Of a DNA stretch of 64,000 nt, positions 1 through 64,000 are shown piece after piece; positions within the stretch are counted from its first letter, which is position 1; each line of letters starts with the position of its first letter. Source of the stretch: Lachnospiraceae bacterium (GTDB lineage Bacteria > Bacillota > Clostridia > Lachnospirales > Lachnospiraceae). Under the pieces are notes generated by a model. That model was not told where the DNA came from, made no database searches, and worked only from the letters and a program-made list of their open reading frames with translations. The translations under genes were made by a program, and so were the position numbers. The stretch spans positions 1 to 64,000 of the forward strand of contig CAJTCL010000011.1 of the NCBI GenBank assembly GCA_910575005.1, written 5' to 3'.

Positions 1-2
1 TA

Positions 3-68
3 AAAAAGAAACGGTATGCAATCGGTACGAATCCAGAAAAACATCTGGAGCAGATTATAAATTTATAA
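3..68 (+). CDS. Possible 3' tail of an upstream gene (partial)
   Basis: One frame is open from the left edge to a TAA at 66-68 and reads as a plausible charged C-terminus (KRYAIGTNPEKHLEQ and a few more residues). It is too short to assign to a family. The other two forward frames are less protein-like. The terminator-like hairpin at 123-152 fits the end of a transcription unit coming in from the left. This is a guess from a 21-codon stretch. Confidence 0.3.
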   Translation, partial: KKKRYAIGTNPEKHLEQIINL

Positions 69-122
69 AAATTTATTAGTTGTATGGATTTGGTCGTGAA
101 ACACATTCGTGCGTTTGTCGTG

Positions 123-152
123 AGGCAGAGACATAACGGTCTTGCCTTTTTT
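123..152 (+). terminator. Rho-independent terminator before the ABC importer operon
   Basis: AGGCA and AGAC (123-132, with one bulged G) pair with GTCT and TGCCT (139-147) around a six-base loop, followed by a run of six T (147-152). It probably ends the upstream transcript. It could also be a leader attenuator for the ABC operon, but I see no T-box sequence or obvious antiterminator. Confidence 0.6.
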
Positions 153-175
153 CTTTTTCAATGTTATATTATAAT
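142..175 (+). promoter_or_regulatory. Candidate promoter of the ABC importer operon
   Basis: TTGCCT (142-147) and TATATT (165-170) are 17 bases apart. A perfect TATAAT also lies at 170-175 but has no good -35 at the right distance. The -35 overlaps the terminator stem, so the assignment is tentative. Transcription from here would give a leader of about 50 bases to the start at 230. Confidence 0.35.
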
Positions 176-229
176 AGTAAAGCATTAACGCGTTTGTGTG
201 TTAAAGTAAATGATTTGGAGGGAAAGTTC

Positions 230-1285
230 ATGAAAAGAAAATGGATGGCAATGGTTTTATCCATGACAATGGTTGTTTCACTGTTGGCAGGATGTGGAAC
301 AGTTGGTGGAAAGAGTGAAGAGAACACAAATAACAAGAGCGACACAGAAAATCTGTCTGACAATCAGCCTGCCTCAAATGGGAGTGATAGTGATGAGAGT
401 AAGGTTTATAAGATCGGAATTTGTCAGCAATTAGAGCATCAGGCATTGGATGCAGCAACAGAAGGATTTCGAGCTGCTTTGGAAGAAAAACTGGGTAAAG
501 ATAAGGTCGAATTTGACTATCAGAACGCGCAAGGAGAACAGGCAAATTGTGCCACAATAGCGACAAAATTTGTGAATGATAAAACAGATTTGATTATGGC
601 CAATGCGACAACAGCGCTGCAGGCTTGTGCGGCTGCAACGGCGGATATCCCAATTATTGGTACTTCTGTAACGGATTTTGCAGCGGCAGGCGTTGTGGAA
701 AGCAATGATGTACCAGGGCGGAATGTAACAGGAACTTCAGATTTAGCCCCAATTGATAAACAGATTGATCTTTTGACAACTTTAGTGCCTTCTGCAAAGA
801 AAGTGGGGATTTTATTCTGTTCTGCTGAGGCAAATTCTGTATTTCAGGCAGAACAGGCAGAGAAAGCATTGAAAGAAAAAGGGATCAGCTATGAAAGATA
901 TACTGTGGCAGATTCAAATGATGTACAACAGGTGACTTCTAACGCTGTAGCAGGATGTGATGCGATTTATATTCCCACAGACAATACTTTGGCGGATAAT
1001 ATGGAGGGAGTAAAAAATGTGACAGTTCCGGCAAATATTCCTGTCATATGCGGCGAGGAAAATATGTGTGCTGCCGGCGGGCTGGCAACTCTTAGTATTT
1101 CTTATTATAACATTGGTTATAATGCAGGAATTATGGCATATGAAATTTTGGTAAACGATAAAAAGCCAGCAGAAATGCCTGTTCAATATGCAGATGAAAT
1201 GACAGTAAAATACAATTCAGAGGTGGCAGAGGCATTAAAAATCGATATGCCTTCAGATATGGTAGCCATCGAGAAAGAGGAATAG
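230..1285 (+). CDS. ABC transporter substrate-binding lipoprotein (TrpX/PF04392-like)
   Basis: This is the extracellular solute-binding lipoprotein of an importer encoded with the next two genes. I chose ATG 230 over an upstream in-frame start at 161 because GGAGGG sits just before it and it gives a clean lipoprotein signal peptide (KRKW, a hydrophobic core, then lipobox LLAGC). The first 50 mature residues are a Ser/Asn/Asp-rich linker. The rest has the two-lobed periplasmic-binding fold of the family often named TrpX, with segments such as KIGICQQLEHQALD, ATKFVNDKTDLIMAN and KKVGILFCSAEANS. Family members import tryptophan, tyrosine or other small ligands. The ligand cannot be read from the sequence. 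It is 351 residues long. Confidence 0.85.
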   Translation: MKRKWMAMVLSMTMVVSLLAGCGTVGGKSEENTNNKSDTENLSDNQPASNGSDSDESKVYKIGICQQLEHQALDAATEGFRAALEEKLGKDKVEFDYQNAQGEQANCATIATKFVNDKTDLIMANATTALQACAAATADIPIIGTSVTDFAAAGVVESNDVPGRNVTGTSDLAPIDKQIDLLTTLVPSAKKVGILFCSAEANSVFQAEQAEKALKEKGISYERYTVADSNDVQQVTSNAVAGCDAIYIPTDNTLADNMEGVKNVTVPANIPVICGEENMCAAGGLATLSISYYNIGYNAGIMAYEILVNDKKPAEMPVQYADEMTVKYNSEVAEALKIDMPSDMVAIEKEE

Positions 1286-1289
1286 AATT

Positions 1290-2198
1290 ATGGAAGCACT
1301 AATCAATGCACTCCCTGGTTCCGCGGCACAGGGGCTGATTTGGGGGATTTTAGCGATAGGAGTATATATTACATTTAAAGTTCTTGATTATGCAGATCTT
1401 ACAGTTGATGGAAGTCTTGCTACTGGTGGCGCAGTGGCGGTCATGTGTATCATTAATGGGGCAAATCCCTATGTGGCAATTGTCGCTGCATTTGTTGCAG
1501 GTATGTTGGCGGGATTGGTAACAGGATTATTTCATACAGTGTTTGGCATACCACCCATTTTGTCAGGAATTTTGACACAACTCGGATTGTATTCTGTAAA
1601 TATGCGGATTCTAGGAAAAGCTAATCAGGCTGTCAGTGTAGATCAGTATGCATTGACGGTGAGTCTTCGTTACATAAAAGAAGCATGTATTACCACTGGA
1701 ATTTGCTGTATTATTATTATATTGATTCTTTACTGGTTTTTTGGTACAGAATTAGGAGCGTCAATCCGCGCGACCGGCTGTAACCAAAATATGGCGCGTG
1801 CCCAAGGGATTAATACCAATGTACAGAAAGTATTGGGATTAGTACTTTCTAATGGATTGGTAGGAATTTCAGGCGCGCTGTATGCTCAGTATCAAGGCAG
1901 TGCTGATGTTAATATGGGACGTGGTGCGATTGTGATAGGACTTGCATCCGTAATCATAGGAGAAGTGGCATTTGGAAAGATATTTCACAATTTTGCACTT
2001 CGGATGTTTGCCGCTGTGCTGGGAGCAATCATTTATTTTATTGTAATTGCGATTGTGCTTCAGCTGGGATTGTCTACCAATGATCTAAAATTGTTTTCTG
2101 CCCTAATTGTAGCTTTGTTCCTTGCATTGCCCCATTTGAAAGGCAGTTTATTTGCAAAAGCAGGCGGTAGAGGAGGGAAAAAAGATGCTAAGGATTGA
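1290..2198 (+). CDS. ABC transporter permease, BPD_transp_2 type (TrpY-like)
   Basis: This is the integral membrane subunit of the importer, 302 residues, starting four bases after the lipoprotein stop. It has about eight hydrophobic segments and family signatures such as GILAIGVYITFKVLDYADLT near the N-terminus and ASIRATGCNQNMARAQGIN in the cytoplasmic loop that contacts the ATPase. It resembles branched-chain amino acid/TrpY-type permeases. Its 3' end overlaps the ATPase gene by 14 bases, consistent with translational coupling. Substrate is unknown. Confidence 0.85.
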   Translation: MEALINALPGSAAQGLIWGILAIGVYITFKVLDYADLTVDGSLATGGAVAVMCIINGANPYVAIVAAFVAGMLAGLVTGLFHTVFGIPPILSGILTQLGLYSVNMRILGKANQAVSVDQYALTVSLRYIKEACITTGICCIIIILILYWFFGTELGASIRATGCNQNMARAQGINTNVQKVLGLVLSNGLVGISGALYAQYQGSADVNMGRGAIVIGLASVIIGEVAFGKIFHNFALRMFAAVLGAIIYFIVIAIVLQLGLSTNDLKLFSALIVALFLALPHLKGSLFAKAGGRGGKKDAKD

Positions 2199-2979
2199 AA
2201 AAGTGTACAAGACATTTAATCCAGGAACGATCAATGAGAAAAAGGCGTTGAATGGTATTGACTTAATACTGAAAGAGGGAGATTTTGTGACAGTGATTGG
2301 TGGAAATGGCGCAGGAAAGTCCACCATATTGAATATGATTGCTGGAGTATATCCTGTGGACAGCGGAAAAATTGTGATTGATTCTGCAGATGTGACGAAA
2401 CTTCCCGAACATAAGCGTGCAAAATATCTGGGGAGAGTATTTCAGGATCCAATGACTGGAACGGCAGCAGATATGAATATTGAGGAAAATCTTGCTATTG
2501 CTGCAAGACGTGGTAAAAATCGTTTTTTGGGCTGGGGGATTACTGGGAAGGAGAAGCAAGTATATCAGAAGCGTCTGGAAGCGTTGGATCTGGGATTGGA
2601 AACACGTATGACTGCCAAAGTAGGATTGCTTTCTGGAGGGCAGCGTCAGGCACTGACCCTTTTGATGGCCTCTTTGGAAAAGCCCAAGGTACTTTTACTG
2701 GATGAGCACACAGCGGCGCTAGATCCCAGAACGGCGAAGAAAGTACTGGATCTTACAGAAGAAATTGTAGAGAAAAATCATTTGACTACTATGATGATTA
2801 CCCATAACATGAAAGACGCCATTCGTTTAGGAAACCGTCTTATTATGATGCATGAGGGCAGAATTATCTATGATGTGGCAGGAGAGGAGAAGAAAAGCCT
2901 TAAGGTATCTGATCTTCTATCAAAATTTGGTGAGGCAAGCGGCGGAGAATTTTCAAATGATCGAATGATGCTGTCCTAA
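2185..2979 (+). CDS. ABC transporter ATP-binding protein (TrpZ-like)
   Basis: This is the ATPase subunit of the importer. I took ATG 2185 over an in-frame start at 2152 because GAGGAGGG precedes it and the protein then begins MLRIEKVYKTF, as expected for the fold. It has Walker A (GGNGAGKST), a Q-loop (VFQDPMTG), the signature LSGGQRQALTL, Walker B (VLLLDEHTAALDP) and the H-loop (MMITHNM). It is 264 residues long. The substrate is set by the lipoprotein, not by this subunit. The gene ends the operon and a strong terminator follows at 3046. Confidence 0.9.
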   Translation: MLRIEKVYKTFNPGTINEKKALNGIDLILKEGDFVTVIGGNGAGKSTILNMIAGVYPVDSGKIVIDSADVTKLPEHKRAKYLGRVFQDPMTGTAADMNIEENLAIAARRGKNRFLGWGITGKEKQVYQKRLEALDLGLETRMTAKVGLLSGGQRQALTLLMASLEKPKVLLLDEHTAALDPRTAKKVLDLTEEIVEKNHLTTMMITHNMKDAIRLGNRLIMMHEGRIIYDVAGEEKKSLKVSDLLSKFGEASGGEFSNDRMMLS

Positions 2980-3045
2980 AAGGAGATGAAAAAAGAACAG
3001 TTGAGAAAGAGGGGATGTGCTGCTAAAGTAACTCTCTCAGACGGA

Positions 3046-3071
3046 GAATCCTGCGGTGCAGGATTCTTTTT
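3046..3071 (+). terminator. Rho-independent terminator after the ABC importer
   Basis: GAATCCTGC (3046-3054) and GCAGGATTC (3058-3066) form a perfect nine-base stem with a GGT loop, followed by TTTTT. It cleanly separates the importer operon from comFC. Confidence 0.9.
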
Positions 3072-3124
3072 GAGTCCTTTTATAAAATCTTAAGAAAAAA
3101 TTTATGGAATCAATGCAGTGTCTG

Positions 3125-3133
3125 TGTTACTAT
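3125..3133 (+). promoter_or_regulatory. Candidate extended -10 promoter of comFC
   Basis: TGT followed by TACTAT (3128-3133) matches an extended -10. No convincing -35 lies 16-18 bases upstream. It falls between the terminator and the comFC start, where a promoter is required. Confidence 0.3.
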
Positions 3134-3168
3134 TAAGTCTGCCCGAGAGATATTTTTGAAGATAATTA

Positions 3169-3906
3169 ATGAAGATTTATAGCAAGAATTTGATACACCT
3201 TTTATTTCCACCGAGATGTCCTTTCTGTGATGGAGTGTTATGTTCTACCATATTTACTCCGCAGAGACTGGTATGTCCTTCCTGTCAAGATAAAGTACAG
3301 TATGTGAAAGAGCCTGTCTGCAAGAAATGTGGAAAGCCCTTGCGTGATGAACGGCAGGAATATTGTTATGACTGCAGCAGACAGGAGCGTGCATTTGTGC
3401 AGGGTAAGGCGCTGTGGATTTATGAAGGGGCGGTAAAACAGTCCATCTATCGTTTTAAATACCATAGCAGGCAGGAATATGCGCATTATTATGGCAGAGA
3501 ACTGGCAAAGCAGTATCGTCAGTGGATAGAAAGATGCAAAGTAGAGGCTTTGGTGCCGATTCCACTCTCCAAAAGGAGGCTGCGTCAGCGTGGTTTTAAC
3601 CAGGCGGAACGTGTTGCCAGAGAGGTGAGCCGGCAGACAGGAATCCCTGTCTATCAAAATTTATTGATTCGTGTGCGCGATACCAGGGCACAAAAGGAAT
3701 TAAATGATCGAGAACGCAAAAATAATTTGAAAAGGGCTTTTAAAACGGAGGCAAATAAGGTACAATTGAACCATATCTTACTTATAGACGACATTTATAC
3801 GACAGGAAGTACGATGAATGAGGCAGCAGGTGAACTAAAACGGTCAGGTATCGATGAGGTTTATTGCTTAAGCATTAGCATCGGCAGAGGGTATCAGGAG
3901 GAATGA
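3169..3906 (+). CDS. comFC: ComF family phosphoribosyltransferase-like protein
   Basis: ComFC proteins act in DNA uptake and recombination and carry a type I phosphoribosyltransferase fold. The N-terminus has a zinc-finger-like set of cysteines (CPFCDGVLC, CPSCQ, CKKCGKPL, CYDC). The middle has VPIPLSKRRLRQRGFNQAE and the C-terminus has the PRPP-loop motif LLIDDIYTTGSTMNEAA, all diagnostic of the family. The 245-residue length is normal. It starts a short operon with the zinc-ribbon gene four bases downstream, a pairing also seen in Bacillus near late flagellar genes. Confidence 0.9.
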   Translation: MKIYSKNLIHLLFPPRCPFCDGVLCSTIFTPQRLVCPSCQDKVQYVKEPVCKKCGKPLRDERQEYCYDCSRQERAFVQGKALWIYEGAVKQSIYRFKYHSRQEYAHYYGRELAKQYRQWIERCKVEALVPIPLSKRRLRQRGFNQAERVAREVSRQTGIPVYQNLLIRVRDTRAQKELNDRERKNNLKRAFKTEANKVQLNHILLIDDIYTTGSTMNEAAGELKRSGIDEVYCLSISIGRGYQEE

Positions 3907-3910
3907 AGAT

Positions 3911-4321
3911 ATGGAAGTAAGAAATTGCAGAGGTTGTGGAAGACTTTTTAATTATGTGCAAGGACAGCAATTGTGTCCTGCCTGTGTTGCAGATTTGGAA
4001 GACAAATTTCAACAGGTAAAAATGTTTTTGAGGGAGAATCCGAACGCACCCTTGAATGTAGTGTCAGAGGAAAATGATGTCTCCGTAAAGCAGATCAAAC
4101 AATGGGTTAGAGAGGAGCGTCTGACATTTACCGAAGAATCTAATATTACGCTGGAATGTGAGAGCTGCGGGGCTAAGGTTTTGACTGGGAGGTTTTGTGC
4201 TAAGTGCAAGGCCAGCCTCCAAAATGACTTAAACAGTGCATTGAATCGCCCGACTGTAACACTGGCTGCGCCGAAGCCTAAGGGAAGCACAAAGGATCGA
4301 ATGAGATTTCTGGATAATTAA
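3911..4321 (+). CDS. YvyF/TIGR03826-like zinc-ribbon protein
   Basis: This is a 136-residue protein with two zinc-ribbon CxxC pairs at each end: CRGCGRLF with CPAC, and CESCGAK with CAKCKA. A helical middle resembles a small HTH (VVSEENDVSVKQIKQWVREE). This matches the conserved flagellar-region protein YvyF of Bacillus, found beside comF. No flagellar gene is in the window, so a motility role is only an inference. Translation is probably coupled to comFC. Confidence 0.7.
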   Translation: MEVRNCRGCGRLFNYVQGQQLCPACVADLEDKFQQVKMFLRENPNAPLNVVSEENDVSVKQIKQWVREERLTFTEESNITLECESCGAKVLTGRFCAKCKASLQNDLNSALNRPTVTLAAPKPKGSTKDRMRFLDN

Positions 4322-4323
4322 AG

Positions 4324-4396
4324 ACTGCCGGGCAGAGTGTACCGCTTGCGGAACCGTTTTAACGGAACCGAAGCGGTTGTCCTACCGGCAGTTTTT
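4324..4396 (+). terminator. Large nested-hairpin terminator after the comFC operon
   Basis: ACTGCCGG (4324-4331) pairs with CCGGCAGT (4385-4392), followed by TTTTT (4392-4396). Inside it, ACCGCTT pairs with AAGCGGT, and CCGT with ACGG at the tip. The stem is much longer than a simple terminator. Its T-run can also pair with an A-run downstream (see 4392-4451), so it may be one arm of a switch. Confidence 0.65.
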
Positions 4397-4451
4397 GATG
4401 CACAGGGGCGCAGCGAGTAGGAAAAGAAAATCTTCCCTACTTCATCAAAAA
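4392..4451 (+). other. Second hairpin, mutually exclusive with the terminator
   Basis: TTTTTGATG (4392-4400) is the exact complement of CATCAAAAA (4443-4451). Within it GTAGG (4417-4421) pairs with CCTAC (4436-4440), extended by AAGA/TCTT. The upstream arm uses the same T-run as the terminator at 4324-4396. The stretch 4322-4494 has no open frame and lies just before a membrane-protein operon, so a structured leader RNA is possible. I do not recognise a known riboswitch class. Confidence 0.4.
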
Positions 4452-4494
4452 GAGTGAGCCGGTTGAGTATATGGAAGGCTGGATGGTGTGATCA

Positions 4495-4914
4495 ATGCTG
4501 AATGTAGAGAGAATTCGTCTGATGACGAAGATGGCATCCTATGAAAAGGGTGAGGGAAAGGAATCTATGCCCATCAAACAGTATTACCGAAGGGATTATG
4601 TGAGTTTTGGAATGTTAAAAACATTTTTTACCTCAACGATTGCCTTTGGCATACTTTGTATCTGTTGGATGCTGTATGAACTTGAAAATATAACAGAAAT
4701 TTTAAGTGGCAGGGACCTGACAGCTTTTGGAATCTCCATATTGATAAAATATATTATTTTTGTTGTGGTCTATCAGGCAATTGCTTTTGCGGTCTATTAT
4801 CGACGTTATACAAAGGCAACAGCAAGTCTGAAGGAATATTATTCTATCTTGAAAAAGGTACAAAAACTTCAAGAGAAGGAAGAGAGGACACAGCCTTTGG
4901 AGGAACGAAAATGA
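4495..4914 (+). CDS. Conserved small membrane protein, function unknown
   Basis: This 139-residue protein has two transmembrane helices (about residues 41-60 and 78-102) between a charged N-terminus and a Lys/Glu-rich C-terminal helix likely to form a coiled coil. I kept ATG 4495 because the preceding region MTKMASYEKGEGKES looks conserved and protein-like. ATG 4567, with AGGGAAAGGA before it, is a good alternative that would remove 24 residues. The stop overlaps the next start (ATGA), so the two genes are coupled. I do not recognise a named family. Confidence 0.7.
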   Translation: MLNVERIRLMTKMASYEKGEGKESMPIKQYYRRDYVSFGMLKTFFTSTIAFGILCICWMLYELENITEILSGRDLTAFGISILIKYIIFVVVYQAIAFAVYYRRYTKATASLKEYYSILKKVQKLQEKEERTQPLEERK

Positions 4915-5903
4915 CAGGTTTGTTGGAAATAAGAGAGAGACTGCGGAATTTTTATGGAAAATATGAGATATATGTTGTCACAGGTGTGAAATTTGTACTT
5001 GGTTTGATTACATTTTTCCTGATTAATAGCCAGATGGGGTATATGGAACGGCTGAATCATCCGGCAGTAGTGCTGCTGTCAGCGCTGATTTGTGCCTTTC
5101 TGCCAGTCAATGCCATAGTGGTGACAGCCTGTGGAATGATATTACTGCATTTGTCGGCTTTGGCGATGGAAGCTTTTGTGCTGGGATTGTTTTTGTTTTT
5201 ACTATTGCTTTATTTATATGTCAGATTTGCACCTAAAAATGGTAACATAGCGATTATGACATCCATATTATGTTTTTTTAAGATACCACAGGTGATGCCA
5301 GTAGGGACAGGTCTGTTGAGAGAGCCATCTTCTTATCTATCGGTTCTTTGTGGTGTAGTGGTGTTCTTCTATGTACAGGGAGTAAAGCTTAATATTGTCA
5401 ATTTTACTTCCATAGAAGAAGCAGAAGGAACAGCAAAATTTACAGCAGCTCTTAAGATGCTGACCAGTAATAAAGAAATGTATTTGGTACTGGTGGCGTT
5501 TCTAATGACTTCCTTCCTGGTCTATGCGATTCGCAGACAGTCCATCAATTATGCATGGCGGATTGCACTACTTTTGGGAAATCTGTTTCAGATGATTATT
5601 TTGCTGGTTGGTTATGTTTTGTTGGGAATGCCAGAAAAAATTGTATGGGTAGTTTTGGGGACATTGGTATCTGTTGTAATTTCCTTGATTTTGGAGTTCT
5701 TTTTCTATAATTTGGATTATTCCAGGGTTGAACGGGTACAATTTGAAGATGATGAATATTATTATTTTGTAAAGGCTGTCCCCAAGGTGTATGTTGCCAG
5801 GAAAGATAAACGAGTCAAGCGAATTACCCCCAGGAAGAAGACAACAGTAAACCGCAGGGAACTGGCAGAAGAGCTGGATATTGACCAGGATCTGCTTGAT
5901 TAA
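4911..5903 (+). CDS. Polytopic membrane protein of the cdaA region, function unknown
   Basis: This is a 330-residue membrane protein with about eight hydrophobic segments, followed by a hydrophilic, basic C-terminal tail of about 60 residues (KRVKRITPRKKTTVNRREL). It overlaps the preceding gene by four bases and precedes cdaA by about 40 bases. I recall similar pairs of uncharacterised membrane genes ahead of cdaA in Lachnospiraceae. A role linked to c-di-AMP or envelope synthesis is only inferred from position. Confidence 0.7.
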   Translation: MTGLLEIRERLRNFYGKYEIYVVTGVKFVLGLITFFLINSQMGYMERLNHPAVVLLSALICAFLPVNAIVVTACGMILLHLSALAMEAFVLGLFLFLLLLYLYVRFAPKNGNIAIMTSILCFFKIPQVMPVGTGLLREPSSYLSVLCGVVVFFYVQGVKLNIVNFTSIEEAEGTAKFTAALKMLTSNKEMYLVLVAFLMTSFLVYAIRRQSINYAWRIALLLGNLFQMIILLVGYVLLGMPEKIVWVVLGTLVSVVISLILEFFFYNLDYSRVERVQFEDDEYYYFVKAVPKVYVARKDKRVKRITPRKKTTVNRRELAEELDIDQDLLD

Positions 5904-5945
5904 TGAAGAACGAATAGATTAGTTGACAAAGAAATGGAGGAAAGT

Positions 5946-6851
5946 ATGATACAGGAATTGTTCGCAATAGTAAATTCTTTTGCCTCCAAGTATCTGTTCT
6001 GGATTGACAGACCTCAGATTACAAAAATTGATATTGTAGAGATTATTATTCTTTCATTTTTGATTTATAATATTCTTGTATGGTTTAAAAAGACCAGAGC
6101 CTGGAATTTATTAAAGGGAATTATTGTGGTGTTGGTCTTTGTCATGATGGCGGCAATGTTCCAGATGAATACCATTTTATGGATTGCCGGAAAGACAATC
6201 AATGTAGCGGTGATTGCAGTGATTATTGTATTTCAGCCTGAGCTTAGGCGAGCCTTAGAGCAGCTTGGGCGGAAGAATTTTATTACCTCGCTGTTTTCCT
6301 TTGATTCTCAGAAAAATCAGGAACGATTTAGTGAACGGGTTACGAACGAACTGGTAAAGGCCACTTATGAGATGGCGAAGGTAAAGACAGGGGCATTGAT
6401 TGTGATAGAGCAGGATGTTGTGCTGGGAGAATATGAAAGGACTGGAATTGCTTTGGATTCGCTGGTTTCCAGTCAGCTTTTAATCAATATATTTGAGCAT
6501 AATACACCACTGCATGATGGAGCTGTGATTATCCGAGGGAATCGGGTCGTATCTGCGACATGCTATCTGCCGCTTTCCGATAATATGGAACTCAGTAAGG
6601 AACTTGGAACCCGCCATCGGGCAGCGGTGGGAATCAGTGAAGTATGTGATGCCCTGACCATTGTGGTATCGGAGGAAAACGGGAATGTATCTATTGCAAT
6701 TGGTGGAGAATTATACCGCAATGTGGACGCGGAATATTTAAAAGGAAAACTGAATTTTATCCGTAAGGGCGCTATGGATGTAGCACGATTCCGGATTTGG
6801 AAAAGGAGGATGAAGCATGTTCCGAAAAATGATGAAGCATCTGGCAAATAA
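5946..6851 (+). CDS. cdaA: Diadenylate cyclase CdaA
   Basis: It makes c-di-AMP from two ATP at the membrane. Three N-terminal transmembrane helices (about residues 33-100) precede the DAC domain, which has the catalytic signatures LHDGAVII and GTRHRAAVG. I placed the start at ATG 5946 because GGAGG (5936-5940) lies six bases before it. An in-frame ATG at 5934 would put that ribosome binding site inside the gene. The product has 301 residues. It overlaps cdaR by 35 bases, and the conserved cdaA-cdaR-glmM order links c-di-AMP to cell wall precursor supply. Confidence 0.95.
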   Translation: MIQELFAIVNSFASKYLFWIDRPQITKIDIVEIIILSFLIYNILVWFKKTRAWNLLKGIIVVLVFVMMAAMFQMNTILWIAGKTINVAVIAVIIVFQPELRRALEQLGRKNFITSLFSFDSQKNQERFSERVTNELVKATYEMAKVKTGALIVIEQDVVLGEYERTGIALDSLVSSQLLINIFEHNTPLHDGAVIIRGNRVVSATCYLPLSDNMELSKELGTRHRAAVGISEVCDALTIVVSEENGNVSIAIGGELYRNVDAEYLKGKLNFIRKGAMDVARFRIWKRRMKHVPKNDEASGK

Positions 6852-8265
6852 TCCGGGGCTAAAACTTTTGTCCATCCTGTTTTCGGTGATACTTTGGCTG
6901 GCTGTGGTAAATGTGGCTGATCCAGATGCGACCAAATCCTTTTCTGTTCCGGTTGAGATCCTAAATAAAGATGTGATTACCGAGATGGGAAAGGTTCCAG
7001 GAATTGTAGGGGATACAGATATCGCAGTATTTTATATTACAGGTCCCAGGAGCTATGTCGAGGATATGACTTCAGATGATTTTTATGTGACAGCAGATTT
7101 AAGCCAGGTGGATTTAAGCCAGGATGGGGAGGCAAAGCTGGTTCCTATTGAGATCACGGCAAAGAAGAATGATAAGCGCATTGACATTATTCGCAAGACA
7201 GTGAATATGCAGATTACATTGGAAGACCGTTCGGAACAGAAATTTGTAATTTCAGCAGAGACAGTTGGGGATCCAGCAGATGGCTGTGCGATTGGGAATG
7301 TGGAAGTGACACCGAATCTTTTAAAGATTTCAGGACCTGCTTCTATTGTATCACGTATTAATCGGGTAACAGCTACCATCAATGTGGATGGTATTTCGGG
7401 GGATGTATCTGACAATGTGATGCCGGTATTATATGATGAAAACGGATTGACTATTTCCTCAGAATTACTGGAGTTGAATCAGTCTGTAGTGACAATACGT
7501 GCAGATATTCTTGCAACAAAGAGCGTGCCGATTCGCTGCCAGGTCAGCGGTACACCAGCAGCTGGTTATCAATACCGAGGAGTTGAATATGCGCCAGAGA
7601 CAGTGTTAATTAAAGGTGAGGCATCTGTATTGAATGGGATTACCGCAGTAAATATTCCAGCAGATGTAATCAATATTGATGGTGTATCTAAGGATGTTGA
7701 GACTTCCATTGATCTTACGCCATATCTAAAGGAAATGGGTGTTTCACTTGTGGATGACAATACCAATCAAGTTGCGGTAAAGGCGATTGTGGAACGCAAG
7801 GAGACCAGGATTTTTAACTTTGCCACAGAGGATATCAAGATCACGGGATTGAGTAATGCCTATAAATTGACTTTTGGCGGAACTGCAACAACAGTGCCGA
7901 TCAATGTCAGGGCATTGGAGGAGGACATGGATGCCTTAGAATCCAAAAATATTGAGGTGATTTTGGATGTCACAGATCTTGTGCCAGGCACTCATACTAG
8001 ACAGCTTACCATTAATTTACCTGGGGATAAGTATGAATTGATCAATTCTGTCAGCGTTCAAGTGACAATTACAGATAAAAATGCAGCTACAGAAGATACA
8101 GAAAATAATGGTGATAATTCTGACACGACCCAGAATGGGATGATAAATAATGATAGAAATCCGGCAAACAAACCGCAGGACAGTGAAAGTATTTTTGATG
8201 ATGATGCAGATACAGAGGAAGACAGTGAGGATAGTAACCAGGATGGAAGTCCAAGCGTAAATTAA
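6817..8265 (+). CDS. cdaR: YbbR-domain regulator of CdaA (CdaR)
   Basis: This is a membrane-anchored extracytoplasmic protein that modulates CdaA. One N-terminal helix (about residues 15-33) is followed by about four beta-rich YbbR repeats, each with segments like VPVEILNKDVI or VPIRCQVSGTPAAGYQYRG. The last 65 residues are an acidic Asn/Asp/Glu-rich tail (for example DDDADTEEDSEDSN) that is longer than in typical YbbR proteins and may face the cell wall. GGAGG precedes ATG 6817 and the gene starts inside the 3' end of cdaA. It is 482 residues long. Confidence 0.92.
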   Translation: MFRKMMKHLANNPGLKLLSILFSVILWLAVVNVADPDATKSFSVPVEILNKDVITEMGKVPGIVGDTDIAVFYITGPRSYVEDMTSDDFYVTADLSQVDLSQDGEAKLVPIEITAKKNDKRIDIIRKTVNMQITLEDRSEQKFVISAETVGDPADGCAIGNVEVTPNLLKISGPASIVSRINRVTATINVDGISGDVSDNVMPVLYDENGLTISSELLELNQSVVTIRADILATKSVPIRCQVSGTPAAGYQYRGVEYAPETVLIKGEASVLNGITAVNIPADVINIDGVSKDVETSIDLTPYLKEMGVSLVDDNTNQVAVKAIVERKETRIFNFATEDIKITGLSNAYKLTFGGTATTVPINVRALEEDMDALESKNIEVILDVTDLVPGTHTRQLTINLPGDKYELINSVSVQVTITDKNAATEDTENNGDNSDTTQNGMINNDRNPANKPQDSESIFDDDADTEEDSEDSNQDGSPSVN

Positions 8266-8297
8266 ATAAGAGAAAGAGGAATAAGAGGTAAGGAAAT

Positions 8298-9647
8298 ATG
8301 GCAAGAATGTTTGGAACAGATGGAGTTAGAGGAGTAGCAGGTACAGAACTTAGTATAGAGCTGGCGATGAAACTTGGTCAAGCAGGTGCTTATGTGCTCA
8401 CCAGAGAAAAGGCACATCAACCCACAATTATTGTGGGTTGTGATACCAGAATTTCAGGAGGAATGCTGGCCAATGCGCTGATGGCAGGGATTTGTTCTGT
8501 GGGAGCGAATGCTGTGTATATGGGAGTGATGCCAACACCAGCAATTGCATATTTAACCAAAAAACATAAGGTAGATGCTGGTGTAGTAATTTCCGCTTCT
8601 CACAATCCGATGGAATTTAATGGAATCAAATTTTTCAATGGCGAGGGATATAAACTATCAGACGAATTGGAAGATGAGATTGAGTCCTTAATCAAAGGAG
8701 GAATGAAAGATGTTCCCATGCCTTTAGGTTCTGGGATTGGAACGATTAGTTACCGTTTTGAGGCACGTGAAGAATATGTTTTCTTTATGAAGAAGACAAT
8801 TCCAGTGGATTTGAGTGGGCTGAAAATTGTGATTGATTGTGCAGAAGGAGCTTCTCATTATACTGCAGTTGAGACTTTGAAGGGATTGGGTGCCAATCTG
8901 GTTGCACTTCACACCAACCCAGATGGAACAAATATCAATGCTAACTGTGGTTCCACCCATATGGACGAACTGCGGGCGCGGGTAGTCTATGAGAAGGCAG
9001 ATGTGGGGCTTGCCTTTGATGGAGATGCAGATCGTATGCTTGCCGTGGATGAGAATGGGGACATTGTAGATGGTGACCAGGTGATGGCAATCATTGGAAA
9101 TGATATGAAGCAGCATGGCAAATTGAAAAAAGATACCATAGTGGGAACTGTTATGAGTAATTTAGGATTTACACTGATGGGAGAGCGCTGCGGGATCCAT
9201 ATTGAACAGACAAAAGTAGGAGATCGCTATGTGTTGGAAAATATGAGAGAAAATGGGTATAATATTGGTGGGGAGCAGTCTGGACATATTATTTTCTTAG
9301 ATGAAAATACCACAGGAGATGGATTGTTAAGTGCCCTGCATCTGCTTGAGGTTATGGTCAATACAGGAAAATCTCTTTCTGATCTTGCCAAGGTTATGGA
9401 AGTACTGCCCCAAGCATTGGTAAATGCCAAAGTACCTAATCATAAGAAGGAACATTTTATGGAATATCCAGAGATCGCGCAGGCAGTCCAGGAGTTGGAG
9501 AATAAGTTTGCAGGAGAAGGCAGAGTTTTAATCCGTCCGTCAGGAACAGAGCCATTGGTTCGAGTGATGATTGAAGGCAAAAATTTAGATGAAATTACAA
9601 AAGACGCCCGCAAGCTGGCTGATTTAATCAGAAAAAATATGCTCTAA
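8298..9647 (+). CDS. glmM: Phosphoglucosamine mutase GlmM
   Basis: It converts glucosamine-6-phosphate to glucosamine-1-phosphate for UDP-GlcNAc synthesis. The start MFGTDGVRG, the phosphoserine loop SASHNPMEFNGIKFF, the metal-binding loop AFDGDADRML and the C-terminal phosphate-binding RPSGTEPLVRVM are all present. The length (449) is standard. It follows cdaR by 32 bases in the canonical order. GlmM is a known interaction partner of CdaA in other Firmicutes, and its product feeds both peptidoglycan and the polymer locus downstream. Confidence 0.97.
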   Translation: MARMFGTDGVRGVAGTELSIELAMKLGQAGAYVLTREKAHQPTIIVGCDTRISGGMLANALMAGICSVGANAVYMGVMPTPAIAYLTKKHKVDAGVVISASHNPMEFNGIKFFNGEGYKLSDELEDEIESLIKGGMKDVPMPLGSGIGTISYRFEAREEYVFFMKKTIPVDLSGLKIVIDCAEGASHYTAVETLKGLGANLVALHTNPDGTNINANCGSTHMDELRARVVYEKADVGLAFDGDADRMLAVDENGDIVDGDQVMAIIGNDMKQHGKLKKDTIVGTVMSNLGFTLMGERCGIHIEQTKVGDRYVLENMRENGYNIGGEQSGHIIFLDENTTGDGLLSALHLLEVMVNTGKSLSDLAKVMEVLPQALVNAKVPNHKKEHFMEYPEIAQAVQELENKFAGEGRVLIRPSGTEPLVRVMIEGKNLDEITKDARKLADLIRKNML

Positions 9648-9675
9648 AGGCGGGAATGTATTGGAGGAACAAAAA

Positions 9676-9939
9676 ATGGTTAGTCAGAAAGTAACGATCA
9701 AAAATCTTACAGGGCTGCATTTACGTCCAGCCAGGATTTTAAGTTATGAGGCAGCGAAGTATAAATCATTGATCACGTTTAATTTTAAAGGCGGGTCATC
9801 CAATGCCAAAAGTTTATTGAGTATTTTGGGCGCTGCAATCAAGTCAGGAGATACAATTGAGTTTGTATGTGAAGGTGAGGATGAAGAGGAGGCGCTCAAA
9901 GCTGTGGTTGCGGCAGTGGAAAGCGGTTTAGGAGAATAG
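9676..9939 (+). CDS. HPr-family phosphocarrier protein
   Basis: This is an 87-residue HPr-like protein. The phosphorylatable histidine sits in GLHLRPA (the usual motif is GLHARPA), and a regulatory serine is present in NAKSLLSILG, so it could serve both PTS phosphotransfer and HPr kinase signalling. The histidine argues against a Crh-type protein. I chose ATG 9676 over TTG 9661 because GGAGG (9663-9667) lies eight bases before it. It sits 28 bases after glmM, with no PTS genes nearby. Confidence 0.9.
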   Translation: MVSQKVTIKNLTGLHLRPARILSYEAAKYKSLITFNFKGGSSNAKSLLSILGAAIKSGDTIEFVCEGEDEEEALKAVVAAVESGLGE

Positions 9940-9946
9940 GACACCG

Positions 9947-10840
9947 ATGGAATCACAAAAGGTGCAGGTTCTGATGTCAACGTATAATGGAGAGCAGTTT
10001 TTACGAGAACAGATAGAAAGTGTTTTAAATCAGACTTGGAAAAACCTTGATATCCTAATACGGGATGATGGCTCTAAGGACCAGACCAGAGAAATCTTAA
10101 AAGATTATAGGGATAAGCATTCAAATATTCATATTTATCTGGAAGAAAATTGTGGTGTTACCAGGAGTTTTTTTGAATTGCTCAAAAAGAGTGATGCAGA
10201 TTTTGTCGCATTTTGTGACCAGGATGATATTTGGATGGAACAAAAGATTGAAAAGGCAGTTGCAAAGCTGAGACAAGAACAAGGACCAGTATTGTATTGT
10301 AGCAATAAAATTTTGGCAGACAGCACAGGGAATCCCATGCATCAACAGGATAGCAGGAGACGTAGGCCAGGTTTTGGAAATGCGGTTGTAGAATGTATCT
10401 GTACAGGATGTACCGCAGTGATGAATCGACAACTGGCCGAGATTATTAAAACAAGACTGCCAGATCGTGCGATCTTGCATGACTGGTGGTCTTATCTGGC
10501 TGCCTGTTATGTAGGTACAGTTATTTTTGACGAGCATGCATATATCAAGTACCGTCAGCATGGACAGAATGTGGTTGGTGCCAGACCAGGATTTTGGGGC
10601 GAAGTACGTTCTAAAGCAGCTTATCTAAGAAAAAATCGTGGCAGATTAAAAGGACAGCTTATGGATTTTGCCGAATTATATCAGGGTGACAGTAGAAAAG
10701 ATGCATTGGTACAGCGGATTCTTGCAGCCCAGTATTTTCCAGGCAGGGTGAAAATTTTGTGGGAGCGAGAGATATTTCGGCAGAGTGTATTGGATGAGAT
10801 TGTCATGCGCATACTGTTTTTAATCAATCGAATGTTATAA
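9947..10840 (+). CDS. Family 2 glycosyltransferase (rhamnosyltransferase-like)
   Basis: This is a cytoplasmic GT-A transferase of 297 residues and the first gene of the polymer locus. It has the N-terminal VQVLMSTYNGEQFLREQI, RDDGSKDQT, and the acidic metal-binding motif FCDQDDIW. It resembles rhamnosyltransferases of streptococcal rhamnose polysaccharides and is closely similar to the minus-strand gene at 23360. The rmlD gene follows 15 bases later, which supports dTDP-rhamnose as donor, but acceptor and linkage are unknown. Confidence 0.85.
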   Translation: MESQKVQVLMSTYNGEQFLREQIESVLNQTWKNLDILIRDDGSKDQTREILKDYRDKHSNIHIYLEENCGVTRSFFELLKKSDADFVAFCDQDDIWMEQKIEKAVAKLRQEQGPVLYCSNKILADSTGNPMHQQDSRRRRPGFGNAVVECICTGCTAVMNRQLAEIIKTRLPDRAILHDWWSYLAACYVGTVIFDEHAYIKYRQHGQNVVGARPGFWGEVRSKAAYLRKNRGRLKGQLMDFAELYQGDSRKDALVQRILAAQYFPGRVKILWEREIFRQSVLDEIVMRILFLINRML

Positions 10841-10855
10841 CAGGAGGAGAATGAA

Positions 10856-11728
10856 ATGAAAAAAATCTTGGTGACAGGCTGCAATGGACAGCTTGGAAAG
10901 GCCATTAATCAGGAATATACAAAAGATGAAGTTGAATTTATCAATACAGATGTACAGGCAAGCGATGGTGTGAGGGCGCTTGATATCACCAATGTAGATC
11001 AGGTGTTGGCACTGGTGCAGCAGACCAAGCCAGATGTAATTATCAATTGTGCAGCTCACACAGCAGTTGATTTGTGTGAACAGCAATGGGATAGTGCATA
11101 TAAGATCAATGCAATTGGACCGAGGAATTTAAGCATTGCCGCTTCTGATATAGATGCGAAACTCATTCATGTATCAACAGATTATGTTTTTGATGGAAAT
11201 GGAACAAGGCCTTATACAGAATTTGACGCTCCCGGACCAAACAGTGCTTATGGTAAGACAAAGTTAGAGGGAGAACATTTTGTTGAGGCATTTGCACAGA
11301 AATATTTTATTTTGCGGACGGCATGGCTCTATGGAGATGGAAAGAATTTTGTGAAAACTATGCTGCGATTATCTGAAAGCCATGATAAGGTTACGGTGGT
11401 AGACGACCAGGTTGGCAATCCAACCAGTGCGACAGAGCTGGCAAGGATGATACATTTTTTGGAACCTACAGAAAATTATGGACTGTTTCATGCCACTTGT
11501 GAGGGAAGCTGCAGTTGGGCAGATCTTGCTGAGGAAACATTTCGGCTGGCAGGAAAAGATACTGTGGTAGAGCGAGTTTCGACAGAAGAATATTGTCGGC
11601 GCAATCCAAATCAGGCCCCCAGACCAGCTTATTCCATTCTCGAAAATTATATGCTTCGTTTGACTAGTGATTTTCGGATGGCAGACTGGAAGGATGCCCT
11701 CAAAGAATATATGGATACACTGCACTAA
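10856..11728 (+). CDS. rfbD: dTDP-4-dehydrorhamnose reductase
   Basis: It performs the last step of dTDP-L-rhamnose synthesis. It is a short-chain dehydrogenase/reductase with the nucleotide loop VTGCNGQLGKAI, the STDYVFDG segment with the catalytic Thr, and YGKTKLEGE with the active Tyr and Lys. The length of 290 is normal. AGGAGG precedes the start. It is paired with rfbB, while rfbA and rfbC lie some 18 kb downstream, so the four-gene pathway is split into two blocks. Confidence 0.95.
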   Translation: MKKILVTGCNGQLGKAINQEYTKDEVEFINTDVQASDGVRALDITNVDQVLALVQQTKPDVIINCAAHTAVDLCEQQWDSAYKINAIGPRNLSIAASDIDAKLIHVSTDYVFDGNGTRPYTEFDAPGPNSAYGKTKLEGEHFVEAFAQKYFILRTAWLYGDGKNFVKTMLRLSESHDKVTVVDDQVGNPTSATELARMIHFLEPTENYGLFHATCEGSCSWADLAEETFRLAGKDTVVERVSTEEYCRRNPNQAPRPAYSILENYMLRLTSDFRMADWKDALKEYMDTLH

Positions 11729-11787
11729 CACGAAAAACAGAGTAACAGAAAAATATGATACAAACTTGAGAAAAAGGAGAATAAACC

Positions 11788-12870
11788 ATGAGAACTTATT
11801 TGGTAACAGGTGGAGCAGGCTTTATTGGTTCCAATTATATTCAGTATATGTTCCGCAAATATGAAGATCAGATTCGTATTATCAATGTGGACAAGCTCAC
11901 ATATGCTGGCAATCTTGAGAATTTAAAGGATGTGGAAGAACGGGATAATTATACATTTGTCAAGGCGGATATCTGCGATAAAGAGAGTATTCGCAAGATC
12001 TTTGCTGAGAATGATATTGACAGGGTGGTACATTTTGCGGCAGAAAGCCATGTAGACCGCAGCATACGGACACCAGAAGTATTTGTGCAGACAAATGTTT
12101 TGGGTACTGCAGTGATGTTAAACTGTGCCAAGGAAGCCTGGGAACAAGAAGATGGAACTTTTAAAGAGGGCAAGAAATTTTTGCATGTGTCCACAGATGA
12201 AGTCTATGGTTCTTTGGAGGAGGATGGCGGCTATTTTTATGAGACTACAGCATACGATCCACACAGTCCATATTCTGCAAGTAAGGCAAGTTCTGATTTT
12301 CTGGTAAAGGCATATATTGACACTTATCATTTTCCGGCAAATATTACCAATTGTTCTAATAATTATGGGCCTTATCAATTTCCAGAAAAACTGATTCCAT
12401 TGATTATCAATAATGCATTGCAAGGCAAGAAGCTTCCAGTATATGGTGATGGCAAAAATGTGAGAGACTGGCTGTATGTGGATGATCATGCCAAAGGTAT
12501 TGATATGGTACAGGAAAAGGGCAAACTGGGTGAGACATATAATATCGGCGGCCATAATGAAAAGCAGAATATTGAGATTATCAATACGATTCTAGAGACC
12601 TTATTAGAGATGCTGCCAGAAGAAGATCCCAGAAGAAAGCTGGTCAGCAAGGATTTAATCACTTATGTGGAAGATCGCAAGGGCCATGACAGAAGATATG
12701 CCATTGCTCCAGATAAGATCAAAGCAGAGATTGGCTGGGAACCGGAAACTATGTTTAAAGAAGGAATCCGTAAGACCATCGCCTGGTATTTTGAGCATCA
12801 GGATTGGATGGAAAATGTCACCAGTGGTGATTATCAAAAGTATTACCAAGAGATGTATCAGGATAAATAG
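11788..12870 (+). CDS. rfbB: dTDP-glucose 4,6-dehydratase
   Basis: It performs the second step of dTDP-L-rhamnose synthesis. It is an extended SDR with the Rossmann loop VTGGAGFIGSNYI, STDEVYG, the catalytic YSASKASSD (YxxxK) and NNYGPYQFPEKLIP, all typical of RmlB. It has 360 residues. AAAGGAG precedes ATG 11788. It directly follows rfbD. Confidence 0.97.
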   Translation: MRTYLVTGGAGFIGSNYIQYMFRKYEDQIRIINVDKLTYAGNLENLKDVEERDNYTFVKADICDKESIRKIFAENDIDRVVHFAAESHVDRSIRTPEVFVQTNVLGTAVMLNCAKEAWEQEDGTFKEGKKFLHVSTDEVYGSLEEDGGYFYETTAYDPHSPYSASKASSDFLVKAYIDTYHFPANITNCSNNYGPYQFPEKLIPLIINNALQGKKLPVYGDGKNVRDWLYVDDHAKGIDMVQEKGKLGETYNIGGHNEKQNIEIINTILETLLEMLPEEDPRRKLVSKDLITYVEDRKGHDRRYAIAPDKIKAEIGWEPETMFKEGIRKTIAWYFEHQDWMENVTSGDYQKYYQEMYQDK

Positions 12871-12880
12871 GAAGGATATT

Positions 12881-13684
12881 ATGGAATTTGGACCGAAAGA
12901 TCACACATTTGCAATTTGTGCTTATAAGGAAAGTCCGTTTTTGCGGGAGTGTATTGAATCATTGAAGCATCAGACTATGCCTACTACCATTATTATGGCA
13001 ACTGCTACAGAAAATGATTATATTCGGAATCTGGCACAGGAGTACCAGATTCCGCTCTATGTCAATCATGGACCTTGTGGAATTGCTGATGATTGGAATT
13101 TTGCTTATCATCACAGTATGACACGTTTGGTAACTTTGGCACATCAGGATGATAGATATCATCCACAATATGTGGAAAAGATGTTATCTGATCTTAAACA
13201 AGCAAAGCATCCGTTAATATATTTTACAGATTATAATGAGTTGAGAAATGGAGAGAATGTATCTACCAATCAACTGTTAAGGATCAAGCGCCTGATGCTG
13301 CTACCATTGCGGCTGAAAGGTCTGCATGGAAGTCGTTTCGTGCGCCGGCGGATTTTGTCTTTGGGAAATCCAATTTCCTGTCCTTCTGTGACCTACATAA
13401 AGGAACATTTGCCGGCCACGATATTTATACCAGGATTTAAGAGTAATATTGACTGGCAGGCATGGGAGTTATTGTCCAAGCTTAAGGGGGATTTTGTCTA
13501 TCAGAAACGGCCATTAACTTGGCATAGAATTCATATAGAATCGGAGACTTCGGTCAGTATCAATAATGGGAACCTGCGAGCCAAAGAGGATTATGAAATG
13601 TTTTTGAAATTTTGGCCAAAGTGGATGGCACGGTTTCTAATGAAGTTTTACATCAAAGGAGAAGACTCCAACACGATGGAATAA
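12881..13684 (+). CDS. Family 2 glycosyltransferase
   Basis: This is a 267-residue GT-A protein. The open frame extends upstream into rfbB, but GAAGGA precedes ATG 12881, giving MEFGPKDHTFAICAYKESPF, and the upstream part is an out-of-frame shadow of rfbB. Family features are FAICAYKESPFLRECIESL at the N-terminus and the acidic LAHQDDRYHP in place of a classic DxD. It may act on rhamnose or another dTDP/UDP sugar. No finer call is possible. Confidence 0.75.
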   Translation: MEFGPKDHTFAICAYKESPFLRECIESLKHQTMPTTIIMATATENDYIRNLAQEYQIPLYVNHGPCGIADDWNFAYHHSMTRLVTLAHQDDRYHPQYVEKMLSDLKQAKHPLIYFTDYNELRNGENVSTNQLLRIKRLMLLPLRLKGLHGSRFVRRRILSLGNPISCPSVTYIKEHLPATIFIPGFKSNIDWQAWELLSKLKGDFVYQKRPLTWHRIHIESETSVSINNGNLRAKEDYEMFLKFWPKWMARFLMKFYIKGEDSNTME

Positions 13685-13700
13685 ATAAAGGAGAAGCAGA

Positions 13701-14855
13701 ATGAATGAACAGTATGAACTTACAATACTGATGCCCTGTCTCAACGAGGCGGAGACGTTGGCGGTCTGTATAGGCAAGGCGAAAACCTTTCTGGAACAGA
13801 GCGGTGTCTGTGGGGAAATTGTGATTGCAGATAATGGCAGTACTGATGGTTCCCAGCAGATTGCCAGAAAGAATGGGGCACGGGTGGTAAATGTACCAGA
13901 AAAAGGCTATGGTGCGGCGTTAATTGGAGGTTGTAATGATGCGCTCGGAAAATATGTCATTATGGGAGATGCAGATGACAGTTACGATTTTTTGCATTTG
14001 ATGCCTTTTGTGGAGAAGTTGCGGGAAGGCTATGACCTGGTGATGGGAAATCGTTTTCAGGGTGGTATTGAACCAGGAGCTATGCCGCCGCTTCATCGCT
14101 ATCTGGGAAATCCAGTGCTCTCTTTTATTGCACGGTTGTTTTTTCCATGTAAGATCGGGGATTATCACTGTGGCCTGCGAGGTTATAATCGTGAGGCAAT
14201 TCTGGGACTTGGCCTGGTAACTACGGGGATGGAATATGCCAGTGAGATGGTGGTGAAGGCGACCTTAAATCATTTAAAGATTGCAGAAGTGCCTACGACA
14301 CTGAAGAAAGATGGGCGTTCCCGTGCCCCGCATTTGCGAAGCTGGTCCGATGGATGGCGTCATTTGAAATTTCTGCTGATGCACAGTCCCAATTGGCTGT
14401 TTATGTATCCAGGATTGATTTTGTTTATGGTAGGACTTCTGTTGACTGTGGTGTTGAGTTTTGGAAATATTCAAATTGGTTCTGTGGGCCTTGGTGTACA
14501 TACTTTAATGTATGCAGCAGCAGGAATGATGGTCGGAGTAAATCTGGTTATGTTTTCCTTGTTTGTACGTTCCTATGCCAAGGTAACAGGTTTCATTCCC
14601 ACGGAGAGTAAATTAGACAGATGGCTGGAGGAGACAACCACAGAAAAAGGTGTGATTGTCGGTCTTCTGTTGTTTCTGGCGGGTGTGGCTGTGACGATAG
14701 CAGCTTTCTGTATTTGGGGTAATACAGGATTTGGCGGCTTATCACCAGATGTAATGATGCGAATTACGATCCCTGCAATGCTCTTGATTGTGGTGGGAAT
14801 TGAGATTATTTTTGCGAGCTTCTTCATCGGGATTCTGCACATTAAACATAAGTAG
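13701..14855 (+). CDS. Polyprenyl-phosphate glycosyltransferase (GtrB/DPM1-like)
   Basis: The N-terminal 230 residues are a GT2 domain of the dolichol-phosphate-mannose synthase type (LMPCLNEAETL, IADNGSTDGSQQIA, IMGDADDSYDF). The C-terminal 150 residues contain four transmembrane helices. Such enzymes charge undecaprenyl phosphate with one sugar, which a GT-C enzyme then uses outside the membrane. The next gene is a GT-C-like membrane protein, so the two probably form a side-branch glycosylation pair. This pairing is inferred from position and fold. Confidence 0.8.
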   Translation: MNEQYELTILMPCLNEAETLAVCIGKAKTFLEQSGVCGEIVIADNGSTDGSQQIARKNGARVVNVPEKGYGAALIGGCNDALGKYVIMGDADDSYDFLHLMPFVEKLREGYDLVMGNRFQGGIEPGAMPPLHRYLGNPVLSFIARLFFPCKIGDYHCGLRGYNREAILGLGLVTTGMEYASEMVVKATLNHLKIAEVPTTLKKDGRSRAPHLRSWSDGWRHLKFLLMHSPNWLFMYPGLILFMVGLLLTVVLSFGNIQIGSVGLGVHTLMYAAAGMMVGVNLVMFSLFVRSYAKVTGFIPTESKLDRWLEETTTEKGVIVGLLLFLAGVAVTIAAFCIWGNTGFGGLSPDVMMRITIPAMLLIVVGIEIIFASFFIGILHIKHK

Positions 14856-14871
14856 AGAGGAGTCTGTGCAA

Positions 14872-16893
14872 ATGAGCAAAAAGCAAAGGATAAAGAGGAT
14901 AAACTGGTTTGGGGCAGTTTTAGCTGCCTTGTCGTTGGGAAAGCTTTTGCTGATACAGGGGCTTGTGATCTGCCCTTTGGTGACAGCAGCATGTGATGAT
15001 GCATTGATGGAGAATTGGGCCATTGATATTGCGAGTGGAAATTGGACAGGTCCATTTTCCTGTTATATTTTTACCAAAGAAATAGGTTTTTCCGTTTATC
15101 TTGCAGTGATCAATCGTCTGCATCTGCCTTATTTTTTTGCAACAAATCTGTTGTATATTGTGGCAGGGCTTGTGATGTTGTATGCGGTCAGTCATGTGGT
15201 TCAGAAAAAATGGATCTTGTGTATCATCTATGCAGTTACGTTATTTCACCCAATTATGACAGCGGTTCAGAGCGGGCAAAGAGTATACCGCAATGCATTT
15301 GCGGCGGCATTAACACTGTTAATTTTTGCATGTCTGTTGAATCTATATTTTGAGATAGCAGAGGAATCTTTTTTCAGAAATTGTGCCTGGTCAGCGCTGG
15401 CAGCCTGCAGTTTGGGTTATCTGTGGGAGACGAAGAGTGATACCATTTGGCTGATGCCATTTACATTGACAGTTTTGCTGGTTGCGGCTGTCATTGTGAT
15501 TAAAAAAAAGAAAATTCTCAAATCAGTTCCCAGATTATGTTTGCTTCTAATACCTGTTTTGGGTATTCAACTTTTTTCCTTTATGGTAAATTCGATAAAT
15601 GTAAAGTATTATGGAGCATCAGGAATAGCATATTATGGTCCAGCAATGTCTGTTCTTACTGGGATTGATGCAGAGGATGCCGCAGAAAATATCAGTCTTT
15701 CCTGGAACACGTTTCAAGAACTATGTCAATATTCTCCGACACTGGCAACCACCGCACAAAAGGTGGAGCGTGTAATGGAAAAATATGATGACTATGATAC
15801 CCATCCTGGAGATGGATATGTGGAGGATGGCTGGATTGGCTGGGCATTGGTTCGGGCTTTTCAAAGATCAGGATATTATACAGACTGTCAGACAGCGAAT
15901 ACATTTTATCAGAAGGTCTATGAAGAATTAAAAACGGCGGTGGATGAAGGCAAAATAAAGCTGAAACAGAAATCATTTCTCGATTCTTATCATTTGGCAA
16001 CTGCAAAAGAACGCAAAGAATTATTTGCCACGATTGGCCAGATCTGGAATTATGTGGCCAGTCATCAGCAGATGTTTTCAGATACCTGTGAGGTGACAGA
16101 GGAGAGTATGATCGGCAGCCAGGGATTTGAGATTCTTACTCGTGAGCGGGCTTATTATGCCGATATGGAAACAGATTATTATTGTGTAGGCTGGATTTTA
16201 TATCCGCAGTATGATTTGAATCATTTGAAGGTTTATGTGGAAGATGCACAGGGAAAACAGCTTGAAAAGATAGAGTTTAAGAAGAGTTGGGACGTAAGAG
16301 CCAAGCATAACAAGACGAAAGGAGCCGAGAAATGCCGCTTTAAAGTGAAATGGAATTATCGTAGTCAGGAAGAAAACCCCAATTTTTATGTTGCGGCCTA
16401 TGATGGTACAAAGCAGGTTGCCAGGAATCAGATTGGCAGAGAGGGGTTTGAGGATATGGAGGATGACATATGTGTGGGCAGTGTGGATGGATATTTCTCA
16501 AAACAAGGGCTGCAGAGTAATCATAAGGCTGCACAATGGGCAGTAAAAAGATGTAATTTTATATATTATATCTATCATGGTATGGGTTATCTCTTGGCAT
16601 GGTCAGGTGTGATTGCCTATGTCGTATTTACTATATTTGCAGTTAGTCAATGGAGACTCAGAGAATTTGAAACAGTAAATGTTTGGCTGGTGATCACTGG
16701 GATTGGACTAAGTTTGCTAGTTCTATTTGCAGGTGTGGCGGTCACACATTTGGAGAGCTGTCCAGCGATCAGTTATATGTATCTCAGTGCGGCATATCCG
16801 TTGTTTAATCTGGCTGCATTGCTGTCTCTTGTAAAATGTATGGAATGTATCGTTCCGAGATTTTTCCGTTTGGCAGGGAGATTTCGGCATTAG
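14872..16893 (+). CDS. Polytopic GT-C-like membrane protein
   Basis: This is a 673-residue protein with about ten transmembrane helices in its first and last thirds and a large extracytoplasmic region between (about residues 250-550). An Asp-Asp pair (D42 D43, in ACDDALMENW) lies just after the first helix, where lipid-linked GT-C glycosyltransferases keep catalytic acids. I chose ATG 14872 because GAGGAG precedes it; a longer frame overlaps the previous gene. It probably uses the polyprenyl-linked sugar made by the preceding gene, but this is an inference, and I do not recognise a named family. Confidence 0.65.
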   Translation: MSKKQRIKRINWFGAVLAALSLGKLLLIQGLVICPLVTAACDDALMENWAIDIASGNWTGPFSCYIFTKEIGFSVYLAVINRLHLPYFFATNLLYIVAGLVMLYAVSHVVQKKWILCIIYAVTLFHPIMTAVQSGQRVYRNAFAAALTLLIFACLLNLYFEIAEESFFRNCAWSALAACSLGYLWETKSDTIWLMPFTLTVLLVAAVIVIKKKKILKSVPRLCLLLIPVLGIQLFSFMVNSINVKYYGASGIAYYGPAMSVLTGIDAEDAAENISLSWNTFQELCQYSPTLATTAQKVERVMEKYDDYDTHPGDGYVEDGWIGWALVRAFQRSGYYTDCQTANTFYQKVYEELKTAVDEGKIKLKQKSFLDSYHLATAKERKELFATIGQIWNYVASHQQMFSDTCEVTEESMIGSQGFEILTRERAYYADMETDYYCVGWILYPQYDLNHLKVYVEDAQGKQLEKIEFKKSWDVRAKHNKTKGAEKCRFKVKWNYRSQEENPNFYVAAYDGTKQVARNQIGREGFEDMEDDICVGSVDGYFSKQGLQSNHKAAQWAVKRCNFIYYIYHGMGYLLAWSGVIAYVVFTIFAVSQWRLREFETVNVWLVITGIGLSLLVLFAGVAVTHLESCPAISYMYLSAAYPLFNLAALLSLVKCMECIVPRFFRLAGRFRH

Positions 16894-16922
16894 AGTGTGT
16901 CTTGGGCGTGTTTTAACACACT
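16894..16922 (+). other. Small inverted repeat between two polymer genes
   Basis: AGTGTGT (16894-16900) is the perfect complement of ACACACT (16916-16922), with a 15-base loop, directly after the stop codon and before the GGAGG of the next gene. There is no T-run, so it is not a clear terminator. It may stabilise or punctuate the mRNA. Confidence 0.25.
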
Positions 16923-16937
16923 GGGAAGGAGGAGCGG

Positions 16938-18590
16938 ATGAATTTAATAACACAGGCAGGTATGGCACTGGCTTTACTGCGGCAGTACGGGGTGCAGGAT
17001 TTTTATTACAGATTTCGTGAGTGGTGTGATTTTCGGACCAGGGACCATAGATATCAAAAATGCCTCAGTAGTTATTTCCCTTCTCAGGCAAAATTGCAGG
17101 CACAGAGAGAAGAAACGTGGGGCTATGAACCTCTGATTAGCATTGTTGTGCCAACTTATGAGACAGATGGAAAATTTCTGCGTCAGCTATTAGATTCGGT
17201 ATTGTGTCAGACTTATGGAAATCTAGAATTGTGCTTGGCAGATGGAAGCAATACTGATAGAGTGGAAGCAGTGGTTAGAGAATACAAGGATTCTCGTATT
17301 TTCTATAAGCGCTTGGAAAAAAATGGTGGGATTTCAGAAAATACCAATTGTGGTTTTGAGATGGCACATGGAGAATATTTGGCCTTGTTAGACCATGATG
17401 ACCTACTTACGCCAAATGCACTCTATGAGATGGTAAAAGCTTTAAATGAGACTGCACCCAGGCCAGATGTACTCTATTCTGATGAGGATAAAATGGTGGG
17501 AGATTCACAGCAATATTGTGATCCAAACTTTAAGCCAGATTATAATGAGGAATTGCTGCGCAGGAACAATTATATCTGTCATTTTCTGATGTTTTCCAGG
17601 AAGATTTTGGATAAGGCTGGGGGATTGGATCCCGCTTATGACGGGGCACAGGATCATGAGTTTGTATTGCGCTGTCGTGCAAAAGGGGCCAAATTTCATC
17701 ATATTCCTAAAATACTCTACCATTGGCGTGTTCATCCAGCTTCCACCGCATATGATCCCTGTTCCAAACTATATGCTTATGAGAATGGAAAAAAAGCGAT
17801 TTTAAATTATCTCAATAATCAGGGAGTGCAGGCCAAGGTTTCCTTGACAAAGGATCTTGGCATCTACCGCATTAATTATACCCACAACCGCTTGATGCAT
17901 GTGGCAGTGTTGGTGGCCAAGCAGGAACAGCTCTGGCAGTTGAAGGGTATGACTAAGGTATCTAAGAGAACGGAAGTCACTTATCACTATGCGCCGAAAC
18001 AAAATAACAAGGAAATTGAAAAGAGAAATGCAGATTATATTGTGATGGTGGGAGAGGGAATGGAACCACAAGGGGAAAACTGGTTAGAAGAGCTGTTGGG
18101 TTTTTGTCAGGAACGACGTGTGGGAGCTGTCTCAGGACGAATCTTTAATAAAAAGCATAAGACAATACACAGTGGTATGGTAGTATCTGCAAAGGGTAAG
18201 GTATATCCATTGTTTGAGGGATTGCCAGAAATCTACCGCGGTTATTGTCACCGTGCGGACATTCCACAAAATGTCAGTACCTTGTCACTAGATTTTGTTT
18301 TGTTTTCCAGAGAGGCATGGAGAGCAGCGGGAAAATTTGCCGAAGGACTTTCTTTTCCAGCCAGGGAAGTGGATTTTTTTGCGAGAATGCGGGAATGCGG
18401 TTATGAAGTGGTGGTTGACAGCAAGTTAAAAGTAATTTGTAAAAGGGATGCTAAACCAGATTATCAGATGAACCCAGATGAATTTTCCAAGCTGCTGAAA
18501 CGTTGGGAAGAGATATGGCGGCGTGGTGATTTGGCATATAATCCGAATCTCTGGGAGGGAGATGCAAAGTTTACTTTTCACAGACATTGA
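16938..18590 (+). CDS. Large GT2 glycosyltransferase with a degenerate second domain
   Basis: Residues about 60-290 form a good GT2 domain (ISIVVPTYET, LLDHDDLLTPNAL with the DHDD motif, PKILYHWRVHPAS). It closely resembles the first GT domain of the protein at 19438. The C-terminal half aligns with that protein's second GT domain but lacks its N-terminal strand and the DxD: the equivalent of LNNDTEI is MVGEGMEP. It probably has one catalytic and one decayed domain. AAGGAGGAG precedes the start. It is 550 residues long. Confidence 0.8.
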   Translation: MNLITQAGMALALLRQYGVQDFYYRFREWCDFRTRDHRYQKCLSSYFPSQAKLQAQREETWGYEPLISIVVPTYETDGKFLRQLLDSVLCQTYGNLELCLADGSNTDRVEAVVREYKDSRIFYKRLEKNGGISENTNCGFEMAHGEYLALLDHDDLLTPNALYEMVKALNETAPRPDVLYSDEDKMVGDSQQYCDPNFKPDYNEELLRRNNYICHFLMFSRKILDKAGGLDPAYDGAQDHEFVLRCRAKGAKFHHIPKILYHWRVHPASTAYDPCSKLYAYENGKKAILNYLNNQGVQAKVSLTKDLGIYRINYTHNRLMHVAVLVAKQEQLWQLKGMTKVSKRTEVTYHYAPKQNNKEIEKRNADYIVMVGEGMEPQGENWLEELLGFCQERRVGAVSGRIFNKKHKTIHSGMVVSAKGKVYPLFEGLPEIYRGYCHRADIPQNVSTLSLDFVLFSREAWRAAGKFAEGLSFPAREVDFFARMRECGYEVVVDSKLKVICKRDAKPDYQMNPDEFSKLLKRWEEIWRRGDLAYNPNLWEGDAKFTFHRH

Positions 18591-18633
18591 TAGAAATTAG
18601 TGACTGCCAGCGGAACAAAGGGAGGATTTGGAT

Positions 18634-19422
18634 GTGGCAATATACGTGATGACACACAAGCCGGTAGAGCTATCCTTGCCGGAACATTACCAGAAACTTT
18701 TTGTGGGAGCAAAAAAGCTCACCACAGAGGGCAAAGAGGCACTGAAAGGTTATGTTTTTGATGATTGCGGAGAAAATATTTCTCAAAAGAACAGCAGTTA
18801 TTGTGAGCTGACAGGTATGTATTGGATTTGGAAAAATCAACAGGATGATATTGTGGGACTGACACATTACCGCAGATTTTTTGGAAAACCAGATGAGCTG
18901 CTCTCTATGGAGGAGGCAAAAGCCATTCTAAAGGATTGTGATATTATTGTAGCAAAGCGTCAGTGGGTTGAGAAAAACGTCAAGGTTCAGTTTGAAGAAT
19001 TTCACAATAAAGAAGATTTGGCTCTGCTGCGCACAATTATTGTGGAGAAATATCCAGAGTATCAACAGAGCTTTGACTGCGCAATGTCCAAGTGCTTTTT
19101 ATTTTCCTTTAATATGCTGGTGTGCAAAAAGGAGATTTTTGACCAATACTGTACCTGGCTGTTTGATGTCTTGGCGGAATGTGAGAGACGGACCGATCTT
19201 ACGGATTATGATGCTTATCAGAAGCGTATTTTTGGCTTTTTATCTGAGCGTTTACTGATGGTTTACCTGCTTTGCCATAATTTGAAAATATCAGAGGTGG
19301 AAGTAGTGGAGACCGAACTTGATAAAAGTGTGAAATGGGCAAGTAAAAAATGGGAAATGATTACAATTGTTAAAAATTTTTTTGGCAATCACGGAACAAA
19401 AACCATGCGTTATGGCAAATAA
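18634..19422 (+). CDS. DUF4422 family protein, putative glycosyltransferase
   Basis: This is a 262-residue cytoplasmic protein of the DUF4422 family, commonly found in capsule and LPS loci and thought to be glycosyltransferases. Typical features are the N-terminal AIYVMTHKP, the NSSYCELTGMYWIWKN segment and GLTHYRRFF. I placed the start at GTG 18634, eight bases after GGAGG (18621-18625). A TTG at 18628 is in frame but only two bases from that site. It sits between two related large GT2 genes. Confidence 0.75.
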   Translation: MAIYVMTHKPVELSLPEHYQKLFVGAKKLTTEGKEALKGYVFDDCGENISQKNSSYCELTGMYWIWKNQQDDIVGLTHYRRFFGKPDELLSMEEAKAILKDCDIIVAKRQWVEKNVKVQFEEFHNKEDLALLRTIIVEKYPEYQQSFDCAMSKCFLFSFNMLVCKKEIFDQYCTWLFDVLAECERRTDLTDYDAYQKRIFGFLSERLLMVYLLCHNLKISEVEVVETELDKSVKWASKKWEMITIVKNFFGNHGTKTMRYGK

Positions 19423-19437
19423 AGGAGATTCAAAACG

Positions 19438-21894
19438 ATGAAGAACGAAGGCAACAGGTTTGAATTGATGGAGACTCGCTTTCATCTGAAAAAAAAGAAT
19501 GTTTTTGTCTTTAAGGGTATCTATTCTAAAAATAAAATAGGAGATAATAAGGTGGTATTATCTCTTGATGGGGAGGAAATTCCCTTGGAGATGGAGGTTA
19601 CAGAAGGAGTTGAGATTCGCAGAAAGTATGCCAAATATCCATATCCAGTGAATCGGGAATATTCTTATTTTGGGACACTTCCAGAGACAGCAGAGGGCAG
19701 AAAGTGGCTGGAAATTTATGAATATACAGCAACTATAAAGCGCAGATTATATCGGATATCTTTCCGTAAGCTTTTAAATTCTCAGCGAGATTTGGCCTAC
19801 AGTATTGAACATATCAATGAATCCGATGGAGAGGTGAAGATTAGCGGCTGGTATATTGACCGCGGAAATGTCAAACTTAGCATTGTAGATCGAGATGGCG
19901 CGTATGTCAAGTCAGAGATCACCTATGGTTATCGACGGGATGTGATTGAAGCGTTTCCAGAGATGAAACCAGAACAAGTCAAAGGGTTTGTGCTTTCCTA
20001 TGGTAAGGTGGAAAACAGAAAGGCGAGACTATGTTTTGCATATAATAAGAAACGTATGATACTGGTGCTGCCACTCCATCCGTCTAAATTGAAAAACTGT
20101 TTTGCAGTGCTGAAAAGAAATATCAATAAGACTTATGCACATTTCAAGCGCTTTGGACTGACTTATACGCTTGGCAGAATTAAAGCTAAATTATTTCATG
20201 AAGGTGATCAAACCTATAATAAGTGGCTGCAAAAGCATTTGCCAGATAAAGAGACTTTGGAGGAGCAGAAAAAACATAGGTTTCCGAAACAACCCAAAAT
20301 CAGCATGGTAGTTCCCTTATACAAGACACCAAAAAAATATTTGTATGGACTTGTAAATTCTCTAAAGGCACAAACTTATGCCAACTGGGAGTTATGTTTG
20401 TCAGATGGAAGCGGCAAAGATTCTCCGATTGCTGGGATTTTAAAAAAATTAGAGAAATCGGATCCGCGCATTAAAGTGGTATACAATCAGGAGCAGTTGC
20501 GGATCTCAGAGAATACGAACCGTGCATTGGCAATTACTGGGGGAGATTTTATCGGGTTTGCAGATCATGATGATTTGTTGACGCCCAATGCGCTCTATGA
20601 GTGTGTAAAACTTTTCAATAAGCATCCTGATATGCAGGCAGTTTACAGTGATGAGGATAAGGTGGACGCTACTGGAAAGAAATTTTTTCAACCGCATTTT
20701 AAACCGGATTTTAACAAGGATTTGCTGCACTCCACCAATTATTTCTGTCATTTATTTGTGGTGAAAAAATCAGTTTTAGATCAAGTAGGAATGTTAAATG
20801 CAGAATTTGATGGTGCCCAGGATTATGATTTTGTACTGCGCTGTTCAGAAGTGACAGATCAGATTTATCATATTCCCAAAATTTTGTACCATTGGCGCGC
20901 ACATGAGGAATCAACGGCTGAGAATCCAGAGAGTAAGATGTATGCATTTGAAGCGGGAGCTCGGGCAATTCAGGCTCATTACGACAGAATTGGCTGGAAC
21001 AATACAAAGGTTACCCAGACACAATGTCTGGGTGTATATCGCACACATTATACATTAAAAGACCATCCGTTGGTATCAATTATTATTCCCAATAAGGATC
21101 ATATTGAGGATTTAAAAAAATGTTTGGATTCCATAGAGCGCTGCTGCTATCAGAATTATGAGGTTTTGGTGGTGGAGAATAATAGTGATCAAAAGGAAAC
21201 GTTTGATTATTATCAATCTATTGATGGGAAAGATGGCAAGATTCGAGTTCTTTACTGGAAGGATAAATTTAATTATTCTGCAATCAATAATTTTGGTGTT
21301 AGTCATGCAAAAGGAGCATATTTTCTATTTCTCAATAATGACACAGAGATCATCAATTCTGATTGTATTGAGGAATTATTGGGATTTTGTATGCGTGAAG
21401 ATGTCGGTGCAGTTGGCGCAAGACTTTATTTTGAGGATAGTACGATTCAACATGCAGGTGTTGTAGTGGGATTGGGAGGTATTGCGGGACATATTTTCTC
21501 CAATACACCTCATGACCAGGTGGGATATTTTGCCAGAGTCATTACCCAGCAGGATTACAGTGCAGTGACAGCGGCCTGCGTGATGGTTGGCAGAGAGGAA
21601 TTTGAACGCATTGATGGATTCGATCCTCAGCTTGAGGTTGCATTTAATGATATTGATCTCTGTTTAAGAATACGTGAGCTTGGGAAACTGATTGTCTATA
21701 ATCCATATGCGGAATTGTTTCACTATGAGTCAAAGTCAAGGGGCATGGACAATACACAGGAGAAAATGGAACGATTTAATAACGAGACCATGTATTTTGA
21801 ACAGCGATGGAAACAGATTTTAGCGAATGGAGATCCTTATTATAACAGAAATTTTGCGATTGATCGTTTTGACTGCAGTTTGGAGGCAACATGA
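19438..21894 (+). CDS. Bifunctional glycosyltransferase with two GT2 domains
   Basis: This 818-residue protein has three parts. Residues 1-280 are a beta-rich, Lys-rich N-terminal region of unknown function. Residues about 285-530 form GT2 domain 1 (ISMVVPLYKTP, FADHDDLLTPNALYE, PKILYHWRAH). Residues about 545-800 form GT2 domain 2 (VSIIIPNKDH, LFLNNDTEIIN, ACVMVGREEF). Tandem GT2 proteins of this kind often make a disaccharide repeat or act as polymerising rhamnosyltransferases. Its stop overlaps the flippase start (ATGA). Confidence 0.85.
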   Translation: MKNEGNRFELMETRFHLKKKNVFVFKGIYSKNKIGDNKVVLSLDGEEIPLEMEVTEGVEIRRKYAKYPYPVNREYSYFGTLPETAEGRKWLEIYEYTATIKRRLYRISFRKLLNSQRDLAYSIEHINESDGEVKISGWYIDRGNVKLSIVDRDGAYVKSEITYGYRRDVIEAFPEMKPEQVKGFVLSYGKVENRKARLCFAYNKKRMILVLPLHPSKLKNCFAVLKRNINKTYAHFKRFGLTYTLGRIKAKLFHEGDQTYNKWLQKHLPDKETLEEQKKHRFPKQPKISMVVPLYKTPKKYLYGLVNSLKAQTYANWELCLSDGSGKDSPIAGILKKLEKSDPRIKVVYNQEQLRISENTNRALAITGGDFIGFADHDDLLTPNALYECVKLFNKHPDMQAVYSDEDKVDATGKKFFQPHFKPDFNKDLLHSTNYFCHLFVVKKSVLDQVGMLNAEFDGAQDYDFVLRCSEVTDQIYHIPKILYHWRAHEESTAENPESKMYAFEAGARAIQAHYDRIGWNNTKVTQTQCLGVYRTHYTLKDHPLVSIIIPNKDHIEDLKKCLDSIERCCYQNYEVLVVENNSDQKETFDYYQSIDGKDGKIRVLYWKDKFNYSAINNFGVSHAKGAYFLFLNNDTEIINSDCIEELLGFCMREDVGAVGARLYFEDSTIQHAGVVVGLGGIAGHIFSNTPHDQVGYFARVITQQDYSAVTAACVMVGREEFERIDGFDPQLEVAFNDIDLCLRIRELGKLIVYNPYAELFHYESKSRGMDNTQEKMERFNNETMYFEQRWKQILANGDPYYNRNFAIDRFDCSLEAT

Positions 21895-23357
21895 GAAAAG
21901 AGCGCTCGGTAACTTTTAATTTTATTATGAATTTTATTCTCACTGCCTCTTCTTTTATTTTTCCGCTGATTACATCACCTTATGTTTTTCGAGTGCTGCT
22001 TCCAGTGGGAAATGGAAAAGTAGCCTTTGCCACAGCGGTGATTACTTATTTTTCTATGGTGTCCATGCTGGGGATTCCTACTTATGGGATCCGTGCTTGT
22101 GCTCAAGTACGGGATGACAAGGAAAAATTGTCCAGGACTGTACAAGAAATCTTGATGATCAATGGGATTATGACAGTTCTGGTTTACATTGCTTTTGGGA
22201 TTTCGCTTCAATTTGTGCCCCAATTTGCTGAGGAGAAGGCCTTGCTCTGGGTGATGAGTGCCACAATTCTTTTAAATGTAATTGGAGTAAGCTGGCTATA
22301 CTCTGCCCTAGAGCAATATGCCTACATTACCGCAGTGTCTCTGGTGTTTAAGATGGTCGGTGTGATTTTGATGTTTCTGTTTGTCCATGACAAACAGGAT
22401 TATGTGATCTATGGCGGAATTACTGTGATTTCCAATGTAGGCTCTAGTGTGTTAAATTTCTTGAGGTTGGGGAGATATATCACCTTAAAGCCTGTTGGAA
22501 ATTATGATTTTAAAAAACATTGGAAACCAATTGCAGTGTTCTGTGCGATGACAGTTGCCACTAGTATTTATACCAATTTGGATATTGTCATGCTTAGATT
22601 TATCAGCGGAGATGAACAGACCGGATATTATAATGCGGCTGTTAAGATCAAGTTGATTGTGTCAAGTCTAGTCACTTCCCTGGGAGCAGTTCTGCTGCCC
22701 AGGCTTTCCTATTATATTGAAAAAGGGATGAAGGAAGAGTTTCAGCGTATGGCCTCCAAAGCCCTAAGTTTTGTCACCATGATGGCGCTGCCAATGGCTG
22801 TCTATTTTATGATGTTTGCCAGGGAGAGCATTCGATTCCTTTCTGGCTTGGCCTATGAATTGGCGGTGCCATCCATGTGTATCATTATGCCGACAGTAGT
22901 GTTCATTGGGCTCTCTAATATTTTAGGAATGCAGATTTTAATCCCTACTGATCAAGAGAAGAAGGTGCTGTATTCTGTGATTGCCGGAGGGATTGTGGAT
23001 CTGATTTTGAATCTAATATTGATTCCGAAGCTGGGTGCCTCCGGCGCCGCCATTGGAACACTGGCGGCAGAATTTACAGTGGTTTTGGTACAGGCAGTGA
23101 TGCTGCGGGATTTTTTAAAGAAAATACGCAGGGAATACCATGTACTGCCTTATATTCTTGCCTTGCTGCCAGCGTTTGTAGCATCTGCCCTGCTCAGAGA
23201 ATTGATATTGGATGCTGCTGGCAATTTTCTCACACTTGCTGTGACAGCAACTGCCTTTTTTGGACTCTATGGAGGAGTGTTACTTCTATTGAAAGAGCAG
23301 ATTGCCGTTGAGTTTGTGATGCCATATGTGCAGAAGATTCTGCGGATTGGTAAGTAA
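21891..23357 (+). CDS. Wzx-type lipid-linked oligosaccharide flippase
   Basis: This 488-residue protein has 12-14 hydrophobic segments and the polysaccharide-transporter (MOP/RfbX) fold, including SSFIFPLITSPYVFRVL near the N-terminus and NLDIVMLRFISGDEQTGYYN in the middle. It should move an undecaprenyl-linked unit across the membrane. It is translationally coupled to the tandem GT2 gene and ends two bases from the convergent gene at 23360. A Wzx in a locus that also has two ABC exporters suggests more than one polymer or a separately exported side unit. Confidence 0.88.
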   Translation: MRKERSVTFNFIMNFILTASSFIFPLITSPYVFRVLLPVGNGKVAFATAVITYFSMVSMLGIPTYGIRACAQVRDDKEKLSRTVQEILMINGIMTVLVYIAFGISLQFVPQFAEEKALLWVMSATILLNVIGVSWLYSALEQYAYITAVSLVFKMVGVILMFLFVHDKQDYVIYGGITVISNVGSSVLNFLRLGRYITLKPVGNYDFKKHWKPIAVFCAMTVATSIYTNLDIVMLRFISGDEQTGYYNAAVKIKLIVSSLVTSLGAVLLPRLSYYIEKGMKEEFQRMASKALSFVTMMALPMAVYFMMFARESIRFLSGLAYELAVPSMCIIMPTVVFIGLSNILGMQILIPTDQEKKVLYSVIAGGIVDLILNLILIPKLGASGAAIGTLAAEFTVVLVQAVMLRDFLKKIRREYHVLPYILALLPAFVASALLRELILDAAGNFLTLAVTATAFFGLYGGVLLLLKEQIAVEFVMPYVQKILRIGK

Positions 23358-23359
23358 TA

Positions 23360-24292
23360 TCATATCTTTCCAATCAAAAATAAAATCCGAATTGCAAGTT
23401 CTCCAGCCAGTCGTGCCCGAAGACGTTTGGGATAGAATAACTTGCGTATCTGGCCCAAGAAACTATTTGGCTCAGTAAATAACGTCAATGTTTTCTGGTC
23501 AGATTCAGACAGTCTGTCTGCGAAGACGGTTTGAAAATGTTTAAGATACCGCTTGCTGTCAGTCATTGCAGTTCCAGCAATTTCATTTTTCAGAAAGCTG
23601 CGAATCAAGCTGGAATCAGTGGAATCCTCCGCAGTGACTGCGTTAGAATGGCGAATATGCGAGGCGCTGCTTCTGGGATCATAAATAATCTTTCCAAAGC
23701 AGGCAGCTCCCCGTAGGAGCCAGCGATCATGAAGTTCTTCTCCAGGATCAACATGTAAGATCAGTTGTTGTCTGGCAGCTTCATTAAAAACAATCACGAA
23801 ACCGGAGGCTGGTGTATAATACAAGACATCTGTAAGATGTATATGAGATTTCTGTGTTGGAGAATGGTGCAAAAATTCTCCAGTATCATTGTAATACTCA
23901 TAGGCAGAAAAATAAGCAGTGGGGATATGAAGATCAGCCTGAGCTTCTAGTTTTTCTACCGCCCATGTTATTTTATCGGGATACCAGATATCATCTTGGT
24001 CACAAAATGCATAATAGTCTGCAGGACTGCATTTTTTTAAAATTTCATAGAAGGAGCCAGGGCAACGTAAATTCTTTCCTTGATTATCAAGCAGAATGAT
24101 ATTTCGGGAAGAAGTGTTATTGGTAATATATTTCTTGAGGATGGCGATAGTGTCATCAGTAGAACCATCATCTCTAATATAGATGGTGATATTTGGATAA
24201 CTCTGCGCTAAGAGGCTGTCCAACTGTTCCTTTAAATATTTGCTGCCATTGTAGGTGGCTAATAATATATTTACATGAGGGAAATCATTCAT
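23360..24292 (-). CDS. Family 2 glycosyltransferase (rhamnosyltransferase-like), minus strand
   Basis: This is a 310-residue GT-A protein and the only clear minus-strand gene in the window. It has VNILLATYNGSKYLKEQL, RDDGSTDDT and the acidic FCDQDDIWYP, and parallels the gene at 9947 through most of its length, so the two are paralogues. AAGGAGC lies before the start on the minus strand. It converges on the flippase with a two-base gap and shares an intergenic region with the secreted protein gene at 24578. Its separate promoter allows independent expression. Confidence 0.85.
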   Translation of the reverse strand: MNDFPHVNILLATYNGSKYLKEQLDSLLAQSYPNITIYIRDDGSTDDTIAILKKYITNNTSSRNIILLDNQGKNLRCPGSFYEILKKCSPADYYAFCDQDDIWYPDKITWAVEKLEAQADLHIPTAYFSAYEYYNDTGEFLHHSPTQKSHIHLTDVLYYTPASGFVIVFNEAARQQLILHVDPGEELHDRWLLRGAACFGKIIYDPRSSASHIRHSNAVTAEDSTDSSLIRSFLKNEIAGTAMTDSKRYLKHFQTVFADRLSESDQKTLTLFTEPNSFLGQIRKLFYPKRLRARLAGELAIRILFLIGKI

Positions 24293-24336
24293 AAAGCTGC
24301 TCCTTGTTTTTGATGATCAGTAATTATTTAGGACTC

Positions 24337-24365
24337 ATTATACAATGAAACATAAAATTTTTAAA
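24337..24365 (-). promoter_or_regulatory. Candidate promoter of the minus-strand glycosyltransferase
   Basis: On the minus strand a perfect TATAAT occupies 24337-24342, about 45 bases before the start codon, with a weak TTAAAA (24360-24365) 17 bases upstream. The rest of the divergent region 24293-24577 is AT-rich and holds no gene. Confidence 0.4.
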
Positions 24366-24498
24366 GAGGGGGTTTCGTAGATCATAATTGTAATCCCAGA
24401 TATTGCTTTTTTCTGTAATATATTTCCATATATTGATAATATAATCCATCTTTGCAAAAACTTAACATTTTTTTTACATAACAAAAGCACGATTCTCA

Positions 24499-24527
24499 TT
24501 GTTTTATCAAATTTGAGGAGCTATAAT
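24499..24527 (+). promoter_or_regulatory. Promoter of the InlB-repeat secreted protein gene
   Basis: TTGTTT (24499-24504) and a perfect TATAAT (24522-24527) are 17 bases apart, giving a leader of about 45 bases to ATG 24578. It starts a new transcription unit after the convergent pair. Confidence 0.65.
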
Positions 24528-24577
24528 AAAAATGGATGTTAGTTGTTTAGGAAGTCAGAAGAAGAAAAGGAATTATT

Positions 24578-27520
24578 ATGGGAAAAAGAATCTTATCTGT
24601 ATTGTTGGCAATTGTACTGTTATTTACGATGGAAGGGGCTGGGCTTTATGGCATAGAGGAAGCAGGAGCATTTCAACAATATGGACAGGGTGTGCAGAAA
24701 TTAACAGAACAGATGCCACAAGAAGAAACAGGAGACGAGCCGTTAGAGAAAGAAACGGAGAATCCTTTTGAGGATGAAGCAGAGGAAGAGCTTCCAGAGG
24801 AAGAATTATCAGAGACTGAAGATCCTAATCAGGAGGAGCCAGGGAACGAGCCGATACAGGACGAACCCCAAGTACAGTATACCATTTATTTTAATCTGGC
24901 AGGAGGAACCACTTCAGAAGGAGGAACCAGTTTTACCATGCAGGTTCCAGCAGGACAATTGCCAGATACATCGAAAGTGATTGTTCCAGTAAAAAAAGGC
25001 CATATATTTAAAGGCTGGATGGATGGGACAGGAGCATATTATACATTTGATCAGCCAGTGACAGGGGATATTGCATTACTTGCTGCATGGAATCCAATTA
25101 CTTATCGAGTTAAGTTTGATTTGAATGGCGGCAAAGGACAGCAGCCGCCAGAACAGATTTTTACCTATGGCAAAGAAGAAGTTTTGCCTTTTAATATGGC
25201 GCATAAGTCGGGTTATGTTTTTTATGGCTGGAAACAAACGGGAGTAGGGATATACCAGGAAGGTTCTTATGTAAGGAATTTGGCAGATCAGGAAGGTGCC
25301 GTGGTAAAGCTGAAAGCGGTTTGGCGTAAAGGACACTACAAGATTTCTTTTAAGCCAAATGGCGGCACTGGAACAATGGAAGAGCAGATTTTTACCTGCG
25401 GAGAGGGAAAAAAGCTCTCCAAAAATAAGTATACCAGAAAAGGTTATACATTTGTTGGCTGGAATACCCGTAAAGATGGCAAAGGAAAAAGCTATACAGA
25501 AAATCAGAAGGTAGAATCTTTATGTAAAGAAGATGGTGAAGTTTTTGAGCTGTATGCTATGTGGAAGGGAAATCCATATCGAGTGGCATATGATGGCAAC
25601 GGGGCGACGAGCGGCACAGTAAAGACCAGTAAGCATGTATATGGAACTGAGAGTAAGCTGAATACCAATCATTTCAAACGCAAGGGATATACATTTGCGG
25701 GGTGGAATACGCGTAAGGATGGAAAGGGGAAGAGTTATACAAATCAAAGCAAAGTCAAGACGCTTACCACAACATATAATGGTACGGTAACGCTGTATGC
25801 CAAATGGAAAGCAACGCAATATTCTATTTCTTATGAATTACGAGGCGGTAAGCTGTCAAAATCTGCGAAGAACAAATTTAATATCAATACTAAGACATTT
25901 TCATTGCCTTATCCATCCAGGAGTGGGTATGATTTTGATGGCTGGTATCAAGATAAGAAGTTTAAAAAGCGTGTGGTTGAAATTAAGGCTGGAACTACAG
26001 GAAATCGGAAAGTCTATGCAAAGTGGGTCAAATGTAACAACAAACCTAAGAAAAATTCTGCCAAACTAACCACATGTAAGGCAAATGGGACAAAGAAGGT
26101 CAGAGTTACTGCCACAGTCAAAAATCGTGTGGTCAGTGATGATGGATGTTATTATCTGGTAATGGTGAATCCTGCCAATGGAACTCCTTATAAGATGGTA
26201 AAGAAACTTTATAAAAAGAAAAAGATGGGCTTTAATCTGAAAATCAAGGAGAATACAGGGTATATTACCTCAATGTATGGAATTGCTGTAAAAAAGAACG
26301 GCAAATATAAGTTGATTAGCAGTCCATCTTTTGTAAAGAATCCAGAGAAAGCTGCCAAGAACAAGTCAAAATATAAGCCAGGGAAGACGAAGAAAGGCAT
26401 TCAGTTTAGTAATAGTATGGAAGAACTCAAATCCTGCGGAGCAAAAAATACATTTCTAAATGTGACAGTTTCAATGGTTTTTGGGAATCCTACAGTACCA
26501 TATGAATACAATGGTAAAGTCTATAATTTTAACTCGATGGACACTTATCGAAATATTGTGTCACAGTGTAATAGACAGGGAATTAATATGACCTTTCAGG
26601 TAATGCTGGACTGGTATGATGGTCAGACAGATTTAATTGCTTCCCGTGCTAGACATGCTGGGGCAGCGCCTTATTATACTTGGAATATATACAACAATAG
26701 TGCTCGTGAGAAGATGGAAGCAATGTTTTGTTATCTGGGCCAGATATTTGGCAGGAAAAGCTGTTATGTATCCAATTGGGTATTGGGAAATGAGATCAAC
26801 AATCCCGTGGGATGGAATTATAGAGGAAATATGTCAAAATCTTCCTATTTCAAAACTTATGCATATGCATTTCGTACCTTATACTATGCTGTGCGCAGTC
26901 AATATTCCAACGCTCATATTTTTATCTGTACTGACAATTATTGGAATGCAGCGATAGCAGGAGGTTACAGTACAAAAGATACCATCAATACCTTTACAAA
27001 GTATTTGGATAAGATACAGAAAGGACTAAAATGGAATTTAGCCTATCACGCATATTCCTACCCTTTGACCTACACGAAGTTTTGGGATGGATATGGAATT
27101 ACCAATAAAAGTGATACTCCCTATGTGACCATGAAAAATTTACAGGTATTGACCAATTATATTAAGAAAAAATTTGGTTCATCTGTGCGTATTATTCTTT
27201 CTGAACAGGGGTATAGTTCCCACTGGGGAGAGGAAAATCAAGCGGCAGCGCTTGCGGGCAGTTATTATATTGCGGCATGTAATCCAATGATAGACGCCTT
27301 TATTATACGAAGCTATCAAGATCATCCAGAGGAAGTGGCACAAGGTCTCAGTATGGGAATTGTGGGCAAGGAAGCTTTTACAGTATTTCAGAATATGGAT
27401 ACGGTACAGTTTAATCGCTTTACAAAACCATATCTAAGGATTATAGGCATAAAATCCTGGAAAAAGTTGATTCCAGGCTATAAAAAAACTCGAATTTATA
27501 AAATGTATCGGAATAATTAA
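24578..27520 (+). CDS. Secreted protein with five InlB-type repeats and a glycosidase-like C-terminal domain
   Basis: This 980-residue protein has a signal peptide (KRILSVLLAIVLLF), then an acidic Glu/Pro linker (residues 40-98), then five InlB B-repeat (Flg_new) modules at about residues 99-490, each ending in a YAKW- or AAW-like strand. A basic beta-rich linker leads to a C-terminal domain (about 600-980). That domain contains NWVLGNEINNP and RIILSEQGYSS, which look like the acid/base and nucleophile strands of a TIM-barrel glycosidase. I believe it matches DUF5722. It has no LPXTG anchor. It may bind or process the surface polymer. Confidence 0.75.
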   Translation: MGKRILSVLLAIVLLFTMEGAGLYGIEEAGAFQQYGQGVQKLTEQMPQEETGDEPLEKETENPFEDEAEEELPEEELSETEDPNQEEPGNEPIQDEPQVQYTIYFNLAGGTTSEGGTSFTMQVPAGQLPDTSKVIVPVKKGHIFKGWMDGTGAYYTFDQPVTGDIALLAAWNPITYRVKFDLNGGKGQQPPEQIFTYGKEEVLPFNMAHKSGYVFYGWKQTGVGIYQEGSYVRNLADQEGAVVKLKAVWRKGHYKISFKPNGGTGTMEEQIFTCGEGKKLSKNKYTRKGYTFVGWNTRKDGKGKSYTENQKVESLCKEDGEVFELYAMWKGNPYRVAYDGNGATSGTVKTSKHVYGTESKLNTNHFKRKGYTFAGWNTRKDGKGKSYTNQSKVKTLTTTYNGTVTLYAKWKATQYSISYELRGGKLSKSAKNKFNINTKTFSLPYPSRSGYDFDGWYQDKKFKKRVVEIKAGTTGNRKVYAKWVKCNNKPKKNSAKLTTCKANGTKKVRVTATVKNRVVSDDGCYYLVMVNPANGTPYKMVKKLYKKKKMGFNLKIKENTGYITSMYGIAVKKNGKYKLISSPSFVKNPEKAAKNKSKYKPGKTKKGIQFSNSMEELKSCGAKNTFLNVTVSMVFGNPTVPYEYNGKVYNFNSMDTYRNIVSQCNRQGINMTFQVMLDWYDGQTDLIASRARHAGAAPYYTWNIYNNSAREKMEAMFCYLGQIFGRKSCYVSNWVLGNEINNPVGWNYRGNMSKSSYFKTYAYAFRTLYYAVRSQYSNAHIFICTDNYWNAAIAGGYSTKDTINTFTKYLDKIQKGLKWNLAYHAYSYPLTYTKFWDGYGITNKSDTPYVTMKNLQVLTNYIKKKFGSSVRIILSEQGYSSHWGEENQAAALAGSYYIAACNPMIDAFIIRSYQDHPEEVAQGLSMGIVGKEAFTVFQNMDTVQFNRFTKPYLRIIGIKSWKKLIPGYKKTRIYKMYRNN

Positions 27521-27533
27521 ATTGATAAGTGCG

Positions 27534-27568
27534 GGGGTGTTGCATTGTTTTTTTGATGTAACAGCCCC
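27534..27568 (+). terminator. Imperfect hairpin after the InlB-repeat gene
   Basis: GGGG, TGTT and CA (27534-27542) can pair with TG, AACA and CCCC (27557-27568), with one mismatch and one wobble, around a T-rich loop. There is no long T-run afterwards, so terminator function is uncertain. Confidence 0.35.
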
Positions 27569-27595
27569 TTAACTTTGTGATATGAAAGGGAAAGA

Positions 27596-27624
27596 TTGAC
27601 AGCAGAGGAATAATTAAGTATCAT
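27596..27624 (+). promoter_or_regulatory. Promoter of the DUF6077-like genes
   Basis: A perfect TTGACA (27596-27601) and TATCAT (27619-27624) are 17 bases apart, about 46 bases before ATG 27671. Confidence 0.65.
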
Positions 27625-27670
27625 GTTTGTAATGATAATGAAAGTAATACAAACTTGATAGGAGACAGAT

Positions 27671-28705
27671 ATGATAATCAATATCATGATTTTATTTTTA
27701 ATACTTTTGATTGTTCCAGCAGTAGTTGGAATGCTATATACGGGATTTCTTCCAGAAGAGCGAAATGGGATAGCCATAAACTGGGGAGCAGGGTATATTA
27801 TACTATGGGGACTTTTTGAAATCATTGCCTTGCCTTTGATCTATCTAAGGAAAAGCTTGAATTTATTATGTATTGTGTATGGTACAATTGTTGTATTGTG
27901 CATGATTATAGGATTGATAAAAAGCAGAGAGCGGATTGCTCCAATGATGAAACAGAGCATGTCTTCCATAAAAGACAAAGTGCTGATTGGATGGGGGAAT
28001 GTGCTGCTGATTTTGGGACAAGCTTATGTGTATGTGAGATATATGCATATTGATGATGATGACGCTTTTTATGTTGGGGCAGCTGTCACAGCAGTCTCAA
28101 CAAATACAATTTTTTCAATGGATCCCTATACAGGAATGGAATTTGCCGAGTTGCCTTCCAGGTATGTAATGTCCCCTTTTTTCTCTTTTGTAGCATTTTT
28201 AAGTAGAATCAGTGGTGTACATCCAGCAGTTGTTACACATCTTGTTTTGGCAGGGATTTTGATTGTCTTGTCATATACAATATATTCACTGCTTGGCAAA
28301 AAGCTGTTTCCTGATAACTCCAGATTGTCAGAGTATTTTCTGTTTTTTGTGATTTTGATTGTGCTCTCTTCCGGTTACACAGTATATACACAGGGCATGT
28401 TTACTTTGGTGCGAATTTGGCAGGGGAAAGCGGTATTTTGTGCCGTTTTGGTGCCGATGATTTGTTATATGATGCTGCATTTCGCATCCCAAAAAGCAGT
28501 CACTGCAGATTGGTGCTTTCTATTTCTTTTGATGTGCGCCTGTTGTCTGGTTTCTTCTATGGGAATTATGTTAGGGGCAATAATGTTGGGCATTTTTGGC
28601 ATTTTACATGTGATTAGGGACAGAGATTTTAAAAAGTTTTTGTGTACAGCATTATGTTGTATTCCCAATATAGTCTGTGCAGCTCTGTATTTAATCATGC
28701 GTTGA
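27671..28705 (+). CDS. DUF6077-like membrane protein, N-terminal part
   Basis: This 344-residue protein is almost entirely transmembrane helices (about nine). A luminal loop, RYMHIDDDDAFYVGAA, is rich in Asp as in GT-C enzymes, and segments like VRIWQGKAVFCAVLVP and VSSMGIMLGAIMLG recall DUF6077 proteins of Lachnospiraceae. Those are, as I remember, much longer, and the missing C-terminal part appears to be the next gene in another frame. GGAGACAG precedes the start. It may be a broken gene or half of a two-subunit protein. Confidence 0.6.
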   Translation: MIINIMILFLILLIVPAVVGMLYTGFLPEERNGIAINWGAGYIILWGLFEIIALPLIYLRKSLNLLCIVYGTIVVLCMIIGLIKSRERIAPMMKQSMSSIKDKVLIGWGNVLLILGQAYVYVRYMHIDDDDAFYVGAAVTAVSTNTIFSMDPYTGMEFAELPSRYVMSPFFSFVAFLSRISGVHPAVVTHLVLAGILIVLSYTIYSLLGKKLFPDNSRLSEYFLFFVILIVLSSGYTVYTQGMFTLVRIWQGKAVFCAVLVPMICYMMLHFASQKAVTADWCFLFLLMCACCLVSSMGIMLGAIMLGIFGILHVIRDRDFKKFLCTALCCIPNIVCAALYLIMR

Positions 28706-28754
28706 TATGGGTGCTGTTTGATCTATGGGAGTTAGCGAGAAAGGAGGGATAGTT

Positions 28755-29546
28755 ATGAGAGAGATTTTGCATATGACATGGGAAACATATGCTCAGTACA
28801 ATGGTATGGCAATGCATATGGGGGTGTTTTTAGCTGCACTTTTATTTTTGCATGTTTTTCATAAGACTAAGACAGAGAGAGCAAACGCATATTTTTTGTC
28901 AGGATATGCAGTGATGTTTTTTATGATTTTCTTTTGTCCGTTGACAGCGAAGATAATTATGGAATATTGTATCGGTGCAAACGTATATTGGCGTATGTTT
29001 TGGATTTTGCCAATTTCTGTTGTGGTGGCGTATGCATTTGCTGCCAGCCTAAGGGAGACTGTGAGGTGGAAAAGGGCCGTTCTAATGACAGGAATGGCAT
29101 TGGCAATTATGGTTACAGGCAGTGCTGTCTACACATCAGAGAATTTTACTAAAGCGCAAAATATTTATAAACTGCCACAGGAAGCAATTGATGTCTGTCA
29201 AATTATCAATGAAGATGCTCGTGAAAATGATATAGAAGAAAAAAGAGCAATTGTGGTAAATGAATTGCTGTCTTATATTCGTCAGTATGATGGCAGCATT
29301 CAAATGCCTTATGGAAGAAATGCCTTAAAGGGAGAAAAGCTTACAAATAAAAATAGCAAGAAGATTTTTAAGCTTATGTGCAATCTACAAGTCGATTGGC
29401 AGAATCTTGCAAAATCTGCCGAAAAAGGAGCTTATAATTATTTGGTATATTACAGAGATGAGACAGTGGAACAAGAATTGCAGGATTTGGGTTATAAGCG
29501 CATTGGTGATGGTGGCGGCTACTTTGTCTATCGGCGTGAAGGGTAA
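28755..29546 (+). CDS. DUF6077-like membrane protein, C-terminal part
   Basis: This 263-residue protein has four or five transmembrane helices (about residues 15-125), then a soluble C-terminal domain of about 130 residues. The helix VYWRMFWILPISVVVAYAFA is the kind that follows the N-terminal part in full-length relatives. AAAGGAGGG (28740-28748) lies six bases before ATG 28755, so it can be translated by itself; an in-frame ATG at 28725 lacks such a site. It is in a different frame from the gene at 27671, with a 49-base gap. Confidence 0.6.
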   Translation: MREILHMTWETYAQYNGMAMHMGVFLAALLFLHVFHKTKTERANAYFLSGYAVMFFMIFFCPLTAKIIMEYCIGANVYWRMFWILPISVVVAYAFAASLRETVRWKRAVLMTGMALAIMVTGSAVYTSENFTKAQNIYKLPQEAIDVCQIINEDARENDIEEKRAIVVNELLSYIRQYDGSIQMPYGRNALKGEKLTNKNSKKIFKLMCNLQVDWQNLAKSAEKGAYNYLVYYRDETVEQELQDLGYKRIGDGGGYFVYRREG

Positions 29547-29547
29547 T

Positions 29548-29576
29548 TTGCATTTGACCTGAGAAAATGCTATAAT
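29548..29576 (+). promoter_or_regulatory. Promoter of rfbA-rfbC
   Basis: TTGCAT (29548-29553) and a perfect TATAAT (29571-29576) are 17 bases apart. A TTGACC nearby is too close to the -10 to serve. The leader to rfbA at 29648 is about 65 bases. Confidence 0.55.
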
Positions 29577-29647
29577 TGAATAATATGAGCAGAAGGACAA
29601 GGGACTTAAGATCAAGAAAAATATAATACAAAATTGGAGGTTGACCA

Positions 29648-30526
29648 ATGAAAGGAATTATTTTGGCCGGAGGAGCTGGAACACGATTGTACCCATTGAC
29701 AAAAGCGATATCAAAACAGATTATGCCTGTATATGATAAACCAATGATCTATTATCCACTGTCCACATTGATGTTGGCAGGAATCCGCGAGATACTGATT
29801 ATCTCCACACCCAGAGATCTTCCAGTGTTTGAGGAATTGTTGGGAGATGGCAGCCAGCTCGGAATGCGTTTTGCCTATGCCGTCCAGGAGGAGCCAAGAG
29901 GACTTGCAGACGCATTCATTATCGGGGCAGAATTTATCGGCAGTGATGCAGTGGCATTGGTGCTTGGAGATAATATTTTTTATGGACAAAGTTTTTCCAA
30001 AGTACTTAGGAATGTGGCAGAGCGGACAGAGAGCCAGCCAGGGGCAACAATTTTTGGATATTATGTCAGAGATCCCAGAGAATATGGTGTTGTGGAGTTT
30101 GCAGAAGATGGGACAGCAATCTCTATTGAGGAGAAGCCAGAGCATCCCAAATCCAATTATGCAGTGCCAGGACTATATTTTTATGACAATGATGTGGTGG
30201 AGATTGCTAAAAATATTAAACCTTCCGCGCGCGGTGAGATAGAAATTACTAGTGTCAATAATGAATATCTGAAACGGGGCAGTTTGAAAGTGGAGACTCT
30301 GGGGCGTGGATTTGCATGGTTAGATACTGGCAATCATGATATGCTGTTAGCAGCAGCAGATTTTGTGTCTGCATTTCAAAAACGTCAGGGACTTTATATT
30401 TCCTGTATTGAGGAGATCGCTTATCACAGGGGTTTTATCGACAATGAACAGTTAAGGAAACTGGCAGAGCCTTTGATGAAGACAGAGTATGGCCAGTACT
30501 TGATGGATATTGCACAGGGTATGTAA
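29648..30526 (+). CDS. rfbA: Glucose-1-phosphate thymidylyltransferase
   Basis: It performs the first step of dTDP-L-rhamnose synthesis, from dTTP and glucose-1-phosphate. The signature [14 protein letters not shown], then [25 protein letters not shown] and the catalytic region [15 protein letters not shown] are all present. Length 292 is standard. ATTGGAGG precedes the start. It begins the second rhamnose block with rfbC. Confidence 0.97.
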
Positions 30527-30586
30527 AGTTTCGTGTTGCAAAAGAAAATGTGTCGTGAATAGATGGGAGACAGGAGGAATAGATCA

Positions 30587-31165
30587 ATGGGAAAGATTAA
30601 TGTAATAGATCAATGTAACGGCATTGAAGGGTTAAAGGTAATTGAACCAGCAGTATTTGGGGATGAACGTGGATATTTTATGGAAACTTATAATTATAAT
30701 GATTTCAAGGAGGCAGGGATTGACTGTGAATTTGTGCAGGATAATCAATCTGCATCCAGGAAAGGTGTGCTTCGGGGGCTGCATTTTCAGATCAATTATC
30801 CGCAGGATAAGCTGGTGCGTGTTGTAAATGGAGAAGTGTTTGATGTGGCTGTGGATTTACGCCAGGGTTCTGAAACTTTTGGAAAATGGTTTGGGGTCAC
30901 GCTTTCTGCGGAGAATAAAAAACAGTTTTTTATCCCCAAGGGTTTTGCACATGGATTCGTAGTTCTGTCAGAGTATGCAGAATTTTGTTATAAAGTGACA
31001 GATTTCTATCATCCCAACGATGAGGGGGGATTGTTGTGGAAGGATGAAAAGATTGGTGTTGAATGGCCGATGCCGGAAGGAATGACAGAGGAAGATTTGA
31101 TATTGTCTGATAAAGATAAGGTTTGGGGAGGTTTGGAGGAGTATGTAAACAGTCAGAAGGGATAA
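30587..31165 (+). CDS. rfbC: dTDP-4-dehydrorhamnose 3,5-epimerase
   Basis: It performs the third step of dTDP-L-rhamnose synthesis. The cupin core shows VLRGLHFQ with the catalytic His, VFDVAVDLRQGS and FIPKGFAHGFVVLS. I chose ATG 30587 because AGGAGG lies about nine bases before it; an ATG at 30563 would add eight residues and bury the ribosome binding site. It has 192 residues. Confidence 0.95.
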   Translation: MGKINVIDQCNGIEGLKVIEPAVFGDERGYFMETYNYNDFKEAGIDCEFVQDNQSASRKGVLRGLHFQINYPQDKLVRVVNGEVFDVAVDLRQGSETFGKWFGVTLSAENKKQFFIPKGFAHGFVVLSEYAEFCYKVTDFYHPNDEGGLLWKDEKIGVEWPMPEGMTEEDLILSDKDKVWGGLEEYVNSQKG

Positions 31166-31194
31166 GTGAGGAATTTAAAAGGAGAGGAAATCAT

Positions 31195-33363
31195 ATGAAA
31201 AAAAAGATTTTGGCATTTTTGCTGACGGGGGCAATGTTTTTAGGGGCAGTTCCAGCACAAGTATATGCATCCGCTCCACAGGAGTCAGTGGGAATTGAAA
31301 ATACAGAGGATGACCAAGAGGATTTTAATGATCAGACAGAAGACATAGAGGAAGAGAAAACAGACGAAGAGGCAGAGCAGACAGAAGAGACAACAGACGA
31401 GGCTCTAGCAGACAAAGAAGAGGGGCAGACTTCACAGGATGAGACTGAGTGCAAAGACAGTGAGCAAATAGAACTGCCCAATATAGAGCAGGATGCCAAG
31501 GGCAGGGAGAGTATATCGAGTACAGACCAGGAAATTGAGGCTGCCAAGCAAAGTGCTGAGGAACAAGCAGCTCCAGTTGCGGATAAGGAGGAGAGTCTAA
31601 ATTGGACGCCGCCTACTGGTGGATTACAGTTGAGAGAGGTAGAAGTCGCTGATGAGATATGGCAGGCAACGGTGCCTGTTGATGACAGTGATTTTGCAGG
31701 TATAGATGGACTGAGTAGTCCTGTCAAAGGTTCTCAGAACTATGAAAACAATTGGGATGTCTATTCATCCAATTATCTTTATAACCGCTTAGATGCAAAA
31801 AAAAGAAAGTTTTGGGATCGGTTAAATAAAGTATGTAATGCATATTTGACCCAAAATTTGAATGCAATGAACGTTGGCGATGGTTATGCTATTGCAGCGA
31901 ATCAGATCAACTATGATAATTTGGGATTAAGCGATGTGGAGGCAGGAGATGTCTTTGTTATGTTTGCTTATTCGAATCCGCAGTACTATTTTTTGGAGAG
32001 TGGAATAGTTCCGCAAAATCCAAATGGAAATTGGCTTTTGTTTTTTTATGATAAATTCCAATATGGTTCTGTCAGAAAATCTGAGACTGCTAGGGTGAAA
32101 GCTAAGATTGACGCCATGAAAGCTAAGATTCAAAAGGGATCTAATGATGTGGAGAAAGCAAGAATTGCCCATGATTTAATTGTAGAGAATATCAAATATG
32201 ATCCAGGATTTTCTTATAATCCCATTCAGCCTGTGAGCACATTTCATCAGGGTATTTACAGTGTATTATTTGAGGATTACACAGTCTGTGCAGGTTATAC
32301 AAAAACATTTGCGCTGTTGATGAACAGTATGGGCATTGATACCATAGGTATTACCAGTGATGTTCATGCTTGGAATGTAATCTGCCTGAATGATTCATGG
32401 TATAATGTCGATTTAACATGGAATGATTTGGACGGAAAATATGGTTATCAAAAACAATATACGTATTTTGGCGTCAGTGAATCCAGGTTAAGAGGGGAAT
32501 TGGAACAGAGTGATGGCCATAAGAAGGAAAGTTTTTATAAAGGGCTGACACCAAAGTGCAGCAAAGATTTTGGTTCCACTCTGGAGCGTGTAGGGAAAGT
32601 TTATACTCCTTCCCAGACCACGCAGACCCCAACGATCAGTCAGAAAAAAACCAGCACGGGTATGGCAGTGACCTTGAAAACCAATACTTCTGGAGCGGAT
32701 ATTTATTATACACTGGATGGCAAGGAACCATCCTCCTCCTTTACTAGAAGTTATCACTATACGGGACCATTTAAATTGACCAAAAAGGTTACATTAAAGG
32801 TGAGGGCTGTCAGTGATGGAAAATGGGACAGTAAGGTTTCTTCCGCTTCTGTCAAGGGCAAGATGTATACAGTGAAATTTAATACCGCAGGCGGCAGCAA
32901 GATCTCTTCTAAGCAGGTATGGCCTGGAGAAGCAGTGTCAAAGCCTGCTAAGAATCCCACTCGCAAGGGTTATCTGTTTGCTGGATGGTATAAAGGGAAG
33001 GGCGGCAAGACAAAATGGATTTTTAATAATAAAATTACAAAGAATACTACCATCTATGCCAAGTGGATAAAAGTGAAAGTGGCGAAGCCTTCCATTAGTA
33101 AGATAAAAAATCTTTCTGGGAAGAAGATGTCTGTTTCCATCAAAAAGTTGAAAGATGTGAAAGGTTATCAGATCCGTTATTCCACCAATTCCAAGATGAA
33201 GTCTGCAAAAAAGGCACAGGCGAAAACTCCGAAGGTGACGGCTTCCAGGCTGCAAAAAGGTAAGAAATATTATGTTCAGGTAAGGGCTTATAAGTTTGAT
33301 TCTGCCAAAAACAGAGTTTATGGTAACTGGAGTAAAACCAAATCAATTACGATTAAGAAATAG
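31195..33363 (+). CDS. Secreted transglutaminase-like protein with InlB-type repeat
   Basis: This 722-residue protein starts at ATG 31195 after AAAGGAGAGG, with signal peptide KKKILAFLLTGAMFLGAVPA. Residues 27-140 are an acidic Glu/Thr/Asp-rich linker. A transglutaminase/protease-like core at about 300-410 carries the Cys-His-Asp triad in VCAGYTKTFA (Cys about 365), VHAWNVICL and NVDLTWND. Then come a chitobiase-type beta domain (DIYYTLDGKEPSS), one InlB repeat (about 560-625) and a Lys-rich FN3-like domain ending at the stop. There is no LPXTG anchor. It may be a cysteine peptidase or cross-linker at the cell wall. Confidence 0.8.
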   Translation: MKKKILAFLLTGAMFLGAVPAQVYASAPQESVGIENTEDDQEDFNDQTEDIEEEKTDEEAEQTEETTDEALADKEEGQTSQDETECKDSEQIELPNIEQDAKGRESISSTDQEIEAAKQSAEEQAAPVADKEESLNWTPPTGGLQLREVEVADEIWQATVPVDDSDFAGIDGLSSPVKGSQNYENNWDVYSSNYLYNRLDAKKRKFWDRLNKVCNAYLTQNLNAMNVGDGYAIAANQINYDNLGLSDVEAGDVFVMFAYSNPQYYFLESGIVPQNPNGNWLLFFYDKFQYGSVRKSETARVKAKIDAMKAKIQKGSNDVEKARIAHDLIVENIKYDPGFSYNPIQPVSTFHQGIYSVLFEDYTVCAGYTKTFALLMNSMGIDTIGITSDVHAWNVICLNDSWYNVDLTWNDLDGKYGYQKQYTYFGVSESRLRGELEQSDGHKKESFYKGLTPKCSKDFGSTLERVGKVYTPSQTTQTPTISQKKTSTGMAVTLKTNTSGADIYYTLDGKEPSSSFTRSYHYTGPFKLTKKVTLKVRAVSDGKWDSKVSSASVKGKMYTVKFNTAGGSKISSKQVWPGEAVSKPAKNPTRKGYLFAGWYKGKGGKTKWIFNNKITKNTTIYAKWIKVKVAKPSISKIKNLSGKKMSVSIKKLKDVKGYQIRYSTNSKMKSAKKAQAKTPKVTASRLQKGKKYYVQVRAYKFDSAKNRVYGNWSKTKSITIKK

Positions 33364-33374
33364 AGAACAGTGTT

Positions 33375-33419
33375 AGAACATACGAACCTCCCAATTTGGT
33401 GGGAGGTTCAACGTGTTCT
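33375..33419 (+). other. Long perfect hairpin before the first ABC exporter
   Basis: AGAACA and GAACCTCCCA (33375-33380, 33384-33393) pair with TGGGAGGTTC and TGTTCT (33400-33409, 33414-33419), giving 16 pairs around a six-base loop. No T-run follows, so it is not a standard terminator. Without a T-run it could be a bidirectional or weak terminator, or an mRNA processing site between the secreted-protein gene and the exporter. Confidence 0.5.
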
Positions 33420-33462
33420 GAAACAGATATATTTAGAGCAGAGTAAAGGAATCAAATAATAT

Positions 33463-34290
33463 ATGAATGTGACATCAAGAAATATAGTAGTAGAAATGAT
33501 AGAGAATCGAAAGTTGATCAAGAGTTTGGCAAAGAATGATTTTAAGACAAAATTTGCAGGCTCTTATCTGGGAACCATCTGGGCATTTGTACAACCAGTG
33601 GTGACGGTGTTTATCTATTGGTTTGTGTTTGATAAAGCGATCGGAGTCAGGGCGCATATTCGGGGTGAACTGCCTCTTCCCTATGTATTGTGGCTGGTAG
33701 CGGGAATTATCTCTTGGTTTTTCTTTTCAGACTGTATCAGTGCTGGCACAAATGTTTTGGTAGAATATAGTTATCTGGTGAAAAAAGTAATGTTTAATAT
33801 TGATATATTGCCAGTGGTCAAGGTATTTTCCTCTATATTTGTACATGCTTTTTTTGTAGTGTTTATGCTTCTGTTGTTTGTAGTGTTTGGTTATCTGCCA
33901 GATCTTTATATGCTGCAGGTAGTATATTACAGTTTGGGAGTGCTGCTTCTGTCTTTAGGACTGAGCTATTTTACAAGTGCGGTCTCTGTATTTTTTCCAG
34001 ATACAAGACAGATCGTAAATATTGCACTGCAGATTGGGATCTGGGCTACGCCTATTATGTGGGATATCAATGATATGAAGGAAAAGATTCCAGACGCAGC
34101 AATGGTAATTATGCAGCTCAATCCTCTCTATTATATTGTGATGGGTTATCGGGAAGCAATGATTGATAAAGTTTGGTTCTGGGAACATCCAGGCATGACC
34201 GTGTATTTCTGGTGTTTTACGGCAGCGGTATGTTTTCTGGGTGTGACAGTATATAAGCGGTTAAAGATACATTTTGCGGATGTCTTGTAA
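33463..34290 (+). CDS. ABC polysaccharide exporter permease (Wzm/TagG-like), system 1
   Basis: This is the membrane subunit of a polymer exporter, 275 residues with six hydrophobic segments. Family signatures are FKTKFAGSYLGTIWAFVQP near the N-terminus and LGLSYFTSAVSVFFPDTRQ in the C-terminal half. It should move a finished undecaprenyl-linked polymer across the membrane. The partner ATPase starts 19 bases after its stop. Confidence 0.9.
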   Translation: MNVTSRNIVVEMIENRKLIKSLAKNDFKTKFAGSYLGTIWAFVQPVVTVFIYWFVFDKAIGVRAHIRGELPLPYVLWLVAGIISWFFFSDCISAGTNVLVEYSYLVKKVMFNIDILPVVKVFSSIFVHAFFVVFMLLLFVVFGYLPDLYMLQVVYYSLGVLLLSLGLSYFTSAVSVFFPDTRQIVNIALQIGIWATPIMWDINDMKEKIPDAAMVIMQLNPLYYIVMGYREAMIDKVWFWEHPGMTVYFWCFTAAVCFLGVTVYKRLKIHFADVL

Positions 34291-34309
34291 GAAGATGGAG
34301 AGGGAACAT

Positions 34310-35572
34310 ATGGAACAGACAGCAATAAGAGTGACACAGGTCAGTAAAATATATAAATTATATGATACCCCTTCTGCCAGGCTGAAGGACGCATTGGGAT
34401 TTTCCAGAAAGAAAAATTATCGGGAACATCAGGCATTGAAAGAAATCAACTTGGAGATCAAAAAGGGTGAGACCATTGGAATTATCGGAACAAACGGTTC
34501 TGGTAAATCTACATTGTTAAAGATTATCACCGGGGTGATTGGCCCTACCAGTGGAGAAGTGGAGGTTAAGGGCAGAATCTCTGCACTGCTAGAGCTTGGC
34601 GCAGGATTTAATATGGAATACACAGGGATTGAAAATGTCCATCTGCAGGGAGCTATGATGGGATTTTCCAGAGAAGAGATTGAACAAAAGATGCAGGCCA
34701 TTCTTAGTTTTGCTGATATAGGGGATTTTGTAAATCAGCCAGTCAAAACTTATTCTAGTGGAATGTTTATGCGTCTGGCCTTTGCAGTGGCTATCAATAT
34801 TGATCCAGAAATATTGATTGTGGATGAAGCTTTGTCGGTGGGAGATGTCTTTTTTCAGGCCAAATGTTATCGCAAATTTGAGGAATTTAAGGCTTTGGGC
34901 AAGACGATTTTGTTTGTCAGCCATGATCTGAGCAGTATTACCAAATACTGTGACCGAGCGGTTTTATTAAATCGGGGCGTCAAGGTCATGGAGGGAACAC
35001 CCAAAGAAGCGGTCGACCGATTTAAAATGGTACTTGTAGAACAGGAGGAAGCACAGCGCAAAGAAAACACATCCCTGTGGAGTCCTAAGAATACAGGGGT
35101 TAAATGGCGTGACAGCTTGTCAATCAATCCAGAAACTTTAGAGTATGGAGATAAGAAAGCAGAAATTTTGGATTTTGCTATTGTGGATAAGACAGGCAAA
35201 ATCTCCAATGTGATTGAGAAGGGTACAAAATGTACCATTAAGATGAAAGTTCTATTTCATGAAGCGGTGGCAGAGCCTATCTTTGCTTTTACGCTTAAGA
35301 ATTTGATGGGCATTGAACTTACTGGAACGAATACTATGTTGGAGGATCAGATCATTGAACCAAAGAAAAAAGGGGATGTCCAGATTATTAGTTTTACACA
35401 GGAGATGAAGCTGCAGGGAGGAGAATATTTGTTATCCCTGGGGTGTACTGGGTATGAGAAGGAGACATTTCAGGTACATCACAGGCTGTATGATGTCTGT
35501 AGTTTAAATGTGATTTCTGCAAAAAATACAGTCGGGTATTTTGATATGGAATCCACAGTGGAGATTGAGTGA
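34310..35572 (+). CDS. ABC polysaccharide exporter ATPase with C-terminal substrate-binding domain (Wzt-like), system 1
   Basis: Residues 1-240 are the ATPase: GTNGSGKSTLLK (Walker A), YSSGMFMRLAFAVA (signature), ILIVDEALSVGD (Walker B) and FVSHDLSS. Residues about 285-420 form an extra beta-rich domain like Wzt_C, which in Gram-negative O9a-type systems recognises the capped non-reducing end of the polymer. I took ATG 34310, after GAGAGGGA, over an upstream in-frame start at 34274. The CTD is absent from the second ATPase at 40747. Its presence here, just before a WbdD-like gene, argues for end-cap-dependent export. Confidence 0.9.
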   Translation: MEQTAIRVTQVSKIYKLYDTPSARLKDALGFSRKKNYREHQALKEINLEIKKGETIGIIGTNGSGKSTLLKIITGVIGPTSGEVEVKGRISALLELGAGFNMEYTGIENVHLQGAMMGFSREEIEQKMQAILSFADIGDFVNQPVKTYSSGMFMRLAFAVAINIDPEILIVDEALSVGDVFFQAKCYRKFEEFKALGKTILFVSHDLSSITKYCDRAVLLNRGVKVMEGTPKEAVDRFKMVLVEQEEAQRKENTSLWSPKNTGVKWRDSLSINPETLEYGDKKAEILDFAIVDKTGKISNVIEKGTKCTIKMKVLFHEAVAEPIFAFTLKNLMGIELTGTNTMLEDQIIEPKKKGDVQIISFTQEMKLQGGEYLLSLGCTGYEKETFQVHHRLYDVCSLNVISAKNTVGYFDMESTVEIE

Positions 35573-35606
35573 GAAATCTTTTTCGTTACAGGAAATGGAG
35601 GAGACT

Positions 35607-37751
35607 ATGGAAAAAATCGGAAATGTCATTTTGGACGATACCCATTATCCAGGGGAGGACTTGTACAGCGATGGGGTTGTGGAAGATCATATTCTGGAAT
35701 TAGTGCAGACTTATCCAGTAAGTGAATATCCACAAGTGATTGCCAGAGAGAAGGATTGGGCAGTGATGTATCATCTGGCTCACGGCCGAGAAAATATACT
35801 AAGCTGGTATCCTTTTGAGCCAGGCACAAAGGTGTTGGAAGTCGGTGCTGGGTGCGGTGCAGTGACAGGTGCACTTGCAGCTTTGGCAGGCTCTGTAACC
35901 TGTATTGATTTGTCCAAAAAGCGCAGTATGATCAATGCGACACGCCACAAAGACAGTGATAATATCCAGATTTGTCTGGGAAATTTCCAGGATGTGGAGC
36001 AGGGATTAGCTTGTGATTTTGATTATGCTACCTTAATTGGTGTCTTTGAATATGGAAGAGGTTATATCGGCGGTGACAAACCTTATCATGGATTTCTCAG
36101 CACAGTGATGGAGCATCTTCGTCCAGGTGGCAAATTGCTTATGGCGATTGAAAATAAATTTGGGCTTAAATACTGGGCTGGCTGTCGGGAAGACCATGTG
36201 GGAACTTATTTTGAGGGATTGGAAGGCTATCCTAAGACTGACGGAGTGCGCACGTTTACTAGGCCAGAATTGATTCAGATAATAGAAGCGTGTGGTTATA
36301 CAGATTATCAGTTTTACTATCCTTATCCAGATTATAAATTCCCGCTGACAATTTATTCAGATCAGCATTTGCCAAAGGTCGGAGAGCTGAAACATAATCT
36401 CTGTAATTTTGACCGTGACCGTTTGTTGCTAATGGAGGAAGAGAAGGTTTATGATCAGATCATTAAGGATGGACTATTTTCACTCTATTCTAATTCTTTT
36501 TTCGTGGAGATCACCAAACCTGGGGCTGAAAAAAAGCAGCAAGCAGAACAAGTATTTTATACAAAATATTCCAGTGGGCGTGTGCCGGAATTTTCAATAC
36601 AGACACGAATTGCCCAGAACATAGCGGGGAAACCTATCTTATATAAACAGTCTGAATTTTTGGCAGGGCAGAAGCATATCCATCATATGGCAGAAGCAGG
36701 CAAACGTCTGTCGGATCTGTGGCAGGAAAAGGCTCTGCTTAAGGTAAATCACAATACACTGCATAGAGACAGAATTGAATTTGAGTATTTAAAAGGCATC
36801 ACACTAGAAGAACAGTTGGATCTGATGCTAGAACAGGGCAGATATCAGGAGGCTGTGGAAAGTATTTGCAATGCCTTGCGAAGAATTAAAGACAGTGCTC
36901 CCACAGAAATCTTTGAGATGACTCCAGAATTTCAGCAAGTATTTGGACAGGCTGAGATTTTGTCAGGAGAACCTGCTGTCTCAGTGGCAGATGTGGATCT
37001 GATTTTTTCAAATCTTCTTTGTACAGAGGATGGCGAATGGCATGTATTAGATTATGAGTGGACCTTTTTCTTTCCGGTACCAATTCGCTTTATTCTCTAT
37101 CGTGCGCTTCATTATTATCTGCAGTTGTCACCAGGGCGCAGGAAGTTAGAAGATTATTGTGATTTTTATAGAGAATTTGGTATCACATCAGAATGTCAGA
37201 GTATTTATGCTAAGATGGAACGACAATTTCAGAATTATATTTCTGGAGACAGTATCTCTTTGGCTGGTTTATATCCTGTAATGGGGAAGAGGGCGCTCCC
37301 CCTGGAGGATTTGCTGGAAGGGACAGATCGCAGAAGGGTGCAGATATATCTGGACTATGGGGAGGGATTTTCTGAACAGAATTCTTACTTTATAGAAGCA
37401 TACTATAAGGAAAAGCTTCAATATAGGGTAACTGTGCCAGAACTGGCGGCAGGGATCAGGATTGATCCAGTGCTGAGCACTTGTATTTTAAGTGAATTAG
37501 AATTATCCTGGACAGAAAGCGGACTGCCAGTACAATATAGAACCACAGGTTTTCCGTTAGAGGAGAATTGTTTTCTGTTTGACAATTCTGACCCAAAGAT
37601 TATAATAGAAGAGATACCGCAGGGCGGCGGTGAAATTCAAGTTTCCTACCAGATCAGTATTTTGGAGCAGGAGACAGCAAAGCTTTTGATGGGGAAGCTG
37701 AATCCCCCAGAGCGAAGGAAGAAAAAGAGTTGGGGATTGATAAAAGGATAA
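35607..37751 (+). CDS. WbdD-like methyltransferase-kinase fusion, putative polymer chain terminator
   Basis: This is a 714-residue two-domain protein. Residues about 50-230 are a class I SAM methyltransferase with motif I VLEVGAGCGAVTGALA and a motif IV-like region at LIGVFEYGRG. Residues about 330-560 resemble a small kinase fold: Lys in ILYKQSEF, a hinge-like FEYLKGITLEEQL, catalytic-loop-like DVDLIFSNLL and metal-binding-like VLDYEWT. The remaining 150 residues are beta-rich and unassigned. In E. coli O9a, WbdD has the same order and caps the chain with methyl phosphate. GGAGG precedes ATG 35607. Activity is inferred. Confidence 0.7.
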   Translation: MEKIGNVILDDTHYPGEDLYSDGVVEDHILELVQTYPVSEYPQVIAREKDWAVMYHLAHGRENILSWYPFEPGTKVLEVGAGCGAVTGALAALAGSVTCIDLSKKRSMINATRHKDSDNIQICLGNFQDVEQGLACDFDYATLIGVFEYGRGYIGGDKPYHGFLSTVMEHLRPGGKLLMAIENKFGLKYWAGCREDHVGTYFEGLEGYPKTDGVRTFTRPELIQIIEACGYTDYQFYYPYPDYKFPLTIYSDQHLPKVGELKHNLCNFDRDRLLLMEEEKVYDQIIKDGLFSLYSNSFFVEITKPGAEKKQQAEQVFYTKYSSGRVPEFSIQTRIAQNIAGKPILYKQSEFLAGQKHIHHMAEAGKRLSDLWQEKALLKVNHNTLHRDRIEFEYLKGITLEEQLDLMLEQGRYQEAVESICNALRRIKDSAPTEIFEMTPEFQQVFGQAEILSGEPAVSVADVDLIFSNLLCTEDGEWHVLDYEWTFFFPVPIRFILYRALHYYLQLSPGRRKLEDYCDFYREFGITSECQSIYAKMERQFQNYISGDSISLAGLYPVMGKRALPLEDLLEGTDRRRVQIYLDYGEGFSEQNSYFIEAYYKEKLQYRVTVPELAAGIRIDPVLSTCILSELELSWTESGLPVQYRTTGFPLEENCFLFDNSDPKIIIEEIPQGGGEIQVSYQISILEQETAKLLMGKLNPPERRKKKSWGLIKG

Positions 37752-37755
37752 AAAT

Positions 37756-39117
37756 ATGAGTAGAAGAGAACAATATAAGCATTTGTTGAATCTGACAGCA
37801 AATTATATTATGCTGGCGTGTGAGGCAGCTCTGTTTGCATATGTTTGGTATTTTATGTATGACCCCGTTTTGTCAAAGGCTCATCGTTTCTGGAATCGAG
37901 GAAACTGGGCAGTAATTGGTATGTATGCACTGATTTTGTATTTTTTTACCAGGACATTTGGCGGATATCGAATAGGATATTTGAGAATTACGGATATCTG
38001 TCTCTCACAGATACTCTCCATTTTCTGTGCCAATATAGTAGGATATTTACAGGTGTGTCTGATTGGCAATGATTATATGCCAATTATGCCAATGTTGATT
38101 TTGACAGGTTTGGAATTACTGATCGTTCTTCCAGGTGTCTATCTGGTTCGTTTTATCTATACCAGACTATATCCGCCCAGAAAAATGATTGTCATATATG
38201 GAGAACATTCCCCCAAAGATTTGATCAATAAGATCAATTCCAGAAAAGATAAATACAATGTCTGTGCCACTGCCAGTGTATATTTGGGATATAAGGCATT
38301 GTACGAAAAAATTATGCAGTTTGAGGCAGTGGTACTCTGTGACCTGCCCACCAAAATGCGCAATCAGATTTTAAAATTTTGTTTTGATCAGGGTAAACGA
38401 ACTTATATTACACCTAAGATATCTGATATTATTTTAAATGGTACTGAGTGCATCCACTTATTCGACTCCCCGCTGATGCTTTCACGTAATCGGGGACTCA
38501 CCATAGAACAGCGATTTGTAAAACGGACGATGGATATCGTGATGTCATTGATTGCCATTGTGATTTCTTCTCCCATATTGCTGTTAATTGCAGCCAGTAT
38601 CAAACTATATGACAGAGGACCAGTATTCTATACGCAGGAACGATTGACCAGGGATGGTGAAATTTTTCGGATTATTAAGTTTCGCAGTATGCGTATGGAT
38701 TCCGAGATAGAGGGAGCACAGCTTGCCAGAAAAGATGATGACCGAATTACACCAGTAGGAAGGATTATTCGGCGCACTCATTTTGATGAATTACCACAGA
38801 TTTTTAATATTTTAAAGGGAGAGATGTCTTTTGTGGGTCCCAGGCCAGAACGTGAGGTAATTGCCACTCAGTATGAGGCGGTGATTCCAGAGTTTAGCTT
38901 TCGCTTAAAGGTGAAAGCAGGTCTGACAGGTTATGCACAGGTATATGGAAAATACAATACCACGCCGTATGATAAATTAAAATTAGATTTAACTTATATA
39001 GAAACATATTCTTTTTGGCAGGATCTAAAATTGATGTTGATGACATTTAAAATTATTTTTCAGAAAGAGAATACAGAAGGAATTGATAAAGAACAGAAAA
39101 CTGCGGTGAAGAAGTGA
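37756..39117 (+). CDS. Polyprenyl-phosphate sugar phosphotransferase (initiating transferase)
   Basis: This 453-residue enzyme should start polymer synthesis by loading a sugar-1-phosphate onto undecaprenyl phosphate. Four N-terminal helices (about 12-145) and a nucleotide-binding-like middle precede the catalytic bacterial sugar transferase domain (about 250-445). That domain has KRTMDIVMSLIAIV, TRDGEIFRIIKFRSM, TPVGRIIRRTHFDELPQ and GEMSFVGPRPE. It belongs to the WbaP/CpsE group, so the sugar is probably glucose or galactose. It follows the WbdD-like gene by four bases. Confidence 0.9.
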   Translation: MSRREQYKHLLNLTANYIMLACEAALFAYVWYFMYDPVLSKAHRFWNRGNWAVIGMYALILYFFTRTFGGYRIGYLRITDICLSQILSIFCANIVGYLQVCLIGNDYMPIMPMLILTGLELLIVLPGVYLVRFIYTRLYPPRKMIVIYGEHSPKDLINKINSRKDKYNVCATASVYLGYKALYEKIMQFEAVVLCDLPTKMRNQILKFCFDQGKRTYITPKISDIILNGTECIHLFDSPLMLSRNRGLTIEQRFVKRTMDIVMSLIAIVISSPILLLIAASIKLYDRGPVFYTQERLTRDGEIFRIIKFRSMRMDSEIEGAQLARKDDDRITPVGRIIRRTHFDELPQIFNILKGEMSFVGPRPEREVIATQYEAVIPEFSFRLKVKAGLTGYAQVYGKYNTTPYDKLKLDLTYIETYSFWQDLKLMLMTFKIIFQKENTEGIDKEQKTAVKK

Positions 39118-39130
39118 ACTGGAGGAAACT

Positions 39131-39877
39131 ATGGAAGATGAGGTATTGGTATCGGTAATTATGCCTGCATATAATAAGGAAGAATATATTGTTCAGGCGC
39201 TGGAATCGGTATTGTGCCAAAAAATACCACTGGAGCTTTTGATTATAGATGATTGTTCTGTCGATCATACTGTGGATAGAGTGCGGAAGTATGTAGATGG
39301 AACTCGTGTGAAGTTATTTTGCAATAAAAATAATTTGGGCGTTGCAAAGAGCCGCAATATCGGCATAAGGAATGCAAAGGGAAAATATGTTGCGTTCTTA
39401 GATGCAGATGATTGGTGGAGTGAGGGAAAATTAGAGGCACAATGTCACATATTAGAGCAGGCAAAGGTGGTATTGTGCTGTACAGGAAGGGAACTGATGA
39501 ATCCAGATGGCAGCCCCAAAGGAAAAATCATTGGGGTGCCGCAGGAGATTACTTATCCTATGCTGCTTAGGACAAACAGCATACCATGTTCTTCGGTTGT
39601 GATTAGGACTGAGGTGGCGAGAGAATTTTATATGTGTCATGATGAATTACATGAAGATTATATTCTGTGGCTGCAGGTTTTGAAAAAATATAAGAAAGCC
39701 TATGGATTAGACCAGCCAATGTTAAAATGCCGGCTCAGTGAAAATGGAAAGTCAAGGAATAAATTAAAGTCAGCAAAAATGCAGTTGGGAGTATATCGTT
39801 ATATGGGATTTGGGCGTCTAGCTTCCTGGTATTACTTTATTCAATATGTGATAAATGGTATTAGAAAGTATAGTTGA
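39131..39877 (+). CDS. Family 2 glycosyltransferase
   Basis: This is a 248-residue GT-A protein: VSVIMPAYNKEEYIVQALESV, IIDDCSVDHTVD and FLDADDWW, with a short C-terminal helix region. It resembles TuaG/WcaA-type transferases. GGAGG precedes the start. It sits between the initiating transferase and a promoter for the second exporter, so it may add the second sugar. Donor and acceptor are unknown. Confidence 0.85.
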   Translation: MEDEVLVSVIMPAYNKEEYIVQALESVLCQKIPLELLIIDDCSVDHTVDRVRKYVDGTRVKLFCNKNNLGVAKSRNIGIRNAKGKYVAFLDADDWWSEGKLEAQCHILEQAKVVLCCTGRELMNPDGSPKGKIIGVPQEITYPMLLRTNSIPCSSVVIRTEVAREFYMCHDELHEDYILWLQVLKKYKKAYGLDQPMLKCRLSENGKSRNKLKSAKMQLGVYRYMGFGRLASWYYFIQYVINGIRKYS

Positions 39878-39891
39878 TGTCATAGATTTAT

Positions 39892-39921
39892 TTGACGAAT
39901 ACCTGCCATGTATGGTAGAAT
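39892..39921 (+). promoter_or_regulatory. Internal promoter of the second ABC exporter
   Basis: TTGACG (39892-39897) and TAGAAT (39916-39921) are 18 bases apart, with an extended TG motif (39913-39914) before the -10. The in-frame ATG at 39908 lies between the two boxes, which supports the later TTG start at 39959. Confidence 0.6.
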
Positions 39922-39958
39922 ATGTAAATTAGTAAATAGTGTTGGAGGAACTATAGTT

Positions 39959-40744
39959 TTGAAAAGATTTATAAATGACTCAAAAAAATATTGGGAATCT
40001 GCCAAGTTTTCTGCAAAATCGTCTTTGAAATCAGAAGTGGCCAGTTCTCATTTGAGCTGGTTGTGGTGGATCCTTGATCCTCTGCTCTTTATGTTGGTAT
40101 ATTCTTTTATTGCTTTGATTGTGTTTGGACGCGGGGAGAAATATTTTGCTGCGTTTGTGTTTATAGGATTGTCGAGTTGGAATTTTTTCTCTAAAACAGT
40201 AAGGCAGAGTGTTCGGCTTGTAAGCCAGAACAGCGCCATTGTATCGAAAGTGTATTTGCCAAAATATGTATTGGTTTATACGCAGATCATGATCAATGGA
40301 TTTAAAATGTTAATTTCTTTTGTACTGGTGATTGGCATTATGATAATATATCGGGTGCCGGTTGACTATAATCTTTTATTTGTGATACCGCTTTTTTTGA
40401 CATTGGGATTATTGACATTTGGTATAAGTTCCATTATGCTGCATTTTGGTGTATGGGTGGATGACTTATTTAATGTAGTAAATGTCTTGTTAAAGCTGGT
40501 ATTTTATTTGTCAGGTATCTTTTATAATATTGCCAACAGAAATATACCAGAACCGTATGCAGGGATTCTATTAAAAGGAAATCCAATTGCTTTTGTTATG
40601 AATGAACTAAGAAATTGTATGATTTATTCAACTACCCCAGATTTGGTATGGCTGGCTGTTTGGTTTGTGGCAGGAATCATTTTATCTGTCATCGGTGTCA
40701 AGATAATCTATAAATATGAAAACAGTTATGTAAAGGTGATTTGA
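39959..40744 (+). CDS. ABC polysaccharide exporter permease (Wzm/TagG-like), system 2
   Basis: This is a 261-residue ABC-2 permease with six hydrophobic segments and the family motif SSHLSWLWWILDPLLFMLVY. I chose TTG 39959 because GGAGG (39944-39948) lies ten bases before it; the only longer start (ATG 39908) falls inside the promoter at 39892. It is diverged from the first permease at 33463. Its stop is two bases before its ATPase partner, so they are coupled. Confidence 0.85.
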   Translation: MKRFINDSKKYWESAKFSAKSSLKSEVASSHLSWLWWILDPLLFMLVYSFIALIVFGRGEKYFAAFVFIGLSSWNFFSKTVRQSVRLVSQNSAIVSKVYLPKYVLVYTQIMINGFKMLISFVLVIGIMIIYRVPVDYNLLFVIPLFLTLGLLTFGISSIMLHFGVWVDDLFNVVNVLLKLVFYLSGIFYNIANRNIPEPYAGILLKGNPIAFVMNELRNCMIYSTTPDLVWLAVWFVAGIILSVIGVKIIYKYENSYVKVI

Positions 40745-40746
40745 TT

Positions 40747-41481
40747 ATGGAAAGCAAAGAATATGCGATAGAAGTTGAGAATCTAAAAATAAGATATCGG
40801 TGCTTAAAAAAGGTTTCCATAAGAAAAAGTCTTTTTTCTCCAAAGAAAAGTAAGGTGGAAACCTTTGAGGCTGTAAAAGGGATTTCTTTTAAAGTCCCAA
40901 AAGGAGAAATTTTGGGAATTATTGGCAAGAATGGAAGCGGGAAATCTACGCTTTTACGTGCCTTGGCGGGAATTTTTTCGGCAGATGAGGGGACAATTGA
41001 TTTGCATGGACATTCTGTTTCTCTGCTTTCAATTGGTGTAGGTTTTCAGAAGAAACTCAGTGGCCGAGAAAATATTTTGTTATCTGGAATACTGTTGGGA
41101 TTTACTGAGACACAGGTTCGGGAAAAGATGGATGAGATTATTGCTTTTTCTGAATTGGGAGATTTTATTGATCTGCCAGTGAAAACATATTCTAGTGGTA
41201 TGTACTCTAAGCTGGCGTTTTCGATTACAGCAATTTTGGAAACAGAGATTATGCTGGTGGATGAAGTGTTAAGTGTGGGAGATGCTAAGTTTAAGAAAAA
41301 AAGTTTTAAAAAAATGAGACAATTGATTTCAAATAAAGAACGGACTGTGGTGATCGTGTCACATAATAGTGATACGATCAATCGGCTGTGTAATTCAGTG
41401 CTCTGGATTCATGATGGATTGGTGAAGATGCAGGGTACGACACAGGAAGTAATGCCGAAATATGAGGAATTTATGGCGTAA
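40747..41481 (+). CDS. ABC polysaccharide exporter ATPase (Wzt/TagH-like, no C-terminal domain), system 2
   Basis: This 244-residue ATPase has GKNGSGKSTLLRALAG, a TYSSGMYSKLAFSI signature, MLVDEVLSVGD and VIVSHNSDT. It lacks the substrate-binding extension of the first ATPase, so it should export without reading an end cap, as in TagGH teichoic acid export. ATG 40747 follows AAAGGTGA; a TTG six bases upstream is less likely. Confidence 0.9.
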   Translation: MESKEYAIEVENLKIRYRCLKKVSIRKSLFSPKKSKVETFEAVKGISFKVPKGEILGIIGKNGSGKSTLLRALAGIFSADEGTIDLHGHSVSLLSIGVGFQKKLSGRENILLSGILLGFTETQVREKMDEIIAFSELGDFIDLPVKTYSSGMYSKLAFSITAILETEIMLVDEVLSVGDAKFKKKSFKKMRQLISNKERTVVIVSHNSDTINRLCNSVLWIHDGLVKMQGTTQEVMPKYEEFMA

Positions 41482-41506
41482 AATGTCGTCAAACTGGAGG
41501 TTTATG

Positions 41507-42319
41507 ATGGATCAGGATGATAAACTTAAATTGCACAGCCATATATTAGATATATTTCAGGAAATAATAAGAGTGTGTGATGATTGCCATATTACTTATT
41601 TTATTATGGGAGGAACGGCATTGGGAGCAGTTCGGCATGGAGGATTTATTCCCTGGGATGATGATTTGGATATTGGAATGATGCGTCAGGATTATGAGAG
41701 GTTTTTGAGGGAAGCGCCAAGATGTTTGCGTCAAGATTTGTTTTTGCAGACCTATGAGACTGAGAAAAAATCTCCTTTTTATTTTGCAAAGGTACGGAAA
41801 AGCCATACAAAGTTTGTGGAGAAATACTGCCGGAATCTTCATATCCATGATGGAATTTATGTAGATATTTTTCCATATGATAATATACCAGATGCTAAGG
41901 TCGAGCGCAACAACTATTATAAAAAGTCCAAAATTCTTCTAAATCTCTATATTGCTAAATGTTTGACAGGGACAAGCGTGGAATATAGTGGGTGGAAAAA
42001 TCTGTGCTATAAAAGTATTCGCACTATATTTCATATATTATTACTACCAATTCCAAAATCATTTCTGTTTCGCTTAGTAGATAAAAATTTGCAAAGATAT
42101 AATAGTAGCGATACAGAATATGTGGGATATGGAGGGCTGCCTAAAATACAGGTTCCAAAGAATGATGTTGTATCTCCAGCAGAGATTAAATTTGAGGGGC
42201 TTATGGTAAAATGCCCCAGAAATATTGAAAATTATCTGCATGATAATTTTGGGGATTATCGTCAATTACCACCAAAAAATGAAAGAAAGGGACATGCACC
42301 ATATAAGATGCAGGTATAA
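41507..42319 (+). CDS. LicD family phosphotransferase
   Basis: LicD proteins transfer phosphocholine or another phosphodiester-linked group from a CDP donor to surface polymers. Diagnostic motifs are present: FIMGGTALGAVRHGG, PWDDDLDIGM with the catalytic acidic cluster, and YVDIFPYDN. I took ATG 41507 because GGAGG lies six bases before it; ATG 41504 is only three away. It has 270 residues. The next gene is a phosphonate enzyme, and a LicC-like nucleotidyltransferase lies at 46480, so the group transferred here may be a phosphonate and not choline. No choline uptake or kinase gene is in the window. Confidence 0.88.
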   Translation: MDQDDKLKLHSHILDIFQEIIRVCDDCHITYFIMGGTALGAVRHGGFIPWDDDLDIGMMRQDYERFLREAPRCLRQDLFLQTYETEKKSPFYFAKVRKSHTKFVEKYCRNLHIHDGIYVDIFPYDNIPDAKVERNNYYKKSKILLNLYIAKCLTGTSVEYSGWKNLCYKSIRTIFHILLLPIPKSFLFRLVDKNLQRYNSSDTEYVGYGGLPKIQVPKNDVVSPAEIKFEGLMVKCPRNIENYLHDNFGDYRQLPPKNERKGHAPYKMQV

Positions 42320-42330
42320 AGGGAAAGAAA

Positions 42331-43455
42331 ATGAAAATTGATTATTTAATGAAAGAAATTGAAAAACTTGGAGTAAATTTTTATACAGGTGTACCAGATT
42401 CACAGTTAAAGGCGTTTTGTGATTTGTTAATGGAGCAATATGGTGTGGGAGAGCAGCATGTGATTGCTGCAAACGAAGGCGCGGCTGTGGGGCTTGCGGC
42501 AGGTCATTATTTGGCAACTGGAAATCCAGCAGTGGTCTATATGCAAAACAGTGGTATTGGTAATGCAGTCAATCCAATTTGTTCATTGGTAAATGACAAG
42601 GTTTATGCGATTCCAGTGCTGTTTATGGTTGGATGGCGGGGAGAGCCAGGAGTTCATGATGAACCACAGCATATTTATCAGGGAGAGATCACCAAAGAGA
42701 TTCTTGAGTGTCTGGGAGTGAAACATTTTGTGATCAGCAAGGAGACTACACCTGAGGAGCTGGAAACTTATTTTAAGGAAATTAAAGAAGAGTTCAAACT
42801 GGGGCACCAGTGTGCGCTTGTGGTGCGCAAAGGAGCGCTTGAATCAGAAGCAAAAGTTAAATATACCAATCACTATCCGATGTCCAGAGAGGAAGTGGTG
42901 AATTGCTTTGTGGATCATATGCAGGAAAAAGATGTTATTGTATCTACTACAGGAAAACTTTCCAGGGAGTTGTTTGAGGCCAGGGAAGCTAGAGGACAAG
43001 GGCATGAGAGAGATTTTCTTACGGTAGGTTCTATGGGGCATTCTTCTATGATTGCAATGGGAATTGCCAGAAAGAAGCGTGACAGGCGTGTATTCTGTCT
43101 GGATGGAGATGGAGCAGTGTTAATGCACATGGGAAGTCTTGCAGTAGCTGGTGCTGATAAATTGAACAATTTTGTGCATGTGCTGTTTAATAATGGAGCG
43201 CATGAGACAGTCGGAGGGCTGCCAACGGTAAGTGAATCGATATCTTATCCAGAGATCGCACAGGCATGTGGCTATGATCATATTTTTAAGGCACAAAACA
43301 AGGAAGAGTTAGTTAAATTATTTGAGCAGATATATGCGGCAGAGGGCTCTGTATTTGTTGAGGTAAAGACCAATCTTGTTTCACGGGCGGATCTTGGACG
43401 GCCAACAACGACACCCATTCAGAATAAAGAAGCTTTTATGAATTTTTTAAAATAG
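42331..43455 (+). CDS. aepY: Phosphonopyruvate decarboxylase
   Basis: It is a thiamine diphosphate enzyme that drives phosphonate synthesis by decarboxylating phosphonopyruvate to phosphonoacetaldehyde. It has the N-terminal FYTGVPDSQLKAFCD and AANEGAAVGLAAGHYLATG with the cofactor Glu, the GWRGEPGVHDEPQH segment typical of this family, and a C-terminal GDG...NN thiamine-binding motif starting near residue 259. Length 374 is normal. The matching PEP mutase is 15 kb downstream at 58426. Confidence 0.92.
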   Translation: MKIDYLMKEIEKLGVNFYTGVPDSQLKAFCDLLMEQYGVGEQHVIAANEGAAVGLAAGHYLATGNPAVVYMQNSGIGNAVNPICSLVNDKVYAIPVLFMVGWRGEPGVHDEPQHIYQGEITKEILECLGVKHFVISKETTPEELETYFKEIKEEFKLGHQCALVVRKGALESEAKVKYTNHYPMSREEVVNCFVDHMQEKDVIVSTTGKLSRELFEAREARGQGHERDFLTVGSMGHSSMIAMGIARKKRDRRVFCLDGDGAVLMHMGSLAVAGADKLNNFVHVLFNNGAHETVGGLPTVSESISYPEIAQACGYDHIFKAQNKEELVKLFEQIYAAEGSVFVEVKTNLVSRADLGRPTTTPIQNKEAFMNFLK

Positions 43456-43474
43456 TACAAATGAAATATTATCA

Positions 43475-43512
43475 GGGAGGAGCATATAGTTTAATCTATA
43501 TATGGGACGATG
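43475..43512 (+). promoter_or_regulatory. Unusual ribosome binding region with a hairpin before the MBOAT start
   Basis: GGGAGG (43475-43480) is 29 bases from ATG 43510, too far for direct use. Between them ATATAG (43484-43489) pairs with CTATAT (43496-43501). If the hairpin folds, 11 unpaired bases remain between the site and the start, a workable distance. A TAA at 43492-43494 and the lack of a closer in-frame start support ATG 43510. Confidence 0.4.
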
Positions 43513-44986
43513 TTATTTAATTCATTCGATTTTTTAGTATTTTTTCCTATAACATTGATTGTATATTTTTTTATGCCAGCAAAGTGGCGTTATTTATGGC
43601 TGTTAATTACTAGTTATTATTTTTATATGGGCTGGAATCCAAAATATGCTGTTTTGATAGGACTTTCCACAGCCGCTACTTATGTGAGCGGATTATTACT
43701 TGAAAATACAGAAAAAAAGAAAATGGTTGTTTGGTTTTGTGTGTGTTTTAATCTAGGAATTTTATTTTTCTTTAAGTATTTTGATTTTGCATTGGGAAAT
43801 GTAAATCGAGTATTGGATTTGCTGCATATTCAGATAATCGAGAAGCCATTTGATGTCATTTTGCCAGTAGGTATTTCTTTCTATACCTTTCAGGCCTTAA
43901 GTTATACCATTGATGTATATCGAGGAGAGATCAAAGCAGAAAAAAATTTTTTCCGGTATGCTTTGTTTGTTTCGTTTTTTCCTCAGTTAGTGGCAGGGCC
44001 AATTGAGCGTTCTAAGAATCTTTTGCGTGAGATTGTTGAACTGCCCACGAAAAAATTATGGAATTATGAGAGAATTACCAAAGGTCTGATGATTATGCTT
44101 TGGGGATATTTTATGAAAATGGTACTCGCAGACCGTATAGCAATTTTAGTTGATCATGTTTACAATTCTTATTATATGTATGGATCTGTGGAGCTATTAA
44201 TTGCCACTGTGGGATTTGCATTTCAGATTTATTGTGATTTTTCCAGTTATTCAACAATTGCCATTGGTGCGGCACAAGTCATGGGATTTACATTGATGGA
44301 AAATTTTGATACTCCATATTTTGCACAAAGTATCAAGGAATTTTGGCGCAGATGGCACATTTCTTTAAGCACTTGGTTTAGAGATTACGTTTATATACCA
44401 CGGGGGGGGGAATAAATGTTCGAAAAATAAAAAGTACTGTAATCTAATGATTACATTTTTGGCAAGCGGGTTATGGCATGGAGCAGCATGGACTTATGTG
44501 GTCTGGGGCGGCCTTCATGGATTGTACCAAATCATTGGAGAGCAGCTGCAGCCTCTGCGCAATCATATCAATGAAAGAATGCATACAAAGCAGGAATCAT
44601 TTAGCTATAAGGCGGGAAGAATATTTATTACATTTTGTCTTGTGGATTTTGCTTGGATTTTCTTTCGTGCAGATTCGATCAAAGGGGCATTGGAAATCAT
44701 ACGTAGAATTTTTTGTAGTATTAATCCGTGGGTGTTGTTTGATGGCAGCCTCTATGAATTGGGATTAAATATGACAGAGATCCATATTTTGCTGGTAAGT
44801 TTAGTGGTGTTGTTATTGGTTGATCTGGTCAAATATAAACGGCAGTTACGCTTAGATTTATTTTTAGATCAGCAATGTATCTGGTTCCGTTGGTTGGTAC
44901 TGTTATTTCTTTTCTTTGCATGTGCGATATACGGAAAATATGGACCTAATGTAGATAGCAGTCAGTTTATTTATTTTCAATTTTAG
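43510..44986 (+). pseudogene. MBOAT O-acyltransferase (AlgI/DltB-like), frameshifted at a run of nine G
   Basis: The 5' frame (43510-44415) gives 301 residues with about seven membrane helices and ends just after KEFWRRWHISLSTWFRDYVY. The rest continues in another frame from about 44411 to 44986 and holds the catalytic-His motif SGLWHGAAWTYVVWGGLHG. The break is at C followed by nine G (44402-44410). Eight G would restore one 491-residue protein reading GGNKCSKNKK across the join, the normal MBOAT length. The truncated form lacks the catalytic His. The gene may be phase variable, recently broken, or miscalled by one base. The SGNH partner follows at 44999. Confidence 0.85.
44402..44410 (+). 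repeat. G9 homopolymer, candidate phase-variation tract
   Basis: Nine consecutive G in an AT-rich gene, at the exact point where the MBOAT frame is lost. I saw no other G-run this long in the window. Confidence 0.8.
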
Positions 44987-44998
44987 AAGAGGTGCAAA

Positions 44999-46435
44999 AT
45001 GGGAAAGAAATTCTTAAAAATAACACTTTTTATATGTTTGCTTATAGCAGGATTGTCATACACATATTCAGTCTTGTCATTAAAGATGCAGCCAGGGCTT
45101 CCAAATATGTATAAATTAGAAAAAAATAGTGTAGATGTCATGTTTTATGGAAGCAGCCACTGTAACTATACCATAAATAATGCCATTTTATGGAAAGATT
45201 ATGGAATTGCAAGCTATGATATGGTGGGGGGCGGACAGAATTTGGGTTCTACCTATTATTATATGGAAGAAACCTTGAAAACGCAGAAGCCAGCACTGAT
45301 GGCGGTGGAATTGGTGTTTACTTCCTGGAGACGTACAGGTCTGGAGGATGGAGGCAATATTTATAGAAATACGATAAATATGCATTGGTCCAAAACGTTT
45401 TTTGAAAATTTGAATTATGCAGTAGACCTTGCAGAAGGAAGTGAAGAAATAAAAGAGGCCATTGCTCTAAAATATCCTGTAACACATACACGCTATTCTG
45501 ATTTGACAGAAGCTGATTTTGAGCGGGATGGATATTTAAGAGGAGGTTATAATCCAAGCTGGACCAAAGATCATTATAAAGAATCTGAGGTAAAGAAATT
45601 TATGTCAGATGAAATTGGAGAGCTGCGCGAAGATGATAAAATGTATTTGGAAAAAATGATAGATTTAACAGATAAAAATGATATAGAACTTATATTTTTT
45701 ATTTCTCCATATGTATTGCGAGAAGGGGATGCCCCATATTTTAACGCAGCAGAACAGTTTGCAGAGGAACATAACATTCCATTTTTGAATTTTAATAAAA
45801 TGTATGATCAAATAGGCTTTGATTTTGATAATGATATGAGGGCAGAAAAACATGCTGGTTCACATATGAATAATTTTGGAAGTGCCAAAGTGACCAATTA
45901 TTTTGGAGAATATATCACAGAAAATTATACGCTGCCCAATCTTTGGAAAAATGGTGGTCAGGAATATTTTGATGCTGTTGCACAGTATTGGGAACATATG
46001 GAGCAGAATTATGAGATATCTCGGTTAAATAATACCAATGAGTATCTAGAGTATATGATTACATTAATGCAAAATCATAAAGGGTATATGGTGATGGTTG
46101 CTGTGGATGGAGCTGGTTTTAACGACGAGGAATTGTTGACAAGTTTAAAAAAGATTGGAATTGGTCAAGCGGAATTAGGAACTGGCGGTCATTGGATTTT
46201 TTTGGATGGAGAAGCTCAATTTTCTTCCCAAGGAAAGGACGATTTCTTGTATTACAAAGAACTTGAGAATCACAAGTTTGCCTTGCAGGGAATAAATGGA
46301 AATTGGAATTTTATGTTAGACAAAGAAAAAAGCGGGAAGATCACAGATGGACTAAATATTTTTGTGTATGATCAGATTACGGAAAAGATTGTAGATAAGA
46401 TTGGAATAGACAGCACAGGGAAGATTGTTAGATAG
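44999..46435 (+). CDS. SGNH-like extracytoplasmic partner of the MBOAT acyltransferase
   Basis: This 478-residue protein has one N-terminal membrane anchor (KITLFICLLIAGLSYTYSVL). It then has an SGNH-like domain with the block-I Ser in VMFYGSSHCNYTI and a C-terminal HMNNFGSAKVTNYF block near residue 292. It resembles AlgJ/AlgX/DltD-type partners that pass acyl groups to the polymer outside the membrane. The last 120 residues are a separate alpha/beta region of unknown role. It starts 12 bases after the MBOAT, so the pair likely acts together when the MBOAT is in frame. Confidence 0.75.
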   Translation: MGKKFLKITLFICLLIAGLSYTYSVLSLKMQPGLPNMYKLEKNSVDVMFYGSSHCNYTINNAILWKDYGIASYDMVGGGQNLGSTYYYMEETLKTQKPALMAVELVFTSWRRTGLEDGGNIYRNTINMHWSKTFFENLNYAVDLAEGSEEIKEAIALKYPVTHTRYSDLTEADFERDGYLRGGYNPSWTKDHYKESEVKKFMSDEIGELREDDKMYLEKMIDLTDKNDIELIFFISPYVLREGDAPYFNAAEQFAEEHNIPFLNFNKMYDQIGFDFDNDMRAEKHAGSHMNNFGSAKVTNYFGEYITENYTLPNLWKNGGQEYFDAVAQYWEHMEQNYEISRLNNTNEYLEYMITLMQNHKGYMVMVAVDGAGFNDEELLTSLKKIGIGQAELGTGGHWIFLDGEAQFSSQGKDDFLYYKELENHKFALQGINGNWNFMLDKEKSGKITDGLNIFVYDQITEKIVDKIGIDSTGKIVR

Positions 46436-46479
46436 AAAGTAAAAAGATGTCGCAGAAATGGAAAGGGTAAGGTAGCAAG

Positions 46480-47211
46480 ATGAAAGCATTGATACTTAAT
46501 TCAGGTATAGGAAAGCGAATGGGAGAATTTACAACAACGCACAACAAATGTATGGCACAGATCGCGCCTGGTGTGGCAATTATTGATTGGCAGTTGCAAT
46601 TGCTGCAAAGAATAGGTATCACTGAAGTTGTAATTACTACAGGGCCTTTTGCAGATGCACTGCAGGAGCATGTGATTAGCCATTATCCAGAGATCCATTT
46701 TACATTCCGGCACAATCCTGTCTATGATAAGACAAATTATATTTATTCGATTGCTCTGGCAGCGGATGAACTGCGGCAGCAAGATATCTTGTTATTACAT
46801 GGAGATTTAGTGTTTGAGGAGAGTGTGCTGCGAGATATTGCAGAGAGTGAAAGCAGTGCTATGGTGGTAGACAAGTCTCTGCCTCTTCCTGAGAAAGATT
46901 TTAAAGCGGTTGTGCAGCAGGGGAAAATTACGAAGGTTGGTATTGAGTATTTTACGGATGCTTATGCGGCACAACCCTTGTATAAGTTATTAAAAGACGA
47001 TTGGAATCTCTGGCTGGATCAAATTGTGAATTTTTGTGACAGAGGGGAACGCAATGTCTATGCAGAAAATGCATTGAATGAAGTTAGTGATCGTGTTTGT
47101 ATCAAGCCATTTGATGTCAATCAGCGAATTTGTACAGAGGTAGATAATCTGGATGATCTTGAGAGAGTTCAGACTATGATGAAGGAAATCGTGGAATCAA
47201 AGAGACAATAG
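46480..47211 (+). CDS. LicC/PntC-like nucleotidyltransferase
   Basis: This 243-residue NTP-transferase-fold protein has a variant signature loop LNSGIGKRMGEFTTTHNKCM, where most relatives have LAAGxGxR, then DWQLQLLQRIGITEVVITTG and the metal-binding HGDLVF. This type activates phosphocholine (LicC) or aminoethylphosphonate (PntC) with CTP. Its place between phosphonopyruvate decarboxylase and the reductase fusion suggests that it makes a CMP-phosphonate. The substrate is inferred from context. Confidence 0.75.
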   Translation: MKALILNSGIGKRMGEFTTTHNKCMAQIAPGVAIIDWQLQLLQRIGITEVVITTGPFADALQEHVISHYPEIHFTFRHNPVYDKTNYIYSIALAADELRQQDILLLHGDLVFEESVLRDIAESESSAMVVDKSLPLPEKDFKAVVQQGKITKVGIEYFTDAYAAQPLYKLLKDDWNLWLDQIVNFCDRGERNVYAENALNEVSDRVCIKPFDVNQRICTEVDNLDDLERVQTMMKEIVESKRQ

Positions 47212-47223
47212 TTGGAGAGCGTG

Positions 47224-48084
47224 ATGTTGTTTTATGTGAAACAGGGGATAAAGACAATTTTAAAGCAGGGGATAAAGGTTTGGTATCATACAGTAGGATG
47301 GTTTCGGTGCTTAGGAATTACTATGACATCCAATGGTAAGGTTTTTGTTTCGTTTCGAGACAAGTATAAAGGAAAGCGCTGCTTTTTAATTGGAAATGGT
47401 CCCAGTCTCACCGAAGCAGATTTAGAGAGCATTGCACAGAATCAAGAGATCAGTTTTGCCTGTAATATTATTTATCATTTGTACGATAAAGTAAAATGGA
47501 GGCCAACTTATCATTTTATATCAGATGTGATTTATACAGTAGGATTATCGGAGGATATTGCTGACAGCATAGATACTACTCTATTTGTCAATCGTGATGC
47601 CTATCGGGAAATGAAAAAAAAGCCTCGGAATCTAGTATATGTAAATTGTATCAACCAAAAGAAATATTTTGTCAGCAACAACATATTGGCATATTATGTT
47701 CCAGCACAGGCTACAGTGATGACATTTATGTTGGAGATGGCGATGTATATGGGATTTAAGGAAATATATCTTCTGGGTGTAGACTGTACAAATTCTTTTA
47801 CTAAGGGACATTTTACCAAAGATTATGTTCCAACAGAGTTAGACGAATATAATTTGAATCGGGCTAGGCGGACTATGAATCGTCCCAATATGACGTTGGA
47901 GGAATTGGGAGAATATCGCAGAGAACGTTCCATTATGGCATATCAGAAAATTCAGGAATATGCACGCAAACATGGGGTGAAGATTTATAATGCATCCCGT
48001 GGCGGGGAACTGAATGTATATGAACGAGTGGATTTTGACACACTAATGGATGAGGAGAAAATGCATGGATACAATACTTTATAG
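47224..48084 (+). CDS. DUF115/MptE-like GNGPSL protein, putative glycosyltransferase
   Basis: This 286-residue protein has RCFLIGNGPSLTEADLESIA at about residues 54-75, YHFISDVIYT and YLLGVDCTNSFTKGHF. The GNGPSL motif occurs in MptE-like, Maf flagellin-modifying and GT42 sialyltransferase proteins. A close paralogous domain is the C-terminus of the next gene's product. I chose ATG 47224 (GGAGAG upstream) over TTG 47212. Its 3' end overlaps the next gene by 20 bases. With CMP-Kdo-type genes in the locus, transfer of a CMP-activated acidic sugar is a reasonable guess. Confidence 0.65.
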   Translation: MLFYVKQGIKTILKQGIKVWYHTVGWFRCLGITMTSNGKVFVSFRDKYKGKRCFLIGNGPSLTEADLESIAQNQEISFACNIIYHLYDKVKWRPTYHFISDVIYTVGLSEDIADSIDTTLFVNRDAYREMKKKPRNLVYVNCINQKKYFVSNNILAYYVPAQATVMTFMLEMAMYMGFKEIYLLGVDCTNSFTKGHFTKDYVPTELDEYNLNRARRTMNRPNMTLEELGEYRRERSIMAYQKIQEYARKHGVKIYNASRGGELNVYERVDFDTLMDEEKMHGYNTL

Positions 48085-51000
48085 AAAAGAAACAATATTT
48101 TTAGATTCTAAGGCGGAACAGGATTATACACAGGTATTTGACATGATTGGCTGCAAGAACGTATTCGCTGTATGTTCCGAGAGTGCAAAAGAACGCTATG
48201 GCAGACAATTGTTTTCTGATTCCCAGATAGCGGTGACATGGTTTGGCAGTTTTGCCTCAAATCCTATATATGAAGATGTTGCGGCAGGGGTAGAATTATT
48301 TCGCAAAGACTCATATGATGCGGTTGTCTCGATTGGAGGAGGAAGCGCGATTGATGTTGCCAAAGCTATTTTGGCGTTTTCTAATATGGATCCTTCCAGG
48401 GATTATATGGAACAGGAGATTACTGAGAGTAAAATTCCGCATCTGGCAGTACCTACTACTGCAGGAACAGGCAGTGAATCCACACATTTTGCAGTTGTCT
48501 ATGTAAATGGTGAAAAAAAATCAATTGCCCATGAATCTCTGCTTCCAGATTATGCACTGTTGGAGCCATTATATTTAGAAAGTCTGCCCTTGTTTCAGAA
48601 AAAGTGTACAGTATTAGATGCCTTGTGTCAGGCAATTGAGTCATACTGGTCTGTAAAATCTACGGAGGAGAGCAGAGGTTATGCAAAGGAAGCCATCAAT
48701 TTGATTCTTAGAAATATTGATTCCTATATTGCAGAAAAAGATGTAGTTTATGCGAGAATAATAAAAGCAGCAAATTTGGCTGGCCGTGCGATTGATATTA
48801 CCCAGACGACAGCAGCCCATGCCATGAGCTATAAATTGACTAGTTTATATGGTATTCCGCATGGTTTTGCAGTAGCGGTATGCCTTCCGTTTGTATGGGA
48901 AATGTTTCTTACCAATATAGATCAATGTATTGATCAGCGTGGAGAAAGTTATCTCTTAAGTATAATGCGTGATTTGCAGGAACTTTTTGGGACAGATTCT
49001 TTAGAACATACAATTATGATGTTTCGCGCAATATTGGCTCGCATGGAGATAAATTTAAATAATTATCAGTTGGCAGATAATTTGGATGTTTTGGCACAAT
49101 CTGTAAATATACAAAGGCTTGGTAATTTTCCAATTCATCTATCTGAACAGAATTTGAGAGAGATTTATCAAAAAGCATTTGAAAAAGAGGATATATTCAA
49201 ACCAGAATATGAAATGATTCTTGAAATAGCCTCAAATTTTAGAAGTTTAGATAAAAAAAAGTATAAGATTCAGAAAAAAATACTGGCATTCGATCTGCAA
49301 ACGTTAGATCGAGATCGTACCATAGAGGCAGCGTGGTTTTTCTATAAATCTTTAGAATATATGTTGGAATATCCTGAAGATACTTCTGTTTTATGTCTCA
49401 CGAAGGAATGTCAGTATTTGTGGGGAATGATGGCCTCCTATATCAAACAGACAGAGGCGGGATTGTATTATGTTAATCGGATCAAAGATCAATTAGAGAT
49501 TTTAGAATCTAAGTATGGACCAAGCAAATCAGAAAAACTTGCAGAAAAGATATGTTCTGTCATTCCTATGAAAAATAGGAAAATGTATTTGTATGTCAGA
49601 CAGGCATATGTCACATATCAAATAAAAAAAGCAGTACAGCTTGAGAAGCTATGTGCATTATTTGGTATTCAAGATTCTGTTTTGCTGTGCAGCATATTTG
49701 AAGGCTTGCTCTATCAGTTTGGGCTGAATGAGTACCATTATTTTACAGAACAAGAGGAGCAGGCATGTTTACAAATATTGTCAGAAGTCTCTATATTAGA
49801 GGGCAATCAAGACGAGTTTTGGCAGTGTTTGAAGGCAGTTTTCCAGGAGAAACCTCAAGAACAGAAATCTTATGATATTTTGTGCTGGCAGTATATTGTC
49901 AATAAGAGTAATGAGATACGGATGAAGCATTATCTGGAAGATGTCCGCACAGAACAGAAACTGCTTCTGAAAGAGGTGACGCAAGCATTGGGAGAGAGAG
50001 CCTATGCTTTGTGCGGGCCAACACTGGAAAATGCCTTAAATTTTCAAGAATATTCCGCCAACAGGCAAGGGATTACAATAGCGGTTTCTGATGCTCTCGC
50101 TGTGATTGAGGCAGATTTACAGAAAAAAAATCAAGTGCTTAAGTGTCTGTTGCAAGAAAATGTGTTATATGTGTATCATAATAACACCAAATGGCTGAGT
50201 ACAGAAGATGATGTACGTGGTTTGGGCATTTATATTAAATTGCTGCAGATGCCAGCTCTGAATTATGGAACTGATCAAGTAGAATTTGCCGGACAGAAGT
50301 ATCGTATTCCTGATAATTGTGACTATGCAATAGATTTATTCAAACAAGAAATGAAATGGGCTGTCACAGGACAGTATTCGGATCGCCCTTCAGTCGTGGA
50401 GATTGGCGGTAAAAAATATGTATTTAATGAGACAAGAGCTTCTGGAGCTGCACATGTTTCTTCTAAGAAAAAAAAGGGAGGAACAATCAGAAAGATCTTT
50501 CGGAAGATAAAACAGTCAGTGATGCATGGGACAAAAGAACGTCCCGTGGCTAAAGAAATTTTTCGGAGAATTTTGGAGTTTAAACGCAAAGTGGTCTACA
50601 CTTTGAGATATAAATATAAGTTTCAGGTTGATGATAAAATTGTACTGTTTGAATCCTATCATGGGAAGAATTACAACTGTAATCCCAGAGGAGTTTATGA
50701 GGCAATGCTCAAGGATGAGCGATATCTGGATTATACGTTTGTCTGGGCATTTAAGGAGCCGGAAAAGTATCGTTATCTGGAAGATAATTTTAGTACCATT
50801 GTGGTAAAATCTGCTTCTAAAAAGTATTATAAATATTGTGCTTCAGCAAAATATATTGTTTTGAATTTGCTGCTTCGTCCACAGATTACCTTAAAAAAAG
50901 AGCAGACCTATATCCAGACTTGGCATGGGAAGCCCATCAAAACGATTGGTTGTGGGAAACGTTTTGAGACAGATCCCAGAAGACGCTTGAAGGACACTTA

Positions 51001-52621
51001 CAGGCATTTTACCAGAAATGGTAAGCGAATAACGAAATTGCTTTCGCCTTCGGATTTTTTTGGCCCAGTTATGGGAGAGGCATTTAATTTTACAAAATTG
51101 AAAAAGAATAGAGATATTGTGCCAGCAGGCTATCCCAGAAATGATGCATTATTCCGATATCAGGAAGGGGATATCATGCGCATTAAACAACAGCTTGGGA
51201 TTGATCCAGAGAAGAAAGTGATTCTCTATGCACCAACCTGGCGTGAATTGTTTTCAGATTATATTGAAAAGGAAGCAATGGATGTGGTATTGAGAGTCAG
51301 TGATTCGATTGATTTTGCTGATCTGCACCAGGAGTTGGGAGATGAGTATTTGATTTTATTCAGAGCCCATCATTTAGATGCAAAGGCTATGGATATCTCC
51401 CGATACGGAGATTTTATCATTGATGTGACTGAGTATGAGAATGTAAATGATTTGTATATCATCAGCGATTTGATGATCTCCGATTATTCTGGCACCATTT
51501 TTGATTTTGGAGTATTAAAACGTCCAATGGTATTTTATATGTTTGACAGGGAACTGTACACTACTAAGCTGCAGGGTGTAAATATTGATTTGGATGAATT
51601 GCCGGGAATTTTTGTGGAGCGGGAAGAAGAACTTGCCCCTGCGATTAAAAAGCAATTTGCAGAATTTCAGTATGATGAAAAGTATGAGCGTTTTAATCAG
51701 AAATATAATCAATATGATGACGGACATTCTGGCCAGAGGGTGATTGATCAGTGTATGCCAGATAATGTGCTGCATAAAACCTTGACAACTCAGGCTGTGA
51801 AAAAGTTTATCAAACAAAAAATGTTATTTTTTACAAAACCGCTTAAGAAGCTGAAATTAAATTTCAATGGATTGCTGCGGGAAAAAGGGATTATTAAGGA
51901 TGATAATACCAGTAAGCTGTTGGAATTAAAGAATAAGTATGCAGGCCAGAGATGCTTTTTAGTGGGAAATGGTCCAAGCTTAACAGCAGAAGACTTAGAT
52001 ATGATTGCCGATGAAGTTACGTTCGGCTGCAATATGGTATATAAAATGTTTCAAAAGACAAAATGGCGGCCGACCTACCATTTTATTGTTGACATCATCT
52101 ACACCAAGAATTTATATCGGGAGATTAAGAATAATATTACCTCTCCGATGATTACTCATAACATAGCTTATCGTTCTATGAAGCAAAAACCGGACAATAT
52201 TGCGTATGTCAATACATTTTCACAGGAGGATTATCAGATTCGAGGAAATATGCTTGCCTATTATATACCAGCGCGGGCTACCGTAATGACATTTATGATT
52301 GAGATGGCAATGTTTATGGGATTTAAGGAGATCTATCTTTTAGGAACAGATTGTACCAATTCTTTTACCAGCGGCCATTTTGGTGAGGAGTATGTAGCCT
52401 CTGATTTGGATAAGGTAAATCTGGCCAGGGCAAGGAGAACGATTGGCAATCCAAATTTGACACTCGCAGAGTTAGGCGAGTATCGTCGGGAACGTTCCAT
52501 TGGGGCATATCAAAAAATAGCTTTGTATGCGAAAAAAGCAGATGTTAAGATTTACAATACCACAAGGGGAGGGGCACTGGAGGTCTTTCCCAGAAAGAAC
52601 CTTGAGGATGTGTTAAGTTAG
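48065..52621 (+). CDS. Fusion: Fe-type alcohol dehydrogenase, TagF-like phosphotransferase and GNGPSL domain
   Basis: This is a 1518-residue fusion. Residues 1-395 are an iron-type alcohol dehydrogenase like phosphonoacetaldehyde reductase: GGGSAIDVAKAIL, PTTAGTGSES, metal ligands D185, H252 and H266, with Gln189 where His is usual. Residues 400-850 are helical and unassigned. Residues about 855-1225 are a CDP-glycerol glycerophosphotransferase (TagF) domain: VLFESYHGKNYNCNPRGVYE, TWHGKPIKTIG, GYPRNDALF, LYAPTWRE, LMISDYSGTIFDF. Residues about 1284-1518 repeat the previous gene's GNGPSL domain. ATG 48065 follows AGGAG. I infer that it makes hydroxyethylphosphonate and attaches a CMP/CDP-linked group. 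Confidence 0.8.
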   Translation: MDTILYRKETIFLDSKAEQDYTQVFDMIGCKNVFAVCSESAKERYGRQLFSDSQIAVTWFGSFASNPIYEDVAAGVELFRKDSYDAVVSIGGGSAIDVAKAILAFSNMDPSRDYMEQEITESKIPHLAVPTTAGTGSESTHFAVVYVNGEKKSIAHESLLPDYALLEPLYLESLPLFQKKCTVLDALCQAIESYWSVKSTEESRGYAKEAINLILRNIDSYIAEKDVVYARIIKAANLAGRAIDITQTTAAHAMSYKLTSLYGIPHGFAVAVCLPFVWEMFLTNIDQCIDQRGESYLLSIMRDLQELFGTDSLEHTIMMFRAILARMEINLNNYQLADNLDVLAQSVNIQRLGNFPIHLSEQNLREIYQKAFEKEDIFKPEYEMILEIASNFRSLDKKKYKIQKKILAFDLQTLDRDRTIEAAWFFYKSLEYMLEYPEDTSVLCLTKECQYLWGMMASYIKQTEAGLYYVNRIKDQLEILESKYGPSKSEKLAEKICSVIPMKNRKMYLYVRQAYVTYQIKKAVQLEKLCALFGIQDSVLLCSIFEGLLYQFGLNEYHYFTEQEEQACLQILSEVSILEGNQDEFWQCLKAVFQEKPQEQKSYDILCWQYIVNKSNEIRMKHYLEDVRTEQKLLLKEVTQALGERAYALCGPTLENALNFQEYSANRQGITIAVSDALAVIEADLQKKNQVLKCLLQENVLYVYHNNTKWLSTEDDVRGLGIYIKLLQMPALNYGTDQVEFAGQKYRIPDNCDYAIDLFKQEMKWAVTGQYSDRPSVVEIGGKKYVFNETRASGAAHVSSKKKKGGTIRKIFRKIKQSVMHGTKERPVAKEIFRRILEFKRKVVYTLRYKYKFQVDDKIVLFESYHGKNYNCNPRGVYEAMLKDERYLDYTFVWAFKEPEKYRYLEDNFSTIVVKSASKKYYKYCASAKYIVLNLLLRPQITLKKEQTYIQTWHGKPIKTIGCGKRFETDPRRRLKDTYRHFTRNGKRITKLLSPSDFFGPVMGEAFNFTKLKKNRDIVPAGYPRNDALFRYQEGDIMRIKQQLGIDPEKKVILYAPTWRELFSDYIEKEAMDVVLRVSDSIDFADLHQELGDEYLILFRAHHLDAKAMDISRYGDFIIDVTEYENVNDLYIISDLMISDYSGTIFDFGVLKRPMVFYMFDRELYTTKLQGVNIDLDELPGIFVEREEELAPAIKKQFAEFQYDEKYERFNQKYNQYDDGHSGQRVIDQCMPDNVLHKTLTTQAVKKFIKQKMLFFTKPLKKLKLNFNGLLREKGIIKDDNTSKLLELKNKYAGQRCFLVGNGPSLTAEDLDMIADEVTFGCNMVYKMFQKTKWRPTYHFIVDIIYTKNLYREIKNNITSPMITHNIAYRSMKQKPDNIAYVNTFSQEDYQIRGNMLAYYIPARATVMTFMIEMAMFMGFKEIYLLGTDCTNSFTSGHFGEEYVASDLDKVNLARARRTIGNPNLTLAELGEYRRERSIGAYQKIALYAKKADVKIYNTTRGGALEVFPRKNLEDVLS

Positions 52622-52639
52622 AAAGAATGGAGGATTCAA

Positions 52640-53293
52640 ATGAAAGTTGTTGCGTTGGTGCCAATTAAATTAAATAGTCAGAGGCTTCCGCATAAGAATA
52701 TATTGCCTATTTTGGGGAAACCTATGTGTTATCATATGGTAGATAGTTTAGTACAGACGAAGAACATTGATGAGGTTTATGTATATTGCAGTGATCCGAA
52801 AGTGACAGAATATATTCCTGAGGGTGCAACATTTCTGCAAAGAGACAAAAAGTTGGATCAGGATTTGGTAAAAGGTTTTGAAATTTATCGTTCCTTCATT
52901 GAAACTGTGGATGCAGATGTGTATGTTTTGGCGCATACTACTTCTCCGTTTACCAAGACAGAGACCATTGAGAATGCTTTAAGCCATATTTTAAGCGGGG
53001 AGTGTGATTCCGCATTTTCAGCGGAGCGAGTGCAGACATTTGCATGGTATCAGGGAAAGGCCATAAATTATGATTTAAATGATGTGCCCAGAACTCAGGA
53101 TATGGAGCCAATCTGGGTAGAGACAAGCGCTTTTTACATGTTTAAAAAGGAAATATTTACCGAACATAATCGACGGATTGGATTTCATCCATATATTCAG
53201 GAAGTGTCAGGAATTGAGGCCGTAGACATTGATACAAAACAAGATTACGATTTTGCGGTAGAGATGTCCAAGCAACTGGAAACAGATATTTAA
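52640..53293 (+). CDS. NeuA-type acylneuraminate/Kdo cytidylyltransferase
   Basis: This 217-residue protein activates an acidic sugar with CTP. The N-terminal loop VPIKLNSQRLPHKNILPILG is intermediate between NeuA (KGIPxKN) and KdsB types, and AHTTSPFTKTETIENAL and YVLAHTTSPF mark the nucleotide-binding region. It lies 20 bases before kdsA, so the substrate is most likely Kdo, although the sequence looks more like NeuA than KdsB. GGAGG precedes the start. Another acidic sugar cannot be excluded. Confidence 0.8.
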   Translation: MKVVALVPIKLNSQRLPHKNILPILGKPMCYHMVDSLVQTKNIDEVYVYCSDPKVTEYIPEGATFLQRDKKLDQDLVKGFEIYRSFIETVDADVYVLAHTTSPFTKTETIENALSHILSGECDSAFSAERVQTFAWYQGKAINYDLNDVPRTQDMEPIWVETSAFYMFKKEIFTEHNRRIGFHPYIQEVSGIEAVDIDTKQDYDFAVEMSKQLETDI

Positions 53294-53313
53294 TTTAGGA
53301 AAGAGGGAAAAAA

Positions 53314-54096
53314 GTGAATAATAAGTATTTTTCTTTGATTGCAGGACCATGTGTAATTGAGTCAGAAGAAATGGTGATGGATATTGCTGAAAAGATGAAA
53401 GAGATTACAGAGCGTCTGGGCATTGATTATTATTTTAAAGCATCGTTTGATAAGGCCAACAGAACTTCGATATCTTCCTTCCGCGGACCAGGAATTGAAG
53501 AAGGAATGCGGATTCTAAAGGCGGTGAAAGATAGATTTGGATTGCGGATTGCCACAGATATCCATGAACCGTGGCAGGCGAAACAGGCAGCAGAGGTGGC
53601 AGATATCATTCAGATTCCGGCGTTTTTATGTAGACAAACGGATCTGCTGGTGGCAGCAGCACAGACAGGAAAGATTATCAATATTAAAAAGGCACAATTT
53701 CTTGCACCGTGGGATATGAGAAATGTAGTAAATAAAGTAAAAGAATCTGGAAATGAGAAATTGATGTTATGTGAGAGAGGGACTAGTTTCGGTTATAATA
53801 CCTTGGTAGTTGATATGACTGGAATTGTGGAGATGAAGAAATTTGGATGTCCAGTCGTATTTGACGCCACTCACAGTGTGCAAAAACCAGGCGGAAAAGG
53901 AGATGCCACAGGAGGCAACCGTGAATTTGTGGAGCCGCTTGCAAAAGCAGCACTTTCAGTAGGTGCCGATTGGTTATTTATGGAGGTTCATCCAGATCCT
54001 GACCATGCACTTTCGGATGGACCTAATATGGTGAAATTGTCTGATTTGGAAGAGATGTTAAAACGTTTGATCAAAGTATACCAGGCGGTTCATTAG
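53314..54096 (+). CDS. kdsA: 3-deoxy-8-phosphooctulonate synthase
   Basis: It condenses PEP with arabinose-5-phosphate to Kdo-8-phosphate. Hallmarks include [19 protein letters not shown] (which separates KdsA from DAHP and NeuB synthases), [34 protein letters not shown] and [16 protein letters not shown]. The Cys in AGPC (residue 13) marks the metal-dependent class. It starts at GTG 53314 after AAAGAGGGA. Its 260 residues are near standard length. Kdo is typical of Gram-negative envelopes, so its presence here is notable. Confidence 0.93.
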
Positions 54097-54105
54097 GAGG
54101 AAAAT

Positions 54106-55074
54106 ATGGATATATTACAAGAAGGAAAAAATGTGTTTGCAATCGAGATGGCGGGAATCCAGAAGCTTCAGGACAGTTTAGGCCAGGAGTTTGTTACACT
54201 CGCAGAGAGTATCCATAATTGCCAGGGAAGAGTGGTCTGGACAGGAATGGGTAAATCTGGACATATTTGTGAGAAGGTAGCAGCAACAATGGCTAGTATT
54301 GGCATCAAAGCCTATTACATGCATCCGGCAGAAGGGCTGCACGGTGATTTGGGGCTTTTAAAGAAAGAAGACATTGTAATTGCACTTAGTAACAGCGGAG
54401 AAACAGATGAAGTATTGGGTTTGCTGCCTTCTATGAAGATGATTGGAGCAAAGTTATATAGCGTTGTTGGAAGAAAAAATAGTACTTTAGAACGGTATTC
54501 AGAAGTGACAATTGTATTTCCAGAGATGGAGGAGGCATTTTTAGGAAATTTGGTGCCTTCCACTACCACAACAGTTTCTCTTGTTCTAGGAGATGCTTTG
54601 GCAGTTGTTGTTTCTAAACTTCGGGGATTCACATCAAAAGATTTTGCAGTCTTTCATCCAAATGGTCTTTTAGGACGAAAACTGACCATGAAAGTTAAGG
54701 ATTTGATGAAGAAGGATGATGAGAATGCAGTCATTGAGTCAGGAATGAAAGTGGAACAGGCCATTATGGAAATGTGTAAAAAGCCAATCGGATGTGTCAA
54801 TGTCGTTGATAAAGAGGGGCATTATATTGGAATTTTTACAGATGGAGATTTGCGGCGGTTGATAGGTCGTAAAGGTGCACAGGCAATGAGCGAATGTATT
54901 GATGATGTCATGACGCAAAATCCAGTGCAGATTGATCCAGATATTTTGGTGGTCGAGGCAGTGGAAAAGATGCAGGATATGGATCGCAAAGTATCTACAT
55001 TGGCAGTTGTAGAAAATGAAAAAGTGATAGGCACATTATGTGTAGCTGATATAGCAAAGGCAGGTTTGATTTAA
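54106..55074 (+). CDS. kdsD: Arabinose-5-phosphate isomerase (KpsF/GutQ family)
   Basis: It converts ribulose-5-phosphate to arabinose-5-phosphate, the acceptor of KdsA. The SIS domain (about 40-180) has WTGMGKSGHICEKVA and ALSNSGETDEVLGL. Two CBS domains (about 205-320) follow, as in all KdsD. The length is 322. AGGAGG precedes the start, and its stop overlaps the kdsC start (TAATG). Confidence 0.93.
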   Translation: MDILQEGKNVFAIEMAGIQKLQDSLGQEFVTLAESIHNCQGRVVWTGMGKSGHICEKVAATMASIGIKAYYMHPAEGLHGDLGLLKKEDIVIALSNSGETDEVLGLLPSMKMIGAKLYSVVGRKNSTLERYSEVTIVFPEMEEAFLGNLVPSTTTTVSLVLGDALAVVVSKLRGFTSKDFAVFHPNGLLGRKLTMKVKDLMKKDDENAVIESGMKVEQAIMEMCKKPIGCVNVVDKEGHYIGIFTDGDLRRLIGRKGAQAMSECIDDVMTQNPVQIDPDILVVEAVEKMQDMDRKVSTLAVVENEKVIGTLCVADIAKAGLI

Positions 55075-55541
55075 TGACACAGAAGATTAAGATATTGGCA
55101 ATGGATGTAGATGGAACTTTGACAGACGGGAAAATATATATGGGTGCAGAGGGAGAACTCTGTAAAGCTTTTCATATTAAGGATGGTCTGGGGATTGTCA
55201 AACTTAAGAAACATGGGATTATACCTGTAATTATCACAGGAAGGGTTTCCCAGATTGTTGCCAATCGTGCAAAGGAACTTGGGATTGAGGAAGTTTATCA
55301 GGGAGTGGAGGACAAAGGTGCAGTTCTCAAAGAACTTGTAAATAAATATGGAATTACATTGGATAAGACAGCTTATATTGGGGATGATTGTAATGATTTG
55401 GGAGTTATGGAGGCTGCGGGAATAACATTTGCACCAGCCGATGCAGTCAGGGAAGTTCGAGAATATGTGGATGTAACAGTGGACTCTAGAGGTGGCGAAG
55501 GTGCAGTTCGGGATGTAGTGGAGTATTTGCTAAAAATGTAA
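55074..55541 (+). CDS. kdsC: Kdo-8-phosphate phosphatase
   Basis: This HAD phosphatase gives free Kdo. The motif AMDVDGTLTDGKIYM has the nucleophile and acid Asp, then VIITGRVSQIVANRA, and GDDCNDLGVMEAAG with the metal Asp pair. It is 155 residues long, slightly short for KdsC but without a cap domain, as expected. A related HAD acting on Neu5Ac-9-P is less likely given kdsA and kdsD directly upstream. Confidence 0.88.
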   Translation: MTQKIKILAMDVDGTLTDGKIYMGAEGELCKAFHIKDGLGIVKLKKHGIIPVIITGRVSQIVANRAKELGIEEVYQGVEDKGAVLKELVNKYGITLDKTAYIGDDCNDLGVMEAAGITFAPADAVREVREYVDVTVDSRGGEGAVRDVVEYLLKM

Positions 55542-55579
55542 GTGACGGGAGATTATAAATTTCTAGGAGGATGTTCATT

Positions 55580-58399
55580 ATGAACAAAAAGATAAAGAAA
55601 ACATTGGTATATTTAGCCCCACACGGATTAGTTGCAAAGCGCCGCAAAGCTCAAAAAGAACGAGAACTGGAACAGAAACGTATAGAACAAGAACAAAAGC
55701 GTTTAGAACAAGAACGCAAGAGAGAACAGAAACGTTTAGAACAAGAGCGAAAACAAGAACAAAAGCGTTTAGAACAAGAGCGTAAGCGTCTGGAACAAGA
55801 GCGAAAGAGAAAAGAACGAGAACGCAAAGAGCAGGAACGAGAACGCAAAGAGCAAGAACGAAAACGCAAAGAGCAGGAGCGGAAGGCGCGTATTCAGGAA
55901 GAAAAGAAAAATAAATTTCTTTATGGGAAAAAGACCAGAAAATGGAGTATTTATTATTCAGAATATCATCAAAAAGAAGAGTTAGAAGAAACATGGGTTC
56001 TTTATGAATCCCATGATGGTATTGGGATGTTATGCAATCCCTATGCTATTTTCCGGGCGTTTCAAAAAATGCCAGAATTTGATAAGTATATCCATATCTG
56101 GGTCATTGATAATGATGAGGAGCGGCAGATTTTACAAGAAGAATACAGCAATTATACAAATGTATTTTTTATTCGTTATTGTAATAAAGCATATGCATAT
56201 TTTTTGGCAAAGGCTAAATTTTTAATCAATAATACCTCTTTTCCGTTTGTTTTTTCTAAACGAGAGGGACAGATATATCTGAACACTTGGCATAGTATAA
56301 CAGTAAAAACTTTGGGGTATGATACTCCAGATGGGAATCGAATTGTGAAAAATATGATTCGTAATTTCCTGATGTCAGATTATATTATTTCTCCCAATGC
56401 TTTTATGACAAAAATTTTTGAAGAATCTTTTCGTCTGGCGAATGTTTTTGAGGGGAAATATATCCAGCAAGGTTATCCGCGGAATGATTTGACAATACAT
56501 GCGCAGAGAGAGCATATTTTAAAGAAATTAGAACAGCATGGAACGAGAATAGATCCTGACAAAAAAGTGATTCTTTATGCTCCTACTTGGACTGGGAATG
56601 CTGCAAATCAGCCAATTATTGACATGTCAAAGTACACAGATTTGTATGAGCATCTATCTTCTCATATTGATACACAGAAATATCAGATACTCATTAAGCC
56701 ACACCATGTGGTTTATCGGAGGCTGAGTAAAGAAGAAAAAGATTCTGGTTATTATGTTTCCTATGCAATTGATACCAATGAACTGCTTTCCATTGTAGAT
56801 ATTTTGATTACTGATTATTCCAGTATTTATTTTGATTTTCTTGTGACAGACAGACCAATACTGTTTTACATTCCAGATTATAGGCAATATGAACAGATAC
56901 GAGGAATTTATTTTAAATTGGAAGAGCTTCCAGGCCCTTGTGCCAAATCCTTAGAGAGTTTAGAAGAATGTGTTAATCAGATAGAAAAATATGAGAAAGA
57001 CTATCAGGCAATACGAAAACGGACAAGGGAATGGGCTTGTAAATTTGATGATGGTCATGTATCAGAGAAAATTATTGATGTGGTATTCTGCAACAAAGAA
57101 CATGATCAGGTATTGTCACCACAGCGAGATGGAAGAAAGAAGATCTTGATGTTTGGAGGAAATTTTCAGACAAATGGTGTGACCAGTGCAATGTTAAGTT
57201 TATTAAAAGTTATAGATTATCAAAAATATGACGTTTCCTTATTTGTGTTATCTTTAAAATCAAATGTACAGGATGAAAATTTTGATAAACTGCCAAGTCA
57301 AATCAGAGTGCTCATGCGTTGTGGATCACCTATGTTTACAGAGGAGCAAAATGAAATTTATCAGAAAACTTTGCACAATGGATTTGCGATTGCTCCACAA
57401 GAAATACCGATGCAAGAGTATTTGATGAGACGAGAATTTATGCGTTGTTTTGGGGACAGTAAATTTGATTATGTGATTGATTTTGCTGGATATGTAACAT
57501 ATTTTTCTTGTTTGGTTTTAAAACAATGTAAGGAAGCAGTAAAATTGATCTGGCAGCATAGTGATATGATGAGGGATTTTAAAAATGTTGAGAAGAAAGC
57601 ACTAAATAAGAGCTCAACAACGATTGATAGTATATTGTCAGTGTATCCTTATTATCAGAAAATTGTCTCAGCAAGCGAACCTATTTGTATAGTAAACAGG
57701 GAAAATCTTGCGACTAAGGAGACAAGAGATAAATTTACTTATGCTAGTAATATTTTAGATCAAGATCGAATAAAAACGTTAGAACAGTCGGTACCTAAAT
57801 GTAGGATTGGGGGAAGGCTATATATAAGAATTATTAATGAAATTAGTAAAAATGATGTACAAAATGTTACTTTGATTCCATTAGACAATGGAGAAAAACC
57901 CAGTATAAAATTTGTAACTATGGGAAGATGTATGCCAGAGAAGAACCACCATACTTTGATTCGGGCCCTGAAGCGTTTGATCGAGGAAGGGGAAGATTGT
58001 ATGCTGTATATCGTCGGAGATGGGCATATGCGAAGTGAGTTAGAAAATTTAGCTGAGAAATTGGGGATTGGAAATAGAGTGATTATCACTGGTTTTATGT
58101 CAAATCCTTTTGTAATTATGAAGGAATGTGATTGTTTTGTATTCCCTTCTATCTATGAGGCACAAGGATTGGCAGTTCTGGAAGCCAGGATGGTGGGACT
58201 TCCTATTGTAGTTAGTAATTATCCAGCCGTGACTTCTGTCTTGCTGGAAGATAAACAATATATTATGAATGGAACTGATACAGAAGCAGTGTATGAAGGA
58301 ATGCGGGCTTATTTGGACGGCAAGGTACCTGGAGATTATCAGTTCGATGCCCAACAATACAACCAGAAGGCATACCAAGAATTTTTAGATTTGCTTTAA
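55580..58399 (+). CDS. Fusion: coiled coil, TagF-like phosphotransferase and GT4 glycosyltransferase
   Basis: This 939-residue protein has a highly charged N-terminal coiled coil (residues 27-110, units like LEQERKR). A TagF-like CDP-glycerol phosphotransferase domain follows (about 130-495: LYESHDGIGMLCNPYAIF, TWHSITVKTLG, GYPRNDLTI, LYAPTWTGN, IKPHHVVY, LITDYSSIYFDF). Then comes a GT-B family 4 domain (about 515-939: MFGGNFQTNGVTSAMLSLL, GRCMPEKNHHTLIRAL, PSIYEAQGLAVLEA). I chose ATG 55580 because AGGAGG lies nine bases before it. It may add a polyol phosphate and a sugar in one complex. Confidence 0.82.
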   Translation: MNKKIKKTLVYLAPHGLVAKRRKAQKERELEQKRIEQEQKRLEQERKREQKRLEQERKQEQKRLEQERKRLEQERKRKERERKEQERERKEQERKRKEQERKARIQEEKKNKFLYGKKTRKWSIYYSEYHQKEELEETWVLYESHDGIGMLCNPYAIFRAFQKMPEFDKYIHIWVIDNDEERQILQEEYSNYTNVFFIRYCNKAYAYFLAKAKFLINNTSFPFVFSKREGQIYLNTWHSITVKTLGYDTPDGNRIVKNMIRNFLMSDYIISPNAFMTKIFEESFRLANVFEGKYIQQGYPRNDLTIHAQREHILKKLEQHGTRIDPDKKVILYAPTWTGNAANQPIIDMSKYTDLYEHLSSHIDTQKYQILIKPHHVVYRRLSKEEKDSGYYVSYAIDTNELLSIVDILITDYSSIYFDFLVTDRPILFYIPDYRQYEQIRGIYFKLEELPGPCAKSLESLEECVNQIEKYEKDYQAIRKRTREWACKFDDGHVSEKIIDVVFCNKEHDQVLSPQRDGRKKILMFGGNFQTNGVTSAMLSLLKVIDYQKYDVSLFVLSLKSNVQDENFDKLPSQIRVLMRCGSPMFTEEQNEIYQKTLHNGFAIAPQEIPMQEYLMRREFMRCFGDSKFDYVIDFAGYVTYFSCLVLKQCKEAVKLIWQHSDMMRDFKNVEKKALNKSSTTIDSILSVYPYYQKIVSASEPICIVNRENLATKETRDKFTYASNILDQDRIKTLEQSVPKCRIGGRLYIRIINEISKNDVQNVTLIPLDNGEKPSIKFVTMGRCMPEKNHHTLIRALKRLIEEGEDCMLYIVGDGHMRSELENLAEKLGIGNRVIITGFMSNPFVIMKECDCFVFPSIYEAQGLAVLEARMVGLPIVVSNYPAVTSVLLEDKQYIMNGTDTEAVYEGMRAYLDGKVPGDYQFDAQQYNQKAYQEFLDLL
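55658..55909 (+). repeat. Repetitive coding tract for a charged coiled coil
   Basis: The DNA repeats near-identical units such as TTAGAACAAGAGCG and CGCAAAGAGCAGGAACG, encoding Glu-Gln-Arg-Lys heptads. Repeats of this kind can change copy number by recombination or slippage without losing frame when unit lengths are multiples of three. It is part of the gene at 55580, not a CRISPR array. Confidence 0.75.
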
Positions 58400-58425
58400 T
58401 AATATTTCGGAAAAGGAGGAAAGAA

Positions 58426-59721
58426 ATGAGCACTGTATATTTAAGTATGAGTACCGATATTATTCATGGAGGTCACATGAATATTATTGAGAAAGCAGCA
58501 GAATTAGGAGAATTGACAGTTGGTGTCTTGACAGATGATGTGGTGGCTAGTTACAAGCGTTTTCCGTTGCTTTCATATGAGGAAAGAGTAAAAATTATTC
58601 AAAGTATTAAGGGGGTAGCACGGGTAATCTCTCAAGATACCTTAAGCTATAAAAAGAATTTGGAGGAATTGAAGCCGGATTATTTAGTACACGGCGATAA
58701 CTGGAAGGAGGGATTTCAGAGAGCTATTCGCGAGGAAGCGATTGAAGTGTTAGCTTCCTATGGCGGTATTTTAAAGGAATTTGCCTATTCTTCAGATGCA
58801 CAGTATCAGAGATTGGAGGATGCTTCCAGAGATCGTCTGTCCATTCCAGATGTGAGAAGGAGCCGGTTGAAAAAACTATTGGGCATGAAGACAACTGTGA
58901 ATGCAATTGAAGCACATAATGGACTGACAGGAATTCTCGCAGAGAAAACCCAGGTATTAGAAGAGGGCAAGGCATATCAGTTTGATGCTATGTGGGTTTC
59001 CAGCCTTTGTGATTCTACATCCAGAGGAAAGCCAGATATTGAATTGGTTGATATGACTTCAAGGCTGCATACAATTGAAGAAATTATGGAGGTCACTACC
59101 AAACCAATTATTTTTGATGGAGATACCGGCGGAAAGATTGAACATTTTGTCTACAATGTTAAGACATTGGAACGGATTGGCGTATCTGCATGTATTATCG
59201 AGGATAAAGTAGGCCTTAAGAAAAATTCATTGTTTGGAAATGAAGTGGTGCAGACACAGGATAGTATTGAACATTTCTGTCAAAAGATCCAGGCTGGAAA
59301 AAAGGCATTGAAGACCAGTGATTTTATGCTGATTGCAAGAATAGAGAGCTTAATCCTTGAGCAGGGTATGGAGGATGCATTAAATCGGGCCTTTGCTTAT
59401 ATAGAAGCAGGGGCAGACGGAATTATGATTCATTCCAGATTGAAAGATCCAGCAGAGATATTTGAATTTTGTGAGAAGTTCCGTGCGAAAGATTCGAGAA
59501 CTCCAATTGTTGTGGTGCCGACTTCTTTCAATATGGTGACAGAGGAAGAATGGGCAGAGAGAAATGTCAATGTGGTAATTTATGCGAATCAGTTGACCAG
59601 AAGTGCGTTTCCAGCAATGGAAACTGTGGCAAAAATGATACTTAAGAATCATCGGGCTAAGGAAGCAGATGAGGTATGTATGCCTTTTAAGGATATTATT
59701 CGTCTGATTCCAGAGGAGTAA
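58426..59721 (+). CDS. aepX: Cytidylyltransferase-phosphoenolpyruvate mutase fusion
   Basis: PEP mutase rearranges PEP to phosphonopyruvate, the entry to all C-P bond synthesis. Residues about 150-431 are the mutase, with WVSSLCDSTSRGKPDIELVD and the family-defining EDKVGLKKNS (about 259-268). Residues 1-135 are a TagD-like nucleotidyltransferase with HGGH (14-17) and LTVGVLTDDVV. PEP mutases with such a front domain are known (AepX type). AAAGGAGG precedes the start. Together with aepY it commits the locus to phosphonate synthesis, although the two genes are 15 kb apart. Confidence 0.92.
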   Translation: MSTVYLSMSTDIIHGGHMNIIEKAAELGELTVGVLTDDVVASYKRFPLLSYEERVKIIQSIKGVARVISQDTLSYKKNLEELKPDYLVHGDNWKEGFQRAIREEAIEVLASYGGILKEFAYSSDAQYQRLEDASRDRLSIPDVRRSRLKKLLGMKTTVNAIEAHNGLTGILAEKTQVLEEGKAYQFDAMWVSSLCDSTSRGKPDIELVDMTSRLHTIEEIMEVTTKPIIFDGDTGGKIEHFVYNVKTLERIGVSACIIEDKVGLKKNSLFGNEVVQTQDSIEHFCQKIQAGKKALKTSDFMLIARIESLILEQGMEDALNRAFAYIEAGADGIMIHSRLKDPAEIFEFCEKFRAKDSRTPIVVVPTSFNMVTEEEWAERNVNVVIYANQLTRSAFPAMETVAKMILKNHRAKEADEVCMPFKDIIRLIPEE

Positions 59722-59735
59722 AAGGAGAATCGATT

Positions 59736-61601
59736 ATGAAAGATTGTAAAAAGCTATTTTTGAAATGGAATGTCATTATTGTAGCGCTAGTATTTGCATA
59801 TCTGTTCAATGTAAATTTATCTCAGATGAGAGGAATGCAGCAAGTAAATGCTGCTTCCCCTGGAGGTAACATGGATATCTATGGTATCTGCCTTAGTGCC
59901 AAAAATGAAGGGGATGCTACATTGATTGAGAGTGATGGTCAATTTCTTTTGATGGATATGGGAAAGGCTGAGGATAGTAGAAAGGTTGCCTCATTTCTTA
60001 AGAAACGAGGCGCCAAAAGGATTACCTTGTATGTAAGTCATTATCATGCAGATCATTATGGCGGCGGTGAGGACAGAGTTGCAGATGGTGTAGATACTTT
60101 GATGAATGCTGGAATTTATATTGAGAAGCTATATCTTCCAGATCCCTCAATTGCAAAAGAACAAGAAGAGGAGAATACAAACAAATGTGACAAGCTGACT
60201 GAGGCTGTCTTAAGTCAGAACGGAAATCCTCAAGTCGTTCAATTAAAGAAGGGGTCAAAGTTCCAGTTTGGAGATGTCAATGCAGAGGTAATTGGACCGA
60301 TTGCAAAGGGTATAAAATTAAAGAAAGGGCTGGAGTCAAGATATGGGAATAACTTTTCCCTAGTGACTATGATGACCTGCGGCAATACGAAATTTTTTAC
60401 TGCTGGAGATATCCACGAAGAGCAGGAGAAAAATCTGGTAGCCGCTTATGGCTCAGATCTTAAGGCAGATATTATGAAGTTATCACATCATGGAACTTCA
60501 ACGGCCAATAGCAAAGAGATTATGAAATACATCAAACCAATGTATAGTTTTGCCTTAAATACAAATCATACATCCATTACAAGTGAGAATCATCAAGAAA
60601 CTTATGCCTCCAAGGAACATGCATGTGAATATGGACTTTGTTATATGACAGGGGAAGAAAAGAAGAGTATTCATATTAAAGTTGTAAACAATAAGGTCTC
60701 TCTCTATCGCTATGAGGATGGTATAGATACAAAAATGAGCGGCTGGGTAGAGTTAAAAGGCGGTGATGGCGTAAATTATCTTGCAGAGAAGTTCTATCTG
60801 GACAAAAATAGCCGTCCACTGACAGGATTGCAGAAGATTGGCAAAAAGTATTATTATTTTGGTGATGGCGGTTGTTTGAAACTTGGCCATTATGATACCA
60901 AAGGGGTTTATAATCCGTGGTCCGCTTTTGGAACAAAAACTCGTTATATCTATAAAGATGGACATTTGGCAATGGGATTTGTCAATATGAAGAATCGTCT
61001 CTACTACTTTGACAAAAATGGATATAAGCTCAATACCAATAAGAGTGTGGAGTTAAAAAAGATTGAAGGCAAATATTATGCAGTAATCAAGGGTGGCGTT
61101 CTTTTCACTGGAGGTGGAAAAGGAGGTTTCCGTAAGTTCCCAGATGGGCATCGCTATTTTAACGCCCAAGGTGTGATGCAGACCGGATGGAAAATTTATA
61201 AGGGAATAAAATATTATCTTGACCCAAAGACTGGTTGCCGAGTTACTGGTTTTCAGAAAATTGACGGCGTTACTTACTATTTTAACAATGGTGGTGCATG
61301 TAAAAAGCAGATTGATACCAGCAAGATAAAGGGATTCAAGGGAAGTGCTGGAAAGAGAAGTATTTCATTGGTATGGAAAAAGAATGGCAATGTTATGGGA
61401 TATGAGATTTATATTTCTACCAAGAAAAATGGTGGTTATAAGCGTGAGGCTAAAATTACTTCTCGTTCAGTTATAAAATATACAATACCAAACTTAAAGA
61501 GTAAACAGACATATTATGTAAAGATTCGTTCCTATATCATAGCAAACGGAGAGACAGCCAAGGGTGATTTTGGAAATGTTCTTAGGCTCAAAGTGAAATA
61601 G
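59736..61601 (+). CDS. Secreted metallo-beta-lactamase-fold protein with wall-binding repeats
   Basis: This 621-residue protein has a signal peptide or anchor (about 1-40). A metallo-hydrolase domain (about 45-330) follows, with the metal motif SHYHADHYGGG near residue 102 and LSHHGTSTANS, as in ComEC-like exported nucleases or phosphodiesterases. Choline-binding/glucan-binding-like repeats then run to about 530 (KKYYYFGDGG, LYYFDKNGYKL, VTYYFNNGGA). A final FN3-like domain ends the protein, similar to that of the 31195 product. The repeats may hold it on a phosphodiester- or phosphonate-bearing polymer. The substrate is unknown. Confidence 0.78.
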   Translation: MKDCKKLFLKWNVIIVALVFAYLFNVNLSQMRGMQQVNAASPGGNMDIYGICLSAKNEGDATLIESDGQFLLMDMGKAEDSRKVASFLKKRGAKRITLYVSHYHADHYGGGEDRVADGVDTLMNAGIYIEKLYLPDPSIAKEQEEENTNKCDKLTEAVLSQNGNPQVVQLKKGSKFQFGDVNAEVIGPIAKGIKLKKGLESRYGNNFSLVTMMTCGNTKFFTAGDIHEEQEKNLVAAYGSDLKADIMKLSHHGTSTANSKEIMKYIKPMYSFALNTNHTSITSENHQETYASKEHACEYGLCYMTGEEKKSIHIKVVNNKVSLYRYEDGIDTKMSGWVELKGGDGVNYLAEKFYLDKNSRPLTGLQKIGKKYYYFGDGGCLKLGHYDTKGVYNPWSAFGTKTRYIYKDGHLAMGFVNMKNRLYYFDKNGYKLNTNKSVELKKIEGKYYAVIKGGVLFTGGGKGGFRKFPDGHRYFNAQGVMQTGWKIYKGIKYYLDPKTGCRVTGFQKIDGVTYYFNNGGACKKQIDTSKIKGFKGSAGKRSISLVWKKNGNVMGYEIYISTKKNGGYKREAKITSRSVIKYTIPNLKSKQTYYVKIRSYIIANGETAKGDFGNVLRLKVK

Positions 61602-61670
61602 TCTATGGTGAATATGGATCTATTGCAGGAAATAAGAAGTTATTGGCAATAGCGGCATGGGGTAGGAGAG

Positions 61671-63671
61671 ATGGAAAAGGCGAATAGTAGGATTCTGACA
61701 ATCAATGTATTTTTCATGATTGGGATTATATTTTCAGGAATTGTTACTGTGATGCATTTGACAGGCAATATTAATTTGACATGTTTCTATGATGTAGGAG
61801 AGTTGTATGATATTTCAAATGAAGATTATAGAATTTCAGGAGATCATTGGACCTATAATTTTGCAACTGACAGAATTGAGACAGAAATTGAAAATGCCAG
61901 TCACATTTTTCTGGTAGAAAATAGCCGCAAAAATTGGAATTATATTTATTTGGAAGTGTCTGATCTCAGCCAAAATACCTGGTGGGATGTGGAAGTTTTA
62001 GATCAAAACAGTCAGGTACAGTATGTGATCAGTTTACCGATGGAGAACGGACGTAATATCTTGCAGCTGCAGGAAGGAGCCATTTATGCAGTACGCATTG
62101 TTGTCAGGGAAGCTTGTTCTTTCGATTTAGAAAGAATACAATTTCGTGAGAAACTACAGAACTTTGAGTGGAAGGACGCGCCAAAGACATTTGTGGTTGT
62201 GATGATTTTCTATTCTCTAGTGGTTCTGCTTTTGCGTGGATTAGTGAATTACTTCCAGGGATTGGCCGATAAATCTATACAAAAAGGACAATGGATGGAA
62301 GCAGTTCAAGAGGTGTATACTTATTTATTGGACAGAGGCAGTGAGATCTTTCAGGGCTTTTCTGAGAAAAGAAAAGCCCTGTTACGTAAACTTTTCTTTC
62401 TGACTAGTATTGGTATTGTCTATTTTACAATGAATAAAGGATGGAATTGGATACTTCTGACACAGAGAAGGCAGGTTGCATTGCTGGGGATCTGTCTTCT
62501 TTTTGTTGCTTTTTTATCTTGGGAGCGAAGCGATAAAATTATTAATTGGAAAAATCCTCTGGGATATTCCTGGTTTATCTTATGGTTAATGGTCATTGTA
62601 TCAGAGTTTGTGGTGGAAAAGAGAATTAAAAATGTAGGAATTTTTATGCTGATCGCCGTGGCGCCCCTCTATATGGCTTGGAACAGTATGAATGAACCAG
62701 AGAAATTTCTTAAAGATCTTTTGGTATCACTACAGTGGAGTTACTGGATAGGATGTATTTTTTGTATTTTTTGTCGTGCACTTGTTCCAGGTATAAGATA
62801 TACAGGAATATACAAGAATCCTAATATTTTTGCAGGTTATTTGGTAACTGTAAATATTGTGTTTTTAACCTTTCTGGATGAGATTTTGGAACAAGAGAAA
62901 ATAAAATACCGCCCCCTAATTGGAAATATGTTGGGATTGGCCAGTATATGGGAATTTTTGTATCTTACAGAGAGCATTACTTCTCTGGTTGCCTATATTT
63001 TGCAGTGGGCAGTGTTTATATGGAAACAATTTCCAAATGAGAAGAAGATAGCATATCGAAAGAATTTAAAGAAAACAGTGTTGATATTTCTTGTGTGTCT
63101 ATTTTTTGTGTCAGTTCCAGCAAAATGGTGTCTAACGAATGTGCCGCAATTATTGGGTACATCAGTTGTATTTACAGGAGAGGTGAGTCAGACAGTAACT
63201 GGGAAAATGTCTTTGTCACTAACATCCAAAGCAGCAACAACAGGAATATCAGAGCGGCTGTTACAGAAGATTACTAGCGGAGAATGGGACTTTCTATTTA
63301 CAGGCAGGGATGAGGTGTGGAAAATCTATATGCGTCAATTGAACTTATTTGGACATGAAGGTTATTTGAAATGTCTTGGAGAGACAAAAATGCATGCCCA
63401 TAATTCTTTACTTCAAATGATGCATTATTATGGTGTTTTTAGTGCAGTACCCTTTGTTGTGATGTTGTATTATAGCCTCAAATATAGTATACAGAAGATT
63501 TTTTGTAAAAGTCGTATGAAAATGGAACTCTTTTTTCTATTAACAGTGGTAAATTATATTGTTGAGGGGCTTACGGAAGATGTTGCCACTCCTTACTTTT
63601 ATATAAGCTGGCTCGTTTATTATATTGCGGTTGGAGGGATATTTTGCCAGTTAAAGAAGGCAGAAACATAA
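61671..63671 (+). CDS. O-antigen ligase/polymerase-like membrane protein
   Basis: This 666-residue protein has one N-terminal helix, then an extracytoplasmic beta-rich domain (about 35-160), then about ten helices (180-660). A loop with HAHNSLLQMMHYYG near residue 580 matches the conserved region of O-antigen ligase/Wzy-type proteins. It could polymerise units or join a polymer to the wall. GTAGGAGAG precedes the start. A second copy with the same N-terminal layout begins 13 bases downstream. Confidence 0.7.
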   Translation: MEKANSRILTINVFFMIGIIFSGIVTVMHLTGNINLTCFYDVGELYDISNEDYRISGDHWTYNFATDRIETEIENASHIFLVENSRKNWNYIYLEVSDLSQNTWWDVEVLDQNSQVQYVISLPMENGRNILQLQEGAIYAVRIVVREACSFDLERIQFREKLQNFEWKDAPKTFVVVMIFYSLVVLLLRGLVNYFQGLADKSIQKGQWMEAVQEVYTYLLDRGSEIFQGFSEKRKALLRKLFFLTSIGIVYFTMNKGWNWILLTQRRQVALLGICLLFVAFLSWERSDKIINWKNPLGYSWFILWLMVIVSEFVVEKRIKNVGIFMLIAVAPLYMAWNSMNEPEKFLKDLLVSLQWSYWIGCIFCIFCRALVPGIRYTGIYKNPNIFAGYLVTVNIVFLTFLDEILEQEKIKYRPLIGNMLGLASIWEFLYLTESITSLVAYILQWAVFIWKQFPNEKKIAYRKNLKKTVLIFLVCLFFVSVPAKWCLTNVPQLLGTSVVFTGEVSQTVTGKMSLSLTSKAATTGISERLLQKITSGEWDFLFTGRDEVWKIYMRQLNLFGHEGYLKCLGETKMHAHNSLLQMMHYYGVFSAVPFVVMLYYSLKYSIQKIFCKSRMKMELFFLLTVVNYIVEGLTEDVATPYFYISWLVYYIAVGGIFCQLKKAET

Positions 63672-63684
63672 GAAGGTGAAAGAG

Positions 63685-64000
63685 TTGAATGCAAAGAAAA
63701 AACTTCATATTTTTCTGATTTTTTTAATAGGAATTCTGGTCAGTGTAATGCTTGTTATGATGCGCATGGGAGGAAGTATTAATTTTAATGAATTTATGTC
63801 TGCGGACAGAGTACATGATGTTTCCCCGATAGAATTGCAAAGGGATTCCTCCACTTGGAGCTATGATAAAGAGAAAAATGGATTTTGGCTGTTAAGTGAT
63901 AAGGCATTTATTCGTTATCTTCTCGATGGTGAGGAACAAGTCTGGAATTATCTCTATATTACAGTGGAACAAATGAGCACTGAGTCTTTGGAAGGAATGA
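63685..64000 (+). CDS. Paralogue of the preceding membrane protein, N-terminal part (cut by the window end)
   Basis: The frame is open from TTG 63685, with AAGGTGAAAG upstream, to the last base. It encodes an N-terminal helix (LHIFLIFLIGILVSVMLVM) and then a domain start parallel to the preceding protein: DSSTWSYDKEKNGFWLL against GDHWTYNFATDRIETEI, and WNYLYITVEQMS against WNYIYLEVSDLS. It is therefore a tandem paralogue. The remaining helices are off the edge. Confidence 0.65.
   Translation, partial: MNAKKKLHIFLIFLIGILVSVMLVMMRMGGSINFNEFMSADRVHDVSPIELQRDSSTWSYDKEKNGFWLLSDKAFIRYLLDGEEQVWNYLYITVEQMSTESLEGM

Follow-up and report, generated by a model that had tools for sequence, protein, structure and literature searches.

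The gene cluster and the fusion gene

The window, i.e. the whole 64,000-nucleotide stretch of Lachnospiraceae DNA analyzed here, contains a gene cluster within which a single gene, 48065..52621, encodes a protein of 1518 residues. The features of the cluster, including the four regions of this protein, are the following:

39908..41481, + strand: two genes of a TagG/TagH-like ABC exporter for polysaccharides (scores short of the TagH equivalog cut-offs; weak permease match, 23.4 bits)
41462..42319, + strand: LicD-family phosphotransferase (PF04991, 150.2 bits)
42331..43455, + strand: phosphonopyruvate decarboxylase, Ppd (TIGR03297, 484.8 bits, cut-off 312.5)
46480..47211, + strand: MobA/LicC-like nucleotidyltransferase (NTase), PntC-type family (PF12804; a related domain is fused to CyT-PepM in genomes G023 and G034)
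47212..48084, + strand: stand-alone DUF115 protein with 53% identity to the C-terminal domain of the fusion, whose start it overlaps by 20 bases
48065..49177, + strand: Fe-ADH domain of the fusion, residues 1-371, predicted phosphonoacetaldehyde reductase (PF00465/PF25137; clade and residue table)
49178..50560, + strand: orphan stretch of the fusion, residues 372-832, perhaps mostly helical (coding in frame; no Pfam, PDB or genome homolog found)
50561..51760, + strand: TagF-like phospho/phosphonotransferase domain of the fusion, residues 833-1232 (PF04464; alignment to 3l7i and its His variants 3l7j and 3l7m)
51812..52618, + strand: MptE-like/DUF115 domain of the fusion with a Maf/CstII-type fold, residues 1250-1518, GNGPSL at 1301-1306, predicted CMP-ulosonate transferase (PF01973; fold and profile)
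52640..53293, + strand: KdsB-like CMP-ulosonate synthetase (PF02348, 77.3 bits)
53314..54096, + strand: KdsA-like 3-deoxy-octulosonate-8-phosphate synthase (PF00793, 258.7 bits; KdsA name from the gene set)
54106..55074, + strand: KpsF/KdsD-like isomerase (SIS and CBS domains)
55074..55541, + strand: KdsC-like phosphatase (TIGR01670, 160.2 bits, cut-off 106.95)
55571..58399, + strand: another TagF-like protein, with a GT4-type glycosyltransferase in the same chain (PF04464, 271.3 bits; PF00534, 108.7 bits)
58426..59721, + strand: cytidylyltransferase-PEP mutase fusion (CyT-PepM), Fom1 layout (TIGR02320, 409.1 bits, cut-off 319.55; PF01467, 58 bits)

MBOAT-type genes lie on the same strand between Ppd (42331) and the nucleotidyltransferase (46480). 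The protein encoded at 58426 belongs to the Fom1-type PEP mutases, with a mutase domain scoring above the cut-off and an N-terminal cytidylyltransferase. Both CyT-PepM and the LicC-like nucleotidyltransferase are present as possible makers of a CMP-phosphonate.

The fusion gene is a single open frame (48050/48065-52621) with zero internal stops, and a GAGGAG motif at 48052-48057 lies ahead of the ATG at 48065. With a codon table derived from six genes of the cluster, the orphan stretch scores 0.219 in frame vs -0.54 and -0.61 in the two other forward frames, and all 60-codon windows starting at residues 300-870 have an in-frame score above zero (minimum 0.086). Along the entire chain, orphan stretch included, the usage of the six genes is matched in the fusion frame only. 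As codon use is that of coding DNA throughout and there is no stop, we treat 48065..52621 as one gene, and it is a real one. The earlier note had named an assembly join as a finding that would speak against the fusion. The full fusion was indeed seen in no second genome searched, as expected if a misjoin or a base error had united two or more genes. However, coding continues through the orphan stretch, and across each of its borders, in one and the same frame, and the first in-frame ATG past the Fe-ADH end, at 49214, is preceded only at about 23 bases by an AGAGG, judged by eye too distant for a usual ribosome site. A misjoin would moreover need to preserve both the frame and the operon order, and the 156 kb contig begins 48 kb ahead of the gene. 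We judge such an event unlikely, its chance being very small indeed.

Domain composition of the fusion protein

The earlier note had proposed that three catalytic-type domains are joined in one frame together with an unassigned helical region of about 450 residues. The uninterrupted coding frame and a Pfam search of the product, which places PF00465/PF25137, PF04464 and PF01973 (DUF115) above their gathering scores, bear out the former. The latter stands as far as the unassigned region goes (residues 372-832, without a Pfam or PDB match), while its helical character depends on an unusable single-sequence model.

The N-terminal region is a genuine member of the iron-containing alcohol dehydrogenases (PF00465, 119.3 bits, residues 11-168, gathering 31.3; PF25137, 72.5 bits, residues 182-371). 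The GGGS motif is kept, as are D185, Q189, H252 and H266, which we take to be the metal-site residues; the nicotinamide and metal-site residues tested are retained. Q189 occupies the site of a His in most members of the clade, with Gln in 7 of 27 proteins overall (6 of 26 relatives plus the window). The domain is not a member of TIGR03405 (Phn_Fe-ADH/PsrA), its 140.9 bits being below the equivalog cut-off of 423.7. Besides the window, 22 places in 397 genomes of the family match the domain at E<=1e-45. Ppd and/or PepM are found within 1.5 kb of 17 of them, and none was seen within about 9 kb on each side of the other five (L075, L076, L079, L080 and L091). Four further relatives by score (G002, G011, G023 and G034) all lie within phosphonate clusters. 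The 22 close and four further relatives form one clade with the window domain, separate from 13 other Fe-ADHs (support 100, in a quick tree with long branches flagged).

No PhnW or AepZ was found above the cut-off in the genome of the window. Given this absence, the clade and its gene context, and the kept residues, 2-hydroxyethylphosphonate (HEP) is the most likely product of the domain, for which we predict with some confidence the phosphonoacetaldehyde reductase step. The low TIGR03405 score, Q189 and the five relatives with no Ppd or PepM nearby speak against this prediction. The idea that the fusion couples the making of a small phosphonate alcohol to its transfer thus finds support, as regards the alcohol, in the family, the clade and the gene context (the 17 neighborhoods above and a cluster with both Ppd and CyT-PepM). 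An aminoethylphosphonate (AEP) route was considered and is weakened by the lack of PhnW/AepZ above the cut-off; another kind of transaminase may serve it.

For the orphan stretch we detected no match in Pfam (E up to 5) or among PDB sequences (E up to 10). It was not found in 396 other genomes of the family, in which three partial rows with E of 0.003-0.005 were judged to be chance, or in 28 other genomes of the genus, where no row of a full-chain search (E<=1e-60) covers it; in a scan of GTDB contigs with six short peptides of the stretch, 27 stretches were matched and none confirmed (the genome sets overlap partly). The single-sequence AlphaFold model, with a mean pLDDT of 38.1 unusable, has mostly helix at about 363-657 and a mixed part thereafter. 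A decayed LicD domain suspected by eye at about 630-800 was rejected, as the LicD profile was matched as well by 630 of 2000 shuffles and scored higher on the reversed stretch. By analogy with known polymerases, the stretch is perhaps a spacer or docking element.

The TagF-like domain (PF04464, 303.6 bits, residues 850-1229, gathering 22.1) possesses both catalytic histidines: in the alignment to S. epidermidis TagF (3l7i, E 1.4e-61), H954 (WHGKP) corresponds to TagF H444 and H1102 (RAHHL) to TagF H584, the roles of which are treated in the accessible part of PMC11666461. With 240.4 bits against an equivalog cut-off of 550, it falls outside TarF (NF041712). In an alignment of 210 TagF rows, from which 21 loci that were duplicates or overlapped had been excluded beforehand and in which some genes appear twice, 5 rows have the lysine of WHGKP. 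All five belong to loci with PepM or Ppd, and the three remaining TagF rows in such loci have WHSI and come from the TagF-GT4 protein. As a mark of phosphonate use the motif was rejected, since the lysine is confined to three congeners and one clade, and other phosphonate clusters have WHGM (G352) or THHG (G086); we regard it as a hint.

The C-terminal domain is a member of the MptE-like family (PF01973, 46.5 bits, residues 1283-1431, gathering 34.6). The fold and the profile match agree on a Maf/CstII sialyltransferase-type fold, and GNGPSL is found in the CstII alignment; the top Foldseek match of the model is the archaeal MptE kinase 8sd5, with low TM-scores of 0.35/0.42, and the reaction is not fixed by fold alone. 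CMP-ulosonate genes are present in 16 of the 21 loci with TagF-DUF115 fusions vs 3 of 59 TagF-only loci, which points to a CMP-ulosonate (Kdo/nonulosonate) transferase, a function that we consider fairly probable; acceptance of Kdo by Maf is described in the accessible part of PMC11339370. The "GNGPSL domain" of the earlier note is therefore retained as catalytic-type and redefined by its Maf/CstII-type fold and its company of CMP-ulosonate genes. Because no PepM was seen in the stretch examined of 19 of the 21 TagF-DUF115 loci, this core is not specific to phosphonates.

The donor of the TagF-like domain

TagF could be an ordinary polyol-phosphate transferase with a CDP-polyol donor, to which the Fe-ADH was joined by a chance fusion of operon neighbors. 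A TagD-like gene is indeed present in 39 of 59 TagF-only loci, vs 4 of 21 TagF-DUF115 loci (contig scan); in one of these four, L101, the gene counted is the cytidylyltransferase of the PEP mutase. However, no TagD (glycerol-3-phosphate cytidylyltransferase) scores above the cut-off in the genomes of the window, G002 or G011, with positive controls in G315 and G218, and in G000, G002 and G011 the TagD profile has its best place in the domain attached to PEP mutase. The lack of a TagD above the cut-off weakens the candidate of an ordinary CDP-glycerol TagF. The window genome has only one strong IspD-type place (198.3 bits). A weak one (31.6 bits, cut-off 27) lies on its contig C1, where PF04464 also has two weak places (36.6 and 27.9 bits); this genome may therefore have a second cytidylyl system and donor. 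With neither TagD nor PhnW/AepZ above the cut-off, CMP-HEP is the likeliest donor, a prediction that we hold slightly more probable than its negation.

Relatives and evolution of the fusion

A search for the same fusion elsewhere returned none, either in 28 other genomes of the genus, or in a contig scan of close relatives in GTDB, or, for the orphan stretch, in 396 other genomes of the family. The possibility, raised earlier, that homologs are always separate holds for most cases: 21 of the 22 close Fe-ADH relatives have a frame of their own (the remaining one is an NTase-Fe-ADH fusion), and in G002 and G011, the congeners with the nearest cluster, Fe-ADH and TagF are neighboring separate genes. 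It fails for G352, where a decayed Fe-ADH is fused to a transferase, and probably for both congeners.

In G352 a protein of 945 residues (locus L229) comprises the decayed Fe-ADH (PF00465, 75.5 bits, C-terminal part unmatched), a segment of unknown fold that a search of 397 genomes found only in its own, and a LicD domain. Like the fusion, it joins an Fe-ADH-like domain, such a segment and a phosphotransferase, and it belongs to a phosphonate cluster; it differs in that the Fe-ADH is decayed, LicD replaces TagF, and an MptE-like tail appears only at E 0.049. In G002 and G011 a protein of 1296 and 1295 residues, respectively, has an Fe-ADH-like piece ahead of TagF-DUF115. This piece scores 24.2 and 13.5 bits with PF00465 (cut-off 31.3) and 10-13 bits on the clade profile, and is probably a decayed Fe-ADH; no relation was detected between the N-terminal part of this protein and the orphan stretch (hhalign probability 0.03). 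Together with an NTase-Fe-ADH fusion in G163, these cases, those of G002 and G011 by sub-cut-off scores, show that fusion of this type of Fe-ADH to activation or transfer enzymes is recurrent, though rare. TagF-DUF115 fusions recur as well (21 loci in the contig scan).

The TagF domain of the window is sister to both TagFs of G002 and G011 (support 99; five domains). The fused DUF115 domain clusters with a pair of stand-alone DUF115 genes, the one next to it and that of G002 (support 97), and not with the fused one of G002 and G011. As the two trees group differently, the C-terminal join looks independent, or else the domain overwritten by gene conversion. In G011 Fe-ADH and TagF lie in one frame and are separated by a single TGA and a ribosome-site-like GAGGTGACGAG, which is how such a fusion could start. 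The adjoining genes in both congeners, one TGA apart in G011, would also suit a chance fusion to a CDP-polyol transferase, as would the weak places on contig C1. On the other hand, the TagF clade of the window, G002 and G011 occurs in phosphonate clusters only, and fusions of Fe-ADH-like domains to transferases occur in G352 and, with weaker scores, in G002 and G011. On balance we consider that explanation rather unlikely.

The decay seen in G352, and probable in the two congeners, suggests that the fused Fe-ADH may serve structure more than catalysis. If so, it would be mainly a docking or dimerization module near phosphonate enzymes, and what recurs would be the fold; Fe-ADHs are commonly dimers, and each of the three clusters has an intact separate Fe-ADH gene, in G352 beside the fused decayed one. 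In the window, however, the fused Fe-ADH is itself intact, scoring 513.6 bits on the clade profile and retaining the motifs tested, and is the only place in its genome at E<=1e-45, the next Fe-ADH there scoring 104.4 bits. We therefore regard a mainly structural role as improbable in this protein, and prefer a catalytic Fe-ADH domain.

Proposed function

Families and gene context, from which all substrates and the polymer in this scheme are inferred, suggest the following pathway. Phosphonoacetaldehyde would be made by the PEP mutase at 58426 and the phosphonopyruvate decarboxylase at 42331, and reduced to HEP by the Fe-ADH domain at the expense of NAD(P)H. CMP-HEP would come from the cytidylyltransferase half of 58426, as in Fom1, and the TagF domain would displace its CMP and attach HEP to a hydroxyl of the acceptor, in the way that TagF uses CDP-glycerol. 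The Maf/CstII-like domain would transfer Kdo (or a related ulosonate) from CMP-Kdo made by 52640-55541, while the orphan stretch would serve the transferases as spacer or docking element, a part played in Cps3D by the TPR region. The resulting surface polymer would contain HEP and ulosonate and be exported via the TagGH-like transporter. We give this whole picture, a fused reductase and two-transferase surface-polymer synthase of a phosphonate cluster, an even chance.

A bolder version, which we think doubtful, is that a single polypeptide both produces HEP and assembles an alternating polymer of HEP and Kdo whose backbone contains C-P bonds, a phosphonate analog of teichoic acid built from two CMP-activated donors, and that the Fe-ADH fold has repeatedly been fused to phosphotransferases as a tether of phosphonate assembly lines. 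The locus names a candidate transferase (the TagF domain), donor (CMP-HEP), partner (the Maf/CstII-like ulosonate transferase) and covalent link to the reductase; therefore a handful of recombinant domains would suffice for a direct test of the attachment of phosphonates to surfaces. If the scheme is true, it suggests that TagF-type enzymes can shift from polyol phosphates to phosphonates and thereby yield surface polymers whose C-P bond is out of reach of phosphatases.

Comparison with known systems

In our searches, mostly of non-subscription papers and with queries that lacked the exact wording of the fusion, we found no description of an Fe-ADH-TagF fusion; nor did we find, in the same kind of literature, a paper on TagF with phosphonyl or phosphonate substrates. 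The pathway of Fom1/PntC shares with the cluster the CyT-PepM fusion, Ppd, a predicted reductase and CMP activation of the phosphonate, the N-terminal domain of Fom1 making CMP-HEP; it differs in leading to fosfomycin. The accessible text of PMC6697681, the source for these statements, calls the later tailoring steps and surface attachment of phosphonates enigmatic and contains neither "TagF" nor "alcohol dehydrogenase". HEP as a polysaccharide ester is reported from marine dissolved matter in the accessible part of PMC9381506.

Maf flagellin transferases and CstII resemble the C-terminal domain in fold, in the GNGPSL motif (CstII alignment) and, as predicted here, in the use of CMP-ulosonates, and differ in that the domain of the window is fused to TagF. 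In the Hib system, according to the accessible part of PMC10299916, Bcs3 combines the TagF-like CroT with a second transferase in one chain and a reductase feeds it with an activated alcohol; however, reduction and CTP activation reside in Bcs1, a protein apart from the polymerase, and the chemistry is that of phosphates rather than, as predicted here, of phosphonates.

The capsule polymerases Cps3D and Cps7D (PMC11666461, accessible part) unite a helical TPR region, a TagF-like transferase with two histidines and a glycosyltransferase in a single chain. The last two elements of this plan are found in the fusion; the TPR region has its counterpart in position in the orphan stretch, for which no homolog was detected and the model of the helical part is unusable (pLDDT 38.1). 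In that part of the source no Fe-ADH is mentioned, the donor is CDP-glycerol, and the glycosyltransferase is a GT-B enzyme of the GT4 type with an EX7E motif, docked with UDP-Gal, whereas a Maf/CstII-type CMP-sugar domain is predicted here. The statement of the earlier note that no described enzyme has this domain order is thus correct for the Fe-ADH in front, but not for the chain of helical region, TagF and glycosyltransferase, already known from two-enzyme capsule polymerases (PMC10299916 and PMC11666461, accessible parts). We read the C-terminal two-thirds of the protein, by this analogy, as a Cps3D-like two-transferase polymerase behind a predicted phosphonoacetaldehyde reductase, and the novelty is the Fe-ADH at its front.

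Conserved neighbours and a possible second locus

The cytidylyltransferase-PEP mutase fusion of the window (58426-59721) is about 89% identical to its counterparts in two congeners (G002 and G011; loci L026 and L027), whereas the remaining cluster proteins common to the three show about 40 to 80% identity, hinting at either separate transfer or strong constraint. The PEP mutase gene is adjoined by that of a protein with choline-binding-type repeats (59736-61601), which has homologues in both congeneric clusters and whose ligand may be the phosphonate polymer. Visual inspection also revealed an HxHxDH motif of the metallo-beta-lactamase type in its N-terminal part. On another contig of the window's genome (C1, approximately 253.7-275.8 kb; loci L184 and L185), two proteins match PF04464 weakly, at 36.6 and 27.9 bits, and are accompanied by NTP-transferase, HAD-like and glycosyltransferase-like genes (most named by eye); this region is perhaps a second polymer locus.

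Related fusions in other phosphonate loci

Other Lachnospiraceae genomes exhibit the following arrangements:

L229:5651-8488 (G352), Fe-ADH-like/LicD protein of 945 residues, within a phosphonate cluster
L196:8906-10690 (G163), nucleotidyltransferase-Fe-ADH fusion of about 600 residues, adjoining PEP mutase and phosphonopyruvate decarboxylase (Ppd)
L231:5355-7496 (G322), fusion of YidC-type membrane and TagF-like domains
L230:9828-14700 (G076), YidC-type-sulfatase fusion, then a TagF-like protein

The G352 protein is adjoined by an intact Fe-ADH gene, and its inter-domain stretch was found in one of the 397 family genomes, G352 itself. The YidC-type/TagF-like arrangements of L231 and L230, both of which adjoin Fe-ADH, Ppd and PEP mutase genes, possibly represent alternative routes of phosphonate transfer.
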